Source: Marinobacterium marinum (lineage in GTDB: Bacteria > Pseudomonadota > Gammaproteobacteria > Pseudomonadales > Balneatricaceae). Taken from it: a DNA stretch of 64,000 nt. The stretch covers positions 1-64,000 of the forward strand of contig NZ_JACEMT010000029.1 of assembly GCF_013868415.1 (NCBI RefSeq). The letters are read 5' to 3'. The stretch's first letter is position 1, and the number at the start of each line of letters is the position of its first letter. Positions 1 through 64,000 of the stretch are shown piece by piece. The position numbers were made by a program, and so were the translations under genes. The notes under the pieces were generated by a model. It saw nothing but the letters and a program-made list of their open reading frames with translations, made no database searches and was not told the DNA's origin.

Positions 1-84
1 GTAAGCGCCCTTAAATCAGCACCTTTTTTCCAGCCACTGACCGCCGCACACTGATTCCATCGTCACCTACGCGAGGAATCCAGC

Positions 85-402
85 ATGAACTCAGCCGAGC
101 GCACACACTACTGGCAACAGCACATTGAACACTGGCGTGATACCGGGCTATCCGGTGCTGCTTTCTGCAAACAGCAGTCACTGTCCTATCACCAGTTTGT
201 CTATTGGCGCCGCAAGCTCGAAGGTACAGATGATGCGACCGATACCGAGCGTACACCAACATCCGGCTTTGCTCGCGTCACCCAGGTGGCCGCTTCACCG
301 CTATCGGATGATCTGACCCTGAAGCTTCCCGGCGGCATGGCCATTACAGGGCTGCATGCCGGTAATGTCGACCTGCTCGGCGCGATCCTGAGGCAGCTCT
401 GA
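85..402 (+). CDS. tnpA: IS66 family accessory protein TnpA
   Basis: A 105-residue protein with the usual IS66 TnpA layout: an N-terminal helix-turn-helix-like part (YWQQHIEHW, then LSGAAFCKQQSLS, then FVYWRRKL) and a short variable tail. It is required together with TnpB for transposition of IS66 elements that encode all three proteins; its exact biochemical role is unsettled in the literature. A GAGG-type ribosome binding site precedes the ATG. The stop overlaps the tnpB start (TGATG at 400-404), which indicates translational coupling. Confidence 0.88.
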   Translation: MNSAERTHYWQQHIEHWRDTGLSGAAFCKQQSLSYHQFVYWRRKLEGTDDATDTERTPTSGFARVTQVAASPLSDDLTLKLPGGMAITGLHAGNVDLLGAILRQL

Positions 403-770
403 TGAAACCGCGGTATCTTCGTCCCTCTCGGTCCATGCCCGAGATCTATCTGTACCGTGAGCCCATTGATTTTCGCAAGCAGGCCAATGGTCTGGCGGTG
501 CTGATTGAACAGGAGTTGGGACAGAACCCCTTCACCGGTGCGCTGTATGCCTTCACCAACCGACAGCGTAACAAGATCAAGTGCCTGATGTGGGAGGACA
601 ACGGCTTTATCCTCTATTACAAGGCGCTGGCCGAAGAGAAATTCAAGTGGCCGAGCCCGGCTGATGAGCTCATGCCGTTGACCGGCGAGCAGATCAACTG
701 GCTGCTCGATGGCTATGATATCAGCCTGCTGCAAGGCCATAAAACCTTGCAGTATGAGGCCGTTGGATAG
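402..770 (+). CDS. tnpB: IS66 family accessory protein TnpB (Orf2)
   Basis: A 122-residue protein typical of IS66 Orf2. It has the conserved EIYLYREPIDFRKQANGL segment near residues 14-31, and NKIKCLMWEDNGFILYYKAL followed by EEKFKWP in the middle. It starts inside the tnpA stop codon and is followed 46 bp later by tnpC. The length matches the family, and it looks intact. Confidence 0.92.
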   Translation: MKPRYLRPSRSMPEIYLYREPIDFRKQANGLAVLIEQELGQNPFTGALYAFTNRQRNKIKCLMWEDNGFILYYKALAEEKFKWPSPADELMPLTGEQINWLLDGYDISLLQGHKTLQYEAVG

Positions 771-816
771 CCGGTTTTGGGTGCTTCAACTGGCTGTTTT
801 TGATATAATTTTGCCC

Positions 817-2502
817 ATGAAAACACAGCCCGAAACCACCTCAAAGACGCCTGATATCAGCAGTTTATCGACCGCTGACTTGCTGTCGATGGTGGCCGGG
901 CTGCAGCAGCAACTGGCCTCGAAAGAGGATGAGCTTGAACGGCAAAACCAAGTGCTTGAGCAGCGGGATCAGGCCGTCAAAGCGCGTGACCGGCAACTCC
1001 AGCAGCGCGAGCAATACATCCTGTTGCTGGAAGAGATGCTGCGCTTGCAACGCATCCAGCGGTTCGCGGCCAGCAGTGAGAAAACGGCCCACCAGATCCA
1101 CCTCTTCGATGAGTCCGAACTGGAAGCCGAGATCGATCAGCTGCGGGATCAGCTCCCGGACGATATTGAAGCCGCTGAAGGTGATACCCCTGCTGTCACG
1201 CCTGCACCCAAGCGCCGTCAGCGCGGCTTCTCCGATCACCTGCTGCGTGAGCGTATCGAGCTGCAGCTGAGTGATGAAGAGAAGGCCGGGGCGGTCAAAA
1301 CCTTCTTCACCAAGGTCAAGGAAGAGCTGGACTATATCCCCGCCCAGCTCAAAGTACTGGAATACTGGCAGGAAAAAGCGGTGTTCGAGGAGAACGGCGA
1401 CGAGCGTATCCTGGCCGCGGCTCGCCCGACACACCCGCTGGGCAAATGCATCGCCACCCCGGCCCTGCTGGCCTACCTGATCACCTCCAAATATGCCGAT
1501 GGTCTGCCGTTGTATCGGCAAGAGCAGATGTTCAAGCGTCTGGGCCATGAGCTGTGCCGCACCCGCATGGCGCACTGGATCATCCGTCTGGATGAGGTGT
1601 TCAAACCCCTGATCAACCTGATGCGGGAAGCGCAGAACAGTGCGGCCTACCTGCAGGCTGACGAAACCCGGATCCAGGTACTCAAAGAGGATGGCAAAGC
1701 CGCCCAATCCGATAAATGGATGTGGGTGACCCGTGGCGGACCACCGGGCCAACCTTCCGTCCTGTTCGCCTATGATCCCTCTCGAAGTGGAGCGGTGCCC
1801 GTGCGCCTGCTTGATGACTTCAAGGGTGTGCTGCAGGCGGATGGTTACTCCGGTTATGCGCCGATCTGTTCAGCCAATGAGCTGACCCGTATCGGCTGCT
1901 GGGATCACGCCCGCCGTAAGTTTATCGAAGCGACCAAAGGGGCCAAGCCGGCGGGTAAAGGCAAACAGACCAAGCTGTCCAAAGCGGATGTGGCACTTGG
2001 CCACATCAACAAGCTGTATGCCATCGAGCGTCAGATCAAGGACCTGAACCCTAACGAACGCTACCGGATCCGTCAGGAGCTGAGCCTCCCCAAACTGGAA
2101 GTGTTCAAGTCTTGGCTGGATGCGAACGTGGGGCGTGTGATGAAAGGCGGGCTAACTCGCAAAGCGATGGAATACACCCTGAACCAGTGGCCCACCCTGA
2201 TCGGCTACTGTAAGCGGGGTGACCTGCATATCAGCAACGTACTGGCCGAGAATGCCATCCGCCCGTTCGCCGTGGGGCGCAAGGCCTGGTTGTTCGCGGA
2301 TACTCCGCAGGGCGCTCACGCCAGTGCCACCTGTTACTCCCTGATCGAAACGGCCAAAGCCAACGACCTGGAACCCTCGGCGTACATCCGGCATGTGCTG
2401 GAGCGCATCGCCGATGCTGACACCCTGGAAAAGCTGGAGCGACTGCTGCCCTGGAATGTTGAGCTGGAACGTACTTCAAAAAAAGTGGCGCAGTACAGTT
2501 AA
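817..2502 (+). CDS. tnpC: IS66 family transposase TnpC
   Basis: A DDE transposase of about 561 residues. The N-terminal third contains a leucine/glutamine-rich coiled coil (roughly residues 20-75). The catalytic core carries AYLQADETRIQVL with the first Asp, then LQADGYSGYAPI, a GCWDHARRKF segment and a C-terminal NVLAENAIRPFAVGRK region with the catalytic Glu. I chose the ATG at 817 because the in-frame extension upstream to 709 overlaps tnpB and lacks family sequence. It is complete, so the element may be active. It ends 30 bp before the right inverted repeat. Confidence 0.93.
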   Translation: MKTQPETTSKTPDISSLSTADLLSMVAGLQQQLASKEDELERQNQVLEQRDQAVKARDRQLQQREQYILLLEEMLRLQRIQRFAASSEKTAHQIHLFDESELEAEIDQLRDQLPDDIEAAEGDTPAVTPAPKRRQRGFSDHLLRERIELQLSDEEKAGAVKTFFTKVKEELDYIPAQLKVLEYWQEKAVFEENGDERILAAARPTHPLGKCIATPALLAYLITSKYADGLPLYRQEQMFKRLGHELCRTRMAHWIIRLDEVFKPLINLMREAQNSAAYLQADETRIQVLKEDGKAAQSDKWMWVTRGGPPGQPSVLFAYDPSRSGAVPVRLLDDFKGVLQADGYSGYAPICSANELTRIGCWDHARRKFIEATKGAKPAGKGKQTKLSKADVALGHINKLYAIERQIKDLNPNERYRIRQELSLPKLEVFKSWLDANVGRVMKGGLTRKAMEYTLNQWPTLIGYCKRGDLHISNVLAENAIRPFAVGRKAWLFADTPQGAHASATCYSLIETAKANDLEPSAYIRHVLERIADADTLEKLERLLPWNVELERTSKKVAQYS

Positions 2503-2532
2503 GGGCAAGTGGGTCGTTTTAACGGCGGATAC

Positions 2533-2901
2533 GGACAACCCATTGGTATGGATACTCCCACGCAGTCGTTGAACCGACTCCAAGGCCGAAAGCAAAAGGA
2601 GCGAGATGCTTCAGCACCTTTGGGGGAAATGAGCCTTTTTTCAATCCATGATTTGCGGCGAACTGCTACTACGGCATGGTCCGAGCACTTGGGAGCAGAC
2701 AAGCTACTGGCTGATGTGATGATTGGTCATGCAGAGCCAAAGCTGATTGCAACCTACAACAGAGCAGATCGCTGGCCTTTACAGGTTCGGACTTGGGAGC
2801 GATGGGGGGAGTTATTGACCTCACTAACCTCGACCACGGAAAGTGGTTTGCGCCCGCAGGACTATGATAACGTGGTCTACGTGAAGTTTGGTAAATCCTG
2901 A
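2533..2901 (+). pseudogene. tyrosine integrase, C-terminal fragment cut by IS66
   Basis: This frame encodes the C-terminal catalytic part of a phage/island tyrosine recombinase. It contains HDLRR with the catalytic Arg and GHAEPKLIATYNRADRW with the second His and the nucleophile Tyr. The N-terminal arm-binding domain and the first catalytic Arg are missing because the IS66 right end lies directly in front of the fragment. The remaining reading frame is intact to a normal stop. Such integrases commonly insert islands at tRNA genes, and a tRNA-Arg lies at the far end of the accessory region. Without its 5' part it should be inactive, unless the rest lies upstream of the IS and is restored by precise excision. 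Confidence 0.85.
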
Positions 2902-2998
2902 CGCTTCCCCTACCAGCATTATTGCGGAGTAGAGTGATGGGTAGAGCCCGCTGAAACAGGGGCTCGTAAAGCGTAACAGATGGACTGTTTACAGGGTG

Positions 2999-5527
2999 TC
3001 ACCTGAAGTTGAACGGTAATAACAGTCGTAACTCATCATCGATAGCCTCAAAAGACCCGCTAAAGGCAGTCTCTAAGTGATTAATGGGCGCATTAGGCAG
3101 TGCTCTCCTAGCGATTTCGAATCGCTTGCCAGCGTCCGCCTTTAGGTCCTTAGGCAGGAGATCAAGCTGTGATGCACAGCGCTCTATGACGGTGCCTATC
3201 CAAGTGATCGTTCCATGAGGATGACCGTCACAAATATCAAGTGAAAGCCTGATTTGCTGTTGAGCATCTGCTATGCGCCCATGACGAGCAAGGAGTATTG
3301 CTCTATAAAAGGCTATTAACTGCCAGGGATGATCTTCTCCAAGCACCCAATCATCAAATGACGCGATATACTGATCTACTAAATATTCTTCTTTAAGACG
3401 CTCTGTCGCAAGCGCTCGAAGTAAAAGATGGTGAGCAAAACGTTTCGTACCCTCCCAAGTATGCATATGTTTTACAGCTTGATTAAGATTCGTACGGCTC
3501 TGTGTATTAACAAATTCTTCACATTGATCTTTAATAAGGCCGCAATTCGCGGAACTCTTATCTAAAAGTGCAAACATGCGATAGCTTTGAGTCTGCTTGA
3601 TCTCCCGACTACGCTGAATCGGATCGGATAGCTTATTGAAGCTCAACAAAGCCTGATCAAAGTAATTCACCGCACCTTCATAGTCTTCTTTAAATGCAGC
3701 TAATTGTCCGCGGGTCGACAGCAACTTACCGTAATTCTTCAACCCAAAAACCTTTGGCTCTTCTTCTAGAACTTTATCTATATAGGGAAGCATTAAATCG
3801 AAGCTATAAGCATTGGTCATTGATATTACCGAACGTAAAATAACTTCAGCAGCCTGTGGAGCATCTTCATCAAGGAGTTGAAACGCCAGAGCCATTGTCT
3901 CAGCAAGGACGTCTTGAGCTGAGAGACCTTGATGGTTATCCAATGCTAACTGTGCAGCCCTATATTGTAATTTTACAATTTTAGGAATCTCATGATCTTT
4001 TGGCTTATATGTGTTTAGCCACCCGATAGCCCTTGAAAGTATGTGAGGCGAAGCCTCTTTAACTCTAAGCCGTTCTTGAACTTCCGCTAAGTACCTTATC
4101 CATACATATGGCGCATTTTGCGCAGTCTCACCTAACTGTAACAGCACGTCGTCGACCAGTGTCCTTGAACCTATTTCGTTAATAGACGATGCGAGCCGGT
4201 ACCAATCCTCCGGCAGAAGGGAGTGCCCATCATTCAAAGCTATTAATGTTCGTTCCAAAAGCCCATTACTGTCAGGCGAGAGGAGACAATGGTCTTCCAG
4301 CTTGAAATGTTGCAGCAGTGCTTTTCTTTCCGGTGTCGGGCTGCCCCAGCAATTTGCAATGGTATCGACATAACCGTTAAATTTACTTTCTTTCTTTTTA
4401 ACAAACTTCATATGTAATTCGAGGTTTGAATATCGGGCAGGACTGATACGCTTCAGCTCTGCCAGTATAGACTCCGCCCGGATACTTAAGGCAGACCCTC
4501 TGTAGTCTGTAGTTTGTTCAACCTCAAATTTTACCGTTGTCGTTTGATGTTGATCGATCGGCAATAACCGCAATACCCAACGTATCAGCAAATCAATTTG
4601 TTGGTACCAGTTATCTCCAAAAACAACTGGGTCTTTAACTGAAAAACCGAAGATACCTACTGGCTGTGAGGTTAGCCTGCGTAGGTTTTCCTCAACCACG
4701 GCATGAATTTCATCTGTAGCATGGAACCCATCATCTAGTGGAGGCAGAGAAATAGATTCAGGAACAATCAGAGCAACGAATTTTCCAACAAATGAATTTT
4801 GTGCTTCTGATGCAAAATTAGGATCATGAATTTCTCCCGTCTCATCAATAGCAACTGTCCATTTAGTGCTTGGTTTCAGCGCCGGAAGAAAGTTGGGGTG
4901 AATATCGTTTGTTAACGTTAACTCTTCTGATGATATTCGATACCCTTTATTCAGCTCTGCTTTGATTTTATTTTTTTCAAGTCTGCTTAGCTTATTTTTC
5001 TTCTCCCTAAGAATCGACTCGATAACTCGATTCGGTAAGCCATCAGATGTCGCTTTCACCCATTTATCTAACTTTTCTCCAAATCCAAATTTCTTGATTT
5101 CATTTAAGAGGCTATTGACTAAGCTATAAGCTAATTCGCCATCTTTTTTGGCTTGGAGGAGTCTTTCTTTTACATCTGACACATCAGTAACAAATTTCTC
5201 TGCATCGAGCTCAAGCTGCCGAATCTTTTGACTGTTTTTTTTAGAACCCCACGCGTGATTACGGTAGTAATTAGTCTCTAATTTTTTGAAATTCTCTTCT
5301 GATATTGATTTTTTTTTAGGAGCTGATACCTCATTCCAAAATCTAGCCGCATAGGTGGTCAGCTCTCTACTAGTATTAGTATCGGCAGAAAATATTACGT
5401 CCTGTTCACACAGCCCGTCGGCAATTTTCTGCAAGTGTTCAAGACTAACTGTATTAGGTAAATAAAGAATTGATGAGCTGCCCAGATTAAGGCGTTCATC
5501 ACCTGAAAGATGAATTTGTATCGGCAT
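2999..5527 (-). CDS. RNase H-like (DUF3800-type) nuclease with TPR repeats
   Basis: An 842-residue protein with no signal peptide. A central domain (about residues 222-410) looks like an RNase H-fold nuclease of the DUF3800 kind: VAIDETG (D228, E229) on the first strand, acidic FEVEQTTDYRG near 334-344, and GYVDTIANCWGS with D388. These are plausible metal ligands. Residues 1-200 are charged and helical, with a possible coiled coil at 95-190. From about 440 to the C terminus it is helical and TPR-like (for example the segment around YEGAVNYFDQAL). It is AT-rich compared with the core genes, which suggests recent transfer. It is divergent from the ThiL-like gene across a 154-bp shared promoter region. 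The fold assignment is inference; family identity is not certain. Confidence 0.55.
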   Translation of the reverse strand: MPIQIHLSGDERLNLGSSSILYLPNTVSLEHLQKIADGLCEQDVIFSADTNTSRELTTYAARFWNEVSAPKKKSISEENFKKLETNYYRNHAWGSKKNSQKIRQLELDAEKFVTDVSDVKERLLQAKKDGELAYSLVNSLLNEIKKFGFGEKLDKWVKATSDGLPNRVIESILREKKNKLSRLEKNKIKAELNKGYRISSEELTLTNDIHPNFLPALKPSTKWTVAIDETGEIHDPNFASEAQNSFVGKFVALIVPESISLPPLDDGFHATDEIHAVVEENLRRLTSQPVGIFGFSVKDPVVFGDNWYQQIDLLIRWVLRLLPIDQHQTTTVKFEVEQTTDYRGSALSIRAESILAELKRISPARYSNLELHMKFVKKKESKFNGYVDTIANCWGSPTPERKALLQHFKLEDHCLLSPDSNGLLERTLIALNDGHSLLPEDWYRLASSINEIGSRTLVDDVLLQLGETAQNAPYVWIRYLAEVQERLRVKEASPHILSRAIGWLNTYKPKDHEIPKIVKLQYRAAQLALDNHQGLSAQDVLAETMALAFQLLDEDAPQAAEVILRSVISMTNAYSFDLMLPYIDKVLEEEPKVFGLKNYGKLLSTRGQLAAFKEDYEGAVNYFDQALLSFNKLSDPIQRSREIKQTQSYRMFALLDKSSANCGLIKDQCEEFVNTQSRTNLNQAVKHMHTWEGTKRFAHHLLLRALATERLKEEYLVDQYIASFDDWVLGEDHPWQLIAFYRAILLARHGRIADAQQQIRLSLDICDGHPHGTITWIGTVIERCASQLDLLPKDLKADAGKRFEIARRALPNAPINHLETAFSGSFEAIDDELRLLLPFNFR

Positions 5528-5577
5528 TCCATGGGTACTCGTTCAATAAAAAATCAATAAATTCAGCACGAATTTTC

Positions 5578-5629
5578 ATGACAAAAGCGTACACTTCGAT
5601 GCTATAATACACAACAAAAATATACGCTT
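5578..5629 (+). promoter_or_regulatory. promoter with flanking inverted repeat upstream of the ThiL-like gene
   Basis: A perfect TATAAT lies at 5603-5608, with a weak ATGACA -35 candidate at 5578-5583 (19-bp spacer). A 7-bp inverted repeat, AAGCGTA at 5585-5591 and TACGCTT at 5623-5629, brackets the -10 box and could be an operator. The intergenic space is shared with the divergent RNase H-like/TPR gene. Confidence 0.4.
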
Positions 5630-5681
5630 ATACTTGGCCTTGATCTAGTTATGATTGATCAGGTACTGAAGAAAAATCACT

Positions 5682-6776
5682 ATGTTTGATAAAACAGCGG
5701 ATAACAGAACATTACAGGCTACAGGCGAGCGATTCATCAAGGAACGACTTATCCGTCGTTTGCAGAGCTCTCCCGAGACAACACAAAGCTTGCTTGGAGG
5801 CCTAGGACACGATGCCGGCGTTTTAAATAATCCGCTCAAACCAGACGATACTCTGCTCGTAAACACAGATCGGTCAGGTGTTAATAAAGCATACAAACTA
5901 GGTCTTGCCGGTGGAGAATGTATTGGTGACTTTGCGATTTCTCATGCTGTTAGCGACATTCTAGCAACCGGGGGCGTCCCCTTTGCCGTGTCTGTAGCAC
6001 TACTACTACCTGGCGAGGCAACTATTCAGTTAGTCGATGAAATCGTCGATGGTATACAGCAGGCCTGCGCGCACTATGGTGTAACACTCACAGGCGGCGA
6101 TACTAAGAAGGCTGAAGCGCTTTCTTTAGTCGTCACTGCGCTCGGCAAAGCCCCTGTTGACAATCTCCTATTTCGGAACACTCCCCAAATAGGTGACCAG
6201 TTGGTTGTATCAGGCACGCTTGGCTCGATGTTACTCGGCTCCATTGTCTATAAAAGGGGACTTCAAGTATCAGATAATGTCCGGCAACGTCTTGATCAAG
6301 CACTTATACAGCAGCGCCCACCATTTAGGTTAGGCTTAGCTATGAGTGGAGCTCGCATTGCTCATGCATGCACGGATATCAGCGATGGCCTCCAAGCAGC
6401 CTGCCGTAACATTCTCTCGGGTACTAACTTGGGAATCGAGCTGGATGAGGCAAAAATTCCAATCCACTGCGAACTAAGAGACTTAGCCAGCACCTTGTCA
6501 CTATCACCCCTTCAGCTTTCCCTGGCGGGCGGGGACTGGCAATTCCTTTATAGTATTCCGGAGAAGGAATTAACCGCATTGAACACCTTATCCAAGCACA
6601 GTGGTACTCCGCTAACCGTGATTGGCGAGGTCACCGATACACACGGTATATGGGCTAAGACGTTAGATGGAGAGCAGAAAAGACTGCGCCCGATAGAGCA
6701 TGACAGTTTTTCTGATCGCGTCGAGGGAAAAAGCTACTTTGAGTTCTTAAGCGATCCCCGTGAACTGTTCGAGTAG
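5682..6776 (+). CDS. ThiL/PurM-like ATP-binding enzyme
   Basis: A 364-residue protein of the PurM/ThiL/SelD/HypE superfamily. In order: GHDAG (42-46) in place of the GDDAA loop of thiamine-phosphate kinase, TDRSG (62-66), SDILATGGVP (91-100), GGDTKK (138-143), CTDISDGL (230-237) and AGGDWQFLYSIP near 300. These Gly/Asp motifs normally bind Mg-ATP and the phosphate substrate. The order and length are closest to ThiL, but the divergent first loops, the island location and the lack of other thiamine genes argue against housekeeping thiamine synthesis. It is followed 36 bp later by a thymidylate-synthase-like gene, probably in one operon. I infer a phosphotransfer or amidation step on an unknown substrate. 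Confidence 0.75.
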   Translation: MFDKTADNRTLQATGERFIKERLIRRLQSSPETTQSLLGGLGHDAGVLNNPLKPDDTLLVNTDRSGVNKAYKLGLAGGECIGDFAISHAVSDILATGGVPFAVSVALLLPGEATIQLVDEIVDGIQQACAHYGVTLTGGDTKKAEALSLVVTALGKAPVDNLLFRNTPQIGDQLVVSGTLGSMLLGSIVYKRGLQVSDNVRQRLDQALIQQRPPFRLGLAMSGARIAHACTDISDGLQAACRNILSGTNLGIELDEAKIPIHCELRDLASTLSLSPLQLSLAGGDWQFLYSIPEKELTALNTLSKHSGTPLTVIGEVTDTHGIWAKTLDGEQKRLRPIEHDSFSDRVEGKSYFEFLSDPRELFE

Positions 6777-6812
6777 CAACGCCCACTGATTATTATTTGT
6801 TGAGATTAATTC

Positions 6813-7484
6813 ATGTTTACAGTTACAGCTCACACCTTAGGGGAGTGCTGGCAGAAGTGCATTGAGACTGTGCTTGCCGAGGGGGTTCGTCACTATGACG
6901 AAGATGTGGCTATATATGAAGTTTTAGGGCTGTGTGTCGAAATCGAACGACCCTCCTCAGAAGATCTGTTTATCGAAAGTGTTGGCGACCATCAGGTTAT
7001 CAACAAGATGTTGGAAAAATTCTCGAAGGGAGTCGTTATGAATGACCGCCCATTTACGTATGGGCAGCTCATCTACGATATGAATGGTGTGGATCAATTC
7101 GAGTGGATGTTGAAACGGTTGCGGGACAAGCCTGAAACGAAGTCAGCAACAATCTCACTAGTCACGCCTGGCCTAGATGATTTGAACCTTCCATGCCTGA
7201 GCACACTTGATGCGAAAATCCGAAATGGTGAACTCCATTTACAGTTCTTTTTTCGTAGCCAGAATATTTTTGGTCGCCAGTACGCGAATTTTTTGGCTCT
7301 TGCGACGCTTTTCGAAAGCTTGGCAGACAGGGCTGGTGCCAGCGTCGGGAGTATGAGCGGGTATATCGCATCGGCCCACATATATGAGTATGACATAGCC
7401 GATGCCCGGAAACTGATCGGGACCCAAGCGATTCAAGTCACCGACCAGTACTACTTCAAAGGCCCCGCATCCGTGCGTACCTAG
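6813..7484 (+). CDS. thymidylate-synthase-like protein
   Basis: A 223-residue protein related to thymidylate synthase (ThyA, normally about 264 residues or more). It keeps LPC (the position of the ThyA nucleophile Cys), a GELHLQFFFRSQN segment corresponding to the ThyA LYQRSxD strand, and AHIYEYD corresponding to the HLY nucleotide-sugar motif. The ThyA Asp of RSxD is Asn here, and the LPFN segment that reads the uracil ring is replaced (GRQYANF). Family knowledge from dCMP/CMP hydroxymethylases shows that changes at these positions alter base specificity, so a substrate other than dUMP is inferred. It is probably co-transcribed with the ThiL-like gene. It stops 13 bp before the convergent NACHT gene. 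Confidence 0.72.
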   Translation: MFTVTAHTLGECWQKCIETVLAEGVRHYDEDVAIYEVLGLCVEIERPSSEDLFIESVGDHQVINKMLEKFSKGVVMNDRPFTYGQLIYDMNGVDQFEWMLKRLRDKPETKSATISLVTPGLDDLNLPCLSTLDAKIRNGELHLQFFFRSQNIFGRQYANFLALATLFESLADRAGASVGSMSGYIASAHIYEYDIADARKLIGTQAIQVTDQYYFKGPASVRT

Positions 7485-7497
7485 GAACCGGCTATGA

Positions 7498-10400
7498 TTA
7501 GGCTCCCCGAAGCGCCTCTCTAGCGAGGCCTATAAGGCTTCGATATTCCTTGCGACGTTTCTTGCTGCCGTGTTCAAGGAAGAACGCCTCCGCCAGGTCG
7601 ATCAATTCCTTGCGCTCAGTTAATGGCCAGCGGGTACTGGCTTCAACTTGTTCAGCAAGGAAACGATGGTAACCATTACCTGGAGGAAAGTTATGAGGTT
7701 TCTGCATATCTTCGCGAATATTTTTGAGAAGCATTTGCTCTGGAGACAAGTATATTTGTGCGAGTACATCACCCGAGTCCTTCGTAGCACCGGTATCGCT
7801 TCGAATATGGGGGGCTTGAGGTACTTCCGTGCGGCCTTTTTCGTGGCCTATCCCATGAACCCGGTCCCGAATCGATTTTGGTATCTGCTGGCGCGAGTCA
7901 GCCAAGCCTGCCTCCAGGATGAACTGAATATCCTTACCCTCATTAACTCTATTGTAAAGGGACTCAAGTTGCTGCTTGTTAAAGTCCTCGCGCCGGAGGA
8001 CGCCCGTCTTCACTAGCTGTTTCGCTCGGATTGGAGATACTGTATCAACAAGGCGGTTAATCTGCACCGGGTCATGGCGTATTTCTGCCGCTTGCACGAC
8101 TCCATCACGAACCAAGGTGCTCAGGATTCGCGGAGATAATTCTCTGTTGCTCGCCATGGTTTTCAGTAAAGAGCGCTGTTCCCCGTTAAGCTGAGACGCC
8201 TTGATTGTCTTAGCTGCCAATAATGCGAGAAGCTTGCTATCTAAGGGCTCGGTTTTATCCGCATTGAGAGCACGCTTCCAGTGCTTCCGAAACTCATCCT
8301 GACTGATAATCTTATTTCTCACCATGAAACAAAGCTCGGCAATCGATGCCTCACTCAACGCTTGGTCACGTTCATCATTAGTCAGCTCACCCACTAACAA
8401 TTTCTGTGCTTCAGTCAGATGAATAAGCCAGCCGGGCTGGGCGACTAGGACATGTGCAAGTAGTTCAAGCCAAAGGTTTCGCTGATCGATCAGTAGATGC
8501 TGCAGACGCTCTATCCGACGCAGTCCGTTATCATGGCTACTCAGCGAATACCAAAATGCCATACCTTCAAGGGCAGCAGTCAGCTCTTGCGGCAACGCAT
8601 GCTTTTGTTTCCGAAGCCGTGGTGACGGGGTGCGTCCAAGATACGACAAGCGCTGGGTAATGCTCTCTACGCTCTCCCCCCTCAGGCATCTGATGATGCC
8701 TTGTACCCAAAGGCTATTTTGTGGGGCAAGGTGACGATAGCCCGGTTCTGGTAATGTTTTTAACGCTTCCTCGTCTCGGTAAGCTGCACAGACCAGCAAG
8801 GGAGCAACTCGCCAAGCGCTCTGCAAAAAGTCTTCAGGTGGTTGGTCAAATAGCTCAAACGCAAAAGCAATGGGCATAGCCCAACGCAAGGGATCAGATA
8901 TATTGGCCGCTTGAATGAGTTCATATTCAGAATGTTCCACCAGAAAAAACGCGACCAGGAACTCTTGTATGGTTTCATGCTTAAACCGGATGACCCGTCC
9001 ATTATAGGTCCACTCTATCATCAGCCCCTGTACCACCCGGGTGATGAATGAATGGCATCGATCCCCCAGCACAATACGAAGTCGTTCTTCTGCATACGCT
9101 GCCGTACAGGCAACCAGCCCATCAGAGTGCATTGAATAAGCGAGAATAGCCAAACCTTCCCGGATATCACTTTCCGACCAAATTGCCACCTCACCAGCAG
9201 AAAGGTCCTTCGACAGTTCTCGTCGTATCCATGAATCTAAAAAGGACTGATAGAGCTGAGCAAGACCACCGGGAAGATCGCCACTATCGTCCCATACACT
9301 GACCGCCACTCGCAGTAGTATCGGGCTTTGCGCGATCATCGGCGCTGTCGATTTCAGATGCAATGTATTCCAAAACGCCTGTATGACATCTGGATCATCG
9401 CCCAAATGGTTCCTAACGAATTGCTGCTGGCTTTCAGCAGCCATCGAGCGTAGTTCAATTACTTTCCGCGCATAGGAAGGAAGGTGGGATGTGCGCGTAG
9501 ATACGATAATTTTACCGTTGGGGTGTTCTTTTAGCAGGTCACTCAGTTCAGCAACACATTGGTCATAGTGAGAGGAAGGACATTCGTTTAATCCATCTAG
9601 AACCAGGGTTAAGTGGCCAGCGTCCAGTTCAAGCTGAATATCACACCAATTTAGCGGTGGGATTTCCCGACAGATCAGGTCACGCAAACCAGAAGCGGTA
9701 TACGCTGCAAGCGGCACATACACGCCCCACGTACCGGGCTCGCTATGCCCCTGGAGACAAAGTTTTCGCGTATATTCCCTCAGACTAGTGCTTTTACCTG
9801 CCCCGGGCTCACCTGTCAGAAAAGCGGGATAAACCCTGGTCACTACTTCCTGCAGGTCACCCCGCCACTTACTCGCCCCCCCATCAGTGTTACCAGAAAG
9901 TAGATAATCCTCTTCGGGCATACGCCTGTGCCGGGTGGAATCATTGGAAATCAGCCAGACATCCGCTTCTAGCGGGACGTAGGTTCGCCCAACCTCCTCC
10001 CAATCTCTCACTGCGTCACTACAGTAGTTGCGAACGGTGTTAACAAACACAGCCGGATCGGTTTTCTGAAGCTCTCTGATCCAGGTTATGAACTTTTGGC
10101 TAAAGAGTGTTAAATCACGCTGCCCCCACCAGTGGACGGCATCTTCTCTGGAGTACTGGATGACCTGCCCTCGATCCCCACCAACCCGGATAAAGACAGT
10201 ATCCTGCAGCTCGCTGTTTTTGCTGGCGGCATGTGTCAGCGTAAGTGGGCCAAGTGCATGCTCACGTGGCGGGACAGCGAATACCAGTACATCGATATTC
10301 TGATACGTCGCCCACTGGGGGTTGAAAGTGATCTGGTCCGCGGTGACTTTCCAGCGCCAGTGGCCTTTTGTCGTACGCCACCCCTCTTTGAGAAGCACCT

Positions 10401-10719
10401 TGCTCGATATACGACGAGTGAACTTGTCCTTATCCCCGTCAAAGCCGCTTGCCTCGAGCCCTATAGCCTTGCCAGCATCATCGATGCCGAGCACGACCAA
10501 ACCGCCACTAGAACTATTGGCCATGCCGACCAGTGCTTTAACAAGGTGAAAAATGTAATCCGCCTCGTTGAATTTGGACGCTTCATCCGAATCCTGGGGC
10601 TGGATCGCGGCCTTGAACTCAAGCCAGTCGACCTCTTCCCCTTCCGTTATTTCAATGATCGAATCCAACTCGTAGCCCTTGATCGAGAGAGCTTCGTTCG
10701 CAAATTCGAATCCGTTCAT
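7498..10719 (-). CDS. AlbA_2 (Schlafen-type) - NACHT NTPase, probable defence protein
   Basis: A 1073-residue protein. Residues about 20-200 form an AlbA_2/Schlafen-like domain (EGEEVDWLEFKAA, then GGLVVLGIDD, then VFIRVGG). Residues about 295-480 are a NACHT NTPase: Walker A GEPGAGKS at 303-310, Walker B TLVLDGLN at 371-378, and sensor-like IIVSTR. The rest is long, helical and repeat-like, as in sensor regions of STAND proteins. Bacterial NACHT proteins are known antiphage factors that oligomerise on sensing infection; the AlbA_2 part would be the effector or nucleic-acid-binding part. It lies convergent to the ThyA-like gene. The start at 10719 gives the full AlbA_2 domain. Confidence 0.85.
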   Translation of the reverse strand: MNGFEFANEALSIKGYELDSIIEITEGEEVDWLEFKAAIQPQDSDEASKFNEADYIFHLVKALVGMANSSSGGLVVLGIDDAGKAIGLEASGFDGDKDKFTRRISSKVLLKEGWRTTKGHWRWKVTADQITFNPQWATYQNIDVLVFAVPPREHALGPLTLTHAASKNSELQDTVFIRVGGDRGQVIQYSREDAVHWWGQRDLTLFSQKFITWIRELQKTDPAVFVNTVRNYCSDAVRDWEEVGRTYVPLEADVWLISNDSTRHRRMPEEDYLLSGNTDGGASKWRGDLQEVVTRVYPAFLTGEPGAGKSTSLREYTRKLCLQGHSEPGTWGVYVPLAAYTASGLRDLICREIPPLNWCDIQLELDAGHLTLVLDGLNECPSSHYDQCVAELSDLLKEHPNGKIIVSTRTSHLPSYARKVIELRSMAAESQQQFVRNHLGDDPDVIQAFWNTLHLKSTAPMIAQSPILLRVAVSVWDDSGDLPGGLAQLYQSFLDSWIRRELSKDLSAGEVAIWSESDIREGLAILAYSMHSDGLVACTAAYAEERLRIVLGDRCHSFITRVVQGLMIEWTYNGRVIRFKHETIQEFLVAFFLVEHSEYELIQAANISDPLRWAMPIAFAFELFDQPPEDFLQSAWRVAPLLVCAAYRDEEALKTLPEPGYRHLAPQNSLWVQGIIRCLRGESVESITQRLSYLGRTPSPRLRKQKHALPQELTAALEGMAFWYSLSSHDNGLRRIERLQHLLIDQRNLWLELLAHVLVAQPGWLIHLTEAQKLLVGELTNDERDQALSEASIAELCFMVRNKIISQDEFRKHWKRALNADKTEPLDSKLLALLAAKTIKASQLNGEQRSLLKTMASNRELSPRILSTLVRDGVVQAAEIRHDPVQINRLVDTVSPIRAKQLVKTGVLRREDFNKQQLESLYNRVNEGKDIQFILEAGLADSRQQIPKSIRDRVHGIGHEKGRTEVPQAPHIRSDTGATKDSGDVLAQIYLSPEQMLLKNIREDMQKPHNFPPGNGYHRFLAEQVEASTRWPLTERKELIDLAEAFFLEHGSKKRRKEYRSLIGLAREALRGA

Positions 10720-10834
10720 ACCGCATCCTTTAAGTAAATGAGTGCCTTGCCCATCTCAGCCATTCGCCATGACGCGGAATGAGAGCTGATTCAGGGCGCT
10801 TCAGGCTATAGACAGAAGATACCCTCGAAAAGAC

Positions 10835-11014
10835 CTAACGGAGGATATCAAAGAAGCCCTTTGACGTGAGGACTGCTGGTGCAGAAGCGATTTGCTCTAA
10901 AGGACGCTCAAGTAACCTGGAACCTAACCGGGTGAGATCATCTTTCACCCGATACGGGATAGCCTTTTCATGCTCGCCCAAAAACGTGAGCGCCTGACTT
11001 ACCGACCACTCGTT
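10835..11014 (-). pseudogene. C-terminal half of a small gene split by the IS3 element
   Basis: Directly downstream of the IS3 element, reading on the minus strand from 11014, an open frame of about 60 codons begins NEWSVSQALTFLGEHE and ends GFFDILR before a TAG at 10835-10837. It has no start codon of its own. Composition and sequence look like real protein. It is the natural continuation of the truncated frame at 12251-12401 on the other side of the IS. Together they would make a protein of about 105 residues of unknown function. Confidence 0.5.
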
Positions 11015-11023
11015 GTGTAGTGG

Positions 11024-12186
<1,163 letters not shown>

Positions 12187-12250
12187 TGAACACCTCTTGG
12201 GTGGCAAGGGTACCACCTATCTGGGTGTCCGGAATCATTAGACCACTACA

Positions 12251-12401
12251 CATCCATTGATGCGAAGTGCCAGGGTATTGGGACTAGGGTGAAACGTATA
12301 GAAACTGTGCCACGAACGGGCATGGAGTGAACGGCAGACTCTAACGCTGCTAACTGGGTAAGAGCCTGTTCAACCGACGGAGCGGAGTTGAGTATTGTCA
12401 T
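12251..12401 (-). pseudogene. N-terminal half of a small gene split by the IS3 element
   Basis: A strong GGAGGTGTCG ribosome binding site precedes the ATG at 12401. The frame begins MTILNSAPSVEQALTQLA and runs about 48 codons straight into the IS3 end at 12250, where it stops artificially inside the IS terminal repeat. The other half is at 10835-11014. No function is recognised. The excellent start signal and the abrupt break at the IS edge support a real gene that was inactivated. Confidence 0.55.
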
Positions 12402-12479
12402 CGACACCTCCAAAAAAGACGCAAAATCCCCCTGGACGCCTAACGTCCAGACAAATCGGCGCAGCACAAACTGCAACAA

Positions 12480-12876
12480 AAATGCTTTGGGAAGCCTCGC
12501 TAGATGAGGCCGGATTTTGAGATGCGTGATCAGATGACACGCAAACCTATGTTTTGAAGGTGCTCATTGAGCGGAGACAAGGGTAGTCGGCAAATTATCC
12601 CGTGTCAACGATCGAATAATGCTTTTATTGCCCCTTGCAATTCCTGAAAAACACGTTTTACAATGAAGTCAATCCCGGCCACTAACCGACGTGGCCGTCC
12701 AACAAGCCGGATGTAGTCCGGACAACCGTGACGGGAATAACACACTCCGATCGGTATGACGCTCGTCTTTTTGGTAGTGCTACCTGCGGGTAAGACGCAA
12801 ATCAATCTTCGCGTCTCCGCAGCGATTACGCATCCAAATTGTGCGATTTTTTTGTTGGATTATTCGGGAGGATTCT
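12480..12876. other. intergenic stretch without a convincing gene
   Basis: About 400 bases. A short minus-strand frame at 12605-12805 (with IRLVGRPRRLVAGIDFIV) looks partly protein-like but has only a TTG start and no ribosome binding site, so I do not call it. The last 15 bases hold the GGGAGG ribosome binding site of the next gene. Confidence 0.5.
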
Positions 12877-13410
12877 ATGCCTATTCCTTTGATTCCTGTT
12901 CTCTCTGCCCTTGCTGCGGGCGGCTCCCTGGTTCCCCATGCAGCGGGGGGGTTGATCGTCAGCGGGGCGAGTGGATATGTCGCTGGTACGTATCTGAGCA
13001 CCTCGGCCATTGCAGCCCTGTTAACCACAGCAGGTACCGCGGGGGTGGCCGGCCTGGCAGCGTTCACCGGCCTCCTCAGCTCAGCGGCCGGCGCGGTCAG
13101 TAGCGGCACTTCCGCGGCTATCGGCTCGACCGGTATATTGGGAACCTCCATTGGCGCCTCAGGCATTAAAGGTGCACTGGTGTCTTTGGGCGTAATCCCC
13201 ACGGTATCTGTTGCTTTACCCTTTGCACTGGGCGGAGCTGCTGTTGCGGGAAGTGCCTACCTACTGTATCGGCATAAAAACCGATACAAAGCGCTCGTCG
13301 GAAAGATTGTTGATACCCCTGCCGGCGACGAGGCTGTCTTTACGGAAGCAGAGGCCAAACAGGTGGAGCGGATTATTCTGCTGTTAGCTAAAAAGGACAA
13401 CGACGAGTAG
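12877..13410 (+). CDS. small glycine/alanine-rich membrane protein
   Basis: A 177-residue hypothetical protein starting at the ATG behind a CGGGAGGATTCT ribosome binding site. Residues 1-145 are almost entirely Gly, Ala, Ser, Thr, Val and Leu, with GxxxG-like packing and three or four candidate membrane segments. A polar tail from about residue 147 (YRHKNRYK) follows, with a helical end (EAEAKQVERIILLLAKK). No signal peptide cleavage site or enzyme motif is seen. It resembles glycine-zipper membrane proteins of mobile elements in style only. It stands alone between two IS scars. Confidence 0.6.
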   Translation: MPIPLIPVLSALAAGGSLVPHAAGGLIVSGASGYVAGTYLSTSAIAALLTTAGTAGVAGLAAFTGLLSSAAGAVSSGTSAAIGSTGILGTSIGASGIKGALVSLGVIPTVSVALPFALGGAAVAGSAYLLYRHKNRYKALVGKIVDTPAGDEAVFTEAEAKQVERIILLLAKKDNDE

Positions 13411-13454
13411 GCCTTCTATGGGAGTCGAGGAGCCTGTAAATAATGATGTGTAAC

Positions 13455-14401
13455 TGAACCACCCCGGTTATTTTAGAGACCGTTTTGTTTGAGTCAGGCG
13501 GCTTCACCTGGCTCTTCCAATTGGCGATAGTACGCCATTTCTCGCTCTCTACTGGGGACACGTTTCCAATAGGTTCCAGAAGTTGGCGATTATTGAACCA
13601 ACGAACCCACTCCAGCTGGCATATTCCACGGTATCCAGCCCTTTTCATGGACCACGATGGTGGATTACCTCTGCCTTGAACAGGCCGATAATGGTTTCGG
13701 CGAGCGCATTGTCGTAGGAGTCACCGGTGGTACCGACTGAGGCATCGATACCCTCGTCAGCCATGCGTTCGGTGTATCGGATTGATAGGTATTGGCTACC
13801 CTATCACTGTGATGGATCAGACTTTGACGGCGCTTGTGTGCCCAAAGTGCCTGCCCCAATGCATCAAGTACCAGTTCCGTTTTCATAGACTTCGCGACAC
13901 ACGAACCCATGATGCAGCGGGCGTAGATTTCGATGATGAAGGCAACGTATACGAAACCTGATTAGGTCGCTATGTACTTAAAATCAGCCACCCAAAGCTG
14001 ATTGGGGCGCGTTGCCGTAAAGTCTCGCTTCACCCTCACTACGCCACGAATCCCCAGACGGCGTATCAGTCGTTCTTCGGCACAGCGCACTACATCAATG
14101 CCTTCCCTCCGTAGTTGCTGCCAGACCTTAAGCACGCCGTAGACGCAGAAGTTTTACTCCCATGCACGCTGAATTTCAGCCATTAACCACTGTCCCTCCG
14201 GTACCGTTCCGGTCGACACCCAGGATCGGCTTCAAGCACTTTGCAATGGTAATACGTCGATGGGGTGATTGGCAGTTGGCTACAAATCGACTCGGCCCCG
14301 TACCAAGAACAATGCTCGTCGATGAACGAGACCATCACTTGGGTTTGGGGTCGAGCACCGCCTGGGCGAAAAAAGCAGCCGCCTTACGAAGGTGGCTTTT
14401 C
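13455..14401 (-). pseudogene. decayed IS3-family transposase
   Basis: Reading on the minus strand, the orfA tail (AAFFAQAVLDPK) at about 14345-14401 is followed by orfB from about 14345 down to 13500. Recognisable pieces are MVSFIDEHCSWYG, LPITPSTYYHC, GIRGVVRVKRDFTATRPNQ, WVADFKYIAT, SGFVYVAFIIEIYARC, TELVLDALGQALW, LIHHSD, and GDSYDNALAETIIGLFKAE in a shifted frame. There are in-frame stops (after YIAT, and after RAWE) and frameshifts. An end-like sequence TGAACCACCCCGG lies near 13455. It belongs to a different subgroup from the IS at 11016-12250 and cannot make an active enzyme. Confidence 0.85.
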
Positions 14402-14488
14402 CTTAAGCGACCGGTTATGACGTATCCCCCCTGTACGCTGTGTATCAGACACAGTCATCTACGTGCTTGATGCTTTTAGAAAGGAGCG

Positions 14489-14701
14489 ATGGCAGTAGAA
14501 AGGAGATACATGGATATGTTGGCTGCTAACAGGATTCAAGTCACCACAGAACCATCGATGCTGCAGCTAGTCGCTCAGATACCTAAGGCCCGTGGTTACC
14601 AATGGGCTTATAAGGGTCGTCGCCTTGTAGTGGAATCTTGCTATAAACCTGCATTGGTGAACCCCGACTTTTATCTCGAACATCTAGTGTTGGGTTTGTG
14701 A
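14489..14701 (+). CDS. small hypothetical protein
   Basis: A 70-residue frame preceded by GAAAGGAGCG, a good ribosome binding site. The sequence (VTTEPSMLQLVAQIPKARGY, then WAYKGRRLVVES) looks protein-like, but no family is recognised. It may be a remnant of a larger gene cut by the neighbouring decayed IS. Confidence 0.35.
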   Translation: MAVERRYMDMLAANRIQVTTEPSMLQLVAQIPKARGYQWAYKGRRLVVESCYKPALVNPDFYLEHLVLGL

Positions 14702-14890
14702 CAAAACCCAAAGGCTTTTGTCTGCTTACATGAGTCGAAAGGCACTGGGAAAAAGAGTTTGGGTACTATCTGGCTGTGTTGATGGGAAACCATTGTTTAC
14801 CATCAGCGCAGGAATTTACCTGAATTGGATTTTGGGATAGCAGCTACTTATATCAGTATTGAGTGATGCCAGGCTCACAAGGGAATGATC
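14702..14890. other. intergenic stretch, nothing recognised
   Basis: No open frame, RNA gene or clear hairpin is seen here. Confidence 0.4.
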
Positions 14891-14971
14891 ATGCTCGATG
14901 AATGGAAATGCCCTGGTTCTATACAAGATTGGTGGGAGCAAAGCTGTAGCTCAGGCTGCTCAAGTAAATAG
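14891..14971 (+). CDS. possible leader peptide, cysteine-containing (26 aa)
   Basis: An ATG behind AAGGGA opens a 26-codon frame with three Trp and three Cys (EWKCPG, DWWEQSC, SGCSSK) before a TAG at 14969. It is followed at once by a hairpin (14972-15006) and then the GYF-domain gene. This could be a leader peptide with an attenuator, or chance. Confidence 0.25.
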   Translation: MLDEWKCPGSIQDWWEQSCSSGCSSK

Positions 14972-15010
14972 AAATTTTAGGAAGTTCAGTCCTGCGTCTA
15001 AAATTTTTTA
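14972..15010 (+). terminator. hairpin upstream of the GYF-domain gene
   Basis: AAATTTTAG at 14972-14980 pairs with CTAAAATTT at 14998-15006, and the run TTTT follows. The stem is 9 bp and AT-rich with a 17-base loop, so it is only a weak candidate for termination or attenuation. Confidence 0.35.
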
Positions 15011-15035
15011 ACCAAAAGGAAATGGAGATCTATAA

Positions 15036-15755
15036 ATGACAACATGGCATTACGTTGAAAATGGAGCACAGTTTGGTCCGTTAACTTTAGATGAAGTCAA
15101 GAGCGCTATTAGTGATGGGAAAATCACGCCTTCAACTAAAGTTTGGCCTGGCGAAGGTGATTGGGTTCATGCAAGCGAAACTTTGCTATCTGAATTCTTT
15201 GGAGTGCACAAAGCGACTACGCCACCTCCCCTAGCAGGAGAGGATATCGATAATAAATTTATGTGGATATTGGTAACAGTCCCTATCATCGGCGCTATTA
15301 TAGACTTGATCGTAGGAATGTTTCTTTTTCTACCATCTATAATGGCAAATATTGCGCTATGTTTGCTTGACGAGAAGAAATTGAAAGCAGCAGGTCATGT
15401 TTCACCAGCGCATTGGTCGGTATTTATTGTGCCTGTATATATCTGGAAAAGGGCAGCATTACTGAACCATAAAAAACATTATTTTTTCGCCTGGATTTCA
15501 GCATTGTTTTTATCAGTATTGATCGATGTTGGTGGCTCTGAAATGGCTATTGAAGAATCGGCTTGTCCGGTCGTTACAGATATTATCCAAGAGCAGTTTT
15601 ATAGTTCAGCTAGATGCATGGGGGTGACAATTGATAAAGAAGTCACGACAGGGTTCTATAAAGCAACCGCAACCCTGGATACGGGCGACGAACTGTTCAT
15701 CACCATTGAAGAACGTGATGATGGAATGATCTACGTTCAGATACCAAATCAGTAA
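15036..15755 (+). CDS. GYF_2 (DUF4339) domain membrane protein
   Basis: A 239-residue protein. Residues 3-50 form a GYF_2/DUF4339 domain (WHYVENGAQFGPLTLDEV, then TKVWPGEGDWVHASE), which in other proteins binds proline-rich partners. Three hydrophobic segments follow at about 76-110, 122-140 and 148-163, then a periplasmic-looking tail with two Cys that ends in a beta-rich segment. It is AT-rich compared with its neighbours. No operon partner is obvious and the role is unknown. Confidence 0.65.
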   Translation: MTTWHYVENGAQFGPLTLDEVKSAISDGKITPSTKVWPGEGDWVHASETLLSEFFGVHKATTPPPLAGEDIDNKFMWILVTVPIIGAIIDLIVGMFLFLPSIMANIALCLLDEKKLKAAGHVSPAHWSVFIVPVYIWKRAALLNHKKHYFFAWISALFLSVLIDVGGSEMAIEESACPVVTDIIQEQFYSSARCMGVTIDKEVTTGFYKATATLDTGDELFITIEERDDGMIYVQIPNQ

Positions 15756-16162
15756 ATCGCCTAGCAATCACCTGCACCCGAACAGCAACAGGCAGCGAGG
15801 TTTTCGCTGTGCCCTAGCCGAGTCGCTTGTTGTTGCCGGTGCTGTGGGGTGTTCCATGGCATTGTTCTTTTGCTCAAGCACAGCCTTGCTCACGTGTCTA
15901 TTAACTTGTCCAGTTAATATAACTGCATGATTCGGATGGATATTTTGATTTTGAATAAGTCTGGATGTTCTTTAACCAGCATTTGGGAATGCGTCAGTCA
16001 CGGCCGCCTGACTTGGTGTCTGTGGAGAGGTTAGAAGCAAGATTGCAGGTAATCGGATGACACCTGTCGCTCTGGTGGAGGGACTGGAGCAATTGGATAG
16101 CCCTGGCAAAACATTAGCCACCGATGATGTGACTCAGTGTAGCAATAGAAGGGAAATTTGAT
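15756..16162. other. intergenic stretch, only short frames
   Basis: About 400 bases with no frame over 35 codons that looks real. A short frame from about 15968 (with QHLGMRQSRPPDLVSVERLE) could be gene debris. The last bases provide GAAGGGA upstream of the WYL gene. Confidence 0.4.
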
Positions 16163-17209
16163 ATGCTGTCTCCTAAGAGAAACAGGCAGTCACTAGGAAG
16201 TGAGATGAGCAGTCGCCAGGATACGCTGTTTCGGTATTTAGCCATTCTACAGCTGATACCTCGATACCCGCATCAAAAGGCCACCACAACGATACAGACC
16301 TCGCTTGAAGAGCAGGGCTTCAGAGTAGAGCTGCGATCTATCCAGCGCGACCTGGATAAAATATCAGCGCACTTCCCCTTGATGTGTGATCGAAGTCAGA
16401 GGCCTTACCGCTGGTCATTTCATCCTGATTTCAAAAGTAGCCTTCCCGAGCTGGATACTGCTTCGGCATTGACCTTGGTGCTAGCTGAGCAGTACCTGAT
16501 TGACTTATTACCCCAAATCGCGATTGACCAGTTGGCAGGTCAGTTCGATAAGGCACGCAAATATCTCAATGGCTTGAACGGGAATAGGCTGGCTCATTGG
16601 AGTCATTATGTGAAAGCCGTGCCTAATGGTAAGGCTTTGAAGCCTGCACCAATCAACCAGGATGTATGGCCGCTGGTTACAGATGCACTGCTCTGTAGTT
16701 ACGCCTTAGATGTTGCCTACCTAAGCCGTTCAAAGGATGAACATAAAACCTTCACGTTACATCCCTTGGGCATCGTTGCCCGACATAGTGCGTCATATTT
16801 GTTAGCTACGGTAAATGACTACGAAGATGTAAGGCAATTTGCATTGCACCGAATACGCACAATTGCAAAGAGTGATCAGCCTTACAAGTCCAAGCCTGCT
16901 TTCTGTGTAGATAGCTACATCGAGAAAGGTGCGTTTGGGTACCCGGTAGATGATAAAACAGTCTCACTCAAGGCATTTATTAGGCCTGAAGTGGCCTGGT
17001 TGCTATCTGAAACCCCGCTGAGCGCTAGGCAAATTCTTTCAGATGAAAACGCTGAGGGTTGGGTTTGGCTCGAAGCTGAAGTACCCAATGATCAGCAGAC
17101 TCAATGGTGGATACAGGGCTTCGGTGCATCGATTGATGTTGTAGAGCCGGTCAGTTGGCGGGAATCAATACACCAGCAGGCCAGGGCAATATTGGGTCTG
17201 AAAGACTAA
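16163..17209 (+). CDS. WYL-domain transcriptional regulator
   Basis: A 348-residue (or 334-residue) protein. The N-terminal winged helix covers residues about 15-75 (TLFRYLAILQLIP, then VELRSIQRDLDKIS). A WYL domain at about 160-250 contains HPLGIVARHSASYLLATVNDYEDVRQFALHRI, and a WCX-type end follows. WYL proteins bind nucleic-acid-type ligands and often regulate defence loci. The start is uncertain: the ATG at 16163 has GAAGGGA upstream, and the ATG at 16205 also has a usable AGGAAGTGAG and lies closer to the conserved domain. The HEPN gene follows about 40 bp later in the same direction, so this may be its regulator. Confidence 0.82.
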   Translation: MLSPKRNRQSLGSEMSSRQDTLFRYLAILQLIPRYPHQKATTTIQTSLEEQGFRVELRSIQRDLDKISAHFPLMCDRSQRPYRWSFHPDFKSSLPELDTASALTLVLAEQYLIDLLPQIAIDQLAGQFDKARKYLNGLNGNRLAHWSHYVKAVPNGKALKPAPINQDVWPLVTDALLCSYALDVAYLSRSKDEHKTFTLHPLGIVARHSASYLLATVNDYEDVRQFALHRIRTIAKSDQPYKSKPAFCVDSYIEKGAFGYPVDDKTVSLKAFIRPEVAWLLSETPLSARQILSDENAEGWVWLEAEVPNDQQTQWWIQGFGASIDVVEPVSWRESIHQQARAILGLKD

Positions 17210-17250
17210 ACCTAGTTCCTGGAATGAATGGGAAGAAAGAAGGGATGACC

Positions 17251-17904
17251 ATGCAATATAACGAACTCAAAGAAATGCATAGGGCAAGGCGTGATGCTTC
17301 AGTGCCCGCACTGTCACTGAGGATTCATCGGTCCCTAAGCTGGCTGAAAAAAGCGGAGCAGAATGAAGACGATCTGGACGCAAAATTTATTTTCTTGTGG
17401 ATCGCATTCAACGCCGCCTATGCGGTTGATGTAGACGAACAGTATCGTTCAACTGAAAAGCGGATGTTCGAGCAGTTTTTCATGAAGCTGGTTGATCTTG
17501 ATAGCAGTAAGGAAATATATGAGCTGGTTTGGAATGAGTTTTCCGGTCTGATTCGTTCACTTCTAGATAATCAGTACATATTCCAGCCATTTTGGGACTA
17601 TCAGAACGGCTATATTTCTGAGGAGCAATGGCAGAGTCGCTTCAAGGCGTCCAAGAAGAGAGCTGCAGTGGCGTTGGCTCAGCAGGACACAGTTGTTGTT
17701 CTATCGATACTTTTTCGTCGAGTTTATACCCTACGTAATCAGGTGATGCACGGTGGATCAACCGATAATAGCAGTGCTAACCGTCAGCAGCTAAAAAGCT
17801 GTACAACCTTGCTTGGCAAAATCATCCCTTTGATTCTGGGAATCATGATAAATAATGATAATCAGGAGTGGGGGGTGCCGTTTTATCCACTTATTAAAAT
17901 ATGA
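17251..17904 (+). CDS. HEPN-domain protein
   Basis: A 217-residue helical protein with a HEPN-type R-x4-H motif, RNQVMH at residues 162-167, in a helix (RRVYTLRNQVMHGG), and a conserved-looking FLWIAFNAAY helix near 48-57. HEPN proteins with this motif are often metal-independent RNases or toxin parts. I chose the ATG at 17251 because GAAGGG lies 8 bases upstream; an in-frame ATG is at 17245 and the frame extends to 17155 without a site. No separate antitoxin is visible, so either the WYL regulator partners it or it works alone. Confidence 0.7.
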   Translation: MQYNELKEMHRARRDASVPALSLRIHRSLSWLKKAEQNEDDLDAKFIFLWIAFNAAYAVDVDEQYRSTEKRMFEQFFMKLVDLDSSKEIYELVWNEFSGLIRSLLDNQYIFQPFWDYQNGYISEEQWQSRFKASKKRAAVALAQQDTVVVLSILFRRVYTLRNQVMHGGSTDNSSANRQQLKSCTTLLGKIIPLILGIMINNDNQEWGVPFYPLIKI

Positions 17905-17961
17905 TTTAACTAGATTGTTAAACCTGATTTTTAGGATTTAAAATAAAAGAAGGAGCTTTTG

Positions 17962-18354
17962 ATGTTTATTTCATTCCTCAATAAAGATCAGCAAGGAATA
18001 TTGCTTTCACTATCTAAAAAAATTATTAATATTGATGGTGTTGTTGAAGCTCAAGAGTTGGCTTTATATGACTCTATTGTTGCACAATGTGAGGCCGATG
18101 TTGAACCAAAAGAAATGAAATTGGATTCAATAGCAGATTATTTTTCATCACAGAAAGAAAAAATTGCGTTATTACTGGAGCTTGTAGGGGTTGCACATGC
18201 TGATGAAAATTATCATGAATTAGAACGTAATATTATAAATGATATCTCTGAAGCCTTGTTTATAGATTCTTCTCTTCTCGAAGACATGGAGTCTTGGGTT
18301 CATCGTCAGTTTATTTTGATGAAAGAAGCCCGTATTTTCATGGAGGCTGAATAA
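17962..18354 (+). CDS. TerB-like protein
   Basis: A 130-residue acidic helical protein resembling the TerB/DjlA-N fold: a first half with IDGVVEAQELALYDSIV and a second half with LLELVGVAHADENYHELERNIINDI. In both, an Asp-containing turn precedes a helix with Glu. TerB-like domains occur in membrane-linked stress and defence modules. AGGAG precedes the ATG. The stop overlaps the next start (TAATG at 18352-18356), so it is translationally coupled to the glycine-rich membrane protein. The region is clearly AT-rich. Confidence 0.65.
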   Translation: MFISFLNKDQQGILLSLSKKIINIDGVVEAQELALYDSIVAQCEADVEPKEMKLDSIADYFSSQKEKIALLLELVGVAHADENYHELERNIINDISEALFIDSSLLEDMESWVHRQFILMKEARIFMEAE

Positions 18355-19352
18355 TGCCATTACCTCTTATATTAGCAGGAGCCGCACTGGTAGCGGGAGG
18401 GTATGGAGTCAAGAAAGGAGTCGATGCAAAAGGAGACTTTGATAAGGCAAAAAATATAAATAGAAAAGCTAAGAGAATCCATGATGAGGCTAAGGGTAAA
18501 CTTGAGGATGCTCATGCCAATGCTAAGAATTCGATGGAAAACCTTGGCAAAAAAAAGCTGATTATTTGGACAGAATCTATAGATCCATTTATTGAAGTAT
18601 TTCAAAAGATAAAGAATATAGACGTTCATGATTCTGATCTTGCTGGTATGGAAAAATTACCAGTCATTACCGAATCTGACTTGGTTTTAATGCGAAAGAC
18701 AGCAATGTCTATGAAAGAGCTGGCAAGCGGTGGAAGTACAGCTTTGGGCTCTGGTGGTTTAGCTGGGCTTGCAGCATACGGTAGTGTTCAAATGCTTGCA
18801 TCTGCCTCAACAGGAACTGCTATTAGCGCTCTATCAGGTGCTGCTGCCACTAACGCTACATTAGCATGGTTAGGGGGGGGGTCTCTGGCAACTGGGGGGA
18901 TGGGAATCGCTGGTGGAACGGCTGTATTAGGCGGTATTGTAGCCGGTCCGGTGCTTGCTGTTGGTGGCATGATGATGGCGTCAAAAGCAGAGACAGCGAA
19001 GGAAGATGCGTACTCCAACTTGTCTAAAGCAGAAGTAGAAGTTGAAAATATGACTTCTGGGACTGTTGCAGTCGACGGACTCCGTAGGCGTTTTAATGAA
19101 ATCAATACAGTTCTAATGCAGCTAAATAGTAGGCTCAAGCCGGCATTAGGGCCATTTATTGAACTTGTGAATCATAACCCAGATTATTCAACTTATTCTG
19201 AAGAGGATAAAAAGGAAGTCTTTAAAATACAAGCATTAGCTAAAACGATAAAAAATATCCTTGACACTAAAATTTTGGACTCAGAGGGAGCGCTTACTCC
19301 GGAATCTCGTCAAGTGGTAAGAGAAGGGAATAAATTCTTGCATAAAATTTAA
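18354..19352 (+). CDS. glycine-rich membrane protein with coiled-coil flanks
   Basis: A 332-residue protein. A short hydrophobic N terminus (LILAGAALVAGGYGV) is followed by a charged coiled-coil stretch (about 25-65), then a Gly/Ala-rich hydrophobic core at about 122-210 with several glycine-zipper repeats, then a second helical, charged region to the end. It is coupled to the TerB-like gene and lies 59 bp before the LRAT-like gene. Pore-like or membrane-perturbing proteins in defence modules often have such glycine zippers; function here is inference only. Confidence 0.6.
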   Translation: MPLPLILAGAALVAGGYGVKKGVDAKGDFDKAKNINRKAKRIHDEAKGKLEDAHANAKNSMENLGKKKLIIWTESIDPFIEVFQKIKNIDVHDSDLAGMEKLPVITESDLVLMRKTAMSMKELASGGSTALGSGGLAGLAAYGSVQMLASASTGTAISALSGAAATNATLAWLGGGSLATGGMGIAGGTAVLGGIVAGPVLAVGGMMMASKAETAKEDAYSNLSKAEVEVENMTSGTVAVDGLRRRFNEINTVLMQLNSRLKPALGPFIELVNHNPDYSTYSEEDKKEVFKIQALAKTIKNILDTKILDSEGALTPESRQVVREGNKFLHKI

Positions 19353-19356
19353 AACA

Positions 19357-19395
19357 TATGAGCTGCTTGTGTAATGCAAGCAGCTCATATTTTTA
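19357..19395 (+). terminator. Rho-independent terminator
   Basis: A perfect 14-bp stem, ATATGAGCTGCTTG at 19357-19370 and CAAGCAGCTCATAT at 19378-19391, has a 7-base loop and is followed by TTTT. It lies just after the glycine-rich gene and just before the co-directional LRAT-like gene, so it may lower rather than abolish expression of the latter. Confidence 0.8.
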
Positions 19396-19411
19396 GAAAG
19401 GGTAATATAAA

Positions 19412-20512
19412 ATGAATTTAGAGGAAGTTCAGTTAAGTTCGGAAGTCTATGACTTTATGACTAAAGCACAAATTGACCACCTTTTGATGAAAACATTCAG
19501 AAACTCTGTTGTTATATCTGATTTTATTGAAAACCGAATAGATTCTCTTAGCGTGGGTGATCACCTTGTAACACCGCGAAATGGCTATAATCATCATGGT
19601 ATTTTTGTCGGTATTGATAATAAAAACTCTAATAGTGATGCAAAATGTATAATTCATTACTCTGGTCTAGCGGATGGGCTTAAATCAGGGCCAATAGAAA
19701 AAGTCTCATTAACTGATTTTTGCTGTGGTAGTGATTACAGAGTTCAGCCACATGACTATATAAAATATTCAAGAGAGGAAGCAGCTCAAAGGGCATATGA
19801 TCGATTAAATGAGGAAAGTTATAATCTTTTATGGAATAATTGCGAAAATTTCGTAAACTGGTGCATTGATGGAACTGGTTCTAGCCGTCAAGTTAATGGC
19901 GTATTGAAAACGGCCACTAAAACAACGCTGAAGCATATTGGTAAGTCAAACCCATTATCTAATATGGCAATTGTGATAGCAGAAAACGCAAGATGCCTTC
20001 GTTCTTATATAAATGGTGATATTGATAAAAGAACCATGCTTAATGAAATTAGTCATTCAGCAGTTACTTCAACGTCAATGTTTTGGTATGGAAGCTTGGG
20101 GCAAGCAGCAATACCTATCCCAGCTGTTGGCTTCCTTTTGGGATCTGCCGCAGGTTTTTTTATTGGGAACTCTCTTCACCAGTCTGGACATATCGCATTA
20201 GGTGAAACTGCGTCTGTAAGGGAAGCAAAAAAACGCCGGAAGGAAATAGAAGACCTGTGTGAAGAACTTAAGTCAGAAATTAAAAAAAATAGAGAGAATT
20301 TAGAGAATTACCTTGAATTACATTTTTCTGAACGTGTGAAAGAGTTCAAAGACAATTTTAATAAAATTGATTCCTCTATAATTTCGAAAAATAATGATGA
20401 TTTCATTTCTGCACTGGAAGTTATTAATAGCCATTTTGATAAGGCGCTAGATTTTAAAAGTTTTGATGATTTTGATGCAATGATGGAATCTGAAGATGCA
20501 TTCCAATTCTGA
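19412..20512 (+). CDS. LRAT-like (NlpC/P60 superfamily) protein with membrane segment
   Basis: A 366-residue protein. Residues about 47-155 match the LRAT pattern: GDHLVTPRNGYNHHGIFVG with the catalytic-type His at 61/62, IHYSG with His82, and NNCENFVNWC with Cys144 as nucleophile. LRAT/HRASLS enzymes are thiol acyltransferases or phospholipases that act on lipids. A hydrophobic segment at about 220-250 (AAIPIPAVGFLLGSAAGFFIG) and a charged coiled coil from 268 follow. A lipid-attacking role beside a glycine-zipper membrane protein is plausible. It overlaps the next small gene by 17 bp. Confidence 0.72.
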   Translation: MNLEEVQLSSEVYDFMTKAQIDHLLMKTFRNSVVISDFIENRIDSLSVGDHLVTPRNGYNHHGIFVGIDNKNSNSDAKCIIHYSGLADGLKSGPIEKVSLTDFCCGSDYRVQPHDYIKYSREEAAQRAYDRLNEESYNLLWNNCENFVNWCIDGTGSSRQVNGVLKTATKTTLKHIGKSNPLSNMAIVIAENARCLRSYINGDIDKRTMLNEISHSAVTSTSMFWYGSLGQAAIPIPAVGFLLGSAAGFFIGNSLHQSGHIALGETASVREAKKRRKEIEDLCEELKSEIKKNRENLENYLELHFSERVKEFKDNFNKIDSSIISKNNDDFISALEVINSHFDKALDFKSFDDFDAMMESEDAFQF

Positions 20513-20780
20513 TAGCGCTTTTCCTTGTGATAGATGTGGTATTTGTTGTCAAAATGTTGGTTTGGCTGAAGAGGTAAAATTTCTTGATCGAGGAGATGGA
20601 GTATGTAAATATTATGATTCTTCTTCTCATTCATGTTCTATATATGAAAGCCGACCTGAAATATGCCGAGTAGATGTACAATATGAAAAATATTATATAA
20701 ACATATTGTCTTGGGATGAATTTGTCAAAAAAAATTTAGATATTTGTGAAAAATTAAAGTCTAATATATCTACCTTTTAG
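20496..20780 (+). CDS. YkgJ-type cysteine-cluster protein
   Basis: A 94-residue protein with the CxxCxxCC signature (CDRCGICC, residues 11-18) and later Cys in DGVCKYY, SCSIYESRPEIC and DICEK. This matches the YkgJ/YkgF-like putative Zn/Fe-chelating family. It starts inside the end of the LRAT-like gene, suggesting coupled translation. In known cases such proteins bind metal; the role in this group is unknown. Confidence 0.72.
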   Translation: MHSNSDSAFPCDRCGICCQNVGLAEEVKFLDRGDGVCKYYDSSSHSCSIYESRPEICRVDVQYEKYYINILSWDEFVKKNLDICEKLKSNISTF

Positions 20781-20832
20781 TTTATATGATTTTTTTTACG
20801 TTTATATCTAAAGCTATGTTTATAAACTATCC

Positions 20833-20868
20833 GTCGTAATATCAAGTTCATACACTTGCTATTACGAC
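20833..20868. terminator. hairpin between convergent genes
   Basis: GTCGTAATA (20833-20841) pairs with TATTACGAC (20860-20868), and CAAG/CTTG extends the stem inside. It sits between the YkgJ-like gene and the oppositely directed radC. There is no strong T run, so a bidirectional terminator is possible rather than proven. Confidence 0.45.
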
Positions 20869-20880
20869 AGATAATAGCAA

Positions 20881-21375
20881 TTAAAGAAGCCCATCCTCCG
20901 CAAATGAAGCGGTCCCCTCAAACCCCACAATTACATGGTCCAGCAGCCGTATCTCAACGGTATTGAGTGCCTGCTGTAGTCGATCAGTAATCTGCCGGTC
21001 CGCGCTGCTCGGTTCAGGATCACCGGAGGGGTGGTTATGCACCAAGACGACCGCAGCCGCATTCTGTGCCAGGGCAGCTTTTACCACTTCACGCGGATAG
21101 ACGCTGGCGGTGTTGATTGTGCCCTGGAACAGCTCCACGAACTCGATGATCCGGTGTCGGTTGTCCAGCAATACCATTCCGAACACTTCACGTTCATAGT
21201 CCATCAGCAGGGTTTGCAGCGCATTGAACACGGCATCGGGGTTTTCCATTGAGCGGCCACGCTTCAGGCGTCGACGTGCCAGCATCTTGGCCAGGCGCAT
21301 CAGCTCGGTATCGGTAACCGCTTCGGGGACGACATAGGTGCCGGGCAACTCCCCGGCGATCAGTTGTATTGCCAT
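20881..21375 (-). CDS. radC: RadC-family JAB/MPN domain protein
   Basis: A 164-residue protein with the RadC JAMM motif HNHPSGDPEPSSAD at about residues 114-127, preceded by the typical FGMVLLDNRHRIIEF and VYPREVVKAALAQNA segments. It is shorter than chromosomal RadC because it lacks the HhH N-terminal half; this short form is common on plasmids, ICEs and islands. A strong AAGGAG site lies before the ATG. The gene belongs to a minus-strand group with the DUF932 and Gp3-like genes. Confidence 0.88.
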   Translation of the reverse strand: MAIQLIAGELPGTYVVPEAVTDTELMRLAKMLARRRLKRGRSMENPDAVFNALQTLLMDYEREVFGMVLLDNRHRIIEFVELFQGTINTASVYPREVVKAALAQNAAAVVLVHNHPSGDPEPSSADRQITDRLQQALNTVEIRLLDHVIVGFEGTASFAEDGLL

Positions 21376-21396
21376 GAGTATGATCTCCTTGAATGG

Positions 21397-22206
21397 TTAA
21401 GCGGCGCGGGACTGGCCTTTCAGGTGAGCGAAGTGTTCGGTCAACTGCCACAACGCTCGGTTGAGTCGGACATCTTCTGTGACGGACCGAATGGCACGGG
21501 TGCTGGTATGGCGCCCATTGCGGGAACGGCCTGCCAGGCCGCCTTTGAGCAGGTTTTCCTGGGCGCGATTGAATACGCGCCACAGATTTTGGTCCCGGTC
21601 TTCTGAGCGACGGGCCTGCAGTAAGGCATCGGGTTGAATGGGACTGACTTCACGCCAGTCTTCGCCGTAACGCAGCGTCAGGGCGGACTGAGCGAACAGC
21701 CGTGATTCTTCGGGGCTGAGACGCATGGACTGGAATTGCTCGACGGTACCAGCCAGGTTGGGTACTTCATCGATCAGGGCGATTGAGCCATCCAGTATTT
21801 GGTCCACCACCTGCTTACCGTGCCGTACGCGGATACCGCCCATATCTCCTACGGGGGTGACCATGCCGTTACTGCAGATCAGGCGGAAAAGCCCCAGGTC
21901 CAGTTGATAAGCGGCGGTACGGTCGTGGCTGTTGGTCAGCACTAACTCCGCAATGCTGTCGCCCACGGTGATCTGACGATCCGGGTCTTGGCGAAAACGC
22001 ACCATGTGCCTTGTGGTATCGCGGCGTTCAGGGTCGCGTACACGGGTTTGCTGTGCCCTGACCGGGTACCAGCCTTCAGCCTGCAGGGCGTCAACGACTT
22101 CTATGGTCGGTACGAAGCCATAATGGTCAGATACTGACAGATCAGGTGCCTGTGCGAAGATGGCGGGTGCCTGACGGTAAAGTTGTTCACGGGATAAGGT
22201 ACTCAT
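21397..22206 (-). CDS. DUF932 domain protein
   Basis: A 269-residue protein of the phage/plasmid DUF932 type: SDHYGFVPTIEVVDALQAEGW, then RHMVRFR, then LVLTNSHDRTAAYQLDLGLFRLICSNGMV. The role is unknown; it is common beside recombination genes and radC on plasmids and ICEs. The ATG at 22206 has an AAGGAGG site; a longer frame to 22278 lacks one. Confidence 0.85.
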   Translation of the reverse strand: MSTLSREQLYRQAPAIFAQAPDLSVSDHYGFVPTIEVVDALQAEGWYPVRAQQTRVRDPERRDTTRHMVRFRQDPDRQITVGDSIAELVLTNSHDRTAAYQLDLGLFRLICSNGMVTPVGDMGGIRVRHGKQVVDQILDGSIALIDEVPNLAGTVEQFQSMRLSPEESRLFAQSALTLRYGEDWREVSPIQPDALLQARRSEDRDQNLWRVFNRAQENLLKGGLAGRSRNGRHTSTRAIRSVTEDVRLNRALWQLTEHFAHLKGQSRAA

Positions 22207-22296
22207 GATTAAGCCTCCTTGCCTGCACGGAACCACGCCCCGCAGGGGTGTGGTCCCGGCAGGGTATATGGGTGTCATCGAGGGATTCAGGGGGTG

Positions 22297-23301
22297 TTAG
22301 TATCGAGAACCAGCTTCAGTGTCAGCGTGTGGTTCGTTGGGTTGTGTGGGTGTTTCAGGTGGTGCGTTATCACGGTCGAGTTGGGCAGATCGAATGCGGC
22401 GCGACTTGGCCGCCAGCTTTTGCGTCAGCCGGACAGGATCAACCCCATTGCGAGGCATACCAGGATCGGCTGGGTGAGATTCATTCGGTGTGGTCTCTTG
22501 GCCCTGTGGATAAAACTCCTCCACGATAGCGGCTGCATCCTCCTCCTGTTCTTCAAAGTCACCATTGGCAAAGCCCATGCGAGCGGCCTGATCCAATGTC
22601 TGTTGATCAAACCCGACTTCGTGCCGGTCCATTGCCATCTGTTGCGCGTTGGCCAGCGTTGCTTCCAGGTCCATGCCGTCACGCAGGGTGATATCCACGT
22701 AGTAGATCGGTGTGCCATGGCTCTGGCGGGTGGACTTTCCGCGCAAGCGTAACTCCAGTGGCAGGCACGACAGCTTGTTGCCGGATACCGCTTTGAAATA
22801 CTGCAGCCGCGCAGCCAAGGTCCGAATCGAATTGAAGCCGGTGGTACGGAAGATGAAGGTACCCAACGGATCATCGTCCCCCACAATCACATTCAGCCGA
22901 GCATAGGGCTTACAGCGCCCACCCTGTGACAGCTCGCAGCCATCAGGGCTGGGGCACGGTAGAGTCTGCATCCCTTCACGGGTACGGCGACGGCACTGCT
23001 CACCATCCCCGACACAAAGCGGTCGGGCCGTACTGCGATCAAACAGTGAGTACTCCGCTCGCAGATTGAGTTCGGGCTCATTGAACAGCAGCCGAATCGG
23101 AATACGCCTCAACTTACCACTTTGGGCTTCACGTAGGGACTCATCCAGCGGGTGGGCCAACCAGCCATCACGTGTCTGGATCTGAGACGTTAGCGTGAAC
23201 TGATCATCCTTCTGTGGCAGGCGTTTACCGTCCTTTTCGATCACCTTGCCAATGGCGATACGCCCCAGGATCGGCGGGGTAATAGCAAGACCTTTCAACA
23301 T
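22297..23301 (-). CDS. Gp3-like / recombination-directionality-factor-like protein
   Basis: A 334-residue protein beginning MLKGLAITPPILGRIAIGKV. It contains a Cys cluster (PLCVGDGEQCRRR, then LPCPSPDGCELSQGGRCKP) in the middle, as in the Gp3-like family often annotated as hydrolase or metal-binding protein in ICEs and plasmids. The C terminus is acidic and disordered-looking. GGAGG precedes the ATG at 23301. It forms a cassette with DUF932 and radC. The family link is from memory of pattern, not a search. Confidence 0.65.
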   Translation of the reverse strand: MLKGLAITPPILGRIAIGKVIEKDGKRLPQKDDQFTLTSQIQTRDGWLAHPLDESLREAQSGKLRRIPIRLLFNEPELNLRAEYSLFDRSTARPLCVGDGEQCRRRTREGMQTLPCPSPDGCELSQGGRCKPYARLNVIVGDDDPLGTFIFRTTGFNSIRTLAARLQYFKAVSGNKLSCLPLELRLRGKSTRQSHGTPIYYVDITLRDGMDLEATLANAQQMAMDRHEVGFDQQTLDQAARMGFANGDFEEQEEDAAAIVEEFYPQGQETTPNESHPADPGMPRNGVDPVRLTQKLAAKSRRIRSAQLDRDNAPPETPTQPNEPHADTEAGSRY

Positions 23302-23404
23302 GAAAACCTCCAGGCATAGCAACCCCTATCCCAGCCACCGGGGCTGGGATAGGGTATATGCAGATAGTTGTGATACATGGAATAGCGGTGATGGATTAAG
23401 AAAC

Positions 23405-23590
23405 GGTACTAAGGCGTCCGGTTTTCTCCATCTATCGTTCAAGCTGAGATTTGTACGGATTGAGCCCGGCGGAAGCAGCGGCATTAGAACTGCCAATATC
23501 GCTCTGGCGTATCTGCAGCCAGGTTTGATGGTCCACTTGACGTGTATCATCCAGGGTATGACCCTGAGAATAGCGGCATTGATGGTGTAA
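23405..23590 (-). pseudogene. YqaJ-type exonuclease remnant
   Basis: On the minus strand the frame reads DHQTWLQIRQSDIGSSNAAASAGLNPYKSQLER, then a stop, then MEKTGRLS. This matches the N-terminal core of YqaJ-family viral recombinases (GIGGSDAAAILGLNPYKS followed by LWLEKTG). Everything after is lost: only about 60 codons remain before the frame decays and the upstream signals of the Gp3-like gene begin. Confidence 0.65.
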
Positions 23591-23646
23591 CGTTGAGGGC
23601 AGGGTTTCACCCCCACAATTCTGGATATCCAACAGAGTGGTATGAT

Positions 23647-23976
23647 TCAATCATCCGCTCTGAAGGTATGACCGCAACTCAAGCACTCGATGTTATCGAG
23701 CACTTCTCGGTCAAGATGGTCACCAATACGGCCGCCAGTGACACCACCTGCGGCGCCGCCGATCAAGCCACCTAGCAAGGCCCCAGCCAGGGTGCCTAGT
23801 GCCACACCAGGAGGGCCTGCCAAAAGTCCAACGGTAGCGCCAGCACGCGCTCCTGTCAGCGCACCTGCAGCACCACTGGCTGAACCTGCTGCAGTACCCA
23901 CCAGAGTACCGGCAGTACGACCAATAGAACGGGGAATCAACTGCTGTGATTGGCAGCAAGGACATTGAAGAGACAT
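23647..23976 (-). CDS. zinc-ribbon glycine-zipper protein
   Basis: A 109-residue protein with CPCC near the N terminus (residues 5-8) and CLSCGH near the C terminus, a split zinc ribbon, flanking a central Gly/Ala block (about 18-85) of glycine-zipper repeats such as GALLGGLIGGAAGG. AAGGAG lies before the ATG at 23976. It resembles small membrane-associated proteins of ICEs; function unknown. Confidence 0.6.
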   Translation of the reverse strand: MSLQCPCCQSQQLIPRSIGRTAGTLVGTAAGSASGAAGALTGARAGATVGLLAGPPGVALGTLAGALLGGLIGGAAGGVTGGRIGDHLDREVLDNIECLSCGHTFRADD

Positions 23977-24067
23977 GGGAATAACTCCTTGAACAAGTAA
24001 ATGAAAAGACACACCGTGCCTGTCCAAGGAGGTGATATATAGGTGAAAATTACGTGATTGCTACCAG

Positions 24068-25288
24068 CTAGGTACGCGTTTCCCGAAAGCCGTCTTTATC
24101 TACCAGTGAAGTATGCTTGTGACGGTGTTGTTTGCGTCCCATGCTTCTGAAGGTTTTACCCTGAGATTCGATTTTGATGAATTGGTCATAAAGTACCCAT
24201 CTATCCAGTAGAGATTTAACTCGGCATGGAGATTTTCTTTTCGGCTCCCGCCACCAGATTTGATTCTTTTGTGAAAGAAATCCGATATATCCAGAGTGGA
24301 CTTTAATGCTAATCCAGTTTTGTTTAATAAATGTTAAAACCTCATCTACTTCAAATTTTTTTTTGCTTCCCGGAAACACAAGTAGCCAACGAACAATTAA
24401 CCCACCTTTGGGTGTGTAATGAATAAACCAGATGTAGTCTATGCATTCTTTAAATCGTAGTGTAAATTTTTTTACAAGTAACTGGAAATTTTCTTTAGTT
24501 ATCTCAATATCGCTATCTGGTATGCCCTGTTGGTAGGGCCACATACCTCTAAATGTGTAGCATAGAGGAATGGGTAGAAATATTAATCCTTCTTTGGGAG
24601 CATTTTTCCAAGTGTTCTCATAAAATTTATTTGCTGAGACATGGTTCTGCCGATGCCGTTTTTGATTACGATGGATAGCCGTTTTCCAAGTTTCATTTTC
24701 TAATGAATCACTACGTGCCTGGATAGCTCTGAGACGAGCATCTTGTATTGGTTCAGATGACTGATTTTTTATTAACCTTTTTAGATTATCTAGGTATTTG
24801 GCAATATAGTTCTCCAGTTTAGCTCTCTCTTCAGAAGGGGCGGTGTATCGGAAATCACGTAGATTTTCATTGAATTGTTTTAAAGCGTAACCCATCCATA
24901 TAAACAGTTCTAGATACGGGTGTAAACGAATCGAAGGCTTTAAGCTTCTTTCGCGATGTTCAGGAGGAAGGAGGTCATCAGTAGTGGCTACTAACCCAGC
25001 TGAAAGGAATTTAACCATATTGGTAATCGATACGAGTGCGGGGTGGATTTTATGGCGTCCATTTTTACTTTCAATAAATACTGCTAAATCAGGGTGGTTC
25101 AGTAAATATTTTACGGCTTTATCTGCTTCATTTAATTTATCGAATATGAAGAATTCAAATAAACTTTCATGGCTCCATTGAATCCGAAATTCGTTTTCTA
25201 ATTCAGATGCTTGAGCCTGTTTAAACTTGGGTGCATCCGTGGCAAGAAGAGGCTTAAAAGGAGGAGAGCGCTTAAGTTTTTTGTCCAT
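24068..25288 (-). CDS. hypothetical protein, possibly YagK/YfjJ-like
   Basis: A 406-residue AT-rich gene. The C-terminal half has strands and His/aromatic patterns (YIWFIHYTPKGGLIVRWLLVF; PIPLCYTFRGMWPY) reminiscent of the inovirus Gp2/YagK-YfjJ group also found at 26145. The N-terminal half is helical, with FIESKNGRHKIHPALVS. No firm family can be claimed. It is divergent from the AlpA gene across a control region with tandem repeats. Confidence 0.45.
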   Translation of the reverse strand: MDKKLKRSPPFKPLLATDAPKFKQAQASELENEFRIQWSHESLFEFFIFDKLNEADKAVKYLLNHPDLAVFIESKNGRHKIHPALVSITNMVKFLSAGLVATTDDLLPPEHRERSLKPSIRLHPYLELFIWMGYALKQFNENLRDFRYTAPSEERAKLENYIAKYLDNLKRLIKNQSSEPIQDARLRAIQARSDSLENETWKTAIHRNQKRHRQNHVSANKFYENTWKNAPKEGLIFLPIPLCYTFRGMWPYQQGIPDSDIEITKENFQLLVKKFTLRFKECIDYIWFIHYTPKGGLIVRWLLVFPGSKKKFEVDEVLTFIKQNWISIKVHSGYIGFLSQKNQIWWREPKRKSPCRVKSLLDRWVLYDQFIKIESQGKTFRSMGRKQHRHKHTSLVDKDGFRETRT

Positions 25289-25646
25289 TTCATAATACCT
25301 TAATAGACTTAAAGGATAGCGTTTCTAACGATATTGGCATAATAATGTTGTGATTTAACTCTTTTATATTGTGATTTTAACTCTTTTATATCTGTTTTGG
25401 TTAAAAAGCAACCTATTTTTGGCTTCTAGCTACTTTTTCCTCCTCTGGCCAGTGATTCAGTGTTGAGTGGGCTGGTGAAGCTACATGAGCGAATCAGGAG
25501 GAGCTGTGAGGCATGTGTACAGCGGCTCATAGATGCAAGTGAAGCTAGTAGTTTTGATAGGTATAGCCTCGTTGCTGAAAAATTAAAGATCGGTAATTTT
25601 CTACTCCCACCCCTATCGCATGAACGAACATACAGGAGTCAGGTTC
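25289..25646. other. control region between divergent genes
   Basis: AT-rich, with no gene over 60 codons that I trust. It holds a 20-bp direct repeat at 25350-25391 and provides promoters for the YfjJ-like gene (minus) and alpA (plus). Confidence 0.5.
25350..25391. repeat. tandem direct repeat, iteron-like
   Basis: GTGATTTAACTCTTTTATAT at 25350-25369 is repeated as GTGATTTTAACTCTTTTATA plus T at 25371-25391, differing by one inserted T. The 21-bp period equals two helical turns, as expected for an operator or a replication iteron. It lies 62 bp upstream of the minus-strand gene start at 25288. Confidence 0.6.
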
Positions 25647-25847
25647 ATGCGAATAATCAAACTTGCCGAAGTGATTAGAGTTACCGGTCTTTCCCGTTCT
25701 AGCATTTACCGTAAAATCAACGAAAAAAGCTTTCCATCCCCAGTGTCCCTCGGGCATAAATCGGTTGGTTGGGTCGAGGATGAAGTGCAGCAATGGATTC
25801 TTGAGCGTATTGCTTTACGTGATGAAGGAAAAGGGTTCAACGAGTGA
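25647..25847 (+). CDS. AlpA-family transcriptional regulator
   Basis: A 66-residue helix-turn-helix protein: MRIIKLAEVIRVTGLSRSSI, then YRKINEKSFPSPVSLG, then GWVEDEVQQWI, the standard AlpA/prophage CP4-57 regulator pattern. The ATG at 25647 with AGGAG upstream gives the canonical start; the frame is open to 25620. AlpA-like proteins act as regulators and excision factors in satellite prophages and islands. About 300 bp separate it from the Gp2-like gene. Confidence 0.85.
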   Translation: MRIIKLAEVIRVTGLSRSSIYRKINEKSFPSPVSLGHKSVGWVEDEVQQWILERIALRDEGKGFNE

Positions 25848-26144
25848 CAGGGGGTTAGCCCCCTTTTCTATTCCTGCTAATATTATCGATCCATACTTTC
25901 CTCGAGTGATGAAATAAAGAGAAATGCCAGTTTTTTTCGGATTCATTCATACTAAATTCAGAAAAATGAATGTTTCGATTGTCGGTGTATTAATATCTAT
26001 AACCTATTATCTATACGATAATTCCCTATTTCCTATAGATTAATATAACCAAAAACAAATAGATTATGAAAAATAAAATGGTATTAATTTTTTCTATATT
26101 TATAGAATATTTTTTGATATCGATATGGTAATAATGGAGGAGTT
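25848..26144. other. AT-rich intergenic region
   Basis: About 300 bases of very AT-rich DNA with several TATAAT-like words and short inverted words (CTATAG, ATCTATA). It probably holds the promoter of the Gp2-like gene, and possibly a replication origin. No gene is seen. Confidence 0.4.
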
Positions 26145-26810
26145 ATGCCTTATAAAAAATTAACTCATAATCCAAATCTATCTTTGTTTACTCAGCCAGT
26201 ATACAGAGGACTTCCTGTGCTAGCATCTCCGGAATATCCCTGTGTATTGGAGTACCTAGAAAGCGCGTGGAAATTGTTGGCACGTACAAAAAAAGAATAT
26301 AACCGTATCTATGCAGTACGTATTGAGCTTCTGTACCCAGCGAATATCAAAGCCATTGGCACTGAAGATAACCAAGTGATGGAACGCTTCAAAAAAGCGC
26401 TTGATAGTCGAGTTCAATGGCGTTCGAAAATGCTGAAGCGTGATGGTAAACGTGTTCACCCCTGTCGAGTGAGAATGATCTGGGCGCGTGAGCAAGATCG
26501 TTCACCTAACCCTCACTATCACCTGGTTTTGCTGCTCAACCGAGATCGATACTTTCGTTTGGGGAGTTATGATCAAGATGCGGATAACCTCTATGCACTG
26601 GTACATGCAGCTTGGTCGTCGGCTATCGATTTGCAAACGGGAGGTGTTGAAGGCTTTATGCATATCCCCAAAAATGCTGATTACCACCTATCGAGTAACG
26701 ATGGATACGCTGCAGAACCTGATCTATTCAAGCGCATCAGCTACCTCTGCAAGGTGAGGACAAAGGTGTATGGTGAACGTTATCACGGCTTTGGGGTATC
26801 CAGGAGCTAA
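26145..26810 (+). CDS. inovirus Gp2 family (YagK/YfjJ-like) protein
   Basis: A 221-residue protein of the inovirus-type Gp2 / YagK-YfjJ group, linked to replication of inovirus-like or satellite elements: YAVRIELLYP, then RVRMIWAREQDRSPNPHYHLVLLLNRDRYF, then VHAAWSSAI, and KRISYLCK near the end. The HYHLVLLLN strand resembles the HUH-type His motif of rolling-circle proteins, but a full HUH active site is not clear. It is preceded by GGAGG, and alpA lies upstream. Confidence 0.8.
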   Translation: MPYKKLTHNPNLSLFTQPVYRGLPVLASPEYPCVLEYLESAWKLLARTKKEYNRIYAVRIELLYPANIKAIGTEDNQVMERFKKALDSRVQWRSKMLKRDGKRVHPCRVRMIWAREQDRSPNPHYHLVLLLNRDRYFRLGSYDQDADNLYALVHAAWSSAIDLQTGGVEGFMHIPKNADYHLSSNDGYAAEPDLFKRISYLCKVRTKVYGERYHGFGVSRS

Positions 26811-27034
26811 GGGTTGAAAGCCTAGAGGATCCGGCTTGGCAGAAGCCTAGTTACAGGCGACAAAATGTGTCGCTTGACCCGTCTATGATGCTCTTGTTCA
26901 ACATTGACTACGGCTGAAGTTAGGGAAATGCTAATTTCGATCTTTCTGTCGGTTCAATGTCACCAGGTTTCTACGTTATAGCCTGATGCAGGTGAACCCA
27001 TTAACAATACACAAGGCAAAGAGTAGGTAGCTTC

Positions 27035-27322
27035 ATGGCAGGTAAAAACGGGTTCGAACAGTTACAAAAAACACTGGAGGAAGTTCAACTGGCTCTAGAA
27101 GAGTTGGGAGGGGCTCTGGGTGAAGTCAATTATGACCCTGAAGATCCTGCTAGCATAGAGTCCGCGATTCAAGCTGTGTACCAAATGGTTGATGAAAAAA
27201 CGGAAGCTTACGCATCCAACCAGATTGTTATGTCGTTAGTAGCGGAAACAAAGGAAGGACTTCGTGAGCAAATCATCCAACATGCAAGCCAAGCGCGGCT
27301 TGAATCTGACGGAGACTCATGA
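27035..27322 (+). CDS. small coiled-coil partner of the TIR-like protein
   Basis: A 95-residue acidic helical protein (KNGFEQLQKTLEEVQLALEEL; later AIQAVYQMVDEKTEAYASNQ) with no recognised domain. Its TGA overlaps the ATG of the TIR-like gene (ATGA), so the two are translationally coupled. It could be a regulator, inhibitor or scaffold for the TIR protein. Confidence 0.6.
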   Translation: MAGKNGFEQLQKTLEEVQLALEELGGALGEVNYDPEDPASIESAIQAVYQMVDEKTEAYASNQIVMSLVAETKEGLREQIIQHASQARLESDGDS

Positions 27323-28215
27323 TGTCTCAAGACCTGTTTAAAGAAATCAATCACGCGGTTTTAGATCTACAGGGGGCTCAGTTACAGACCTATGAACGTC
27401 CCTTGAAAAGGCTAGTGAGCTTGCTCCAGCATCCTGATTTGGAAACATACAATGCTGAGCTAACAGAGGGACTGGATTTAGAGACGTTTCTCGAAGAAAG
27501 TGCACGGACCGGCGGCAGCATGGTGGGTAGTCAGCGCCTCCTATGGCCTGATAGTGCTGAAGAATGTTTGGGGCTAACCTTTCTACTACTACAAAAAATG
27601 GGCGAAGACCCCGCTTACGCCGCTACCTTTGCGCATGACTTCTACTACTCAGGTAGCAAGATAATTGCTGGAATTCACAGCCTGACCGGGCAGCTGATCA
27701 TCCCATTTATTCGTGATTACAAAAGCTACACCCAGTCAAAGGGAAGTGCATTAGTGGCGTTACAGGACGTGCGGTCGCGGAAAGTCTTCATTGTACATGG
27801 TCATGATGAGGGCGCGCGTGAGATGGTTGCCCGCTTTCTCGAAAAAATAGACTTTGAGCCTGTTATTTTGCATGAGCAAGCAAACCAGGGCCGAACAGTG
27901 ATTGAAAAGGTTGAGAAGCATGGCGACGTGGGATTCGCTGTTGTGCTCCTCACTCCTGATGATGAAGGCAGCGTGAAGGGTGGGAATCTACAAACACGCC
28001 CCCGACAGAATGTTCTCCTTGAGCTTGGCTACTTCATTGGCAGGCTGAGTCGTGACAGAGTCTGTACTTTAAAACGAGGGGAGCTGGAGATCCCCAGTGA
28101 TTTTGCAGGAGTGGTTTGGGAGGATATGGATGCTGCAGGCGGGTGGAAACAGTCACTTGCCCGAGAGCTAAATGCCGCTGGGTACAGCATCGACTGGAAT
28201 GTGGTTATGCGGTGA
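27319..28215 (+). CDS. TIR-like domain protein (CAP12/PF10137 type)
   Basis: A 298-residue protein. The N-terminal half (1-150) is helical. Residues about 155-290 form the TIR-like fold of the predicted nucleotide-binding PF10137 family: KVFIVHGHDEGAREMVARFL, FAVVLLTPDDEG and RPRQNVLLELGYFIGRL, with Glu235 in the position of the catalytic Glu of NAD-cleaving TIRs, then GVVWEDMD. Related proteins are effectors in cyclic-nucleotide defence systems and deplete NAD. No cyclase gene is visible nearby; activation might come through the coupled partner protein or the N-terminal domain. Confidence 0.85.
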   Translation: MMSQDLFKEINHAVLDLQGAQLQTYERPLKRLVSLLQHPDLETYNAELTEGLDLETFLEESARTGGSMVGSQRLLWPDSAEECLGLTFLLLQKMGEDPAYAATFAHDFYYSGSKIIAGIHSLTGQLIIPFIRDYKSYTQSKGSALVALQDVRSRKVFIVHGHDEGAREMVARFLEKIDFEPVILHEQANQGRTVIEKVEKHGDVGFAVVLLTPDDEGSVKGGNLQTRPRQNVLLELGYFIGRLSRDRVCTLKRGELEIPSDFAGVVWEDMDAAGGWKQSLARELNAAGYSIDWNVVMR

Positions 28216-28324
28216 CTCGAGGTACTTTCATTAGTCTTAGTCAGATAGCTTAGGTATATGTATGCTGCTATCATCATTTTTATGACCACCAAACGATGAC
28301 ACCGCAACTCAAGGACAGCACCCC

Positions 28325-29221
28325 ATGCCAACGACGGCAGCAGATACCGCTTCACCCAACCAGCGCGAACGTCTGTGGCAGATCGATTTTCTGGCGCGTT
28401 TTCGTGGTCAGGTAACACGTCAGGATCTGACCTATCGATTTGGTATTGCACTGTCCAACGCCACCCGTGACTTCACCCTCTACCGCAAGCTGGCGCCGTC
28501 CAACCTGGACTATGATCATCGCGATAAAGTCTATCGGCGCACACCGCAATTCCAGCCGTTATTCACCTACGACCGCGAGCACACCCTGCAGACGTTGACC
28601 CTTGGCCAGGCAGCAGGGCAGGAACCCTGTGAGCAGCCGATTCTGGTGGATGCTGCGCCTGCACTGAACCAGCCGAATCTCGATATCCTCGCCGCAGTAT
28701 CCCGTGCCATTTATGCCGCCAAGGCGATCAGCATCCGTTACGTATCCGTGAGCAGTGGCGAATCCAAGCGGGAGATTGTGCCGCATAGCTTAGTGAACAC
28801 AGGATTGCGCTGGCATGTGCGAGCCTACTGCCGTACCCATGCCCAGTTCCGAGACTTTGTGCTGACACGCATCACTCAGGCTGATGAGCTGAATTCCGCC
28901 ATCGAATTGGCGGTAGAAAGCATCGGGCAGGATGCAGAGTGGAATCGTTACCTGACCGTAGAGTTGCTTCCACACCCCGCAGCAGCACACAAGCGTGCCA
29001 TCGAATTGGATTACGGCCTTGCCCCCGGCGAAACTCTGCAGATGAGCATCAAAGCCGCCACCGCCGGTTATTGGCTGCGCCGCTGGGGGGTAGATTGCAG
29101 CTTGAATGCCAGGCTTTCGCCGGATGAATATCAGCTGGCATTACTGAACCCCGCCAGCGTTTACCGCCAGGCGAACCTGTCTATTGCCCCCGGTTTTACC
29201 CAGGAGACACCCAACCCATGA
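28325..29221 (+). CDS. brxR: BREX transcriptional regulator BrxR (WYL)
   Basis: A 298-residue protein with an N-terminal winged HTH (RERLWQIDFLARFRGQVTRQ), a WYL domain around 130-190 (AISIRYVSVSSGES, then IVPHSLVNTGLRWHVRAY) and a C-terminal WCX-like part. It is the first gene of the BREX cluster. Known BrxR proteins are homodimeric repressors that bind repeats upstream of their own gene. Its stop overlaps the brxA start (ATGA at 29218-29221), so regulator and operon are coupled. Confidence 0.88.
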   Translation: MPTTAADTASPNQRERLWQIDFLARFRGQVTRQDLTYRFGIALSNATRDFTLYRKLAPSNLDYDHRDKVYRRTPQFQPLFTYDREHTLQTLTLGQAAGQEPCEQPILVDAAPALNQPNLDILAAVSRAIYAAKAISIRYVSVSSGESKREIVPHSLVNTGLRWHVRAYCRTHAQFRDFVLTRITQADELNSAIELAVESIGQDAEWNRYLTVELLPHPAAAHKRAIELDYGLAPGETLQMSIKAATAGYWLRRWGVDCSLNARLSPDEYQLALLNPASVYRQANLSIAPGFTQETPNP

Positions 29222-29997
29222 TCTCGACCGAATCCCAGCAGAAGTTCGGTTTCAAGTATGGCCGTAATGGCGTTCATGCCAGCCGGACCATGATGCTGTC
29301 TGAAATCACCGAGCTGTTTCACGGTCGCAACATGGACGCCACCGCCGCTCAATACCAGGAAGATGTGGAGCTTTTCAATGTCCTGCACAAGCCCACGGAA
29401 AAGTCCCGCAAGCTGACCTGGAAGCATCTGGTGGATCTTTACGGCATGGATACCGCCATTCCGCTGTTCCGCATCTTTCGCCGTTTCTGGGAAGTAGATG
29501 AACAGGCCCGAACGCTATTGGCTTGCCAGATGGGGTTGGCGCGTGACCCCTTGCTGCGCATCTCAATGAACAAGATTCTACAGCTGGAGCTGGGGCAATG
29601 GCTGCCCCGTGAAGAGATGGAGCAAGTGTTCGCCGAACAGTGCCCGGATCGCTACAGCCCGGCGACGCTCAAATCCATCGCCCAGAACGTCAACGGCACC
29701 TGGACCAACGCCGGTTTCCTGCAGGGCCGCACTAAAAAACATCGTACTGAGCCGGATATCCGCCCGGTCAACGTCGCCTTTGCGCTGTTCATGGGTTACC
29801 TGCAGGGGCTGACCGGCAACCGCTTGTTCAATACCGAGTGGACCCGTGTACTGCAGTGCCGTACCGAGCGTTTGCTGGAGCTGGCCCGCTCGGCCAGCCA
29901 TAGCGGTTTGTTGCGCTTCAAGCACTCCAGCGAAGTGGTTGAAATCACCTTTCCCGATTGCCTGACCAAGGAAGAAGAGGCCTGGCTGTATGAGTAA
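29218..29997 (+). CDS. brxA: BREX protein BrxA (DUF1819)
   Basis: A 259-residue DUF1819 protein: YGRNGVHASRTMMLSEI, then the RRFWEVDEQARTLLACQMGLARDP segment and LKSIAQNVNGTWTNAGFL. In the type I BREX described for Bacillus and E. coli, BrxA is a small helical DNA-binding protein required for defence. It ends 6 bp before brxB. Confidence 0.93.
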   Translation: MISTESQQKFGFKYGRNGVHASRTMMLSEITELFHGRNMDATAAQYQEDVELFNVLHKPTEKSRKLTWKHLVDLYGMDTAIPLFRIFRRFWEVDEQARTLLACQMGLARDPLLRISMNKILQLELGQWLPREEMEQVFAEQCPDRYSPATLKSIAQNVNGTWTNAGFLQGRTKKHRTEPDIRPVNVAFALFMGYLQGLTGNRLFNTEWTRVLQCRTERLLELARSASHSGLLRFKHSSEVVEITFPDCLTKEEEAWLYE

Positions 29998-30003
29998 TAG
30001 AGC

Positions 30004-30549
30004 ATGAGTAATCGACTGAACCGCCTGATCAAAAGCTACGCCGGCTATATCAGCATCCCCTGGATGAAAGGGCTCGCCGATGAGCAGCGGGTACTGTTTG
30101 CCGTCTACCACAAGGAAGATGAGCTCAAGCTGCGGGCACGGGTAGAAGAGTTCCGCCTGGCTACCGAAAGTGCCGGGCATACCTGGCTGGAGCTGGACAT
30201 CACCCGCCTGTTTCCGGAATGGATGGCCTCGCAGAAGTACCGGGAAGACTACTTTGAAGACCCCGAAGACCTGGAGCCGAAGTACAAAGCCTTTGTGCGC
30301 CAGTCGGTGGAAAAGCTGGCCGAACAGATTCAGGCCGAAGCGGACGAAAACACCTTGGTGACTCTGGTTGGCTGCGGCACCCTGTTTGGTTTCGCCTCAG
30401 TATCGGATTTCGTCAAACAGCTGGCCGCCCATGTACCGGGCCGGTTGCTGGTGCTCTTTCCCGGTGAGTACATCGACAACGGCTACCGACTGCTGGATGC
30501 CCGCGATGGCTGGGGCTATCAGGCCACAGCGATTACCGCCGACAACTGA
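30004..30549 (+). CDS. brxB: BREX protein BrxB (DUF1788)
   Basis: A 181-residue DUF1788 protein with KGLADEQRVLFAVYHKEDE at the front, a TLVGCGTLFGFASVSD loop and VLFPGEYIDNGYRLLDARDGWGYQA at the C terminus, the family hallmark. BrxB is small and acidic and works with the BrxC ATPase. About 100 bp separate it from brxC. Confidence 0.93.
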   Translation: MSNRLNRLIKSYAGYISIPWMKGLADEQRVLFAVYHKEDELKLRARVEEFRLATESAGHTWLELDITRLFPEWMASQKYREDYFEDPEDLEPKYKAFVRQSVEKLAEQIQAEADENTLVTLVGCGTLFGFASVSDFVKQLAAHVPGRLLVLFPGEYIDNGYRLLDARDGWGYQATAITADN

Positions 30550-30654
30550 CATTAAACAGCAGCACTGCAAACAACTGAAAGAACAGAACCACACCCGGCG
30601 ACACCGGCGGGCGTTGATGAATAGATGGCTACACGACAAGGGAGCACGCACAGG

Positions 30655-33600
30655 ATGCTGAACCGCGATATCTACCAACTGGACCCCCAGCAAAACCGGC
30701 TGGAAAACAACGGTGTCGCCGAAGTAAAGGACGACCAATCCGCACAGGCGCTCAAAACCCTGCGTTATGAGCTGCAAACCTTTGTCTGTGATGGCGAATA
30801 TGAAGCCGGTCTCGACAAGATACTGTCGGCCTACCTGCGCAACCTTGGCGATGGCCATGAACAGCCGGGTGTCTGGATCTCCGGCTTCTTTGGTTCCGGT
30901 AAATCCCACCTGGCCAAAATGCTGCGCGCGCTTTGGACCAACCAGCCGTTTGGCGATGGTGTCAGCGCCCGCGATATTGCCGACCTGCCGCAAGAGATCA
31001 AGGATCATTTCAAGGAACTGAGCATCGCTGCCGGCCGCCACGGTGGTTTGCATGCCGCTTCCGGTACGCTGGGGGCGGGCGCGAACAATAACGTGCGTCT
31101 GGCGCTGCTGAACATCATCTTCAAATCTGCCGGTCTGCCGGAACAGTACCATCAGACCCGCTTTGTGCTCTGGCTGAAGAAAGAGGGCATCCTGGAACAG
31201 GTTAAGGCGCAGGTCGAAGCCGACGACGATGTCTGGGAAGACGAACTGGAAGATCTGTACGTGTCCCGCAGTATCGCCCGTGCGTTGATGCAGGCTGACG
31301 ATACTCTGGCCAGCGATGTGAAAGAGATGCGCCAGCTGCTCAAAATGCAGTACCCGCAGGCCAACGATGTCACCAACCAGCAGATGGTCGATGCCATCCA
31401 TGATGCCCTGGCCCAGAACGGCCAGTTCCCGTTGACCCTGGTGGTGCTGGATGAGGTGCAGCAGTACGTTGGGGACGATACCGGCAAGGCGCACCAGGTT
31501 CAGGAAGTGGTGGAAACCTGCTGTAAGCACTCCATCTTCGAGAACAAGCTGTTGTTTGTCGCCACCGGTCAGAGTGCGCTCTCCGGCATGCCCAACTTGC
31601 AGCGCCTGCTGGGCCGTTTCCAGATTCCGATTCAGCTCTCCGATACCGATGTGGAATCGGTGATCCGCAAGGTGATCCTGCAGAAAAAGCCCTCGGCCCA
31701 GTCCGAGTTGGATGCAGTGATCAAAACCAATCTGGGGGAAATCTCCCGCCAGCTGCGCGGTACCAAAATCGAACACCATCAGGATGATGAGCAGGTGATG
31801 CTGGCGGATTATCCGCTGCTGCCGGTACGCCGCCGTTTTTGGGAAAAGGTGCTGCGCATTGTCGATACCACCGGCACCGCCTCCCAGCTGCGTAACCAGC
31901 TGAAAGTGATCCACGAAGCCGCCCAGGCCACGGCCGATCAGCCGCTGGGCCATGTGGTACCGGCGGACTTTATCTACAACCAGATCACCGTCAACCTGCA
32001 GCAGACCGGTGTCATCTCCAAAGAGATCGCCGAAGCCATTGGCCGTTTGTCTGCCGGTGATGAGGATGAGCAGTTCAAATCCCGCATCCTGGCACTTGTG
32101 CTGCTGATCGGTAAACTGCCGACCGACCCCACTGCCGACTGTGGTGTACGCGCCACCGCCGATATGCTGGCCGACCTGCTGATCGATGACCTGAACAGTG
32201 GTAAGGAAGCGATCCGCAACCGGGTGCCCAAACTGCTGCAGGCGCTGGCCGACGAGGGTCTGGTCATGCCGATGGAAACCAGCGTGGGTACCGAGTACCG
32301 CCTGCAGACCCAGGAAAGCGCCCAGTGGTACGACACCCTGCGTCAGGAGGAAGCCGACCTGCGCGGCAACCAGCAGCGTATTGAAAATATCCGTGTCGAC
32401 CTGCTGCATAAGGAGCTGCGCCAGCAGATCGCCCAGGTGCGCCTGACCCAGGGTAACTGCAAAGAACCCCGTACCGTTTACCCTTGCTTTGATCCCGAGC
32501 TGCCCCGCGATGCCGCCGACAAAATCTACGCCTGGGTGCAGGATGGCTGGAGCGTGGATGAAAAACACTTCCTGGCCGATGCCCGCAGCCGCAATCCCGG
32601 TGAGCCGACCATCTTTATCCATGTACCGGCCCGTAACCGTTCCGAGCTGAACAACGCCATCGTCACCGAACACGCCGCGCAAACCACCCTCGACAAGCGC
32701 GGTATGCCCAACACCGATGCCGGTAAAGACGCCCGCACCGCCATGGAAACCCGCCACCGCGACGCCCAGAAGCAGGTGAAAACCCTGCTGCGTGAAATCT
32801 TCGATGGCGTACAGGTGCTGCAGGCCGGTGGCAACGAAGTGGAAGGCAACAGCATTGCCGAGCGCATTGAAACCGCTGCCCGCGCCTCCCTGGTGCGCCT
32901 CTACCGTGACTTTGACCAGGCCGACCATGCCGGTTGGGGCAAGGTGTTCGACCGCGCCGGTAAAGAGGGCGGCCAGAACGCCCTGGAAGCGGTGGGCCAC
33001 AGTGACGAGCCGGAAAAACACCCGGTTTGTGCCGCCATCAAACGCTTTATCGGGGTCGCCAAAAAGGGCAGTGAGATCCGTGAACACTTCCTGGCTGCGC
33101 CTTATGGCTGGCCGCAGGATGCCATCGATGGTGCTCTTTTTGTGCTGCTGGCCAGCGGCATTCTGCTGGCCGAAGATGCCCGCAGCAATCCGGTGGCGGT
33201 GACCAAACTGGAGCGCAAGCAGATCACCCAAACCAACTTCAAGCCGGAAAGCATCACCATCCGCCCGGTGGATCTGATCAAGATCCGTGGCCTGCTGACC
33301 GCCTCCGGTATTGAAAACCAGCCCGGCGAAGAAGCGGCCAAACTGCCACTGCTGGCGGAAAAGGGCCGTGAACTGGCACAGAAAGCCGGGGGTGAAGCAC
33401 CCTTGCCCGCCAAACCGGATACTAAACTCTTTGATGAGCTGGCGCGTCAGTCCGGCAATACCCAGCTGAAATACGCCCTGGATGAGCAGGATGCCATTAA
33501 ACAGGCGATCAAAGCCTGGGCCGAAACCGCCCAGCGCATTGAGGCCCGCCGCCCGGAATGGACGCAACTGCAGGAGCTGCTGGCGCTGAGCAAAGGCCTG

Positions 33601-34119
33601 GCCTTCCACGGCCCCATTCAGACCGAAGTGGAGGCCATTATCGATCAGCGCTCCCTGCTGGCCGAGCCCAACCCGGTAACGGGCCTGATTCAGCAGCTGG
33701 TGGCCAAGCTGCGGGAAGCGATCCAGTTCCATGTTAAAGCCTACCTGAACCGCCACGCCGAGTGTCTGGCGCAACTGCAGGCGGACAGCCACTGGCAGCA
33801 GCTGGATGAGCCGCAACAGAACCAGATTCTGGCCAAGCGCAAACTGCTGACTCTGGATGAACCCGCACTCAACGATGCTGAAGCCATTATCGACAGCCTG
33901 AATGACGTCAGCCTGGAGTTGTGGAGCGAACGTACCGACTCCCTGACCGGCAAGTTCGACAGCGCACGTGTGGAAGCGGTGGAGCTGCTGCAGCCCAAGT
34001 TGCAACGGATCAACCTGCCCAAAACCACCTTTGAATCCGAGGCAGATCTGGATACCTGGCTGGAACAGGTGAAACAGCAGGTACTCGATAAACTGAATGA
34101 AGGACCGGTGACATTCTGA
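30655..34119 (+). CDS. brxC: BREX ATPase BrxC (PglY-like)
   Basis: A protein of about 1154 residues. Walker A GFFGSGKSH lies at about residues 77-85 and Walker B LVVLDEVQQY near 262. A long C-terminal helical region follows. BrxC is the large P-loop ATPase of type I BREX. I chose the ATG at 30655 (MLNRDIYQLD) because GGGAG lies 9 bases ahead and the domain begins immediately after; the frame also has an ATG at 30625. The stop overlaps the pglX start (TGATG), so the two are coupled. Confidence 0.93.
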   Translation: MLNRDIYQLDPQQNRLENNGVAEVKDDQSAQALKTLRYELQTFVCDGEYEAGLDKILSAYLRNLGDGHEQPGVWISGFFGSGKSHLAKMLRALWTNQPFGDGVSARDIADLPQEIKDHFKELSIAAGRHGGLHAASGTLGAGANNNVRLALLNIIFKSAGLPEQYHQTRFVLWLKKEGILEQVKAQVEADDDVWEDELEDLYVSRSIARALMQADDTLASDVKEMRQLLKMQYPQANDVTNQQMVDAIHDALAQNGQFPLTLVVLDEVQQYVGDDTGKAHQVQEVVETCCKHSIFENKLLFVATGQSALSGMPNLQRLLGRFQIPIQLSDTDVESVIRKVILQKKPSAQSELDAVIKTNLGEISRQLRGTKIEHHQDDEQVMLADYPLLPVRRRFWEKVLRIVDTTGTASQLRNQLKVIHEAAQATADQPLGHVVPADFIYNQITVNLQQTGVISKEIAEAIGRLSAGDEDEQFKSRILALVLLIGKLPTDPTADCGVRATADMLADLLIDDLNSGKEAIRNRVPKLLQALADEGLVMPMETSVGTEYRLQTQESAQWYDTLRQEEADLRGNQQRIENIRVDLLHKELRQQIAQVRLTQGNCKEPRTVYPCFDPELPRDAADKIYAWVQDGWSVDEKHFLADARSRNPGEPTIFIHVPARNRSELNNAIVTEHAAQTTLDKRGMPNTDAGKDARTAMETRHRDAQKQVKTLLREIFDGVQVLQAGGNEVEGNSIAERIETAARASLVRLYRDFDQADHAGWGKVFDRAGKEGGQNALEAVGHSDEPEKHPVCAAIKRFIGVAKKGSEIREHFLAAPYGWPQDAIDGALFVLLASGILLAEDARSNPVAVTKLERKQITQTNFKPESITIRPVDLIKIRGLLTASGIENQPGEEAAKLPLLAEKGRELAQKAGGEAPLPAKPDTKLFDELARQSGNTQLKYALDEQDAIKQAIKAWAETAQRIEARRPEWTQLQELLALSKGLAFHGPIQTEVEAIIDQRSLLAEPNPVTGLIQQLVAKLREAIQFHVKAYLNRHAECLAQLQADSHWQQLDEPQQNQILAKRKLLTLDEPALNDAEAIIDSLNDVSLELWSERTDSLTGKFDSARVEAVELLQPKLQRINLPKTTFESEADLDTWLEQVKQQVLDKLNEGPVTF

Positions 34120-37100
34120 TGAGCATTTTTAACCACACCCGTCAGCCATTGGAACGCACTCTGCGTAAGGCGCTGGAAACCACCGTGGGCAAAGCCCGTG
34201 AAGTGGCAGAACAGGCGGCCACTCAGGCCCTGACCCGCCTGAGCGTCGGCGAGGCCAAACCCGCCGATTACCTGAACGATGCCCAGCGCAACCTGCGCAA
34301 CCGCCTGCGTGCCCACGGCCGCCAGTTGGGGGATAGTAAGCAGGACAATGGCCAGCAAGGCATCCGCAAGCTGGTGACCGAGGTCGCCTACGAACACTGG
34401 CACCGCATGCTGTTTGCCCGTTTTCTGGAACAGAACAGCCTACTGATGTACGACGAGCACACGCCGCTGACCCTGGCGGAGTGCAACGAGCTGGTGCAGG
34501 AGCCGGATATCGCCCGTGATGAATTGGAAGCCCGTTGCACCACCGGCTGGGAACTGGCCGGAGTGCTGGCCTCCAAAATGCTGCCGCAGATCTTCCGGAT
34601 CGACTCCCCCGTATTTGAGCTTGAACTGGCACCGGAGCATCAGCGCACCCTGGAGAAATTGGTTACTGGCCTGGCCCCGGACACCTTCCAGGCCCAGGAC
34701 AGTCTCGGTTGGGTGTACCAGTTCTGGCAGAGCAAACGCAAAGAGGAGGTGAACAAATCCGAGGTGAAGATCGGTGCCGATGAGCTGGCTCCGGTCACCC
34801 AGCTGTTTACCGAACCCTATATGGTCAGCTTTCTGCTGGATAACAGCCTGGGAGCCTGGTGGGTGGGCAAACGCCTGTCGGATACGGATTTTACAAACGC
34901 CCAGAGCGAACAGGAACTGCGCGACAAGGCCGCCATCCCCGGTGTACCGCTCAATTACCTGCGCTTTGTAAAAGACGACACTACACAGCAATGGCAACCC
35001 GCCTCCGGCACTTTTGACAGCTGGCCGCAGCAACTGAGTGAGCTGAAAACCCTCGATCCCTGCTGTGGCTCCGGCCACTTCCTGGTCGCGGCGTTTTTAA
35101 TGCTGGTGCCCATGCGCATGGAACTGGAACAGCTCACCGCGCAACAGGCGATCGACCGGGTGCTGAGCGAAAACCTGCACGGGCTGGAGTTGGATCAGCG
35201 TTGTGTCGAGCTGGCCGCCTTTGCCGTAGCAATGGAAGCCTGGCGCTTCCCGGAGGCCGGTGGCTACCGCAGCCTGCCGGAGCTGCATCTGGCTTGCAGT
35301 GGTCTCTCCATTACCGCCGCCAAGGAGGAGTGGAAGGAACTGAGCCGCAAAGCGGGCAAGCAGAACCTGACCATCGCCCTGGACTGGATGTACCAGACTT
35401 TTAAGGATGCCCCGGTGTTGGGCAGCCTGATCAACCCGCGCCGCAGCAAGGCCGCGCAGATCGCCCAGTGGAGCGAACTGCAGCAACTGCTGGGAGAAGC
35501 CCTTTCTCAGGAACAGGCACAGGAGCAGGACGCAGCGGATGCGGGCAGCTCTGATATCAATAACCGTGTTGAAGCGGGCATCGTCGCCCAGGGTTTGGCC
35601 AAAGCCGCCGAGCTGCTGGCAGGGCAGTACACCTGGGTGATCACCAACGTGCCCTATCTGGCGCGGGGCAAACAGAGCGATACCCTGAAAGCGTTCTGCG
35701 AAGAGTATTACCCGGAAGGCAAAAACGATCTGGCCACGGTGTTTCTCGACCGCTGTCTGGAGTTCTGCGTTAAAGGCGGCACCTCCAGCATAGTCCTGCC
35801 GCAGAACTGGCTGTTCCTGACCAGCTACCGCAAGTTCCGTGAAAAGCTGTTGCAGAACGACAGTTGGCATCTAATTGCGCGTTTGGGGGCGCAGGCGTTC
35901 CAGACCCCGATGTGGGACTTCAATGTGCAGTTGATCACCCTGAGCCGTGGCAATAGCGCAGGCCAGTCAGTGGATCTGCTGAACAGTGGCGAGCCGGGTA
36001 ACTGTATTCGTGGCGTGGATGTGTCTGAACCGCGCACTGCCGCAGAAAAAGCGGCGGGCTTGCTGGCGGATGAGGTGAAGAGTGTGGAGCAGGGCAAGCA
36101 GCTGGAGAATCCGGATGCTTCGGTGATGCTTGAGACAAAAAGCAGAGGTGAACTTCTTACAAAGTATGCGAGATCGTTCACTGGTTTACAGACAGGTGAT
36201 GATTTCCAGTTCGCACGCATGTTCTGGGAGATAGCACATGTTAGGGCACCTGAATGGCTTAAATGCCAAGGTTCACCGAGTGCTAAAACTACTTACCAAG
36301 GGCGTAGCAGAGTAATCAGGTGGGAAAATGGTAAAGGGGCACTAGTTGCTAGTCCAAGTGCATACATCAGGGGGCAGGATGCGTGGGCAAGGAAAGGAAT
36401 TTCTGTGCAAACAATGGGAGATCTGAATTGCTCGCTTTTTAATGAAGCATCGTTCGATATGAATGCCAGCGTCCTCGTACCCTTTGAGGACCAGAATCGC
36501 ACAGCTGTTTGGTGCTTTATTTCATCACCCGAGTATGTTGCTGAAGTCCGTAAAGTAAATCAAAAGTTACGCGTGGCGGATGCAACTCTGGCAAAAGTTC
36601 CCTTCGATCTCGACTACTGGACCAAGGTTGCCGAAGAGCAATACCCCAACGGCTTACCTGAGCCCTACACCAACGACCCCACCCAATGGATCTTCCACGG
36701 CCACCCCTGTGGTTCGGTGATCTGGGACGAAGAAAGCAAATGGACTGCCCAGGGCGAGCTGAGAGTCGATGACACCGTGCTGCAGGTGGCGGTGGCGCGT
36801 CTGCTCGGTTATCTCTGGCCGGCGGAACTCGACAAAGATATGGAGGTGGCGGAAGAGCAGCGTGCCTGGGTGTTGCGCTGTAAGGACCTGGAAGAGCATG
36901 TGGATAATGATGGTATCGTCTGCCTACCACCGGTGTACGGAGAAAAAGCTGCCGACCAGCGTCTAGAGGCCCTGCTGGAAGATGCTTATGGCCAAGCTTG
37001 GACTACACCGCTAAAAAACCGCCTGCTGGACACCGTTGGCAGCAAATCCCTCAGTCTCTGGTTGCGTGACAAGTTCTTTGAGCAGCACTGCAAACTGTTC

Positions 37101-37640
37101 CAGAACCGCCCCTTTATCTGGCATGTGTGGGATGGCCTGAAAGACGGCTTCAGCGCCCTGGTCAACTACCACCAGCTGGACAAGGCCGGGCTGGAGCGCC
37201 TGATCTACACCTACCTGGATGACTGGATCCGCACTCAGAAAGTGGGCGTGGCCAACGGCGAAGACGGTGCCGATATCCGTCTCGCTGCGGCAGAAACCCT
37301 GAAAACCGAGCTGGAAAAGATCCTCGAAGGCGAAAAGCCCTACGATATTTTCGTGCGCTGGAAACCGCTGGCGGAACAACCCATCGGCTGGACCCCCGAC
37401 CTCAACGACGGCGTGCGCCTCAACATCCGCCCCTTCCTGCTGGCCAAAGACCTGGGCAAAAAAGGCGCGGGTATCCTGCGCTTCAAACCCAACGTCAAAT
37501 GGACCAAAGATCGCGGCAAAGACGTGCCCTCCGCCCCCTGGTACCACCTGGGTTTGCAATACGACGGCAAAGAAGGCGATCGTATCAACGAACATCATCT
37601 GAGCCTGGCTGAAAAGCGTGCAGCCCGGAATGAGTCATAA
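34119..37640 (+). CDS. pglX: BREX adenine-specific DNA methyltransferase PglX
   Basis: An 1173-residue methyltransferase that marks host DNA at a non-palindromic adenine motif and is needed for BREX restriction. SAM-binding motif I LDPCCGSGHFL lies at about residues 312-322, and the catalytic motif IV reads NVPY at about 510 rather than the usual NPPY. Residues about 665-827 (36115-36600) form a target-recognition-type segment with distinctly lower GC than the rest. The C-terminal half is large, as in other PglX. The start ATG overlaps the brxC stop. Confidence 0.94.
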   Translation: MSIFNHTRQPLERTLRKALETTVGKAREVAEQAATQALTRLSVGEAKPADYLNDAQRNLRNRLRAHGRQLGDSKQDNGQQGIRKLVTEVAYEHWHRMLFARFLEQNSLLMYDEHTPLTLAECNELVQEPDIARDELEARCTTGWELAGVLASKMLPQIFRIDSPVFELELAPEHQRTLEKLVTGLAPDTFQAQDSLGWVYQFWQSKRKEEVNKSEVKIGADELAPVTQLFTEPYMVSFLLDNSLGAWWVGKRLSDTDFTNAQSEQELRDKAAIPGVPLNYLRFVKDDTTQQWQPASGTFDSWPQQLSELKTLDPCCGSGHFLVAAFLMLVPMRMELEQLTAQQAIDRVLSENLHGLELDQRCVELAAFAVAMEAWRFPEAGGYRSLPELHLACSGLSITAAKEEWKELSRKAGKQNLTIALDWMYQTFKDAPVLGSLINPRRSKAAQIAQWSELQQLLGEALSQEQAQEQDAADAGSSDINNRVEAGIVAQGLAKAAELLAGQYTWVITNVPYLARGKQSDTLKAFCEEYYPEGKNDLATVFLDRCLEFCVKGGTSSIVLPQNWLFLTSYRKFREKLLQNDSWHLIARLGAQAFQTPMWDFNVQLITLSRGNSAGQSVDLLNSGEPGNCIRGVDVSEPRTAAEKAAGLLADEVKSVEQGKQLENPDASVMLETKSRGELLTKYARSFTGLQTGDDFQFARMFWEIAHVRAPEWLKCQGSPSAKTTYQGRSRVIRWENGKGALVASPSAYIRGQDAWARKGISVQTMGDLNCSLFNEASFDMNASVLVPFEDQNRTAVWCFISSPEYVAEVRKVNQKLRVADATLAKVPFDLDYWTKVAEEQYPNGLPEPYTNDPTQWIFHGHPCGSVIWDEESKWTAQGELRVDDTVLQVAVARLLGYLWPAELDKDMEVAEEQRAWVLRCKDLEEHVDNDGIVCLPPVYGEKAADQRLEALLEDAYGQAWTTPLKNRLLDTVGSKSLSLWLRDKFFEQHCKLFQNRPFIWHVWDGLKDGFSALVNYHQLDKAGLERLIYTYLDDWIRTQKVGVANGEDGADIRLAAAETLKTELEKILEGEKPYDIFVRWKPLAEQPIGWTPDLNDGVRLNIRPFLLAKDLGKKGAGILRFKPNVKWTKDRGKDVPSAPWYHLGLQYDGKEGDRINEHHLSLAEKRAARNES

Positions 37641-37667
37641 TCAGGTAAACCAACGGAGCATACGGGT

Positions 37668-39377
37668 ATGTCGATGAACTTTAATACCACCAACAGCACC
37701 TTTCGCCAGCTGCTGGGCAATGGCCTGAGCTACCGTGTGCCTCCGTTTCAGCGCGATTATTCCTGGACCGATGATGAGTGGGATGATCTCTGGCAGGATG
37801 TGATAGCCCTGTTTGAAGAAGACGGTGAACCTGCCCACTATATGGGCTACCTGGTGCTGCAGTCCTCCGATAGCAAACGCTTCGATATCATTGATGGCCA
37901 GCAGCGGATTACCACCCTGAGCGTGATGATTCTGGCGGGGTTGGCTTATCTGCAGGATCTGGTCGGTGCAGGCCAGGATGCGGATAACAATCGTCGCCGT
38001 AAGGAACATCTGCAAAACAGTTATATCGGTTATGTGGACCCGGTCTCGTTAGTGCCACGCTCCAAGTTGGAACTGAACCGGCACAACAACCGCTTTTATC
38101 AAACCTATCTGGTGCCTCTGGAGCGGATGCCTCAGCGTAATCTGCACGCCTCCGAACATCAGCTGCGTAAGGCATTTAACTGGTTCAAGGAGCGATTCAG
38201 CAGTCGCTTTGGGCGCACGACAGAGAGTGGACAGCAGTTTGCCGCCATGCTGGATGCACTGGTTGATAAGCTTTTTTTTACCGTGATCACGGTGACCGAT
38301 GAGCTGAATGCCTTCAAGGTATTTGAAACCCTGAATGCCCGTGGTGTAAGGCTTTCCGCTACGGACCTGCTGAAAAACTACCTGTTCTCTCTTATCAGCA
38401 GTGGCGAACTGCATGAAGTCGAGATGAAGTCGCTGGAAGAGCGTTGGGAGCGCATTGTGGGGCTGCTGGGTAGCGAGAGTTTCCCGGAGTTTCTGCGCGT
38501 GTTCTGGAACAGTCGTAATAAGCTGGTGCGCAAATCCGACCTGTTTAAAACCATTCGCCGCCGTATCGCCACAAGGGAAAATGCTTTTGGCCTGGTGCGG
38601 GAACTGGACCATTCTGCCGAGACCTATGCCGCGCTGCGAGACCCTATGCATGATGGCTGGAATCGTGATGAACGCGAGGCCCTGCAACAGCTGATGATGT
38701 TTAATGTCCGTCAGCCACTGGCGATGTTGATGGCCTGTTACCAGCGTTTCTATGACCAGGAGCGAGCCAGTTTCAGTCGGATATTGCGCGCGGTATCAGT
38801 TGTATCACTGCGTTACAACGTCATTTGTGGTTTCCAAACCCACGAGCAAGAGCGTGTCTATAACGATATTGCCCGTAAGCTGACTGAGGGCGATTACACC
38901 AGCCTGCAAGATGTGCTTGAGGCTTTGGGCGATGTTTACCCGGATGATAGGACGTTTAAAACGGCCTTTACCGCCAAGACACTGAAAACCACCAATAGCC
39001 GAAACAAAAAGGTGGTGCGCTATATCCTGTTCGCGTTGGAGAAACAGCGCTCCGAGCAGGACTTTGACTTTGAAAGCAGTGCCTACAACCTGGAGCATAT
39101 TCTACCGGAAAGCCCGTCTGAAGCCTGGAACTATATGGATGAAAACCAGCAGGAGCGTTGTATCTACCGTCTGGGTAACATGACCCCGATGGAAGCGGGT
39201 GATAACCGTGATTTGGGCAATGCCGGGTATAACGAGAAGCGGGATGTCTATCGTAACAGTCAGTTCCAAATTACTCGGGGTGTCGCCGAACGGTATGATG
39301 AGTGGAACGAAGCCAAGATAGAAGCACGGCAGAAAAATCTGGCTGAGCTTGCTGCGACTGTCTGGAAAATCAATTGA
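37668..39377 (+). CDS. GmrSD-type DUF262/DUF1524 endonuclease (first copy)
   Basis: A 569-residue fused protein. The N-terminal DUF262 carries IIDGQQRITTLS at about residues 74-85 (GmrS-type ParB-like NTPase motif). The C-terminal DUF1524 HNH is EHILPESPSEAW at about 475, then RLGNMTPMEAGDNRDLGNAGYNEK. GmrSD-type enzymes cleave modified phage DNA (type IV restriction), and a BREX-linked member (BrxU) is known. It is placed between pglX and pglZ, which suits a partner handling phages with modified DNA. The gene starts 28 bp after pglX. Confidence 0.88.
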   Translation: MSMNFNTTNSTFRQLLGNGLSYRVPPFQRDYSWTDDEWDDLWQDVIALFEEDGEPAHYMGYLVLQSSDSKRFDIIDGQQRITTLSVMILAGLAYLQDLVGAGQDADNNRRRKEHLQNSYIGYVDPVSLVPRSKLELNRHNNRFYQTYLVPLERMPQRNLHASEHQLRKAFNWFKERFSSRFGRTTESGQQFAAMLDALVDKLFFTVITVTDELNAFKVFETLNARGVRLSATDLLKNYLFSLISSGELHEVEMKSLEERWERIVGLLGSESFPEFLRVFWNSRNKLVRKSDLFKTIRRRIATRENAFGLVRELDHSAETYAALRDPMHDGWNRDEREALQQLMMFNVRQPLAMLMACYQRFYDQERASFSRILRAVSVVSLRYNVICGFQTHEQERVYNDIARKLTEGDYTSLQDVLEALGDVYPDDRTFKTAFTAKTLKTTNSRNKKVVRYILFALEKQRSEQDFDFESSAYNLEHILPESPSEAWNYMDENQQERCIYRLGNMTPMEAGDNRDLGNAGYNEKRDVYRNSQFQITRGVAERYDEWNEAKIEARQKNLAELAATVWKIN

Positions 39378-39431
39378 GTAGCTTTCTAACATTGATACTT
39401 GGTTTGGAGTGGCCTGTGGCGGAGATTAAAG

Positions 39432-40709
39432 ATGTTTAAAGAACTTAAATTGACCAATGTCGGCCCTGCACCCTCTATGGAGCTGGAATTTGGCAAGCGT
39501 CTTAATCTGATCACAGGGGATAATGGTCTGGGCAAAAGCTTCCTGCTGGATATCGCCTGGTGGTCGATGACCCGCAAGTGGCCGTCTGAAATCAATCCCA
39601 AGCTGACCGTGGGGAAAAAGGTTCAGCCCCAACGCAAGGGTGAATCGTCCATCAGCTTCTCGTTTTCGGGCAAGGTGAAAGAGGTTAGCTACGAAAGCAC
39701 CTATCAGCGCAGGGAAGAAGCCTGGACAGGCAATGCCGGTCGTCCGGCGAATCCTGGCTTGGTGCTCTATGCCATGACCGATGGCAGCTTTGCCGTATGG
39801 GACCCGTCGCGCAACTATTGGCAGACCCGCAACGGTATAGATGTGCAGGAGCGCCGCCCGGCCTATGTCTTTGCACCCGATGAGGTATGGCATGGCCTGA
39901 AAGCCGAAGATGGCACTGTTTTGTGTAATGGCCTGGTACAAGACTGGGCAACCTGGCAGAAGGAAAAAGGCGCGGCGTTCAGGCACCTGGTCAAGGTACT
40001 GAAAGTGCTGTCGCCCTCTGATAAAGAGGAGCTACAGCCGGGTGACCTGACGCGCATCAGCCTGGATGAAGCCCGCGATATTCCGACGATCCGTATGCCC
40101 TATGGCCAGGACGTTCCGGTGGTCCATGCGTCATCCGGTATCCGCCGTATTATCGCGCTGGCTTATTTCCTGGTCTGGGCCTGGGAAGAGCACCGCAAGG
40201 CCGCCGACTTGTTGCAGGAAGATCCGACCCATCAGGTGGTATTTCTGATCGATGAAGTAGAGTCGCATCTGCACCCCAGCTGGCAGCGCAGCATCATTCC
40301 GGCGCTGTTGTCTGTCATGGAGCAGCTTACTCGGCGTCCTGATGTGCAGTTGATTACCGCTACCCATTCGCCGCTGATCATGGCATCCGTCGAGCCGGTT
40401 TTCGATCCTGCACAGGATGCCTGGTTTGATCTGGACCTTGAGCAGGGGGAAGTGAAACTGCGGCAGCGTGACTTTGAGCCGATGGGAGATGCTTCAAACT
40501 GGCTTACCAGTGAAGCCTTTGATTTGGAAAGTTCCGGCTCGCTTGCTAATGAGCGACTGATTAAGGAAGCATCCGAGCTACTTGAAAAAGATACGATCTC
40601 CAAAACCGAATTTCAGGAGATGAATACCAGGCTTGTTAGGGCATTGAATCCGGCTGATGATTTCTTGTTCAACTGGCGCTATATCTGTAAGTCCAAAGGA
40701 CTCATGTGA
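39432..40709 (+). CDS. AAA/SMC-type ATPase (Septu PtuA-like)
   Basis: A 425-residue ABC/OLD-like ATPase: an early MFKELKLTNVGPAPSMELEF strand, Walker A GDNGLGKSFLLD near residue 31, then signature-like VVHASSGIRRIIALAYFL, Walker B VVFLIDEVESHLHPSWQR near 270 and TATHSPLIM. GGAG precedes the ATG at 39432; the open frame to 39399 has none. It is coupled to the HNH gene by ATGTGATG overlap. The ATPase plus HNH pairing is that of Septu (PtuA-PtuB). The link is by architecture, not by search. Confidence 0.8.
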   Translation: MFKELKLTNVGPAPSMELEFGKRLNLITGDNGLGKSFLLDIAWWSMTRKWPSEINPKLTVGKKVQPQRKGESSISFSFSGKVKEVSYESTYQRREEAWTGNAGRPANPGLVLYAMTDGSFAVWDPSRNYWQTRNGIDVQERRPAYVFAPDEVWHGLKAEDGTVLCNGLVQDWATWQKEKGAAFRHLVKVLKVLSPSDKEELQPGDLTRISLDEARDIPTIRMPYGQDVPVVHASSGIRRIIALAYFLVWAWEEHRKAADLLQEDPTHQVVFLIDEVESHLHPSWQRSIIPALLSVMEQLTRRPDVQLITATHSPLIMASVEPVFDPAQDAWFDLDLEQGEVKLRQRDFEPMGDASNWLTSEAFDLESSGSLANERLIKEASELLEKDTISKTEFQEMNTRLVRALNPADDFLFNWRYICKSKGLM

Positions 40710-41305
40710 TGATTCCAGTTAAATTACAGCCAGAGCCAGAGAGCTTTGACGAGGAGGTACGCCAGCCTGGGCTTGCCTGGTTGGATAAAAAAGGGATCGA
40801 TTTACAGAGTGCTCCACCCGAGCCGAGTAAACTTCCGGCGTATTGGCAAAAGACCAACGAGCAGCTGTGGGAAGCCTACTCAGGCGTTTGTGCCTACCTG
40901 GCTATCTACTTCGAGTGGGTATCAGGAGCATCATCCACGGACCATTTCATACCCAAGTCGGCCCTCGCGGGTGATGCTTACGAGTGGTCCAACTATCGTT
41001 TGTCCTGTTTGGGGCCAAATCGCTCCAAGAACGCATTCACCGATCTACTTGATCCTTTTGAGATACAGCCAGATACATTTGTTTTGAACCTGGCAAGTGG
41101 TGCTATAAAGCTTAATCCGGAACTGGATAATGCTGTGGCAGAGGTCGCTGCGACGACAATCTCGCGTTTGAATCTCGATAGTGAACAGCACCGAAAAATG
41201 AGAAGTAGGGCTTTTACCCGTTACCTTCGCAGAAAAGATGAAGAAAGTCTGAAAGAGCTATCACCCTTCGTTTGGTACGAAGCGAACCGCCAGGGACTGC
41301 TATGA
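40709..41305 (+). CDS. HNH endonuclease (Septu PtuB-like)
   Basis: A 198-residue protein with an HNH core: CAYLAIYFEWVSGASSTDHF, then IPKS, then YEWSNYRLSCLGPNRSKN. The DHFIPKS, N-Y-R and N-x3-N residues fit the DH-N-N pattern of HNH nucleases. It starts within the ATPase stop (TGATG). An alternative GTG is at 40706. Its stop overlaps the pglZ start (ATGA at 41302-41305), so all three genes are coupled. Moderately lower GC than pglZ. Confidence 0.8.
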   Translation: MIPVKLQPEPESFDEEVRQPGLAWLDKKGIDLQSAPPEPSKLPAYWQKTNEQLWEAYSGVCAYLAIYFEWVSGASSTDHFIPKSALAGDAYEWSNYRLSCLGPNRSKNAFTDLLDPFEIQPDTFVLNLASGAIKLNPELDNAVAEVAATTISRLNLDSEQHRKMRSRAFTRYLRRKDEESLKELSPFVWYEANRQGLL

Positions 41306-43620
41306 AACTGATCGACCTGCTGGCGGAGGAAGTCCGTGCCAGCGCCGCCTATAACTCCAATATCCAGATGGCACCGAGCGTTATTCTCTGGACTGACAAG
41401 CAGCGCCAGTGGGAATCCGCCTTGCCGCTGCTGCAGGCCGCCATGCCGGAGCTGGTGGTGCTGGGCGACTATGCCCCCGAGCAGAAGCGCGGACCGGCCA
41501 TCTGGATCAAGTGTGTCATCGAAGGTGTGTTGCCGGAAGTGCAGTTGCCGCAGGATCGTACCCCGATTCTGTATTTGCCAGGTGTAGAGCGCCGCGACTT
41601 GCGTGCGATTGCCGATTGCCCCGATATGCTCAAGCCTTTGGCTGAGCTGCAGTATCGCGGCTGTTGGTGGATCTACAACAACACCGGCCGTGACTGGACG
41701 GTCAATGCATTCCTGATATCGGCCAATGGCGGTGCCGGTCTGGATGTGGCCAAGGATGACAAGTCGCAGCAGGCGATGCTGCGGGTACTCACCGAAATAC
41801 TGGAAAGCGAGCGCGAAGACCTTGCCAACCGCCGCCTCGAAGCGCCGGACTTCAATAAGCTGGTGTCCAGTGATCCGGTGCGTGACCTACTTAGCTGGAT
41901 GAATGACAGCAAAGTATGCCGTGAACGCTGGGATGCACCCCGTTGGCAGGCCCTGGTGGGTATCTGCGAGACTGAATATCACTTCAGTCCGGAACGCGAT
42001 GGCGAACTGACGGCAGCGGAGTTGCTGTGTCAGCGCCAGGGTGTTTGGGAGAGTGTGTGGCAGCGTTATGCCGAGTCCTGTCACCACTATCCCAATTTGC
42101 CGGATCTGCTGATGAAGGTGCAGCCCGATCTGGCCGCTGATGGTGCCAGCTATCCGGTGATCAATGCCGATGATGAACAGCGGCTTGAGCAGGACCTGAG
42201 CCAGCTGTTGTCACTGGACTCAGCCCAGGTGCGCCAACAACTGCTGCGACTTGAACAGCGTCACGCCGAGCGTCGTACCTGGATCTGGTCACAGTTGGGG
42301 CAGGCACCCTTGGCGGGTGTAATGGAGTTTGTGAGCCAGATCGCCGAGCGTACACAGCAGGTGTTCTCCGGTATTGATGCCGAAGAGATGGCTGAACTTT
42401 ATCGCCAAGAATATTGGCAGGTGGATGACTTGGCGCTCAAGGCATTGGCTTACCCACTGTCCAATGGGCAACAAGCGCTGGTGCAGCAACTGCTGGCGCT
42501 GATTTACACCCCCTGGCTGGATGAAGTGACTCGTAATTTCCAGAATCTGGTGAAAGCCAAGGGCTATCCGGGTGTTGGTCAGGTGAGCGAAGCCACGGCG
42601 GCTTATGCACCGGGCGGTGAGGTGGTCTTCTTTGTGGATGGCTTGCGCTACGACATCGCCCAGCGACTGGAGCAGATGTTGGTATCCAGGGCGAATATCA
42701 AATTGTCATCCAACTGGGCAGCCTTGCCTTCAGTAACCGCGACGGCCAAAGCTGCTGTTACCCCTGTCCATGACAAGCTGACGGGACGGGTGTCCGATCG
42801 GGATTTTGAACCCAGCCTGCTGGATGAGGATAAGGATTTTTCGGCCTATTACCTGAAGAAGTTTCTCAAGGAAAAAGGCTGGGTGTACTTGGAAGAGGGC
42901 GAGACGGGCGATCCGTCCGCCAATGCCTGGGTGCAAAGTGGTGATATCGACAAGGAAGGCCATGTTAAAGGCCTGAAACTGGCGGCGCGCATCGACACGC
43001 TGCTGGAAGAAGTGGTTGAGCGGGTCGATGAACTCCTGGCTGTGGGCTGGCGCAAGATTCGTATCGTAACCGATCATGGCTGGGTACTGACACCCGGCAC
43101 CATGTCCAAGGTGGATCTGACCAAACACCTGACCGATACCCGCTGGGGCCGTTGTGCCGTGATCAAGGATGCGGTGGATACAGGCTATCTACAGCTGGGC
43201 TGGTACTGGAACAAGGATGTCAGCATCGCCATGGCCCCCGGCATCAGCAGCTTCAAGGCAGGCCAGCATTATGACCACGGTGGTTTGAGCCTGCAGGAGT
43301 GCCTGACGCCCATCATCGAAATCAGCAGCAATCAGCAAGTCCAAACGGGTCCAAGTGCGACGGCGGCCCTGTCTGACCTGCGCTGGCTGGGGCTGACTTG
43401 TAAGGTCCAGGCAGAAACGGGTGCCGATGGCGTGGTGGCTGTGCTGAGAACGCATGCGGCGGATGCAGACTCTGAGATCTGCAAGCGCAAACCACTCAAG
43501 GGCGGCAAGTGCAGCCTGATGGTGGATGACGACTTTGAAGGCATGACAGCCGTACTGGTGCTGCTGGATGAAAGCGGCAATGTACTGGCGAAAAAGCCGA
43601 CCCTGGTTGGTGACGAATAA
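41302..43620 (+). CDS. pglZ: BREX phosphatase-like PglZ
   Basis: A 772-residue PglZ protein with an alkaline-phosphatase-like core: VVFFVDGLRYDIAQRLE at about residue 441, SNWAALPSVTATAK, and VTDHGWVLTPG near 590. PglZ is a core BREX component required for both methylation and defence. The ATG at 41302 overlaps the HNH stop; the longer frame to 41272 is not used. The family length is normal (700-900). Confidence 0.95.
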   Translation: MKLIDLLAEEVRASAAYNSNIQMAPSVILWTDKQRQWESALPLLQAAMPELVVLGDYAPEQKRGPAIWIKCVIEGVLPEVQLPQDRTPILYLPGVERRDLRAIADCPDMLKPLAELQYRGCWWIYNNTGRDWTVNAFLISANGGAGLDVAKDDKSQQAMLRVLTEILESEREDLANRRLEAPDFNKLVSSDPVRDLLSWMNDSKVCRERWDAPRWQALVGICETEYHFSPERDGELTAAELLCQRQGVWESVWQRYAESCHHYPNLPDLLMKVQPDLAADGASYPVINADDEQRLEQDLSQLLSLDSAQVRQQLLRLEQRHAERRTWIWSQLGQAPLAGVMEFVSQIAERTQQVFSGIDAEEMAELYRQEYWQVDDLALKALAYPLSNGQQALVQQLLALIYTPWLDEVTRNFQNLVKAKGYPGVGQVSEATAAYAPGGEVVFFVDGLRYDIAQRLEQMLVSRANIKLSSNWAALPSVTATAKAAVTPVHDKLTGRVSDRDFEPSLLDEDKDFSAYYLKKFLKEKGWVYLEEGETGDPSANAWVQSGDIDKEGHVKGLKLAARIDTLLEEVVERVDELLAVGWRKIRIVTDHGWVLTPGTMSKVDLTKHLTDTRWGRCAVIKDAVDTGYLQLGWYWNKDVSIAMAPGISSFKAGQHYDHGGLSLQECLTPIIEISSNQQVQTGPSATAALSDLRWLGLTCKVQAETGADGVVAVLRTHAADADSEICKRKPLKGGKCSLMVDDDFEGMTAVLVLLDESGNVLAKKPTLVGDE

Positions 43621-43637
43621 GGTTAGGAGAGAGACGC

Positions 43638-45686
43638 GTGGAACTGGATGCTCTGGATAACAAGGCCGCAGACGTTTTTGAAGGCTATATCGTGCGCAAG
43701 GATCTGGTGCGGACCTTTGCCCGCCAGTTTCCGGTCCCGACCTATGTGGTCGAGTTCATGCTGGGACGCTACTGTGCCTCCACCGATCCCGAGGAGATCG
43801 AAGAGGGTCTGGAAATTGTTCAGCGCCAGCTGGCCTCCCGCACTGTACGTGCCGGTGAAGAGGAGTTGTTCAAAGCCCGTGCCTATAAGAAAGGTGCAGC
43901 CAAGCTGATCGATATCGTCAGTGTTCGCTTTGTCGAAAAAGAGGGCGGTTACGTCGCTTCTCTGCCCAGTCTCAATCTCAACCGCGTGCGCATTGCCGAC
44001 AAGATTGTCGATGACAATGAACGCCTGCTAACGGGCGGCTTTTATGCCGAGGTCACGCTGGAGTATGACCCCGTCATTGCTGAAGAGAAGGGTAACGCCT
44101 TTGGTATCGCCGAGCTGCGCCCTATCCAGATGTCCAAGCGTAACGTGCTGGATGTGATGGCCGAGGCGCGCGGTCGATTTGATAGTCATGAATGGCGTGA
44201 CTTTTTGATTCGCTCCATTGGCCTTGAGCCTGAAGCCCTGTCTGACCGTGCCAAGGACTCCATTCTTTTGCGAATGGTGCCCTTTGTTGAGCGCAACTAT
44301 AACCTGGTGGAACTGGGGCCACGTGGTACCGGTAAGAGCCATCTGTTCCAGCAGGTATCGCCCTATGCGCACCTGATCTCGGGCGGCAAGGCGACCATTG
44401 CCAAAATGTTCGTCAACAACGCCTCTGGACAGCGGGGGTTGGTATGCCAGTATGACGTGGTCTGCTTTGATGAAGTCAGCGGGATCTCTTTTGATAGCAA
44501 GGAAGGGATCAACATCATGAAGGGCTACATGGAATCCGGTGAATTCAGCCGTGGCAAGGAGAGCATCCGTGCCGATGGTTCCATGGTGTTTGTGGGTAAC
44601 TTCGACGTGGATGTGGAGCATCAACAACGGGTTGGTCATCTGTTTGGCCCTCTGCCCCAGGAGATGCGTGATGACACGGCCTGGATGGACCGTATTCATT
44701 GCTACCTGCCCGGTTGGGATGTGCCCAAGATGAGCAAGGAGCTAACCACAGACCACTTTGGTCTGGTCAGTGATTTCTTCTCTGAGTGCATGAGCCGTTT
44801 GCGTTTCCAAAGCAGGGTGGCGGCCATGCAGAACCGTGTGCATCTCGGCGGGGCGTTGAGTGGCCGAGACACCAATGCGGTGAATAAAACCGTTTCCGGC
44901 CTGCTTAAACTTATGTACCCCGACCCCGAAATGCAGGTGTCCGATGAGGATCTGGAGTGGGCGACCCGCCTGGCCTTGGAAGTACGCCGCCGAGTGAAAG
45001 AGCAGCAGAAACGAGTCGGTGCAGCTGAGTTTCGTAATACTCATTTCAGCTATTTTATCGGTGACGATGGTATTGAAAAGTTTGTTGCCACACCCGAATT
45101 ACGTGCCGACAACGAGATCGGTGATGATCCGCTTGAACCGGGTCAGATCTGGACGATTAGCGAAGGCGGTACCGATTTCGATGACAATGCCGGTCTCTAT
45201 CGCATCGAAGTAAACGAAGGCCCTGGATCTGGCGTGAAAATCCTGAATAACCCGGCACCCCCGGCCTTTAAGGAGTCCATGCGCTATGCTGAACAGAACC
45301 TCTATGCGCGTGCCCAGCAGCTGATCGGCGATCGTGATCCTCGAGCTCATGAATTCACTGTCCAGCTAAGAGCTTTTGATGCCGCCAAGAAAGGCTCCAA
45401 GCTAGGTGTAGCAGCCCTGGTTGCCATGTGTAGCAGCATGCTGAAAAAATCAGTGAAAGGTGGCCTGATAGTGGTGGGCGAGATCAACCTGGGTGGTTCC
45501 ATCGAGCCGATCAGTAATGCCGTGAATATTGCAGAGCTGGCGGTAGAAAAAGGCGCCAGTGCCTTGCTGATGCCAGTGACTGCCAGACGTCAGCTTTATG
45601 ACTTGTCAGATGAGATGGCGACCAAGGTTGATATTCAGTTTTATCAGGATGCGAGAGATGCACTGCTGAAAGCGCTTGCTGAATAA
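43638..45686 (+). CDS. brxL: BREX Lon-like ATPase BrxL
   Basis: A 682-residue protein starting at GTG with GGAGAG upstream. AAA+ region: Walker A GPRGTGKSH at about 229-237, Walker B VVCFDEVSGI near 276, then MVFVGNFDVD. The C-terminal Lon-like part is KGGLIVVGEINLGGSIEPISN, then NIAELAVEKGASALLMPV. BrxL forms an oligomeric motor on DNA and is essential for type I defence but not methylation. A clear Ser-Lys protease dyad is not obvious in the C-terminal domain. Confidence 0.95.
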   Translation: MELDALDNKAADVFEGYIVRKDLVRTFARQFPVPTYVVEFMLGRYCASTDPEEIEEGLEIVQRQLASRTVRAGEEELFKARAYKKGAAKLIDIVSVRFVEKEGGYVASLPSLNLNRVRIADKIVDDNERLLTGGFYAEVTLEYDPVIAEEKGNAFGIAELRPIQMSKRNVLDVMAEARGRFDSHEWRDFLIRSIGLEPEALSDRAKDSILLRMVPFVERNYNLVELGPRGTGKSHLFQQVSPYAHLISGGKATIAKMFVNNASGQRGLVCQYDVVCFDEVSGISFDSKEGINIMKGYMESGEFSRGKESIRADGSMVFVGNFDVDVEHQQRVGHLFGPLPQEMRDDTAWMDRIHCYLPGWDVPKMSKELTTDHFGLVSDFFSECMSRLRFQSRVAAMQNRVHLGGALSGRDTNAVNKTVSGLLKLMYPDPEMQVSDEDLEWATRLALEVRRRVKEQQKRVGAAEFRNTHFSYFIGDDGIEKFVATPELRADNEIGDDPLEPGQIWTISEGGTDFDDNAGLYRIEVNEGPGSGVKILNNPAPPAFKESMRYAEQNLYARAQQLIGDRDPRAHEFTVQLRAFDAAKKGSKLGVAALVAMCSSMLKKSVKGGLIVVGEINLGGSIEPISNAVNIAELAVEKGASALLMPVTARRQLYDLSDEMATKVDIQFYQDARDALLKALAE

Positions 45687-45798
45687 AGCCGAGTAATCGA
45701 GGCCAATCCCATCATTTCGCATATAAAATATTCAGGAATATTTGAGGCGTTCAGGCACTCAGTCCTTGCAAGGGCGCTTAAAGCGGGGAAAAGGATTT

Positions 45799-47589
45799 AT
45801 GGCCAAATACGAAGTAAAACAAACGGCAGTCAGTCAGGTACTGTCAGATGTGCGCAGTGACAAGATCGCAATACCGGAGCTGCAACGCCCGTTTGTCTGG
45901 AAGACCTCCCAGGTCAGAGATCTGATGGACTCCTTATACAACGGCTACCCAGTGGGATATCTGATTACTTGGCAATCAGTGGGTGCGAAACTAAAAGGTG
46001 GGCAGGTCGCTGCACATCAGCAAATCCTGATCGATGGCCAGCAGCGTGTAACGGCGTTGCGTGCTGCAATCGCGGGCCAGCCTGTGGTGGGCAAGCGGTA
46101 TGAGAAGAAACGTATCGCCATCTCTTTCAATCCACTAACGGAAGAGTTTGCGACTCGCACCCCGGCTATCAGCAACAGCAGCCAGTGGATTCACGATATC
46201 AGTGAGTTCTTTTCCGGCAGTAGTCAGCTGACTTTCCTGCGCAAGTATTTCGATAAGAACCCTGATGCGGATGAGGGGCAAGTGGAGGCGGCGGTAGCCA
46301 GGCTGGCCGGAATAGAGCATGCCCAGGTGGGGGTGATCTCGCTTGCGGACAACCTTGATGTCGATACCGTGGCTGAGATCTTTGTCCGTATTAACGCCAA
46401 GGGCGTCCCGCTGTCCAGTGCGGATTTCGTGATGAGTAAGATTGCTACCTATGGCGATGAGGGTCGCAACCTGCGTAAGTTGATCGATTACTTTTGCCAC
46501 CTGTCGGTATCCGGGCATGCCTTCGAAGACATTCGTGAGAACGACGAGGAATTCAGTGCGTCGGCGCACCTAGACAAGATTCAGTGGCTGAAAAGCCAAT
46601 CTGATGAGTTGTTCCAGCCGGAGTACACAGATGTTATCCGCATTGCCGGTCTGGTCGGCTTTTCCCGCGGTAAGGCGGCGGCCATTGTCAGCGAGCTGGC
46701 CGGATTAGACCCCGAAACGCGCAAGATCGATGAAACCCGAATACCGGACGCCTACGCACGCTTCGGCCATGCACTCGATAAGATAGTGAGCAGGACCCAT
46801 TTCGAGCGTTTCGTCATGATGATCAAGTCGGCAGGCTTTATTGATGCAAGCATGATCGGCTCCAAAAACGCACTGAACTTCGCTTATGCCTTGTATCTGC
46901 GGCTGCGTGACAATGATCAGCTTTCGGAAGGGCAGCGCTCTCAGCTGGTCAAGCGCTGGTTTGTGATGACACTGCTAACTGGCAGGGCTGTGGGCAGTTT
47001 TGAGTCCACCTGGGAAACCGACCTGCGCCGAATTGAAGAGCAGGGGGCGACCAAGTACCTGCGCCTTATCGAAACATCCGAGTTAGGCGAGGGATTCTGG
47101 GATGTAACATTGCCACAGGAGCTGGTATCACCCAGCAAACGCAGCCCGGCATTTCAGATTTTTCTGGCCGCATTGGTGAGTAAAGGTGCCCGAGGTTTTC
47201 TCTCCAAGTCGATCAATGTTGCCCAGATGATCGAGGGGCATGGTGATATGCATCATATCGTGCCAAAGAATCACCTCATCAAGAACGGTTACCCGAAACA
47301 GGGTGACTACAACCAGGTGGCGAATTTCGCGCTCACGGAAACCCCAATCAACATTGCTATTAAGGACTACCCGCCGACAGAGTACATGGCATGGCTGGAA
47401 GGGCAGATTGATACGGGTGTGCTGAAGTTGGGTGAGATTACCCAACGGAGTGATCTGGACGCCAACATGGCCGAGAACGCGATACCGGCGTTTATCCGTG
47501 AGGTGAACGCGGATAACTACCCTGCGTTTCTTGAAGCGCGACGTAAGCTGATGGCCCGCGTGATTCGGGAGTACTACCTGGCGTTGTAG
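45799..47589 (+). CDS. DUF262 protein with HNH-like C terminus (second copy)
   Basis: A 596-residue protein. DUF262: RPFVWKTSQVRDLMDSLYNGYPVGY, then LIDGQQRVTALRAA at about 78. The C-terminal part MHHIVPKNHLIKNGY with VANFALTETPINIAIKDYPP is an HNH-like end different from DUF1524 of the first copy. The ATG at 45799 has AAAGG upstream; the frame extends to 45742. It is the first of the genes added after brxL. It may be a second modification-dependent nuclease. Confidence 0.85.
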   Translation: MAKYEVKQTAVSQVLSDVRSDKIAIPELQRPFVWKTSQVRDLMDSLYNGYPVGYLITWQSVGAKLKGGQVAAHQQILIDGQQRVTALRAAIAGQPVVGKRYEKKRIAISFNPLTEEFATRTPAISNSSQWIHDISEFFSGSSQLTFLRKYFDKNPDADEGQVEAAVARLAGIEHAQVGVISLADNLDVDTVAEIFVRINAKGVPLSSADFVMSKIATYGDEGRNLRKLIDYFCHLSVSGHAFEDIRENDEEFSASAHLDKIQWLKSQSDELFQPEYTDVIRIAGLVGFSRGKAAAIVSELAGLDPETRKIDETRIPDAYARFGHALDKIVSRTHFERFVMMIKSAGFIDASMIGSKNALNFAYALYLRLRDNDQLSEGQRSQLVKRWFVMTLLTGRAVGSFESTWETDLRRIEEQGATKYLRLIETSELGEGFWDVTLPQELVSPSKRSPAFQIFLAALVSKGARGFLSKSINVAQMIEGHGDMHHIVPKNHLIKNGYPKQGDYNQVANFALTETPINIAIKDYPPTEYMAWLEGQIDTGVLKLGEITQRSDLDANMAENAIPAFIREVNADNYPAFLEARRKLMARVIREYYLAL

Positions 47590-47760
47590 GCAGGTTGCCT
47601 ATGGCTGTATGAAATGCCCTGAAGCGGTTGATGTACGTAGAGGCAAAAAGTGGCGAAGCACCTAACTGTATGGTGTCGTCAATGTAAGCTACAGTAATTT
47701 TTTGGATTCTCTGTCTGAGGTTGTAGCTATTTTCGGAAAAGCCAAAAATAAGGAAGTTCA

Positions 47761-48828
47761 ATGCCAACATTAAACTGGATTCAGGAAACAGGCTGGGATC
47801 GATACTGGGAAAGAGGCTCCGATGGTTGCGAGTCTATCGACCGCACGTATACCTGCAGGGTATGCGGTAAAATTTTCGATTCGCTGGAGCTTCGTGACGC
47901 TCATGAGGTGGAGCATCCGGTATCAAATCCGACAATATTTGTTGATGGGAAGGAAATTTGTGGAGAACGGCTAAACATTACTGATCCCATCACTACTGAT
48001 GGTTTACTGTTGCGTGATATTGACACATTGGTTGTTAACGGAGAGGTGCTCGATACGCCGCAGGAGCTGGTTGACAGAATCTCAGCTGATAATCTGGCGT
48101 TTTTACATGTCCGTTATGGCAATGCTAACAGTGTGCGACAGCTCAAGATTAATATCTGTGTTGCGGACCAAGAAGAATTAGAACAAGTTGGTAATATTTT
48201 CTGTCAGTATTTTGAAGTTAATGGGCTTAATCCGAAAGCTATCGTGTCCTTTACGGAAAAAGTAAAAAAATTCAAAACTGTTCAGCTCTATTGTGATGGG
48301 CTGGTTCGCTACCTTCAGGGTCTGATGGCAAAGGATAACCGAGCTGATGCTGAGCCATTTGACGTTTTCTTGGAGCGTTTTAATCAGGCTTCTCAAGCGT
48401 TGAAGTATTACGACACAGAACTCTCCCATGCTGTTCGGTCGGTAATTGATTTTAATCGAAATGACTTCGCTGCAGTCAGTAAGACTGGTCTTCCTTTACT
48501 TGATAGTGCTACAGAATTTTTTAATGGTAAGGAACTTGCTAAGTCCGACCACGAACTAGGAAGTAGATCACTTCCAGTGGATTATGCTACTGAGATAATT
48601 GTTTCAACTCTTCTTGATTATTACAGAAATGGTTCGCTTGATAATATTCGGAAGGAAGTGAATAATTTCCCATTAAAACATCTTTCGTTACAGGATAAAA
48701 TGAAATTCAACTATATACTCTATCGAAAGCTTCTTAAGGTTGGCGATATTGAATCTGCTCAAAATTATAAGAAAAAGCTATCGTTTGATGATGCGTTTTC
48801 AGAAATGGTAGGGCCTATTGATGAGTGA
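47761..48828 (+). CDS. C2H2-type zinc-finger protein, module partner
   Basis: A 355-residue protein with an N-terminal C2H2 finger (YTCRVCGKIFDSLELRDAHE: C32, C35, H48, H52), rare in bacteria. A beta-rich segment (about 55-145) and a helical C-terminal half (about 160-350) follow; no other domain is recognised. GGAAGTTC precedes the ATG. The end of the gene overlaps the next start (ATGAGTGATG), so it is coupled to the coiled-coil and Hsp70-like genes. AT-rich C-terminal half. Confidence 0.65.
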   Translation: MPTLNWIQETGWDRYWERGSDGCESIDRTYTCRVCGKIFDSLELRDAHEVEHPVSNPTIFVDGKEICGERLNITDPITTDGLLLRDIDTLVVNGEVLDTPQELVDRISADNLAFLHVRYGNANSVRQLKINICVADQEELEQVGNIFCQYFEVNGLNPKAIVSFTEKVKKFKTVQLYCDGLVRYLQGLMAKDNRADAEPFDVFLERFNQASQALKYYDTELSHAVRSVIDFNRNDFAAVSKTGLPLLDSATEFFNGKELAKSDHELGSRSLPVDYATEIIVSTLLDYYRNGSLDNIRKEVNNFPLKHLSLQDKMKFNYILYRKLLKVGDIESAQNYKKKLSFDDAFSEMVGPIDE

Positions 48829-50143
48829 TGCTAAAAGCGGAATAGGGGGAGGGGGTGATAAAATAAGGAGCATGCTTTCTCTGAGAAAAAAAGAAGATAT
48901 AGCTGTAGAAAAACCTGTAGCGAAAATAGAAAAAGACAGAGCCCTGGTAGAGGAAAAAAATGAACTTGAAACTGAAAATAAAAAGAAATCAGAAAATCGC
49001 TCTGTAAAAGGATGTGAGCCAAAAAAAACGGCACAAGATATCCTTTTGGGCGCATTTTCTAAACAGCATGATAAGGACGGGAGCATTAAACCGGCCAAAA
49101 TCACCAAGCGGGATCTGAAGAGCCTTAACTCCTTGAATACCCACGAGGTTCTAACAAGGGAGCTGGTTAACTCTATAGCCGAAGCGGCGGCGCTGACGGA
49201 TCCATCTCTGGATTGCTTGGCAGAACTGGCCTTGAGTGTGACAGATGAAAGTGAGGGCGACTGGCAGCAAGCGCTTTTTACATTCTGTGTTCAAGTGGCC
49301 AGTGGTGTCTGGATTCATAAGCATACAGGGTCTGTTGATCTATTCAGGGATATTTTTGTTGAGCATAACAACCGTGATGATTGGCCGAACATTCTTGAAT
49401 ACAGCCTGAGTCAAAAGTACCAAAAGCGTATAGCAGGCCTTAAAAGTCGGGAGACATTCCAAAGTTCTGGCGAATCTGAGGCGCTAGAACCTGTATCTGG
49501 CCTCAGTAGCAGAGAGCAGCAGAAAACGCTGGAGAAGCAACATCGCAACTTGCTGTTAATTGGTGTTTTGTGGTTGCTCAATGAAAGTAAGTGCGACCTT
49601 CGTGACATCATCGGCTACCTAAATGAATCGGTGGTAATAGACCACGGCTCTAAAGCGACATTGAAAGATGTTTCTCTACTTCTTGCTGGGCAATGGTTGT
49701 CACCGAGTTCCCGGGTGATCCGTTTATTGGCCATGCAGGCTGAGCAGCGCACGCAACTTGAAGATGACCTGAAGCGCACCGAAAAACTGATGCTGCAAAA
49801 AGACCAGCAGATAGAGCAACTAAGATGTGATCTAACGGCCAAGAAAAATGAAGTTCAGCGTGCGATTACAGAAGCACAAAATTACCAAACAGCACTGGAA
49901 GAGCTTAAGAAGCAAGCGGAAGATCAGCAGCTGGATGCACGTGCCGCACGCACCCATTTGAGAGATAACGAAGGCAAGGTAAGAGCCAAGGCGTTCAACT
50001 TGCTTTCAGAGGAGGTGTTGGAGCCGTTGCGCCTCTCCCTTTCAGCATTGCAACGCGAGAATCCGAAGACCAAGGTGGCGATACATCAAATTGAGTTGGT
50101 GGTTGAAAGCATTGAGAGGGATTTGCAGTGGTTCAAAGAGTAG
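48821..50143 (+). CDS. coiled-coil protein, module partner
   Basis: A 440-residue protein. The N terminus is low-complexity and charged (GIGGGGDKIRSMLSLRKKEDI). A helical mid-region (about 90-290) is followed by a long coiled coil at about 306-382 (AEQRTQLEDDLKRTEKLML; QQIEQLRCDLTAKKNEVQRA). It overlaps both neighbours: its start lies in the zinc-finger gene end and its stop lies inside the first codons of the Hsp70-like gene. It may be the co-chaperone or substrate-presenting subunit. A GrpE-like nucleotide-exchange role is one guess, because of the coiled coil next to an Hsp70; this is inference. Confidence 0.6.
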   Translation: MSDAKSGIGGGGDKIRSMLSLRKKEDIAVEKPVAKIEKDRALVEEKNELETENKKKSENRSVKGCEPKKTAQDILLGAFSKQHDKDGSIKPAKITKRDLKSLNSLNTHEVLTRELVNSIAEAAALTDPSLDCLAELALSVTDESEGDWQQALFTFCVQVASGVWIHKHTGSVDLFRDIFVEHNNRDDWPNILEYSLSQKYQKRIAGLKSRETFQSSGESEALEPVSGLSSREQQKTLEKQHRNLLLIGVLWLLNESKCDLRDIIGYLNESVVIDHGSKATLKDVSLLLAGQWLSPSSRVIRLLAMQAEQRTQLEDDLKRTEKLMLQKDQQIEQLRCDLTAKKNEVQRAITEAQNYQTALEELKKQAEDQQLDARAARTHLRDNEGKVRAKAFNLLSEEVLEPLRLSLSALQRENPKTKVAIHQIELVVESIERDLQWFKE

Positions 50144-51918
50144 GAATTGACTTCGGTACAACCAATAGCCTGATCTCGGTGGTGACCCGGGGAAATCGTA
50201 TTAAATCGTTCGATGACACGGGGCGGCCTCACCCTTCCGTGGTTCGTTATGAGGGTGACAGGGTTATCTGCGGGAAAATAGCCCGGGATAAACTCGAACA
50301 GCTGGGTATTGGGGTATTGGGCAATACGGTAAGGGGCCCCAAAAAACTGATCAGTAACGAAACCATTAACGTTGAAGGGCGCTTGATGACTCCGGTTGAT
50401 GTGATTGGAGAGTACATCCGTTATCTGATTGATGATGCGCGAGAAAACGATTCGGAACAGGTTGCGGACCTGACCCGAGCCGTTGTCACTATACCGGTCG
50501 CTTTGGATGGCAGAGGGCGCAAGACGCTGCGAGAAGCCTTGATGACGGCTGGTGTGTACGTGGATGCGTTTGTGCACGAGCCATTGGCTGCACTTTACGG
50601 ATACTTCAGGGACCAAGAGCGCTTCGAGGAAACGATCCGATCTTACGATGAGCGTATGGTTCTCGTGTTTGACTGGGGCGGTGGTACGCTGGATTTGACC
50701 CTGTGCAAGATTGTCGATGGGTGTCTGGTACAGGTCTTGAACCGGGGCAACAATCTGGTTGGGGGCGATTACCTAGATGAGGCCATACTGACTTATGTGA
50801 TTCGTGAGCATGAAAAGAAGCACGGCTGGTCATCAGAAACGGCACTTCCGGTAAATCCAGGTATGAAGTCCAAGCTGTTAGCGCAATGTGAAAGAGCCAA
50901 GATCACTCTTTCTACACGAGACGAAACCAGTATCTTTCTTCCAGACTATTTCCAAGGCGAAGGTGATGAGGCCGAGATTGAAGTTTGGTTGGACAGGACT
51001 ACCTTGGAGTCCATTTGTAAGCCCTTGGTGAATCAAGGGATTGAAGAGATTAGCTCACTGCTGGCTCAGGACCAAGCAAATGTCGACCCACAAACCATAG
51101 CACTCTGTCTGGCGACAGGCGGCATGGTCAATATGCCCTTGATTAAGTCGCGGTTGACGGAAATTTTTGGTGTGTCGGCCTTGCACATATCACCTAAGGG
51201 CGACCGAATTATCTCAGAAGGTGCAGCATGGATTGCCAGCGATGGGGTAGAGCTGGCACTGGCAAAGCCATTTGAGCTTGTAGAAGCTCGCAACTCATTA
51301 CTGACCATAATTCACCAAGGTACTCGTCTTCCCGCAAGAGGAGAGTCTATACAGATACCTCAGGCCATGTATTGCTCTGATCCGAGAGATGGTAAGGCCA
51401 TTTTTACGTTCAAACGCCCTCAGATGGTCAACAAATCGGCGGCAGCGGATCCGCGAACCACCTACGGTAGCCTGGTGGTCGAAATTAACCCGGACTTTCC
51501 TCCTCTGGAAGAGCGTATTCAGCTGCAGGTCACTATAGATGATGACCTGATTGTGCATTGTGAGGCTGTTGGTGAAGACTATCAGCAGGCAAGAAGTATC
51601 GATTTCTACGATCTGGAGTTCTCGGTCAATGCAGTTCCTGGGTTCAACAGTGCAGGTAGTAAAAAAAAACGGACGAAAATCTCTCCATCTAGGAATGGGC
51701 TAAAGCAGTTAGTGGCTAAAGCGAATGTATCTCCAAATAAGAATGATTGGTCTACGGTACCTGGGGAGCTACTCAAAGAGTTTAATGACCGATATATATA
51801 CAGGCAGCAACCTATGACTGAGATACAAAATCTGGAGTATGTTCGTTATCAGCCATGTTCGAATTGTGGTGCCAAGTGGGTTAAAAACTGCTGCTCCAGT
51901 GCTCTAGGCGTCAGCTAG
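50128..51918 (+). CDS. Hsp70/DnaK-like ATPase
   Basis: A 596-residue actin-fold chaperone. Phosphate 1 motif VGIDFGTTNSLIS lies at 5-17, VFDWGGGTLDLTL at about 181 (phosphate 2), and an ALCLATGGMVNMPLI motif (adenosine) near 331. The substrate-binding part is short, and the C terminus has CSNCGAKWVKNCCS, a zinc-like cluster not found in DnaK. The start is GTG with GAGAGGG upstream. It is not accompanied by dnaJ or grpE. Coupled third gene of the trio; an island-specific, possibly sensing, Hsp70. Confidence 0.85.
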   Translation: MVQRVGIDFGTTNSLISVVTRGNRIKSFDDTGRPHPSVVRYEGDRVICGKIARDKLEQLGIGVLGNTVRGPKKLISNETINVEGRLMTPVDVIGEYIRYLIDDARENDSEQVADLTRAVVTIPVALDGRGRKTLREALMTAGVYVDAFVHEPLAALYGYFRDQERFEETIRSYDERMVLVFDWGGGTLDLTLCKIVDGCLVQVLNRGNNLVGGDYLDEAILTYVIREHEKKHGWSSETALPVNPGMKSKLLAQCERAKITLSTRDETSIFLPDYFQGEGDEAEIEVWLDRTTLESICKPLVNQGIEEISSLLAQDQANVDPQTIALCLATGGMVNMPLIKSRLTEIFGVSALHISPKGDRIISEGAAWIASDGVELALAKPFELVEARNSLLTIIHQGTRLPARGESIQIPQAMYCSDPRDGKAIFTFKRPQMVNKSAAADPRTTYGSLVVEINPDFPPLEERIQLQVTIDDDLIVHCEAVGEDYQQARSIDFYDLEFSVNAVPGFNSAGSKKKRTKISPSRNGLKQLVAKANVSPNKNDWSTVPGELLKEFNDRYIYRQQPMTEIQNLEYVRYQPCSNCGAKWVKNCCSSALGVS

Positions 51919-51986
51919 GGTTGCTTCAGTAGTGAATGGACATGGATTTATAAAATTCAGCAGAGGCTGTAAAAGGAGAAATCAGG

Positions 51987-52493
51987 ATGATTGAGAAATT
52001 CGGGAAGAAGTCACTGGCCGCATGTATATTCGCGTTTATGAGCGCTGTTAGCACCACGTCTAATGCTTCGGATCTTGCTGAGGTAGAAGCCGTTGTAAAG
52101 CTCTATGCCAGTACGGTCGCATGTAGTTATGAAGGTTCAGATTTCAAGGCCGTCCAGGTGGCCGGTGATAAAAATGAACCAATGTCCTTCATGGATTACT
52201 ACACGGTGGTTTGGTCCGGCGACCTTGGCTGTAGCGGAGGCTCCGGATCGCATGGGGTTATCATGACAACAGTTGGCTCCCGAGCTGGCGGTAACCTTAA
52301 GGTATTGGCTGATAAGGCAAATGTCATGGTACCCACTCGTACTGTCAAAGCTGTAGCTGGTGCTCAGGGAATGGTCATTATCGAAGGACCCGCTTACCGC
52401 GAAAATGATCCTAACTGCTGTCCGAGTGGCACTGCATCTTACGTCTACAAATTTGATCAGGGCTCAGAAACCATGAAGCTGGTTGAAGAGTAA
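51987..52493 (+). CDS. secreted hypothetical protein
   Basis: A 168-residue protein with a signal peptide (residues 1-27: KK, then CIFAFMSAVSTTSNASD, cleavage probably after ASNA-type site). The mature part has paired Cys (CSYEG, DLGCSGG, NCCPSG) and a beta-rich look. AAAGGAGAAATC precedes the ATG. No family is recognised. It sits between the Hsp70 gene and the NYN gene and may be unrelated cargo. Confidence 0.6.
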   Translation: MIEKFGKKSLAACIFAFMSAVSTTSNASDLAEVEAVVKLYASTVACSYEGSDFKAVQVAGDKNEPMSFMDYYTVVWSGDLGCSGGSGSHGVIMTTVGSRAGGNLKVLADKANVMVPTRTVKAVAGAQGMVIIEGPAYRENDPNCCPSGTASYVYKFDQGSETMKLVEE

Positions 52494-52569
52494 TCCTTCA
52501 GAACTTAGAGCATGTGGTCTGAGCCAGGTGCTGAAGTCTCTTCTAATAATTTTGATGTAAAGGACTACA

Positions 52570-53511
52570 GTGAAAAACTACACATTCGCAGTACTGGTGG
52601 ATGGTGAGAACTCCAGCCCTAAAGACTTCCCGGGGATCATCCGGGAAGTGGAAAAGCAAGGCGATGTCGCCATTCAGCGTGTGTATGCCGATTGGACGCA
52701 GCCAGCACACTCGAATTGGAAAGAGACTTTACATAGTACCGGTGCCCGTCCGGTGCACCAGTTCAACTATGGCAAGGATGCGGCCGATCACGCTCTGATC
52801 ATGGATGCTATCGAACTGACAATGAATACTCCTAGGATCGATGCTGTCTGTATTGTGTCGTCGGATGGTGGCTACCACACGCTGGCGCTCAGGATCCGCG
52901 AAAAAGGCTTGTACGTGATGGGCATCGGCAAGCGCAATACGCCTGAGCGCTTACGCCGGGCCTGTCACCACTTTGTCTATAGTGACCTGCTCGACTTTGC
53001 TGCTGATGATACCGAAGAGACCAGAGAAGAGCTGGATCTTGATCGAATTCTGCTCAAGGCTTTCAACGAGGCACAGGAGGATAACGAAGCGGTCTATCTG
53101 GGTATTCTGGGAACCCACATCAAACGCATTGACCCTGCCTTTGACCCGCGTAGCTATTCTTTTAAAACTTTGAAGGGCCTGATCCAGGCTAGCACTCATC
53201 TTTTCAAAATGGATGATAGCAACAAGAGCCAATGCTTCGTTTCACTCTGTCCCAGTGCTGCAGCCAGTAAACATTACCCAGAGGCTGAAGGTGTGGTGTA
53301 TCGTTGGTTGAATGCATATGGCTTCATTAACAATGATAGTGGCTCGTTCTTCTTCAACAAGATCAATGTGGTGAAAGACCAGCGTGACGTGCCTTTCAAA
53401 AAAGGCGATCGAGTGCGGTTCAAGGTTATCAAGAAACCAGACCCGTCAGGTGAAACCAGCGCAGAGAAGAACGGCAAAGCTATTGATGTCGAACTGATAC
53501 AATACTTCTGA
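52570..53511 (+). CDS. NYN (LabA-like) nuclease with LOTUS and cold-shock domains
   Basis: A 313-residue protein starting at GTG behind AAAGGA. A NYN/PIN domain at about 5-135 (FAVLVDGENSS, NYGKDAADHALIMDAIEL, IVSSDGGYHTLA, GIGKRNTPE) carries acidic active-site residues of LabA/DUF88 proteins. A helical OST-HTH/LOTUS-type domain covers about 155-225 (NEAVYLGILGTHIKRIDPAF, then SFKTLKGLIQAS). A cold-shock/S1-like OB domain covers about 238-313 (GVVYRWLNAYGFINND, then FKKGDRVRFKV). An RNA-binding nuclease role is inferred. Confidence 0.75.
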   Translation: MKNYTFAVLVDGENSSPKDFPGIIREVEKQGDVAIQRVYADWTQPAHSNWKETLHSTGARPVHQFNYGKDAADHALIMDAIELTMNTPRIDAVCIVSSDGGYHTLALRIREKGLYVMGIGKRNTPERLRRACHHFVYSDLLDFAADDTEETREELDLDRILLKAFNEAQEDNEAVYLGILGTHIKRIDPAFDPRSYSFKTLKGLIQASTHLFKMDDSNKSQCFVSLCPSAAASKHYPEAEGVVYRWLNAYGFINNDSGSFFFNKINVVKDQRDVPFKKGDRVRFKVIKKPDPSGETSAEKNGKAIDVELIQYF

Positions 53512-53606
53512 ATTGGATTACAGTCCTCAATTACAAGGTGCCGGATCTCAAACACTACCCGGTTTGGCCAGTTATGGCTGCACCAGCTAGAGCTTCTATA
53601 GAAGCC

Positions 53607-53798
53607 CTACGAGTCGGCAGTTGGGCATCTATTGGGCTTGGGGGTATGTGGAATCTGTTTCTGACTTCCCTCTGAGCCTCCTTCAAGCTCACCTGAGCGA
53701 TTGTTTTCCTGCAAGCGTTTTTTGATTGTGCCTGAGGGCTCACCCGTCTCTATAGCTGTAGAAGTGGCAACTGAACGACGAACCTGATCCGGGTTCAA
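53607..53798 (-). CDS. possible small protein or remnant
   Basis: A 63-codon frame beginning NPDQVRRSVATSTAIETGEP with a TTG start and an AAGGAG site about 10 bases upstream. No family recognised with confidence. It could be the truncated tail of a lost island gene. Confidence 0.25.
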   Translation of the reverse strand: MNPDQVRRSVATSTAIETGEPSGTIKKRLQENNRSGELEGGSEGSQKQIPHTPKPNRCPTADS

Positions 53799-53994
53799 GC
53801 TGTATTTGACTCCTTGTAGGTCGCGGCCGCATTGATAGTCCTCTCTATGTCCATTTCAGGTGCGTCAGTCAATTATTGCTGGAAGTAGAGCATGCAGTTG
53901 CATCCTGAAGCGTCAAAACCGAGCAGGGAAGTAGGCGCGTGGGTAGACGTTGTGGAAAGGGGATGAAAAAACTGCAAGACCAAGCAAAGGTAAA

Positions 53995-54014
53995 ACCATG
54001 GTGCGCACCATGGT
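53995..54014. repeat. 20-bp perfect palindrome
   Basis: ACCATGGTGCGCACCATGGT is a perfect inverted repeat, followed by GCAC that extends the GTGCAC word. It lies 71 bp from the 3' end of the tRNA-Arg gene, near the presumed island boundary. A recombinase or regulator site is possible. Confidence 0.55.
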
Positions 54015-54084
54015 GCACTTTTGGTTTATGATGGTTTTTTGATCAATTCGGAAGACGGATTCTTTCTTAAGCTATTGATTTAAA

Positions 54085-54161
54085 TGGCGCCCCAGGCAGG
54101 ACTCTAACCTGCGACCTGCCCCTTAGGAGGGGGCTGCTCTATACAACTGAGCTACTGAGGC
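54085..54161 (-). tRNA. tRNA-Arg (anticodon CCT)
   Basis: A 77-base tRNA with CCA encoded. Acceptor GCCTCAG pairs with CTGGGGC (one U-G pair), the D stem is GCTC/GAGC, the anticodon stem GCCCC/GGGGC holds loop CTCCTAA with anticodon CCT, and the T stem is GCAGG/CCTGC with discriminator G73. The D loop reads AGTTGTATA and the T loop TTAGAGT, so positions 19 and 56 are T and A instead of G and C. tRNA genes like this are common integration sites for islands, and the accessory DNA lies off its 3' end. Both arms are intact, so the gene is probably functional. Confidence 0.93.
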
Positions 54162-54205
54162 GCTGAGAAAACGGCGAGGATTTTAACGCCAAGAAGATGT
54201 TTTGA

Positions 54206-54703
54206 CTAGGCTTTCCCTAGGCTGCGTTGGCCTTCATAGCGGCCTTTGTCGCCTTTTTGGTCATACAGGGTGTTGCCCTGTGCGTGTCCCTGCAGGAGGG
54301 CCAGCAGTTGGTCGGCGCTTTGTTTGTTGCGTAAAAGCACCTGTTCGTTACGCTGGTTGAGCTGTTTAACCTTGTCCAGTTCGGACTCGAGGGACCGCCA
54401 GCTCTCGCCAAGGCCAAGCCGTGCAGGTTCGGGCTGTTGTTCAATGCAACGGGTGACGGAGGCTCGGTCGGAGCGAATGCCGGCCTGTTCCAGCAGGGTG
54501 TTGCGTTCGCGAATATTGCGATCAATGGCGAGCAGGCACTCCTGCTTGGCGCGATTGTTGTGCTGCAGAGGGTCCAGGGCGCGGCTTTGCAGGGCCTCTA
54601 GCTCTGCTTCCAGCAAGGCCTGCAGCTGTACCAGTCGTTCGATCCCCTGATGGATCAGGGTATCGAGTTGTTGACGGTGATCGTCAGACAGAATCGCGCT
54701 CAT
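54206..54703 (-). CDS. flgN: flagellar export chaperone FlgN
   Basis: A 165-residue helical, Gln/Leu/Glu-rich FlgN-family protein (HQGIERLVQLQALLEAELEAL; LLEQAGI; LNQRNEQVLLRNKQSADQLL). FlgN chaperones the hook-filament junction proteins FlgK and FlgL to the export gate. It follows flgM by 7 bp on the same strand; the order flgM-flgN in one short operon is standard. The start codon at 54703 follows the flgM stop closely. Confidence 0.9.
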   Translation of the reverse strand: MSAILSDDHRQQLDTLIHQGIERLVQLQALLEAELEALQSRALDPLQHNNRAKQECLLAIDRNIRERNTLLEQAGIRSDRASVTRCIEQQPEPARLGLGESWRSLESELDKVKQLNQRNEQVLLRNKQSADQLLALLQGHAQGNTLYDQKGDKGRYEGQRSLGKA

Positions 54704-54710
54704 TCAGTGG

Positions 54711-55028
54711 TTAACCCAGCAGTTCTTCAAATTGCAGCATGCGATCGGCAATACGCTCGTTGTCGATGGTGTAGCGGCCTTCGTTCAGCGCGGCCTTGAT
54801 GTGTTCCACGCGATCGGTATCGATATCAGGGCTGTGCCGCGTTTCGCTGCTGCGCTGCTGCAATGCCTGTGCCGTATCGCTGAGTCGCACGGTATCATCC
54901 TGCCGGGCGGGGGCAGAATGTGCGGTCGAAGTCTCCGCCTGTGGTGCCTTGCCGGCGGTTTGTTCGCTGACTTTGCCGCGGTTACCGGCCGTCTGGACGG
55001 GCGATAGGCCGGGAAAATCGATAGCCAT
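54711..55028 (-). CDS. flgM: anti-sigma-28 factor FlgM
   Basis: A 105-residue protein with the FlgM C-terminal helix pair (DRVEHIKAALNEGRYTIDNERIADRMLQFEELL) that binds sigma-28, and an unstructured N-terminal half. It holds sigma-28 inactive until the hook is finished and is then secreted. I chose the second ATG (55028), because GAGG lies 9 bases ahead of it and only 3 ahead of the ATG at 55034. A sigma-28 promoter sits directly upstream (55062-55088). Confidence 0.92.
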   Translation of the reverse strand: MAIDFPGLSPVQTAGNRGKVSEQTAGKAPQAETSTAHSAPARQDDTVRLSDTAQALQQRSSETRHSPDIDTDRVEHIKAALNEGRYTIDNERIADRMLQFEELLG

Positions 55029-55061
55029 GTTCATGTACCTCGCAATCAGTTCTGTGCAAGG

Positions 55062-55088
55062 GTATCGGTCGCCTTGGCTGAAACTTTA
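55062..55088 (-). promoter_or_regulatory. sigma-28 promoter of flgM
   Basis: On the minus strand TAAAGTTT (55081-55088) is followed after exactly 11 bases by ACCGATAC (55062-55069), matching the flagellar sigma-28 consensus TAAAGTTT-N11-GCCGATAA. It lies 33 bp before the flgM start and fits the usual autoregulatory class III control of flgM. Confidence 0.85.
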
Positions 55089-55157
55089 AGGTTTTTTGTC
55101 AGTGATCAATAAACAGTCACAGTATAGCGAAAAGGTGATGGAAGGCGAACCGCTGTG

Positions 55158-55862
55158 TCAGGGGACGCGAACCCGCCCGGGAGCTGTGACCTGAGCCCGA
55201 ATAGTGTTGCCTGAGCGACTGTTGATGACATCGATAATGTCGCCGATACGGCCTGTTCCCTGAGCTTTGCCCTCTGCTCGGATCACGACGCCCTTGCGGC
55301 CTGCCTCAATGATGACGGGGTCGCCTCTCTGGACGGCATTGGCATGGGTCAGCATTCGGGGTGTTATGACGCTGTCGGCGTTGATGCTGATGCGGGCCAT
55401 GCGACCGTTGACATCCTGCTGACGCAGAAAATAGTCGCCGTTGAGTGAGGTGATGTCCTGTTCGCGCAGCTGCAGCATGTTGGCCTGGATGCGACTGCCT
55501 TTGACGATAGGGCCGGCAGTCATGATAACAGGCTTGAAGATCTGAACGTGTCCGGTGATGAACAGGCTCCAGCGCGGTTGGTTGCAGCCGACCTTGGCGG
55601 TAATGCGCGCACCGCTGTGAAACGGCAGGCTGACACTGAGCGGATGGCCGCAGGGTGGGAAGTCCAGTTGCTGGTTGATGGGGTTCAGGCGCACTTCGAC
55701 CCGGCTGTCAGGTACTTTTTCATTGAAGTGTTGTTTAATGGCATCCGTTGCCTGTTGGCTGATCTGCGTCGAAGGATTGTCGGCACGCGCTGAAAAGGGG
55801 TGCATTAATCCACAGGTTATGGCAAAAACTGCGGCAACAAATGTTAGAGTATGTGTATTCAC
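55158..55862 (-). CDS. flgA: flagellar P-ring assembly protein FlgA
   Basis: A 234-residue periplasmic protein with a signal peptide (to about residue 27, FSARAD) and the SAF/FlgA C-terminal domain: IVKGSRIQANMLQLREQDI, then QRGDPVIIEAGRKGVVIRAEGKAQGTGRIGD and the RVRV end. FlgA chaperones FlgI during P-ring assembly. It is divergent from cheV and followed downstream by flgM, matching Pseudomonas-type gene order. Confidence 0.93.
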   Translation of the reverse strand: MNTHTLTFVAAVFAITCGLMHPFSARADNPSTQISQQATDAIKQHFNEKVPDSRVEVRLNPINQQLDFPPCGHPLSVSLPFHSGARITAKVGCNQPRWSLFITGHVQIFKPVIMTAGPIVKGSRIQANMLQLREQDITSLNGDYFLRQQDVNGRMARISINADSVITPRMLTHANAVQRGDPVIIEAGRKGVVIRAEGKAQGTGRIGDIIDVINSRSGNTIRAQVTAPGRVRVP

Positions 55863-55928
55863 GCGGGCGTCCTGGCGAATAAAGGCCGGGATGAACTCAT
55901 CGATAGTGACCTCGGGGTTGGTTAGATC

Positions 55929-56867
55929 ATGTCAGGGATCCTGGATACTGTAAACCTGCGTACGCAGATGGTGGGACAAAACCGTTTGGAGCTGCTCCTG
56001 TTCGGGCTGGAAACCAATCAAAAGTACGGTATCAACGTCTTCAAGGTGCGTGAGGTACTGCAATGTCCCGAATTGACCGAAGTGCCGCGACAGACTACGG
56101 CCATCAAGGGGATGGCGCACATTCGTGGCGAGACAATTCCGGTTCTGGATCTGTCGGAGGCGATCGGGCGCAGGCCTATTCCCGAGGAAGATCTGCCGAA
56201 AACCTTTCTGATCGTGGCTGAGTATAACCGCCGCACGCTCGCTTTTATGGTGCGCAAGGTGGATCGCATTCTGAATACGCAGTGGGATCAGATCATGGCG
56301 CCGCCGGCGGAAATCGGCAATGAAAACTATCTGACAGCGGTTTTCGAGTACGAGAACCGGCTGGTCGAGATCCTGGATGTTGAGCAGATCCTGGCAGATC
56401 TTTACCCCATGTCGACCCATGTCAGTGACGAAGTCGCCACCTCTGAAGTGAGGGAGAAGGCGCGGGAACATCATGTGTTGATCGTCGATGACTCGGCGGT
56501 GGCACGCAAGCAGATGCAGCGCAGTCTCGAAGACCTGGGTGTAAAGGTGTCGGTGGCCAATAACGGGCGTCAGGCACTGGATCTGTTGAAGGATTTGCTC
56601 GACAAGAACATCAATGTGGAAGAGCTGTTCCTGATGGTGGTATCCGATATCGAGATGCCGGAAATGGACGGCTATACCCTGACCTCGATGATTCGCGAAG
56701 ACAAACGCATGGCGGGACTGCATGTGGTGTTGCATACCTCGCTGAGTGGCGGCTTTAACGTATCGATGGTTAAAAAGGTCGGAGCCGACGGTTTCCTGGC
56801 CAAATTCAATCCCAATGAGCTTGCGGGTGTTGTGGTGAACCGTATCCACCAGGTTGAGCAAAATTAA
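55929..56867 (+). CDS. cheV: chemotaxis coupling protein CheV
   Basis: A 312-residue protein with an N-terminal CheW-like domain (about 15-160: LLLFGLETNQKYGINVFKVREVL, then IPVLDLSEAIG) and a receiver domain (about 180-305: VLIVDDSAVARKQM, then VVSDIEMPEMDGYTL with the phosphoacceptor Asp near 240, then Thr and Lys in the usual places). CheV couples receptors to CheA and is phosphorylated for adaptation. It is followed by cheR 14 bp later. Confidence 0.95.
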   Translation: MSGILDTVNLRTQMVGQNRLELLLFGLETNQKYGINVFKVREVLQCPELTEVPRQTTAIKGMAHIRGETIPVLDLSEAIGRRPIPEEDLPKTFLIVAEYNRRTLAFMVRKVDRILNTQWDQIMAPPAEIGNENYLTAVFEYENRLVEILDVEQILADLYPMSTHVSDEVATSEVREKAREHHVLIVDDSAVARKQMQRSLEDLGVKVSVANNGRQALDLLKDLLDKNINVEELFLMVVSDIEMPEMDGYTLTSMIREDKRMAGLHVVLHTSLSGGFNVSMVKKVGADGFLAKFNPNELAGVVVNRIHQVEQN

Positions 56868-56881
56868 GGAGACCAAGTCGG

Positions 56882-57721
56882 GTGGTTAGCGGGTTTGGTA
56901 TTACGCCGGACGAGTTCCGGGAGTTCAGCGGCTTTCTTGAGCAAAGCTGCGGTATTTTGCTGGCTGAACACAAACAGTATTTGGTACAGAGCCGGTTGGG
57001 CAAAATCATGCAGCAGCAGGGGTGTCAAAACCTTAGAGAGCTGCTGGCGCGCCTGAATCGTCCGGGAGGCGGTGGCCTCAAGGAGCAGGTGATTGACGCC
57101 ATGACCACGAACGAAACGCTCTGGTTTCGAGACGTACACCCCTATGAAATTCTGAAAGAGCGGTTGCTGCCCGAGTTGAAGGCGGCCAGCCGTTTTCAGA
57201 AACTGCGCATCTGGTCCGCTGCCTGTTCGACCGGGCAGGAGCCCTATTCGATCAGCATGGTCATTGATGAGTTCAAGCAGGCCAACCCGGGGGCATTTTC
57301 TTCGGGCGAGGAAATACTGGCGACCGATATCTCATCCACCGTGTTGGAGCAGGCCCGCCGAGGTGAATACGAGATGCTGGCACTGGGGCGGGGGTTGTCA
57401 CAAGACCGTCTGCACCAGTACTTCCAGCCGATGCCTGATGGCAGCTGGACCATTAATACCCGAATCAAGAGTCGGGTGCGCTTTCAGAGTCTGAATCTGC
57501 TGGGGACCTACGGCGCCTTGGGACAGTTTGACATGATCTTCTGTCGCAATGTGCTGATCTATTTTTCCTCGGATGTGAAGCAGGAGATTCTGCGTAAAAT
57601 GCACCGCCAGTTGCGTCCGGGCGGTTACCTTCTGCTGGGCGCCTCCGAATCACTGTCCGGTCTGTCTGATCTCTACCGGATGATCCACTGCCGCCCCGGC
57701 ATTATTTATCAGGCCATTTGA
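56882..57721 (+). CDS. cheR: chemotaxis methyltransferase CheR
   Basis: A 279-residue CheR: the N-terminal helical domain (ITPDEFREFSGFLEQSCGIL) and SAM-binding domain with TTNETLWFRD, IWSAACSTGQEPYSI, LATDISSTVLEQARRG and MIFCRNVLIYF. It methylates receptor glutamates for adaptation. The start is GTG with AAGGAG upstream. It directly follows cheV. Confidence 0.95.
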   Translation: MVSGFGITPDEFREFSGFLEQSCGILLAEHKQYLVQSRLGKIMQQQGCQNLRELLARLNRPGGGGLKEQVIDAMTTNETLWFRDVHPYEILKERLLPELKAASRFQKLRIWSAACSTGQEPYSISMVIDEFKQANPGAFSSGEEILATDISSTVLEQARRGEYEMLALGRGLSQDRLHQYFQPMPDGSWTINTRIKSRVRFQSLNLLGTYGALGQFDMIFCRNVLIYFSSDVKQEILRKMHRQLRPGGYLLLGASESLSGLSDLYRMIHCRPGIIYQAI

Positions 57722-57741
57722 CGGGGCTGGCTTTTTCAAAC

Positions 57742-57770
57742 GGCGGCAAGGACGGTCGGGTCTTGCCGCC
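57742..57770. terminator. inverted repeat after cheR
   Basis: GGCGGCAAG (57742-57750) and CTTGCCGCC (57762-57770) form a 9-bp GC-rich stem with an 11-base loop. No T run follows on the plus strand, so it may be a pause or a weak Rho-dependent site between cheR and the flgB promoter. Confidence 0.4.
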
Positions 57771-57864
57771 CATTCCGGTAGCGCCTTGCCGCTTTTGACT
57801 GCGCTGCTCACTATTCCCTTTCGACACACCGCTTAATACGGCTGTCCACTGCCCCTGCCGGACT

Positions 57865-57881
57865 TGGCATGTGAATTGCTT
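57865..57881 (+). promoter_or_regulatory. sigma-54 promoter of flgB
   Basis: TGGCAT-GTGAA-TTGCTT at 57865-57881 matches the -24/-12 sigma-54 consensus TGGCAC-N5-TTGCA with the invariant GG and GC at the right spacing. It lies 53 bp before the flgB start. In Pseudomonas-type regulation this class of promoter needs FleQ/FleR-type activators. Confidence 0.85.
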
Positions 57882-57933
57882 CAGTACCGGGAAACACAGC
57901 AATTGAGCGTATTTACGTTTCCGGGAGAGGTCG

Positions 57934-58332
57934 ATGGCGATCAACTTTGATACGGCACTGGGCATTCATGATGATGCGCTGGCACTGCGCGCGCGTCGTG
58001 CCGAGGTGCTGGCCAACAACATTGCCAATGCCGACACTCCCGGTTACAAGGCGCGGGATCTGGATTTTGCAGCGGTTCTGGCCGGGCAGCATCGTGAATT
58101 CGAGCTGCCGATGGTGCAGACGACACAGGCGCATCAGAACGAGTTTCTGGAGCCTGATATGGCTGCCGACCTGCTGTACCGCACGCCCCATCAGCCTTCG
58201 GTTGATGGCAATACCGTCGAATTGCAGGAAGAGATGGCGCGCTACAGCGATAACGCCATCCGTTACCAGGCATCCTTCCAGTTTCTGAACAGCAAGTTTC
58301 AGGGATTGACGCGTGCCATCAAGGGTGAATAA
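57934..58332 (+). CDS. flgB: flagellar rod protein FlgB
   Basis: A 132-residue proximal rod protein with the typical VLANNIANADTPGYKARDLDF segment (residues 28-48) shared by rod/hook proteins and a C-terminal VELQEEMARYSDNAIRYQAS helix. GGGAG precedes the ATG. The normal family length is 130-140. It is the first gene of the flgBCDE operon. Confidence 0.96.
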   Translation: MAINFDTALGIHDDALALRARRAEVLANNIANADTPGYKARDLDFAAVLAGQHREFELPMVQTTQAHQNEFLEPDMAADLLYRTPHQPSVDGNTVELQEEMARYSDNAIRYQASFQFLNSKFQGLTRAIKGE

Positions 58333-58334
58333 GC

Positions 58335-58769
58335 ATGTCACTGAGTAATGTATTCAATATCGCCGGCTCTGCCATGACGGCGCAGACGGTGCGCCTGAAC
58401 ACCACTGCCAGCAACTTGGCCAACGCCGAGAGCGTCAGCTCCAGTGAAGGTGAGACTTACCGTGCACGCAAGCCGGTGTTTTCGGTCCAGTCGGTAGCGC
58501 CCGAGCAGGTTCCGGAAGCCTATCAGTCGCTGGTGCCGGGGCAGGGGGTAGAGGTTGATGAAATCGTGGAAAGTGATTCGCCTCTGCGCATGTCCTATGA
58601 GCCGAATCATCCGATGGCGGACGAAAACGGCTATGTGTGGTACCCCAACGTGAATGTGGTAGAGGAGATGGCGGACATGATCTCGGCGTCCCGCTCCTTT
58701 CAGATCAACGCCGATATTATGAATACGGCCAAGCAGTTGCTGCAGCGTACTTTGACGCTGGGGCAGTAA
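58335..58769 (+). CDS. flgC: flagellar rod protein FlgC
   Basis: A 144-residue rod protein with TASNLANAESVSSSEGETYRARKPVF near the N terminus and YPNVNVVEEMADMISASRSF followed by QINADIMNTAKQLLQRTL at the C terminus. It starts 2 bp after flgB and is followed by flgD. Confidence 0.96.
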   Translation: MSLSNVFNIAGSAMTAQTVRLNTTASNLANAESVSSSEGETYRARKPVFSVQSVAPEQVPEAYQSLVPGQGVEVDEIVESDSPLRMSYEPNHPMADENGYVWYPNVNVVEEMADMISASRSFQINADIMNTAKQLLQRTLTLGQ

Positions 58770-58790
58770 GACTGTTGAGAGGATAGCGCC

Positions 58791-59474
58791 ATGAGCAATG
58801 TAAACGGCGTCGGCAGCAATAACATCTACGACCAGATCAACCAGGCGAACCGTGATCGGGCCAAGCCTGTGGATACCCAGTCTGAAGACAGTCAGATGTT
58901 CATGCGGCTGCTGATTGCACAGCTGCAGAACCAGGATCCATCCAGTCCGGCTGATCCGGCCGACTTCATGCAGCAAATATCGACCCTGAGCAACGTCGAA
59001 AGCATTCAGAATTTGTCCAAAACCATGGAGAGCATGAGTCAGACCATGCTCAGCAGCCAGGCGGCCCTGCAGGCATCCTCCATGGTCGGGCAGCGCGCGT
59101 ATGTGAACACCAATATCGCTCAGCTGACTCAGGAAGAGGGGTACGTTGACGGTGTGGTATCCACGGGCGTCAGCGTCAGCAATATCCGCATCAGTATCTA
59201 TGATGCCGGTGGCAGCAAGATCGATACGGTCGATATGGGCCCCATGCCTGCCGGTGATCACAACTTTGCCTGGAAGGCGGGTGAGGGCGTGCCGGTCGGC
59301 AATTATCGCATCGTGGCTGAAGCCGCAACCGGTGCGGATGGCAGCTACGAAGAGGTTGCAACCTATATGGGGTTCAACATCAATAGCGTCACATTGGGTC
59401 AGAACGGGATAGGGATGAAGGTGAATACCGCAATCGGCTCTATCGACATGAGTGAAGTGAAACAGCTCGGTTAA
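58791..59474 (+). CDS. flgD: flagellar hook-capping protein FlgD
   Basis: A 227-residue hook cap protein. The N-terminal part has DSQMFMRLLIAQLQNQDPSSPADPADFMQQI, the family hallmark; the C-terminal tudor and Fn3-like domains follow (ISIYDAGGSKI; FAWKAGEGVPVGNYRIV). FlgD guides assembly of FlgE subunits. It is 15 bp before flgE. Confidence 0.95.
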   Translation: MSNVNGVGSNNIYDQINQANRDRAKPVDTQSEDSQMFMRLLIAQLQNQDPSSPADPADFMQQISTLSNVESIQNLSKTMESMSQTMLSSQAALQASSMVGQRAYVNTNIAQLTQEEGYVDGVVSTGVSVSNIRISIYDAGGSKIDTVDMGPMPAGDHNFAWKAGEGVPVGNYRIVAEAATGADGSYEEVATYMGFNINSVTLGQNGIGMKVNTAIGSIDMSEVKQLG

Positions 59475-59488
59475 ACGAGGAAGATAAC

Positions 59489-61480
59489 ATGGCAGGTTTT
59501 AGTACAGCAGTTACGGGTCTGAAGGCGTCCACCACCATGCTGGACGTGGCTGGTAACAACATCGCTAACTCCAGTACCGTCGGCTTCAAGGCTTCACGCA
59601 CCGAATTTGGTGATATTTATGCCACGGCTGTTGTGGGAGCCGGGTCAGCCAACGTGGCCGGTTCGGGTGTGACCGTGACCGATATCGCTCAGGACTTCAA
59701 GGCGGGCACGATTGAGTTCACCAACAATAACCTGGATCTGGCCATCAATGGCTCGGGTTTCTTTCAGCTGGATGACGGTCAGGGCGGGGTGACCTATACC
59801 CGGGCCGGTGCGTTCGAGCTGAACAAGGAAGGGTATATTGTTTCCAAGAACGGCAAGTTCCTGCAGGGGTATGGTCTGGATGCCGACGGCAACCGCTTGC
59901 CGATCGGTGACATGGCGGTGACTCAGAAGGAAAGCCCGCCCAAGGCCACCACCGAAATCGACCTGTCATTCAACATCGATGATCGCAAGGACTCCAGCAC
60001 GCTGTTGCCGACCTACGACAAGGACGAGCCGGGCTCATTCACCTGGACAACAACCGATCGCGTATTCGACAGTCTGGGTAACGAGCATACGATCAAGTAC
60101 AACTTTGCCGAACAGCGCCCGGTTCGTCAGGTGTTGGACTTCAATGTTTCGGGGACCCCCTTTTCGGTTACCAACCCTGATGGCTCAACGGCTGCAGGTG
60201 CGATTGCTTCTGTGTCGGGTGTAGGTCTGTCTCCGGCCGATTTTACGGGTGGTTACCTGGACCCGACATCGACGGCCTATCAGGCCCTGAGTGAGGCAGA
60301 CCCCAGAATCGATCTGGCCAGCGTGGCCTATGATGGCGCCAACCGTGTCAGCTTCGAGCTGAAGGCCAGCGCAACCGATGCCGGTGATCTCATTGTTGCC
60401 GATGACACCGGTGAGGTGGCCAATATCAATACGCGGGTGGAAGATCGTTATCGTGATGCCAACGAGGTGCGGGTGTATAACCTGGATCTGGCCGGAGTTA
60501 ATGAAACCATCAGCATTGCCGGGGTTGATATCCCGGTGGGGGCCGGTGATGATTCCGCCGAGAAGCAGGCGGAGCTGATCAATGCGCAGCAGGCTCGTAT
60601 CGTTGACAAGCATCCGGCTATCGAGTCAGTGAATGCAGAGACCTACATCGATGCCAGTGGCGTCTCTCAGGTCAAACTGATCATTCGTTACAAGTCGGAC
60701 GAAGGCAACATCCCTGATGCCGTTTCCGGCGGCGTCGACCCCTATCCGGTGTCGGTTGCCGGGGTGTCGCAGGATATCGCGTGGGATGATGATCGGGCAT
60801 ATCAGGGCGATAACTCCTATATGGGGTATTACCGCATGTATGCCTACCTGAACAATACCGAAATGCTGGATATCGGCAAGTTGCAGGACCCGGGTGCCGG
60901 GACCTCTTCTGAACCCGGTCCCATTATGGTCAAGTTCAATCCGACCAACGGCCTGCTCAGCGAAATCAACGGTGAGCCTATTGCGGCAGGCACGCAGGTG
61001 CCCAGTATCACCATCAAGGGGGCCGATCCGGCCAACGACCTGACCGAAATCAAATTGGACCTGACCGGTTCGACCCAGTTCGCGTCGGCCTCCATCGTGA
61101 ACAACATTCAGCAAAACGGTTATACCAAGGGTGACCTGATCGGGGTGACCTTTGCCGGTACGGGTGAAATGATCGCGTCTTTCAGTAATGGCCAGAACCA
61201 GGCGTTGGGCGTGGTTGCGATCGCATCCTTTGAAAACCAGGCCGGTCTTCAGCCCAGTGGCGATACTGAATGGACAGCAACGCTTGATTCCGGCGATGCG
61301 GTGTTGAACCCGCCGGGTACAGGGCTGAACGGTACTCTGCGCTCGGCTGCGCTGGAAGCGTCCAACGTGGATCTGTCAGCAGAGCTGGTGAAACTGATTG
61401 AAGGTCAGCGTAATTTCCAGGCCAACTCCAAAACGCTGGAAACCCTGAATACGGTGACGCAGACCATTCTGCAAATCTGA
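59489..61480 (+). CDS. flgE: flagellar hook protein FlgE
   Basis: A 663-residue hook protein, longer than the roughly 400 residues of enteric FlgE. The N-terminal part has LDVAGNNIANSSTVGFKASR, then FTNNNLDLAINGSGFFQLDD; the C-terminal part has LRSAALEASNVDLSAELVKL, then QRNFQANSKTLETLN. The extra length lies in the exposed middle domains (about 160-480), as seen in several marine gammaproteobacteria. Ends just before a strong terminator. Confidence 0.95.
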   Translation: MAGFSTAVTGLKASTTMLDVAGNNIANSSTVGFKASRTEFGDIYATAVVGAGSANVAGSGVTVTDIAQDFKAGTIEFTNNNLDLAINGSGFFQLDDGQGGVTYTRAGAFELNKEGYIVSKNGKFLQGYGLDADGNRLPIGDMAVTQKESPPKATTEIDLSFNIDDRKDSSTLLPTYDKDEPGSFTWTTTDRVFDSLGNEHTIKYNFAEQRPVRQVLDFNVSGTPFSVTNPDGSTAAGAIASVSGVGLSPADFTGGYLDPTSTAYQALSEADPRIDLASVAYDGANRVSFELKASATDAGDLIVADDTGEVANINTRVEDRYRDANEVRVYNLDLAGVNETISIAGVDIPVGAGDDSAEKQAELINAQQARIVDKHPAIESVNAETYIDASGVSQVKLIIRYKSDEGNIPDAVSGGVDPYPVSVAGVSQDIAWDDDRAYQGDNSYMGYYRMYAYLNNTEMLDIGKLQDPGAGTSSEPGPIMVKFNPTNGLLSEINGEPIAAGTQVPSITIKGADPANDLTEIKLDLTGSTQFASASIVNNIQQNGYTKGDLIGVTFAGTGEMIASFSNGQNQALGVVAIASFENQAGLQPSGDTEWTATLDSGDAVLNPPGTGLNGTLRSAALEASNVDLSAELVKLIEGQRNFQANSKTLETLNTVTQTILQI

Positions 61481-61495
61481 TTACAGCTACAGTTG

Positions 61496-61520
61496 AAAGC
61501 CGGGCCTAAGCCCGGCTTTT
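61496..61520 (+). terminator. Rho-independent terminator after flgE
   Basis: AAAGCCGGGC at 61496-61505 and GCCCGGCTTT at 61510-61519 form a perfect 10-bp stem with a 4-base loop CTAA, followed by T. It ends the flgBCDE transcription unit; flgF has its own promoter. Confidence 0.9.
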
Positions 61521-61527
61521 CTGTTTA

Positions 61528-61544
61528 TGGCACATAGTTTGCTT
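61528..61544 (+). promoter_or_regulatory. sigma-54 promoter of flgF
   Basis: TGGCAC-ATAGT-TTGCTT at 61528-61544 fits the sigma-54 consensus at both elements. It lies directly behind the flgE terminator and 49 bp before the flgF start, so flgFGHI form a separate unit. Confidence 0.85.
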
Positions 61545-61592
61545 AATCCATGATAACGAATCGGAAACGGCAAGCCTTTACCGGAGCAGTGG

Positions 61593-62336
61593 ATGGATAA
61601 GGTCCTTTATGTCGCCATGACGGGCGCACGTGAAAACATGCTGGCGCAGCAGGTGCATGCCAACAACCTGGCGAATGCAACGACTACCGCATTCAAGCAT
61701 GACCTGGAGCAGGCGCGTGCCATGCGGGTACTGGGTGACGGCTTTGAGTCACGAGTGTATTCGATGAGCGAGCGCCCGGGTACCAACCTGGAAAGTGGTA
61801 CGCTGATGCAAACCGGACGAGATCTGGATCTGGCTATTGAAGGTAATGGCTGGATGGCGGTGCGTGGCCCCGATGGCAACGAGGTTTACACCCGTAATGG
61901 TGGGCTGCAGATCAATGCCGCCAATCAGCTGGTGACAGGCAGTGGCTTGCCGGTATTGGGCAACGGGGGGATCCCGATTATTATTCCGCCGGCTGAAAAT
62001 ATTTTTATCGCCAATGATGGCACGATCACCATTCGCCCACTGGGTGAAGCGGCAGCCGAAGTGGCGCTGGTGGATCAGATCAAGCTGGTACAGCCGCAGG
62101 ATGATGCTCTGTACAAGGGGCGGGACGGTTTCATGCATACGGATAACGATATTCCCCTGCCTCAGGCGCTGGGTGTGCAGGTCCGCTCCGGTTATCTGGA
62201 GGCGAGCAACGTCAATGCCGTGGCGGATCTGACAGCCATGATTAGCCTGTCTCGACAATTCGAGATGCAGGTCAAAATGATGAAAACAGCCGAAGAGAAC
62301 TCTTCTGCGGCTGCCAAAATTCTGCAAATGAGCTGA
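61593..62336 (+). CDS. flgF: flagellar rod protein FlgF
   Basis: A 247-residue proximal rod protein: VAMTGARENMLAQQVHANNLANATTTAFKHD at the front, LDLAIEGNGWMAVRGPDG in the middle and the GYLEASNVNAVADLTAMISLSRQFEMQV C-terminal helix. Length and order before flgG are standard. Confidence 0.95.
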   Translation: MDKVLYVAMTGARENMLAQQVHANNLANATTTAFKHDLEQARAMRVLGDGFESRVYSMSERPGTNLESGTLMQTGRDLDLAIEGNGWMAVRGPDGNEVYTRNGGLQINAANQLVTGSGLPVLGNGGIPIIIPPAENIFIANDGTITIRPLGEAAAEVALVDQIKLVQPQDDALYKGRDGFMHTDNDIPLPQALGVQVRSGYLEASNVNAVADLTAMISLSRQFEMQVKMMKTAEENSSAAAKILQMS

Positions 62337-62358
62337 TAACGTTTAAGGAGTATCAACC

Positions 62359-63144
62359 ATGCACGGTGCCTTGCATGTGGCCAAAACCGGCTTGAGCGCT
62401 CAGGATACCCAGCTCAAGGTCATCTCCAATAACCTGGCCAACGTCAGTACGGTCGGATTCAAAAAGGATCGCCTGGAATTCGAGGATCTGCTGTATCAGA
62501 TCCGTCGTCAGCCGGGGGCCGCCACCAGTGAAGACTCTCAGTTGCCATCGGGGCTTCAGCTGGGCAGCGGTGTGCGTACGGTTGGTACCCAGAAGCTGTT
62601 TCACACGGGCGATATGCAGATTACCGATCAGCCGTTTGATGTAGCGATCAATGGGCGTGGGTTCCTGCAGGTGATGCAGCCCAACGGCGATATTGCCTAC
62701 ACCCGGAATGGTGAGCTGCACATTGATGGCGAGAATCGTCTGGTAACAGCAGAGGGCTATCTGGTTGAACCGGCCATCACCCTGCCGGGCGAAGTGACCA
62801 ACTTTTCGGTTGGTGGCGATGGTACGGTCAGCGTGACGGTGGCCGGCGACCCCGATCCGCAGGAGCTTGGACAGCTGGAGCTGGCCGATTTTGTGAACCC
62901 TCAGGGCTTGCAGGCCGTGGGGCAAAACCTGTTCATCGAAACAGCGGCCAGTGGCGCGCCGATTGTGGGAGTGCCGGGTGAAGAGGGGCGTGGCCTTTTA
63001 AAGCAGGGGATGCTGGAAGGGTCCAATGTCAATGCGGTTGAGGAACTGGTGGATATGATCACGACCCAGCGTGCCTATGAGATGAACTCCAAAGTCATCT
63101 CTACCGCTGATGAAATGCTCGGCTACGTCAGCCAGCAGCTGTAA
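62359..63144 (+). CDS. flgG: flagellar distal rod protein FlgG
   Basis: A 261-residue distal rod protein with LKVISNNLANVSTVGFKKDRLEFEDLLYQ, PFDVAINGRGFLQVMQPNG and the GSNVNAVEELVDMITTQRAYEMNSKVI C terminus. AAGGAG precedes the ATG. The length equals the family standard (about 260). Confidence 0.97.
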   Translation: MHGALHVAKTGLSAQDTQLKVISNNLANVSTVGFKKDRLEFEDLLYQIRRQPGAATSEDSQLPSGLQLGSGVRTVGTQKLFHTGDMQITDQPFDVAINGRGFLQVMQPNGDIAYTRNGELHIDGENRLVTAEGYLVEPAITLPGEVTNFSVGGDGTVSVTVAGDPDPQELGQLELADFVNPQGLQAVGQNLFIETAASGAPIVGVPGEEGRGLLKQGMLEGSNVNAVEELVDMITTQRAYEMNSKVISTADEMLGYVSQQL

Positions 63145-63168
63145 TCAATCAAGCAGGGGATGAGACGA

Positions 63169-63846
63169 ATGAAAACGGGTATGCGGGTGCTGCTACTGGC
63201 GGCCGCGGTAGTGTTGACCGGTTGCGTCAATAAAGCGCCCAAGCCGGATAATCCCCATTATGCACCGATTCAGCCGGTACAGATGCAGCAGCCTCAGCCG
63301 GTCACCGGGTCGATCTATCAGGCGGCGACCAGTATGGATCTGTACAGTGACGGGCGTGCCCATCGGGTTGGCGATATTATCACGGTGGTGCTGACGGAGC
63401 GGACGCAGTCGTCCAAAAGTGCTTCGACCACGGTAGACAAGACTAACGACATGTCGATCGGCGCACCGAACGTGTTGGGACATGAGGTAAAGGTGTTTGG
63501 TAATCCGTTGAGTGCCTCCATGAACTCCAACACGGCTTTTGATGGCGAAGGCAGTTCGGATATGAGCAATAGCCTGAGCGGCAACATCACGGTGACCGTT
63601 CATCAGGTATTGCCGAACGGCAACCTGCTGGTGCGAGGAGAAAAGTGGCTGACCCTGAATCAGGGGGATGAGTATATCCGTATCAGCGGCCTGGTGCGTA
63701 AGCAGGATGTCGGGCCGGACAACCGGGTCCCCTCGACTCGGCTGGCCGATGCGCGTATCACTTATAGTGGTACCGGGGCCACGCATGATTCCAATGTAAT
63801 GGGCTGGCTGGCGCGTTTCTTTATCAGTCCTCTGTGGCCTTTCTGA
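63169..63846 (+). CDS. flgH: flagellar L-ring lipoprotein FlgH
   Basis: A 225-residue outer-membrane lipoprotein. The signal peptide has a lipobox (VLTGC). It also has [30 protein letters not shown], then [31 protein letters not shown], the L-ring core. I chose the ATG at 63169 because AGGGG lies 9 bases upstream; the ATG at 63160 directly abuts the site. Confidence 0.95.
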
Positions 63847-63853
63847 GGTATCG

Positions 63854-64000
63854 ATGATGGCTAAGTTGCTGCAAACCTGTATGTTGTTGATGTCCGCCCT
63901 GTGTGTCTGTCTGCCGGTTCAGGCGGAGCGCATCAAGGATATTGCCAGTGTTGCCGGAGTACGGGCCAACCAGTTGGTCGGCTATGGTTTGGTGGTGGGG
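63854..64000 (+). CDS. flgI: flagellar P-ring protein FlgI (partial)
   Basis: The first 49 codons of a P-ring protein: a signal peptide ([18 protein letters not shown], then LPVQA), then [25 protein letters not shown], which is the conserved FlgI N terminus. GAGG precedes the ATG. The gene runs off the end of the window. Confidence 0.93.

Follow-up and report, generated by a model that had tools for sequence, protein, structure and literature searches.

The question raised by this locus is what three overlapping genes, encoding a zinc-finger protein (ZNF), a coiled-coil protein (CC) and an Hsp70 (HSP), do beside a BREX system of Marinobacterium marinum. The earlier note had located them in a defence island downstream of BREX, which holds in the window (the whole stretch of DNA analysed, 64,000 nucleotides); the trio sits outside the BREX operon, and a GmrSD_N gene lies between it and brxL:

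30004..45686, forward strand, type 1 BREX: brxB, brxC, pglX, embedded GmrSD, ptuA and ptuB, then pglZ and brxL
45742..47589, forward strand, GmrSD_N (DUF262-type) gene between brxL and the trio (PF03235, E 1e-29)
47761..48828, forward strand, ZNF, zinc-finger protein (open reading frame, 355 aa)
48821..48828, forward strand, ZNF/CC overlap of 8 nt, ATGAGTGATG (ATGAGTGA), from the coordinates of the open reading frames
48821..50143, forward strand, CC, coiled-coil protein (open reading frame, 440 aa, ATG at 48821)
50128..50143, forward strand, CC/HSP overlap of 16 nt, with the GTG start of HSP inside the CC gene
50128..51918, forward strand, HSP, Hsp70 (open reading frame, 596 aa, GTG start; PF00012)

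PtuA and PtuB of this BREX operon were assigned via their similarity to the Septu PtuA of locus L019. None of ZNF, CC and HSP matched the BREX models (brxA, brxB, brxC, pglX, pglZ and brxL), and ZNF and CC had no significant match in Pfam, NCBIfam or PADLOC 2.0.0; no nuclease or toxin domain was recognised with these collections in any of the three window proteins. Among the eight window genes scanned from 41272 to 53511, we found no McrB/CnuB, McrC/CnuC or HEPN. Promoter-like and terminator-like sites showed no excess over shuffled sequence, and exact repeats of at least 15 nt from the tRNA-Arg region were absent from the rest of the window.

Both junctions of the trio overlap, as had been noted previously, and the overlaps were then taken as strong evidence for one complex. 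This evidence is weaker than claimed: judged from the coordinates, the overlaps show coupled translation only, and gene overlap alone is no evidence for a complex of the three proteins. When starts were set by the longest open reading frame, the ZNF/CC junction overlapped in 17 of 23 loci; the CC/HSP junction likewise overlapped in 17, with a gap of 1-4 nt in the remaining 6. The earlier note had further asked whether the trio exists as a unit in other genomes, its absence counting against a system. As a unit, the order ZNF, CC, HSP was seen at 26 loci, which are spread over seven groups of bacteria (L007 and L018, which represent one Halomonas contig, were counted once, and the near-duplicates L015/L025 and L021/L022 were counted twice), and because the same unit recurs at so many loci, the association of the three genes goes beyond chance. 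CC alone is a poor query for the trio. In the class sample it recovered its own genome and one coiled-coil fragment (L002/L010, dropped), and in the order sample two others, among them L004, which was rejected as an unrelated coiled-coil protein; no match was obtained for CC against viral contigs or plasmids, or for the trio DNA in E. coli genomes.

We compared the neighbours of the trio over the 26 loci and found type 1 BREX at 7, Hma at 5, McrB-like ATPases at 4 and DruE at 1, so that genes of one of these kinds adjoin the trio at 17 loci; other defence-type genes were present at 5 loci and nothing was recognised at 4. Six of the seven BREX-linked trios lie between pglX and pglZ, four of them without any other called gene there, and in two loci (L034 and L093) the pglZ start overlaps the HSP stop. 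Several copies have integrase, recombinase or YfjJ-type genes as neighbours or are carried by a conjugative plasmid. ZNF-CC-HSP is a rare module in scattered bacteria, mostly within or next to anti-phage systems, a distribution which suggests that certain defence systems have a chaperone machine of their own. As a context control, 37 loci with other Hsp70s were searched with 19 defence proteins, only two of which were matched: 5 Streptomyces loci had a DruE-like protein, and 3 of the 5 also had an HmaA-like helicase. Because the control loci are no clean negative set, we attach no p-value to the link between the trio and defence. The partner is not always evident, since the window trio stands outside BREX and 4 of the 26 loci have no recognised defence neighbour.

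The three proteins co-vary closely (Mantel r 0.97, 0.95 and 0.92 over 19 loci; 0 of 5,000 permutations; truncated, near-duplicate, distant or partial loci L020, L022, L025, L026 and L091 were left out). Such sequence co-variation is better evidence for a putative complex than gene overlap, yet it is indirect: co-inheritance of linked genes would yield co-variation even without contact.

HSP matches PF00012 (E 2.4e-43 for the window protein) and consists of an Hsp70 ATPase domain, an altered interdomain network, a substrate-binding beta domain and a Cys-rich tail. We mapped the residues of 23 aligned HSPs onto E. coli DnaK numbering, and found that the core catalytic residues D8, T11, T12, K70, E171, D194 and T199 were intact in all 23. 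The J-domain-responsive network of DnaK comprises R167, N170 and the linker residue D/N393 (PMC7289447, PMC4664246), and R167 is described in PMC7289447 as invariant across 1560 DnaK sequences and central for J-domain action. R167 was retained in none of the 23 HSPs; N170 was replaced by His and D148 by Gly in all, and D393 by Lys in 22. Among the other positions checked, E230 was Asp and K155 was Arg in all, and R345 was Asn in most; at D481, which belongs to the interdomain network, the present alignment shows Asp in 11 sequences and Asn in another 11. Judged from this alignment, the J-domain-responsive arginine network is lost in HSP. In addition, the helical lid that follows the beta substrate domain appears to be missing, no counterpart of it being evident in the HSP alignments. 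The Cys cluster at the C terminus, already pointed out in the earlier note, was confirmed:

51841..51915, forward strand, Cys-rich HSP tail PCSNC...NCC, possible zinc site (from the alignment with relatives)

The cluster, CxxC...CxC or a variant, occurs in 20 of 23 HSP relatives and is absent from L020, L026 and L095. In an Hsp70 tree, drawn without YegD-like Hsp70s and without the Hsp70 of L030, HSP belongs to a clade apart from DnaK/HscA, in which Hsp70s that precede DrmA genes also occur. On the tree of the HSPs, BREX-linked trios occupy at least three distinct regions, and the same holds for Hma-linked ones.

The absence of DnaJ from the vicinity, noted before, extends further, as all four J-domain matches in the genome are on other contigs. 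The HPD motif was found in none of 22 CC proteins and in one of 23 ZNF proteins (L091), and none of the three window proteins matched the DnaJ Pfam model. As for a likeness of CC to GrpE, there was no Pfam match and the VIA-align list consisted mostly of generic helices; fold searches related neither CC nor ZNF structurally to co-chaperones.

ZNF comprises a C2H2 finger at about 30-53, a beta-rich domain at 58-133 and a helical C-terminal part at 137-347 (AlphaFold2 model, mean pLDDT 85.2, pTM 0.77). The earlier note had spoken of C2H2 fingers; a finger exists, as one finger and not several. In the window protein it reaches a Pfam E of 0.22 only, a C2H2 model of Pfam matches 19 of 23 ZNF relatives at E <= 1, and of the 23 that were aligned, 22 show the C2H2 pattern, the remaining one being cut by a contig end. 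CC has a disordered N terminus, a helical domain, a long helix at 297-410 and a C-terminal hairpin helix at 416-438 (AlphaFold2 model, mean pLDDT 73.3, pTM 0.47), and its profile matches in PDB are coiled coils. When ZNF was compared with structures in PDB, VIA-align and BFVD, and CC with those in VIA-align, no fold match rose beyond the stated chance range, within which the top row for ZNF also falls (Rap TPR proteins, Z 8.3, rmsd 6.2, 197 aligned). A PDZ-like beta domain of ZNF was rejected; it had rested on one Foldseek row (E 1.1), and PDZ is not among the 25 of 39 Pfam families listed for the 23 members. Phage mimics of the CC tail were too weak to retain (phrog_23256, E 3.4e-5; MT837149, E 5e-3; two Arthrobacter phages, E 0.02-0.04). 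For the coiled-coil genes found in Drm-associated pairs and those of L026-L028, hhalign gave probabilities of 10% and 14% against CC, and we therefore claim no homology.

We propose, with a probability of about 0.45, that the trio makes up a self-contained Hsp70 machine which is mobile and serves large DNA-targeting defence complexes. HSP would hydrolyse ATP under the control of CC and ZNF, with CC replacing the J-protein, the exchange factor or both, and the finger and helical part of ZNF might select the target, a protein or a nucleic-acid site that bears a mark of infection. Through its ATP cycle, HSP could then assemble, unlock or recycle the helicase, methyltransferase or ATPase complex of the partner; alternatively, it could dismantle a phage nucleoprotein complex and let the partner act. 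Points for the Hsp70 machine are recurrence as a unit, co-variation, mostly coupled translation, repeated lodging in BREX-1, Hma and related operons, the scatter of BREX and Hma hosts over the HSP tree, the kept catalytic residues together with the loss of R167, the near absence of HPD, and the lack of a nuclease or toxin domain. Points against it are that GmrSD and Septu, which are independent defences, also lie between pglX and pglZ in the window, that some HSP positions are unconserved, that CC and ZNF showed no structural likeness to co-chaperones, that linkage could account for the co-variation, and that a partner is not evident at every locus.

The main rival is that the trio defends on its own and resides in BREX and Hma operons merely for shared expression and transfer: ZNF and CC would recognise a phage product, and HSP would block replication or halt growth through ATP-driven remodelling or sequestration. 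The many unrelated partners, with none recognised at 4 of 26 loci, the independent Septu and GmrSD embedded in the same BREX operon and the copies on mobile elements all speak for it, as does the case of a bacterial defence protein that senses phage by way of host DnaJ (PMC12169576). However, the three window proteins have no recognised effector domain and a narrow class of systems adjoins 17 of 26 loci, and we regard this explanation as possible but on the unlikely side. A role as an accessory module of BREX- or Hma-type systems is at least as likely as a defence of its own, because in relatives the trio is often inside another defence operon. Another rival is a module for restraint or quality control, in which the Hsp70 holds partner complexes inactive or folds their large subunits, and so limits self-damage, with no phage sensing. 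Embedding of the trio and its coupling with pglZ, the very large proteins encoded by the partners and the intact ATPase residues are consistent with this, although the trio is also present at loci without a recognised partner. The partner systems also exist without the trio, which likewise counts against restraint, and we consider it improbable.

Two other explanations are given still less weight. HSP may bind RNA and guide a nuclease, as proposed for CnuD of CoCoNuT; CoCoNuTs too have Hsp70-like domains, coiled coils and zinc sites (PMC11090510), and McrB-like ATPases adjoin 4 of 26 trios. This adaptor role is a long shot, as the core ATPase residues are intact in all 23 HSPs whereas the CnuD motifs are described there as degenerate, and no McrB gene or HEPN domain was recognised among the scanned genes around the window trio. 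The trio might also be a passenger of mobile elements that acts in general stress or in replication and has no connection to defence, which would fit the several copies that a conjugative plasmid carries or that adjoin genes of the integrase, recombinase or YfjJ type. This reading is very improbable indeed, given BREX, Hma, McrB-like or DruE genes at 17 of 26 loci, often with the trio inside the operon, and the sister Hsp70s that precede DrmA genes.

If the Hsp70-machine reading is true, a J-independent Hsp70 between pglX and pglZ would suggest that protein remodelling acts as a control layer of DNA-targeting immunity and would show the Hsp70 fold put to a new use, together with dedicated co-factors; the subject touches on the assembly, triggering and host-safety of BREX and Hma complexes. 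More broadly, and tentatively enough that we would not bet on it, there might be a clade of defence-dedicated Hsp70s, each with an upstream coiled-coil co-factor (and a C2H2 adaptor in one branch), that BREX-1, Hma, Druantia-like, McrB-like and DrmA/DrmB systems use as an interchangeable chaperone module; it would amount to a DnaJ-independent, ATP-driven layer of remodelling in bacterial immunity that has not been described as such.

The earlier note knew of no described system of this composition, in agreement with our searches of PADLOC-DB 2.0.0, Pfam, NCBIfam and the open-access literature. Among the papers listed, the latter yielded no description of the trio, and an earlier description elsewhere is possible. 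In PADLOC-DB 2.0.0 no match was significant (best E 0.0052 for the window trio and 0.00038 for ten proteins from relatives); the candidate PDC-M61B, the only PADLOC model touched by HSP (E 0.0052 for the window protein and 0.00038 for that of L015), was rejected as its identity on account of the marginal score, which covers part of the ATPase domain only. PHROG 22485, a phage/prophage Hsp70-like family of unknown function, matches HSP at E 4.7e-34 over residues 2-367, that is, the ATPase domain only. HSP shares with DnaK/HscA the Hsp70 ATPase domain with its core catalytic residues and the substrate-binding beta domain, but differs in lacking R167 and an evident lid, in the altered N170, D148 and D393, and in its Cys-rich tail. 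CoCoNuTs, as described in the available part of PMC11090510, include the Hsp70-like CnuD, McrB-Hsp70 fusions and superoperons with BREX and Druantia III, and resemble the trio in that their restriction-type operons encode an Hsp70-like protein along with coiled coils and zinc-binding domains; that part contains no C2H2-CC-Hsp70 trio. However, they are McrBC systems, whereas the genes scanned around the window trio include no recognised McrBC gene, and the degenerate CnuD motifs contrast with the intact HSP core. A parallel in position is provided by Septu, GmrSD and the auxiliary nucleases embedded in BREX-1 and the BREX-related Hma operons, which occupy the same space between pglX and pglZ in several host systems; the main text of the 2026 survey of such nucleases (PMC12839542) does not mention Hsp70, DnaK or chaperones. 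Those embedded genes are nucleases or independent defences, whereas the trio would be a chaperone machine.

The three genes are carried on the forward strand in the order type 1 BREX, one GmrSD_N gene and then the trio, and each overlaps its neighbour, by 8 nt (ZNF/CC) and 16 nt (CC/HSP):

47761 (start of the trio), +, ZNF, zinc-finger protein, 355 aa
48821 (ATG), +, CC, coiled-coil protein, 440 aa
50128 (GTG) to 51918 (end of the trio), +, HSP, Hsp70, 596 aa

HSP was recognized as PF00012 (E = 2.4e-43), and its ATPase domain matched phrog_22485 (E = 4.7e-34), of unknown function in PHROGs. No significant match was obtained for ZNF or CC in Pfam, NCBIfam or PADLOC; the CC tail weakly matched a PHROG of unknown function (E = 3.4e-5). 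The GC content of 0.39 at 48000-48999 (within ZNF and the beginning of CC), compared with 0.53-0.58 at 40000-44999, is in keeping with separate acquisition. The island also contains, 5' of brxC (26145-30546), a YfjJ-type gene, a CAP12/Pycsar TIR protein (27319-28215), a WYL regulator and brxB; GmrSD and the two Septu genes, ptuA and ptuB, are inserted between pglX and pglZ (37668-41305). Directly downstream of the trio (52570-53511) lies an NYN nuclease with an OST-HTH/LOTUS domain and, weakly (E = 0.014), a cold-shock match, and a tRNA-Arg gene (54085-54161) lies on the right side, in a region without exact repeats of ≥15 nt elsewhere in the window.

The earlier note had proposed these genes as a candidate new system, and they do recur as a unit. 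An HSP alignment was built from three genomes, genome and viral contigs were scanned, and profiles of all three proteins were then applied. ZNF and HSP were found in order by profile at 23 loci (the window and, in other genomes, L008, L011-L025, L034 and L091-L095), and at 17 of these the gene in between matched the CC profile; in L021-L024, L094 and L095, the middle gene misses this profile and occupies the CC slot, overlapping each neighbour by 4 nt. Three further loci bring the total to 26, a count that includes the near-duplicates L015/L025 and L021/L022: L096 (a Paenarthrobacter plasmid) has all three genes, with an IS3 transposase gene separating ZNF from CC; L026 has them in order, its ZNF recognized by profile (E = 2.5e-7) and its CC by position; and those of L027 were assigned only by C2H2 pattern (ZNF), position (CC) and HSP profile. 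The HSP genes of L020 and L095 are interrupted or truncated. Going by record titles, the hosts, some metagenome-assembled, belong to Gamma-, Beta- and Alphaproteobacteria, Actinomycetota, Chloroflexia, Cyanobacteria and Verrucomicrobia. The module is rare: the HSP profile found 2 of 398 genomes in a phylum sample and an HSP search 2 of 369 in a class sample, in each case the genome itself and one other.

Among the neighbours scanned at the 26 loci, BREX-1 adjoins the trio at seven (the window, L013, L014, L017, L018, L034 and L093). In six of these the trio sits between pglX and pglZ, as the sole genes called there (L013, L018, L034, L093), with a GmrSD-like gene (L014), or with Septu and two other genes (L017); in the window, unlike the other six, it follows brxL. 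The HSP stop overlaps the pglZ start in L034 and L093. Hma adjoins the trio at five loci, where the trio lies between hmaA and hmaB (L011), 3' of hmaC (L024), divergent from hmaA (L023), between hmaC and a PDC-S39 gene (L027), or beside a 146-aa hmaA piece 79% identical to L011 (L008, 13432-13869), which is a remnant of an Hma operon. McrB-like (AAA_5) ATPases occur at four loci (L021, L022, L094 and, weakly, L016), two of them labelled type II restriction enzyme by PADLOC. Other neighbours are a type IIG/DrmMI-like methyltransferase and DruE (L026), Septu only (L019), a type III CRISPR Cas7-like gene (L012), a Leo-like dynamin (L025), a RecD-like helicase (L095) and, by annotation, DUF262, GIY-YIG, helicase and methyltransferase genes (L096); no defence gene was recognized among the scanned neighbours of L015, L020, L091 and L092. 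At 37 loci with other Hsp70s, no matches to BREX, HmaB, HmaC or DrmA queries were found, and five Streptomyces loci matched DruE-like and three of these HmaA-like helicases, so that this set is not a clean control. Hsp70-like genes of another branch lie <10 kb from DruE-like helicases in Streptomyces loci L076, L078, L086, L088 and L090. On the midpoint-rooted HSP tree, BREX hosts are spread over three or more separate regions, and the same is true of Hma hosts; the cassette has therefore probably become associated with these systems repeatedly.

A FastTree phylogeny of ATPase domains, rooted on DnaK/HscA and without L030 and L039, placed the trio Hsp70s (except L026) in a clade of 22 (support 1.0), which grew to 25 with L026, L027 and L029 (0.91) and to 37 with 12 further sequences (0.955), apart from DnaK, HscA and 22 other Hsp70s. 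Most Hsp70s of the outer group have an upstream gene that is coiled-coil-like by eye. At six loci (L030, L037, L042, L045, L072, L084), we found a conserved operon of a coiled-coil-like gene, Hsp70, a UvrD-like helicase and DrmA (called by similarity except in L042, where PADLOC scored it), to which L030, L037, L042 and L045 add a DrmB-like gene and a further gene of 552-590 aa; the MZB (DrmB-type) domain was present in the expected gene in both loci tested. This operon is a DISARM-related system that brings an Hsp70 of its own. Homology between its coiled-coil genes and the trio CC was not demonstrable. Elsewhere, L028 (1515-4453) carries two tandem Hsp70 genes 3' of a coiled-coil-like gene, the Hsp70 of L030 (1830-4175) has a long N-terminal extension, TPR-like in appearance, and in L032, L035 and L039 (Seleniivibrio/Denitrovibrio-type) a ParA-like gene overlaps an Hsp70 gene of a different branch by 4 nt.

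We aligned 23 HSP sequences with E. coli DnaK, whose numbering is used here. D8, T11, T12, K70, E171, D194 and T199 are kept in all 23, and E230 is replaced by Asp, K155 by Arg and R345 mostly by Asn. R167, which does not vary among 1560 DnaK sequences and has a central part in the J-domain response, is kept in none (Gln in 20); N170 and D148, part of the DnaK interdomain network, are His and Gly in all 23; and linker position 393, Asp or Asn in DnaK, is Lys in 22 (DnaK data from PMC7289447 and PMC4664246). By this alignment, position 481 is divided between Asp and Asn (11 sequences each), the first substrate loop appears shortened and the lid is not evident. Of the 23 tails, 20 carry CxxC...CxC or a variant of it. 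Because the core residues are kept and the R167 network is altered, HSP should still cycle ATP and is unlikely to respond to DnaJ in the DnaK manner; other Hsp70 and J-domain genes are present elsewhere in the M. marinum genome.

A single C2H2 finger was found in 22 of 23 ZNF proteins, and C2H2 chains top the list of PDB profile matches to ZNF (six-finger chain, E = 1.1e-16; single fingers, E about 0.002). Besides the finger, the AlphaFold2 model (pLDDT 85) contains a domain rich in beta structure and a helical part, whose likeness to TPR proteins is within chance range only; that of CC (pLDDT 73) is a long helix with a C-terminal hairpin. Tree distances at 19 loci correlated at 0.97 (ZNF-CC), 0.95 (ZNF-HSP) and 0.92 (CC-HSP), values reached in 0 of 5000 permutations (best 0.57). 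This co-variation, for which joint descent of linked genes is as good an explanation as contact, shows that the three proteins were inherited together. The order of the genes, their co-variation and the changes in the Hsp70 lead us to infer adaptor and co-factor roles for ZNF and CC. The trio may aid its host system or may be a lone defence.

We conclude that the trio is a true Hsp70 module belonging to defence operons, with no earlier description in the literature and databases searched. A 2026 survey of BREX treats Hma as BREX-related and gives nucleases as auxiliaries, and hsp70, dnak and chaperone are absent from its main text (PMC12839542); the main text of the DefensePredictor paper (PMC13092281) is without these words and brex. 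Among described systems with Hsp70-like components, CoCoNuTs come closest; their Hsp70s, in contrast to the trio HSP, are described in PMC11090510 as having degenerate ATPase motifs and being tied to McrBC.
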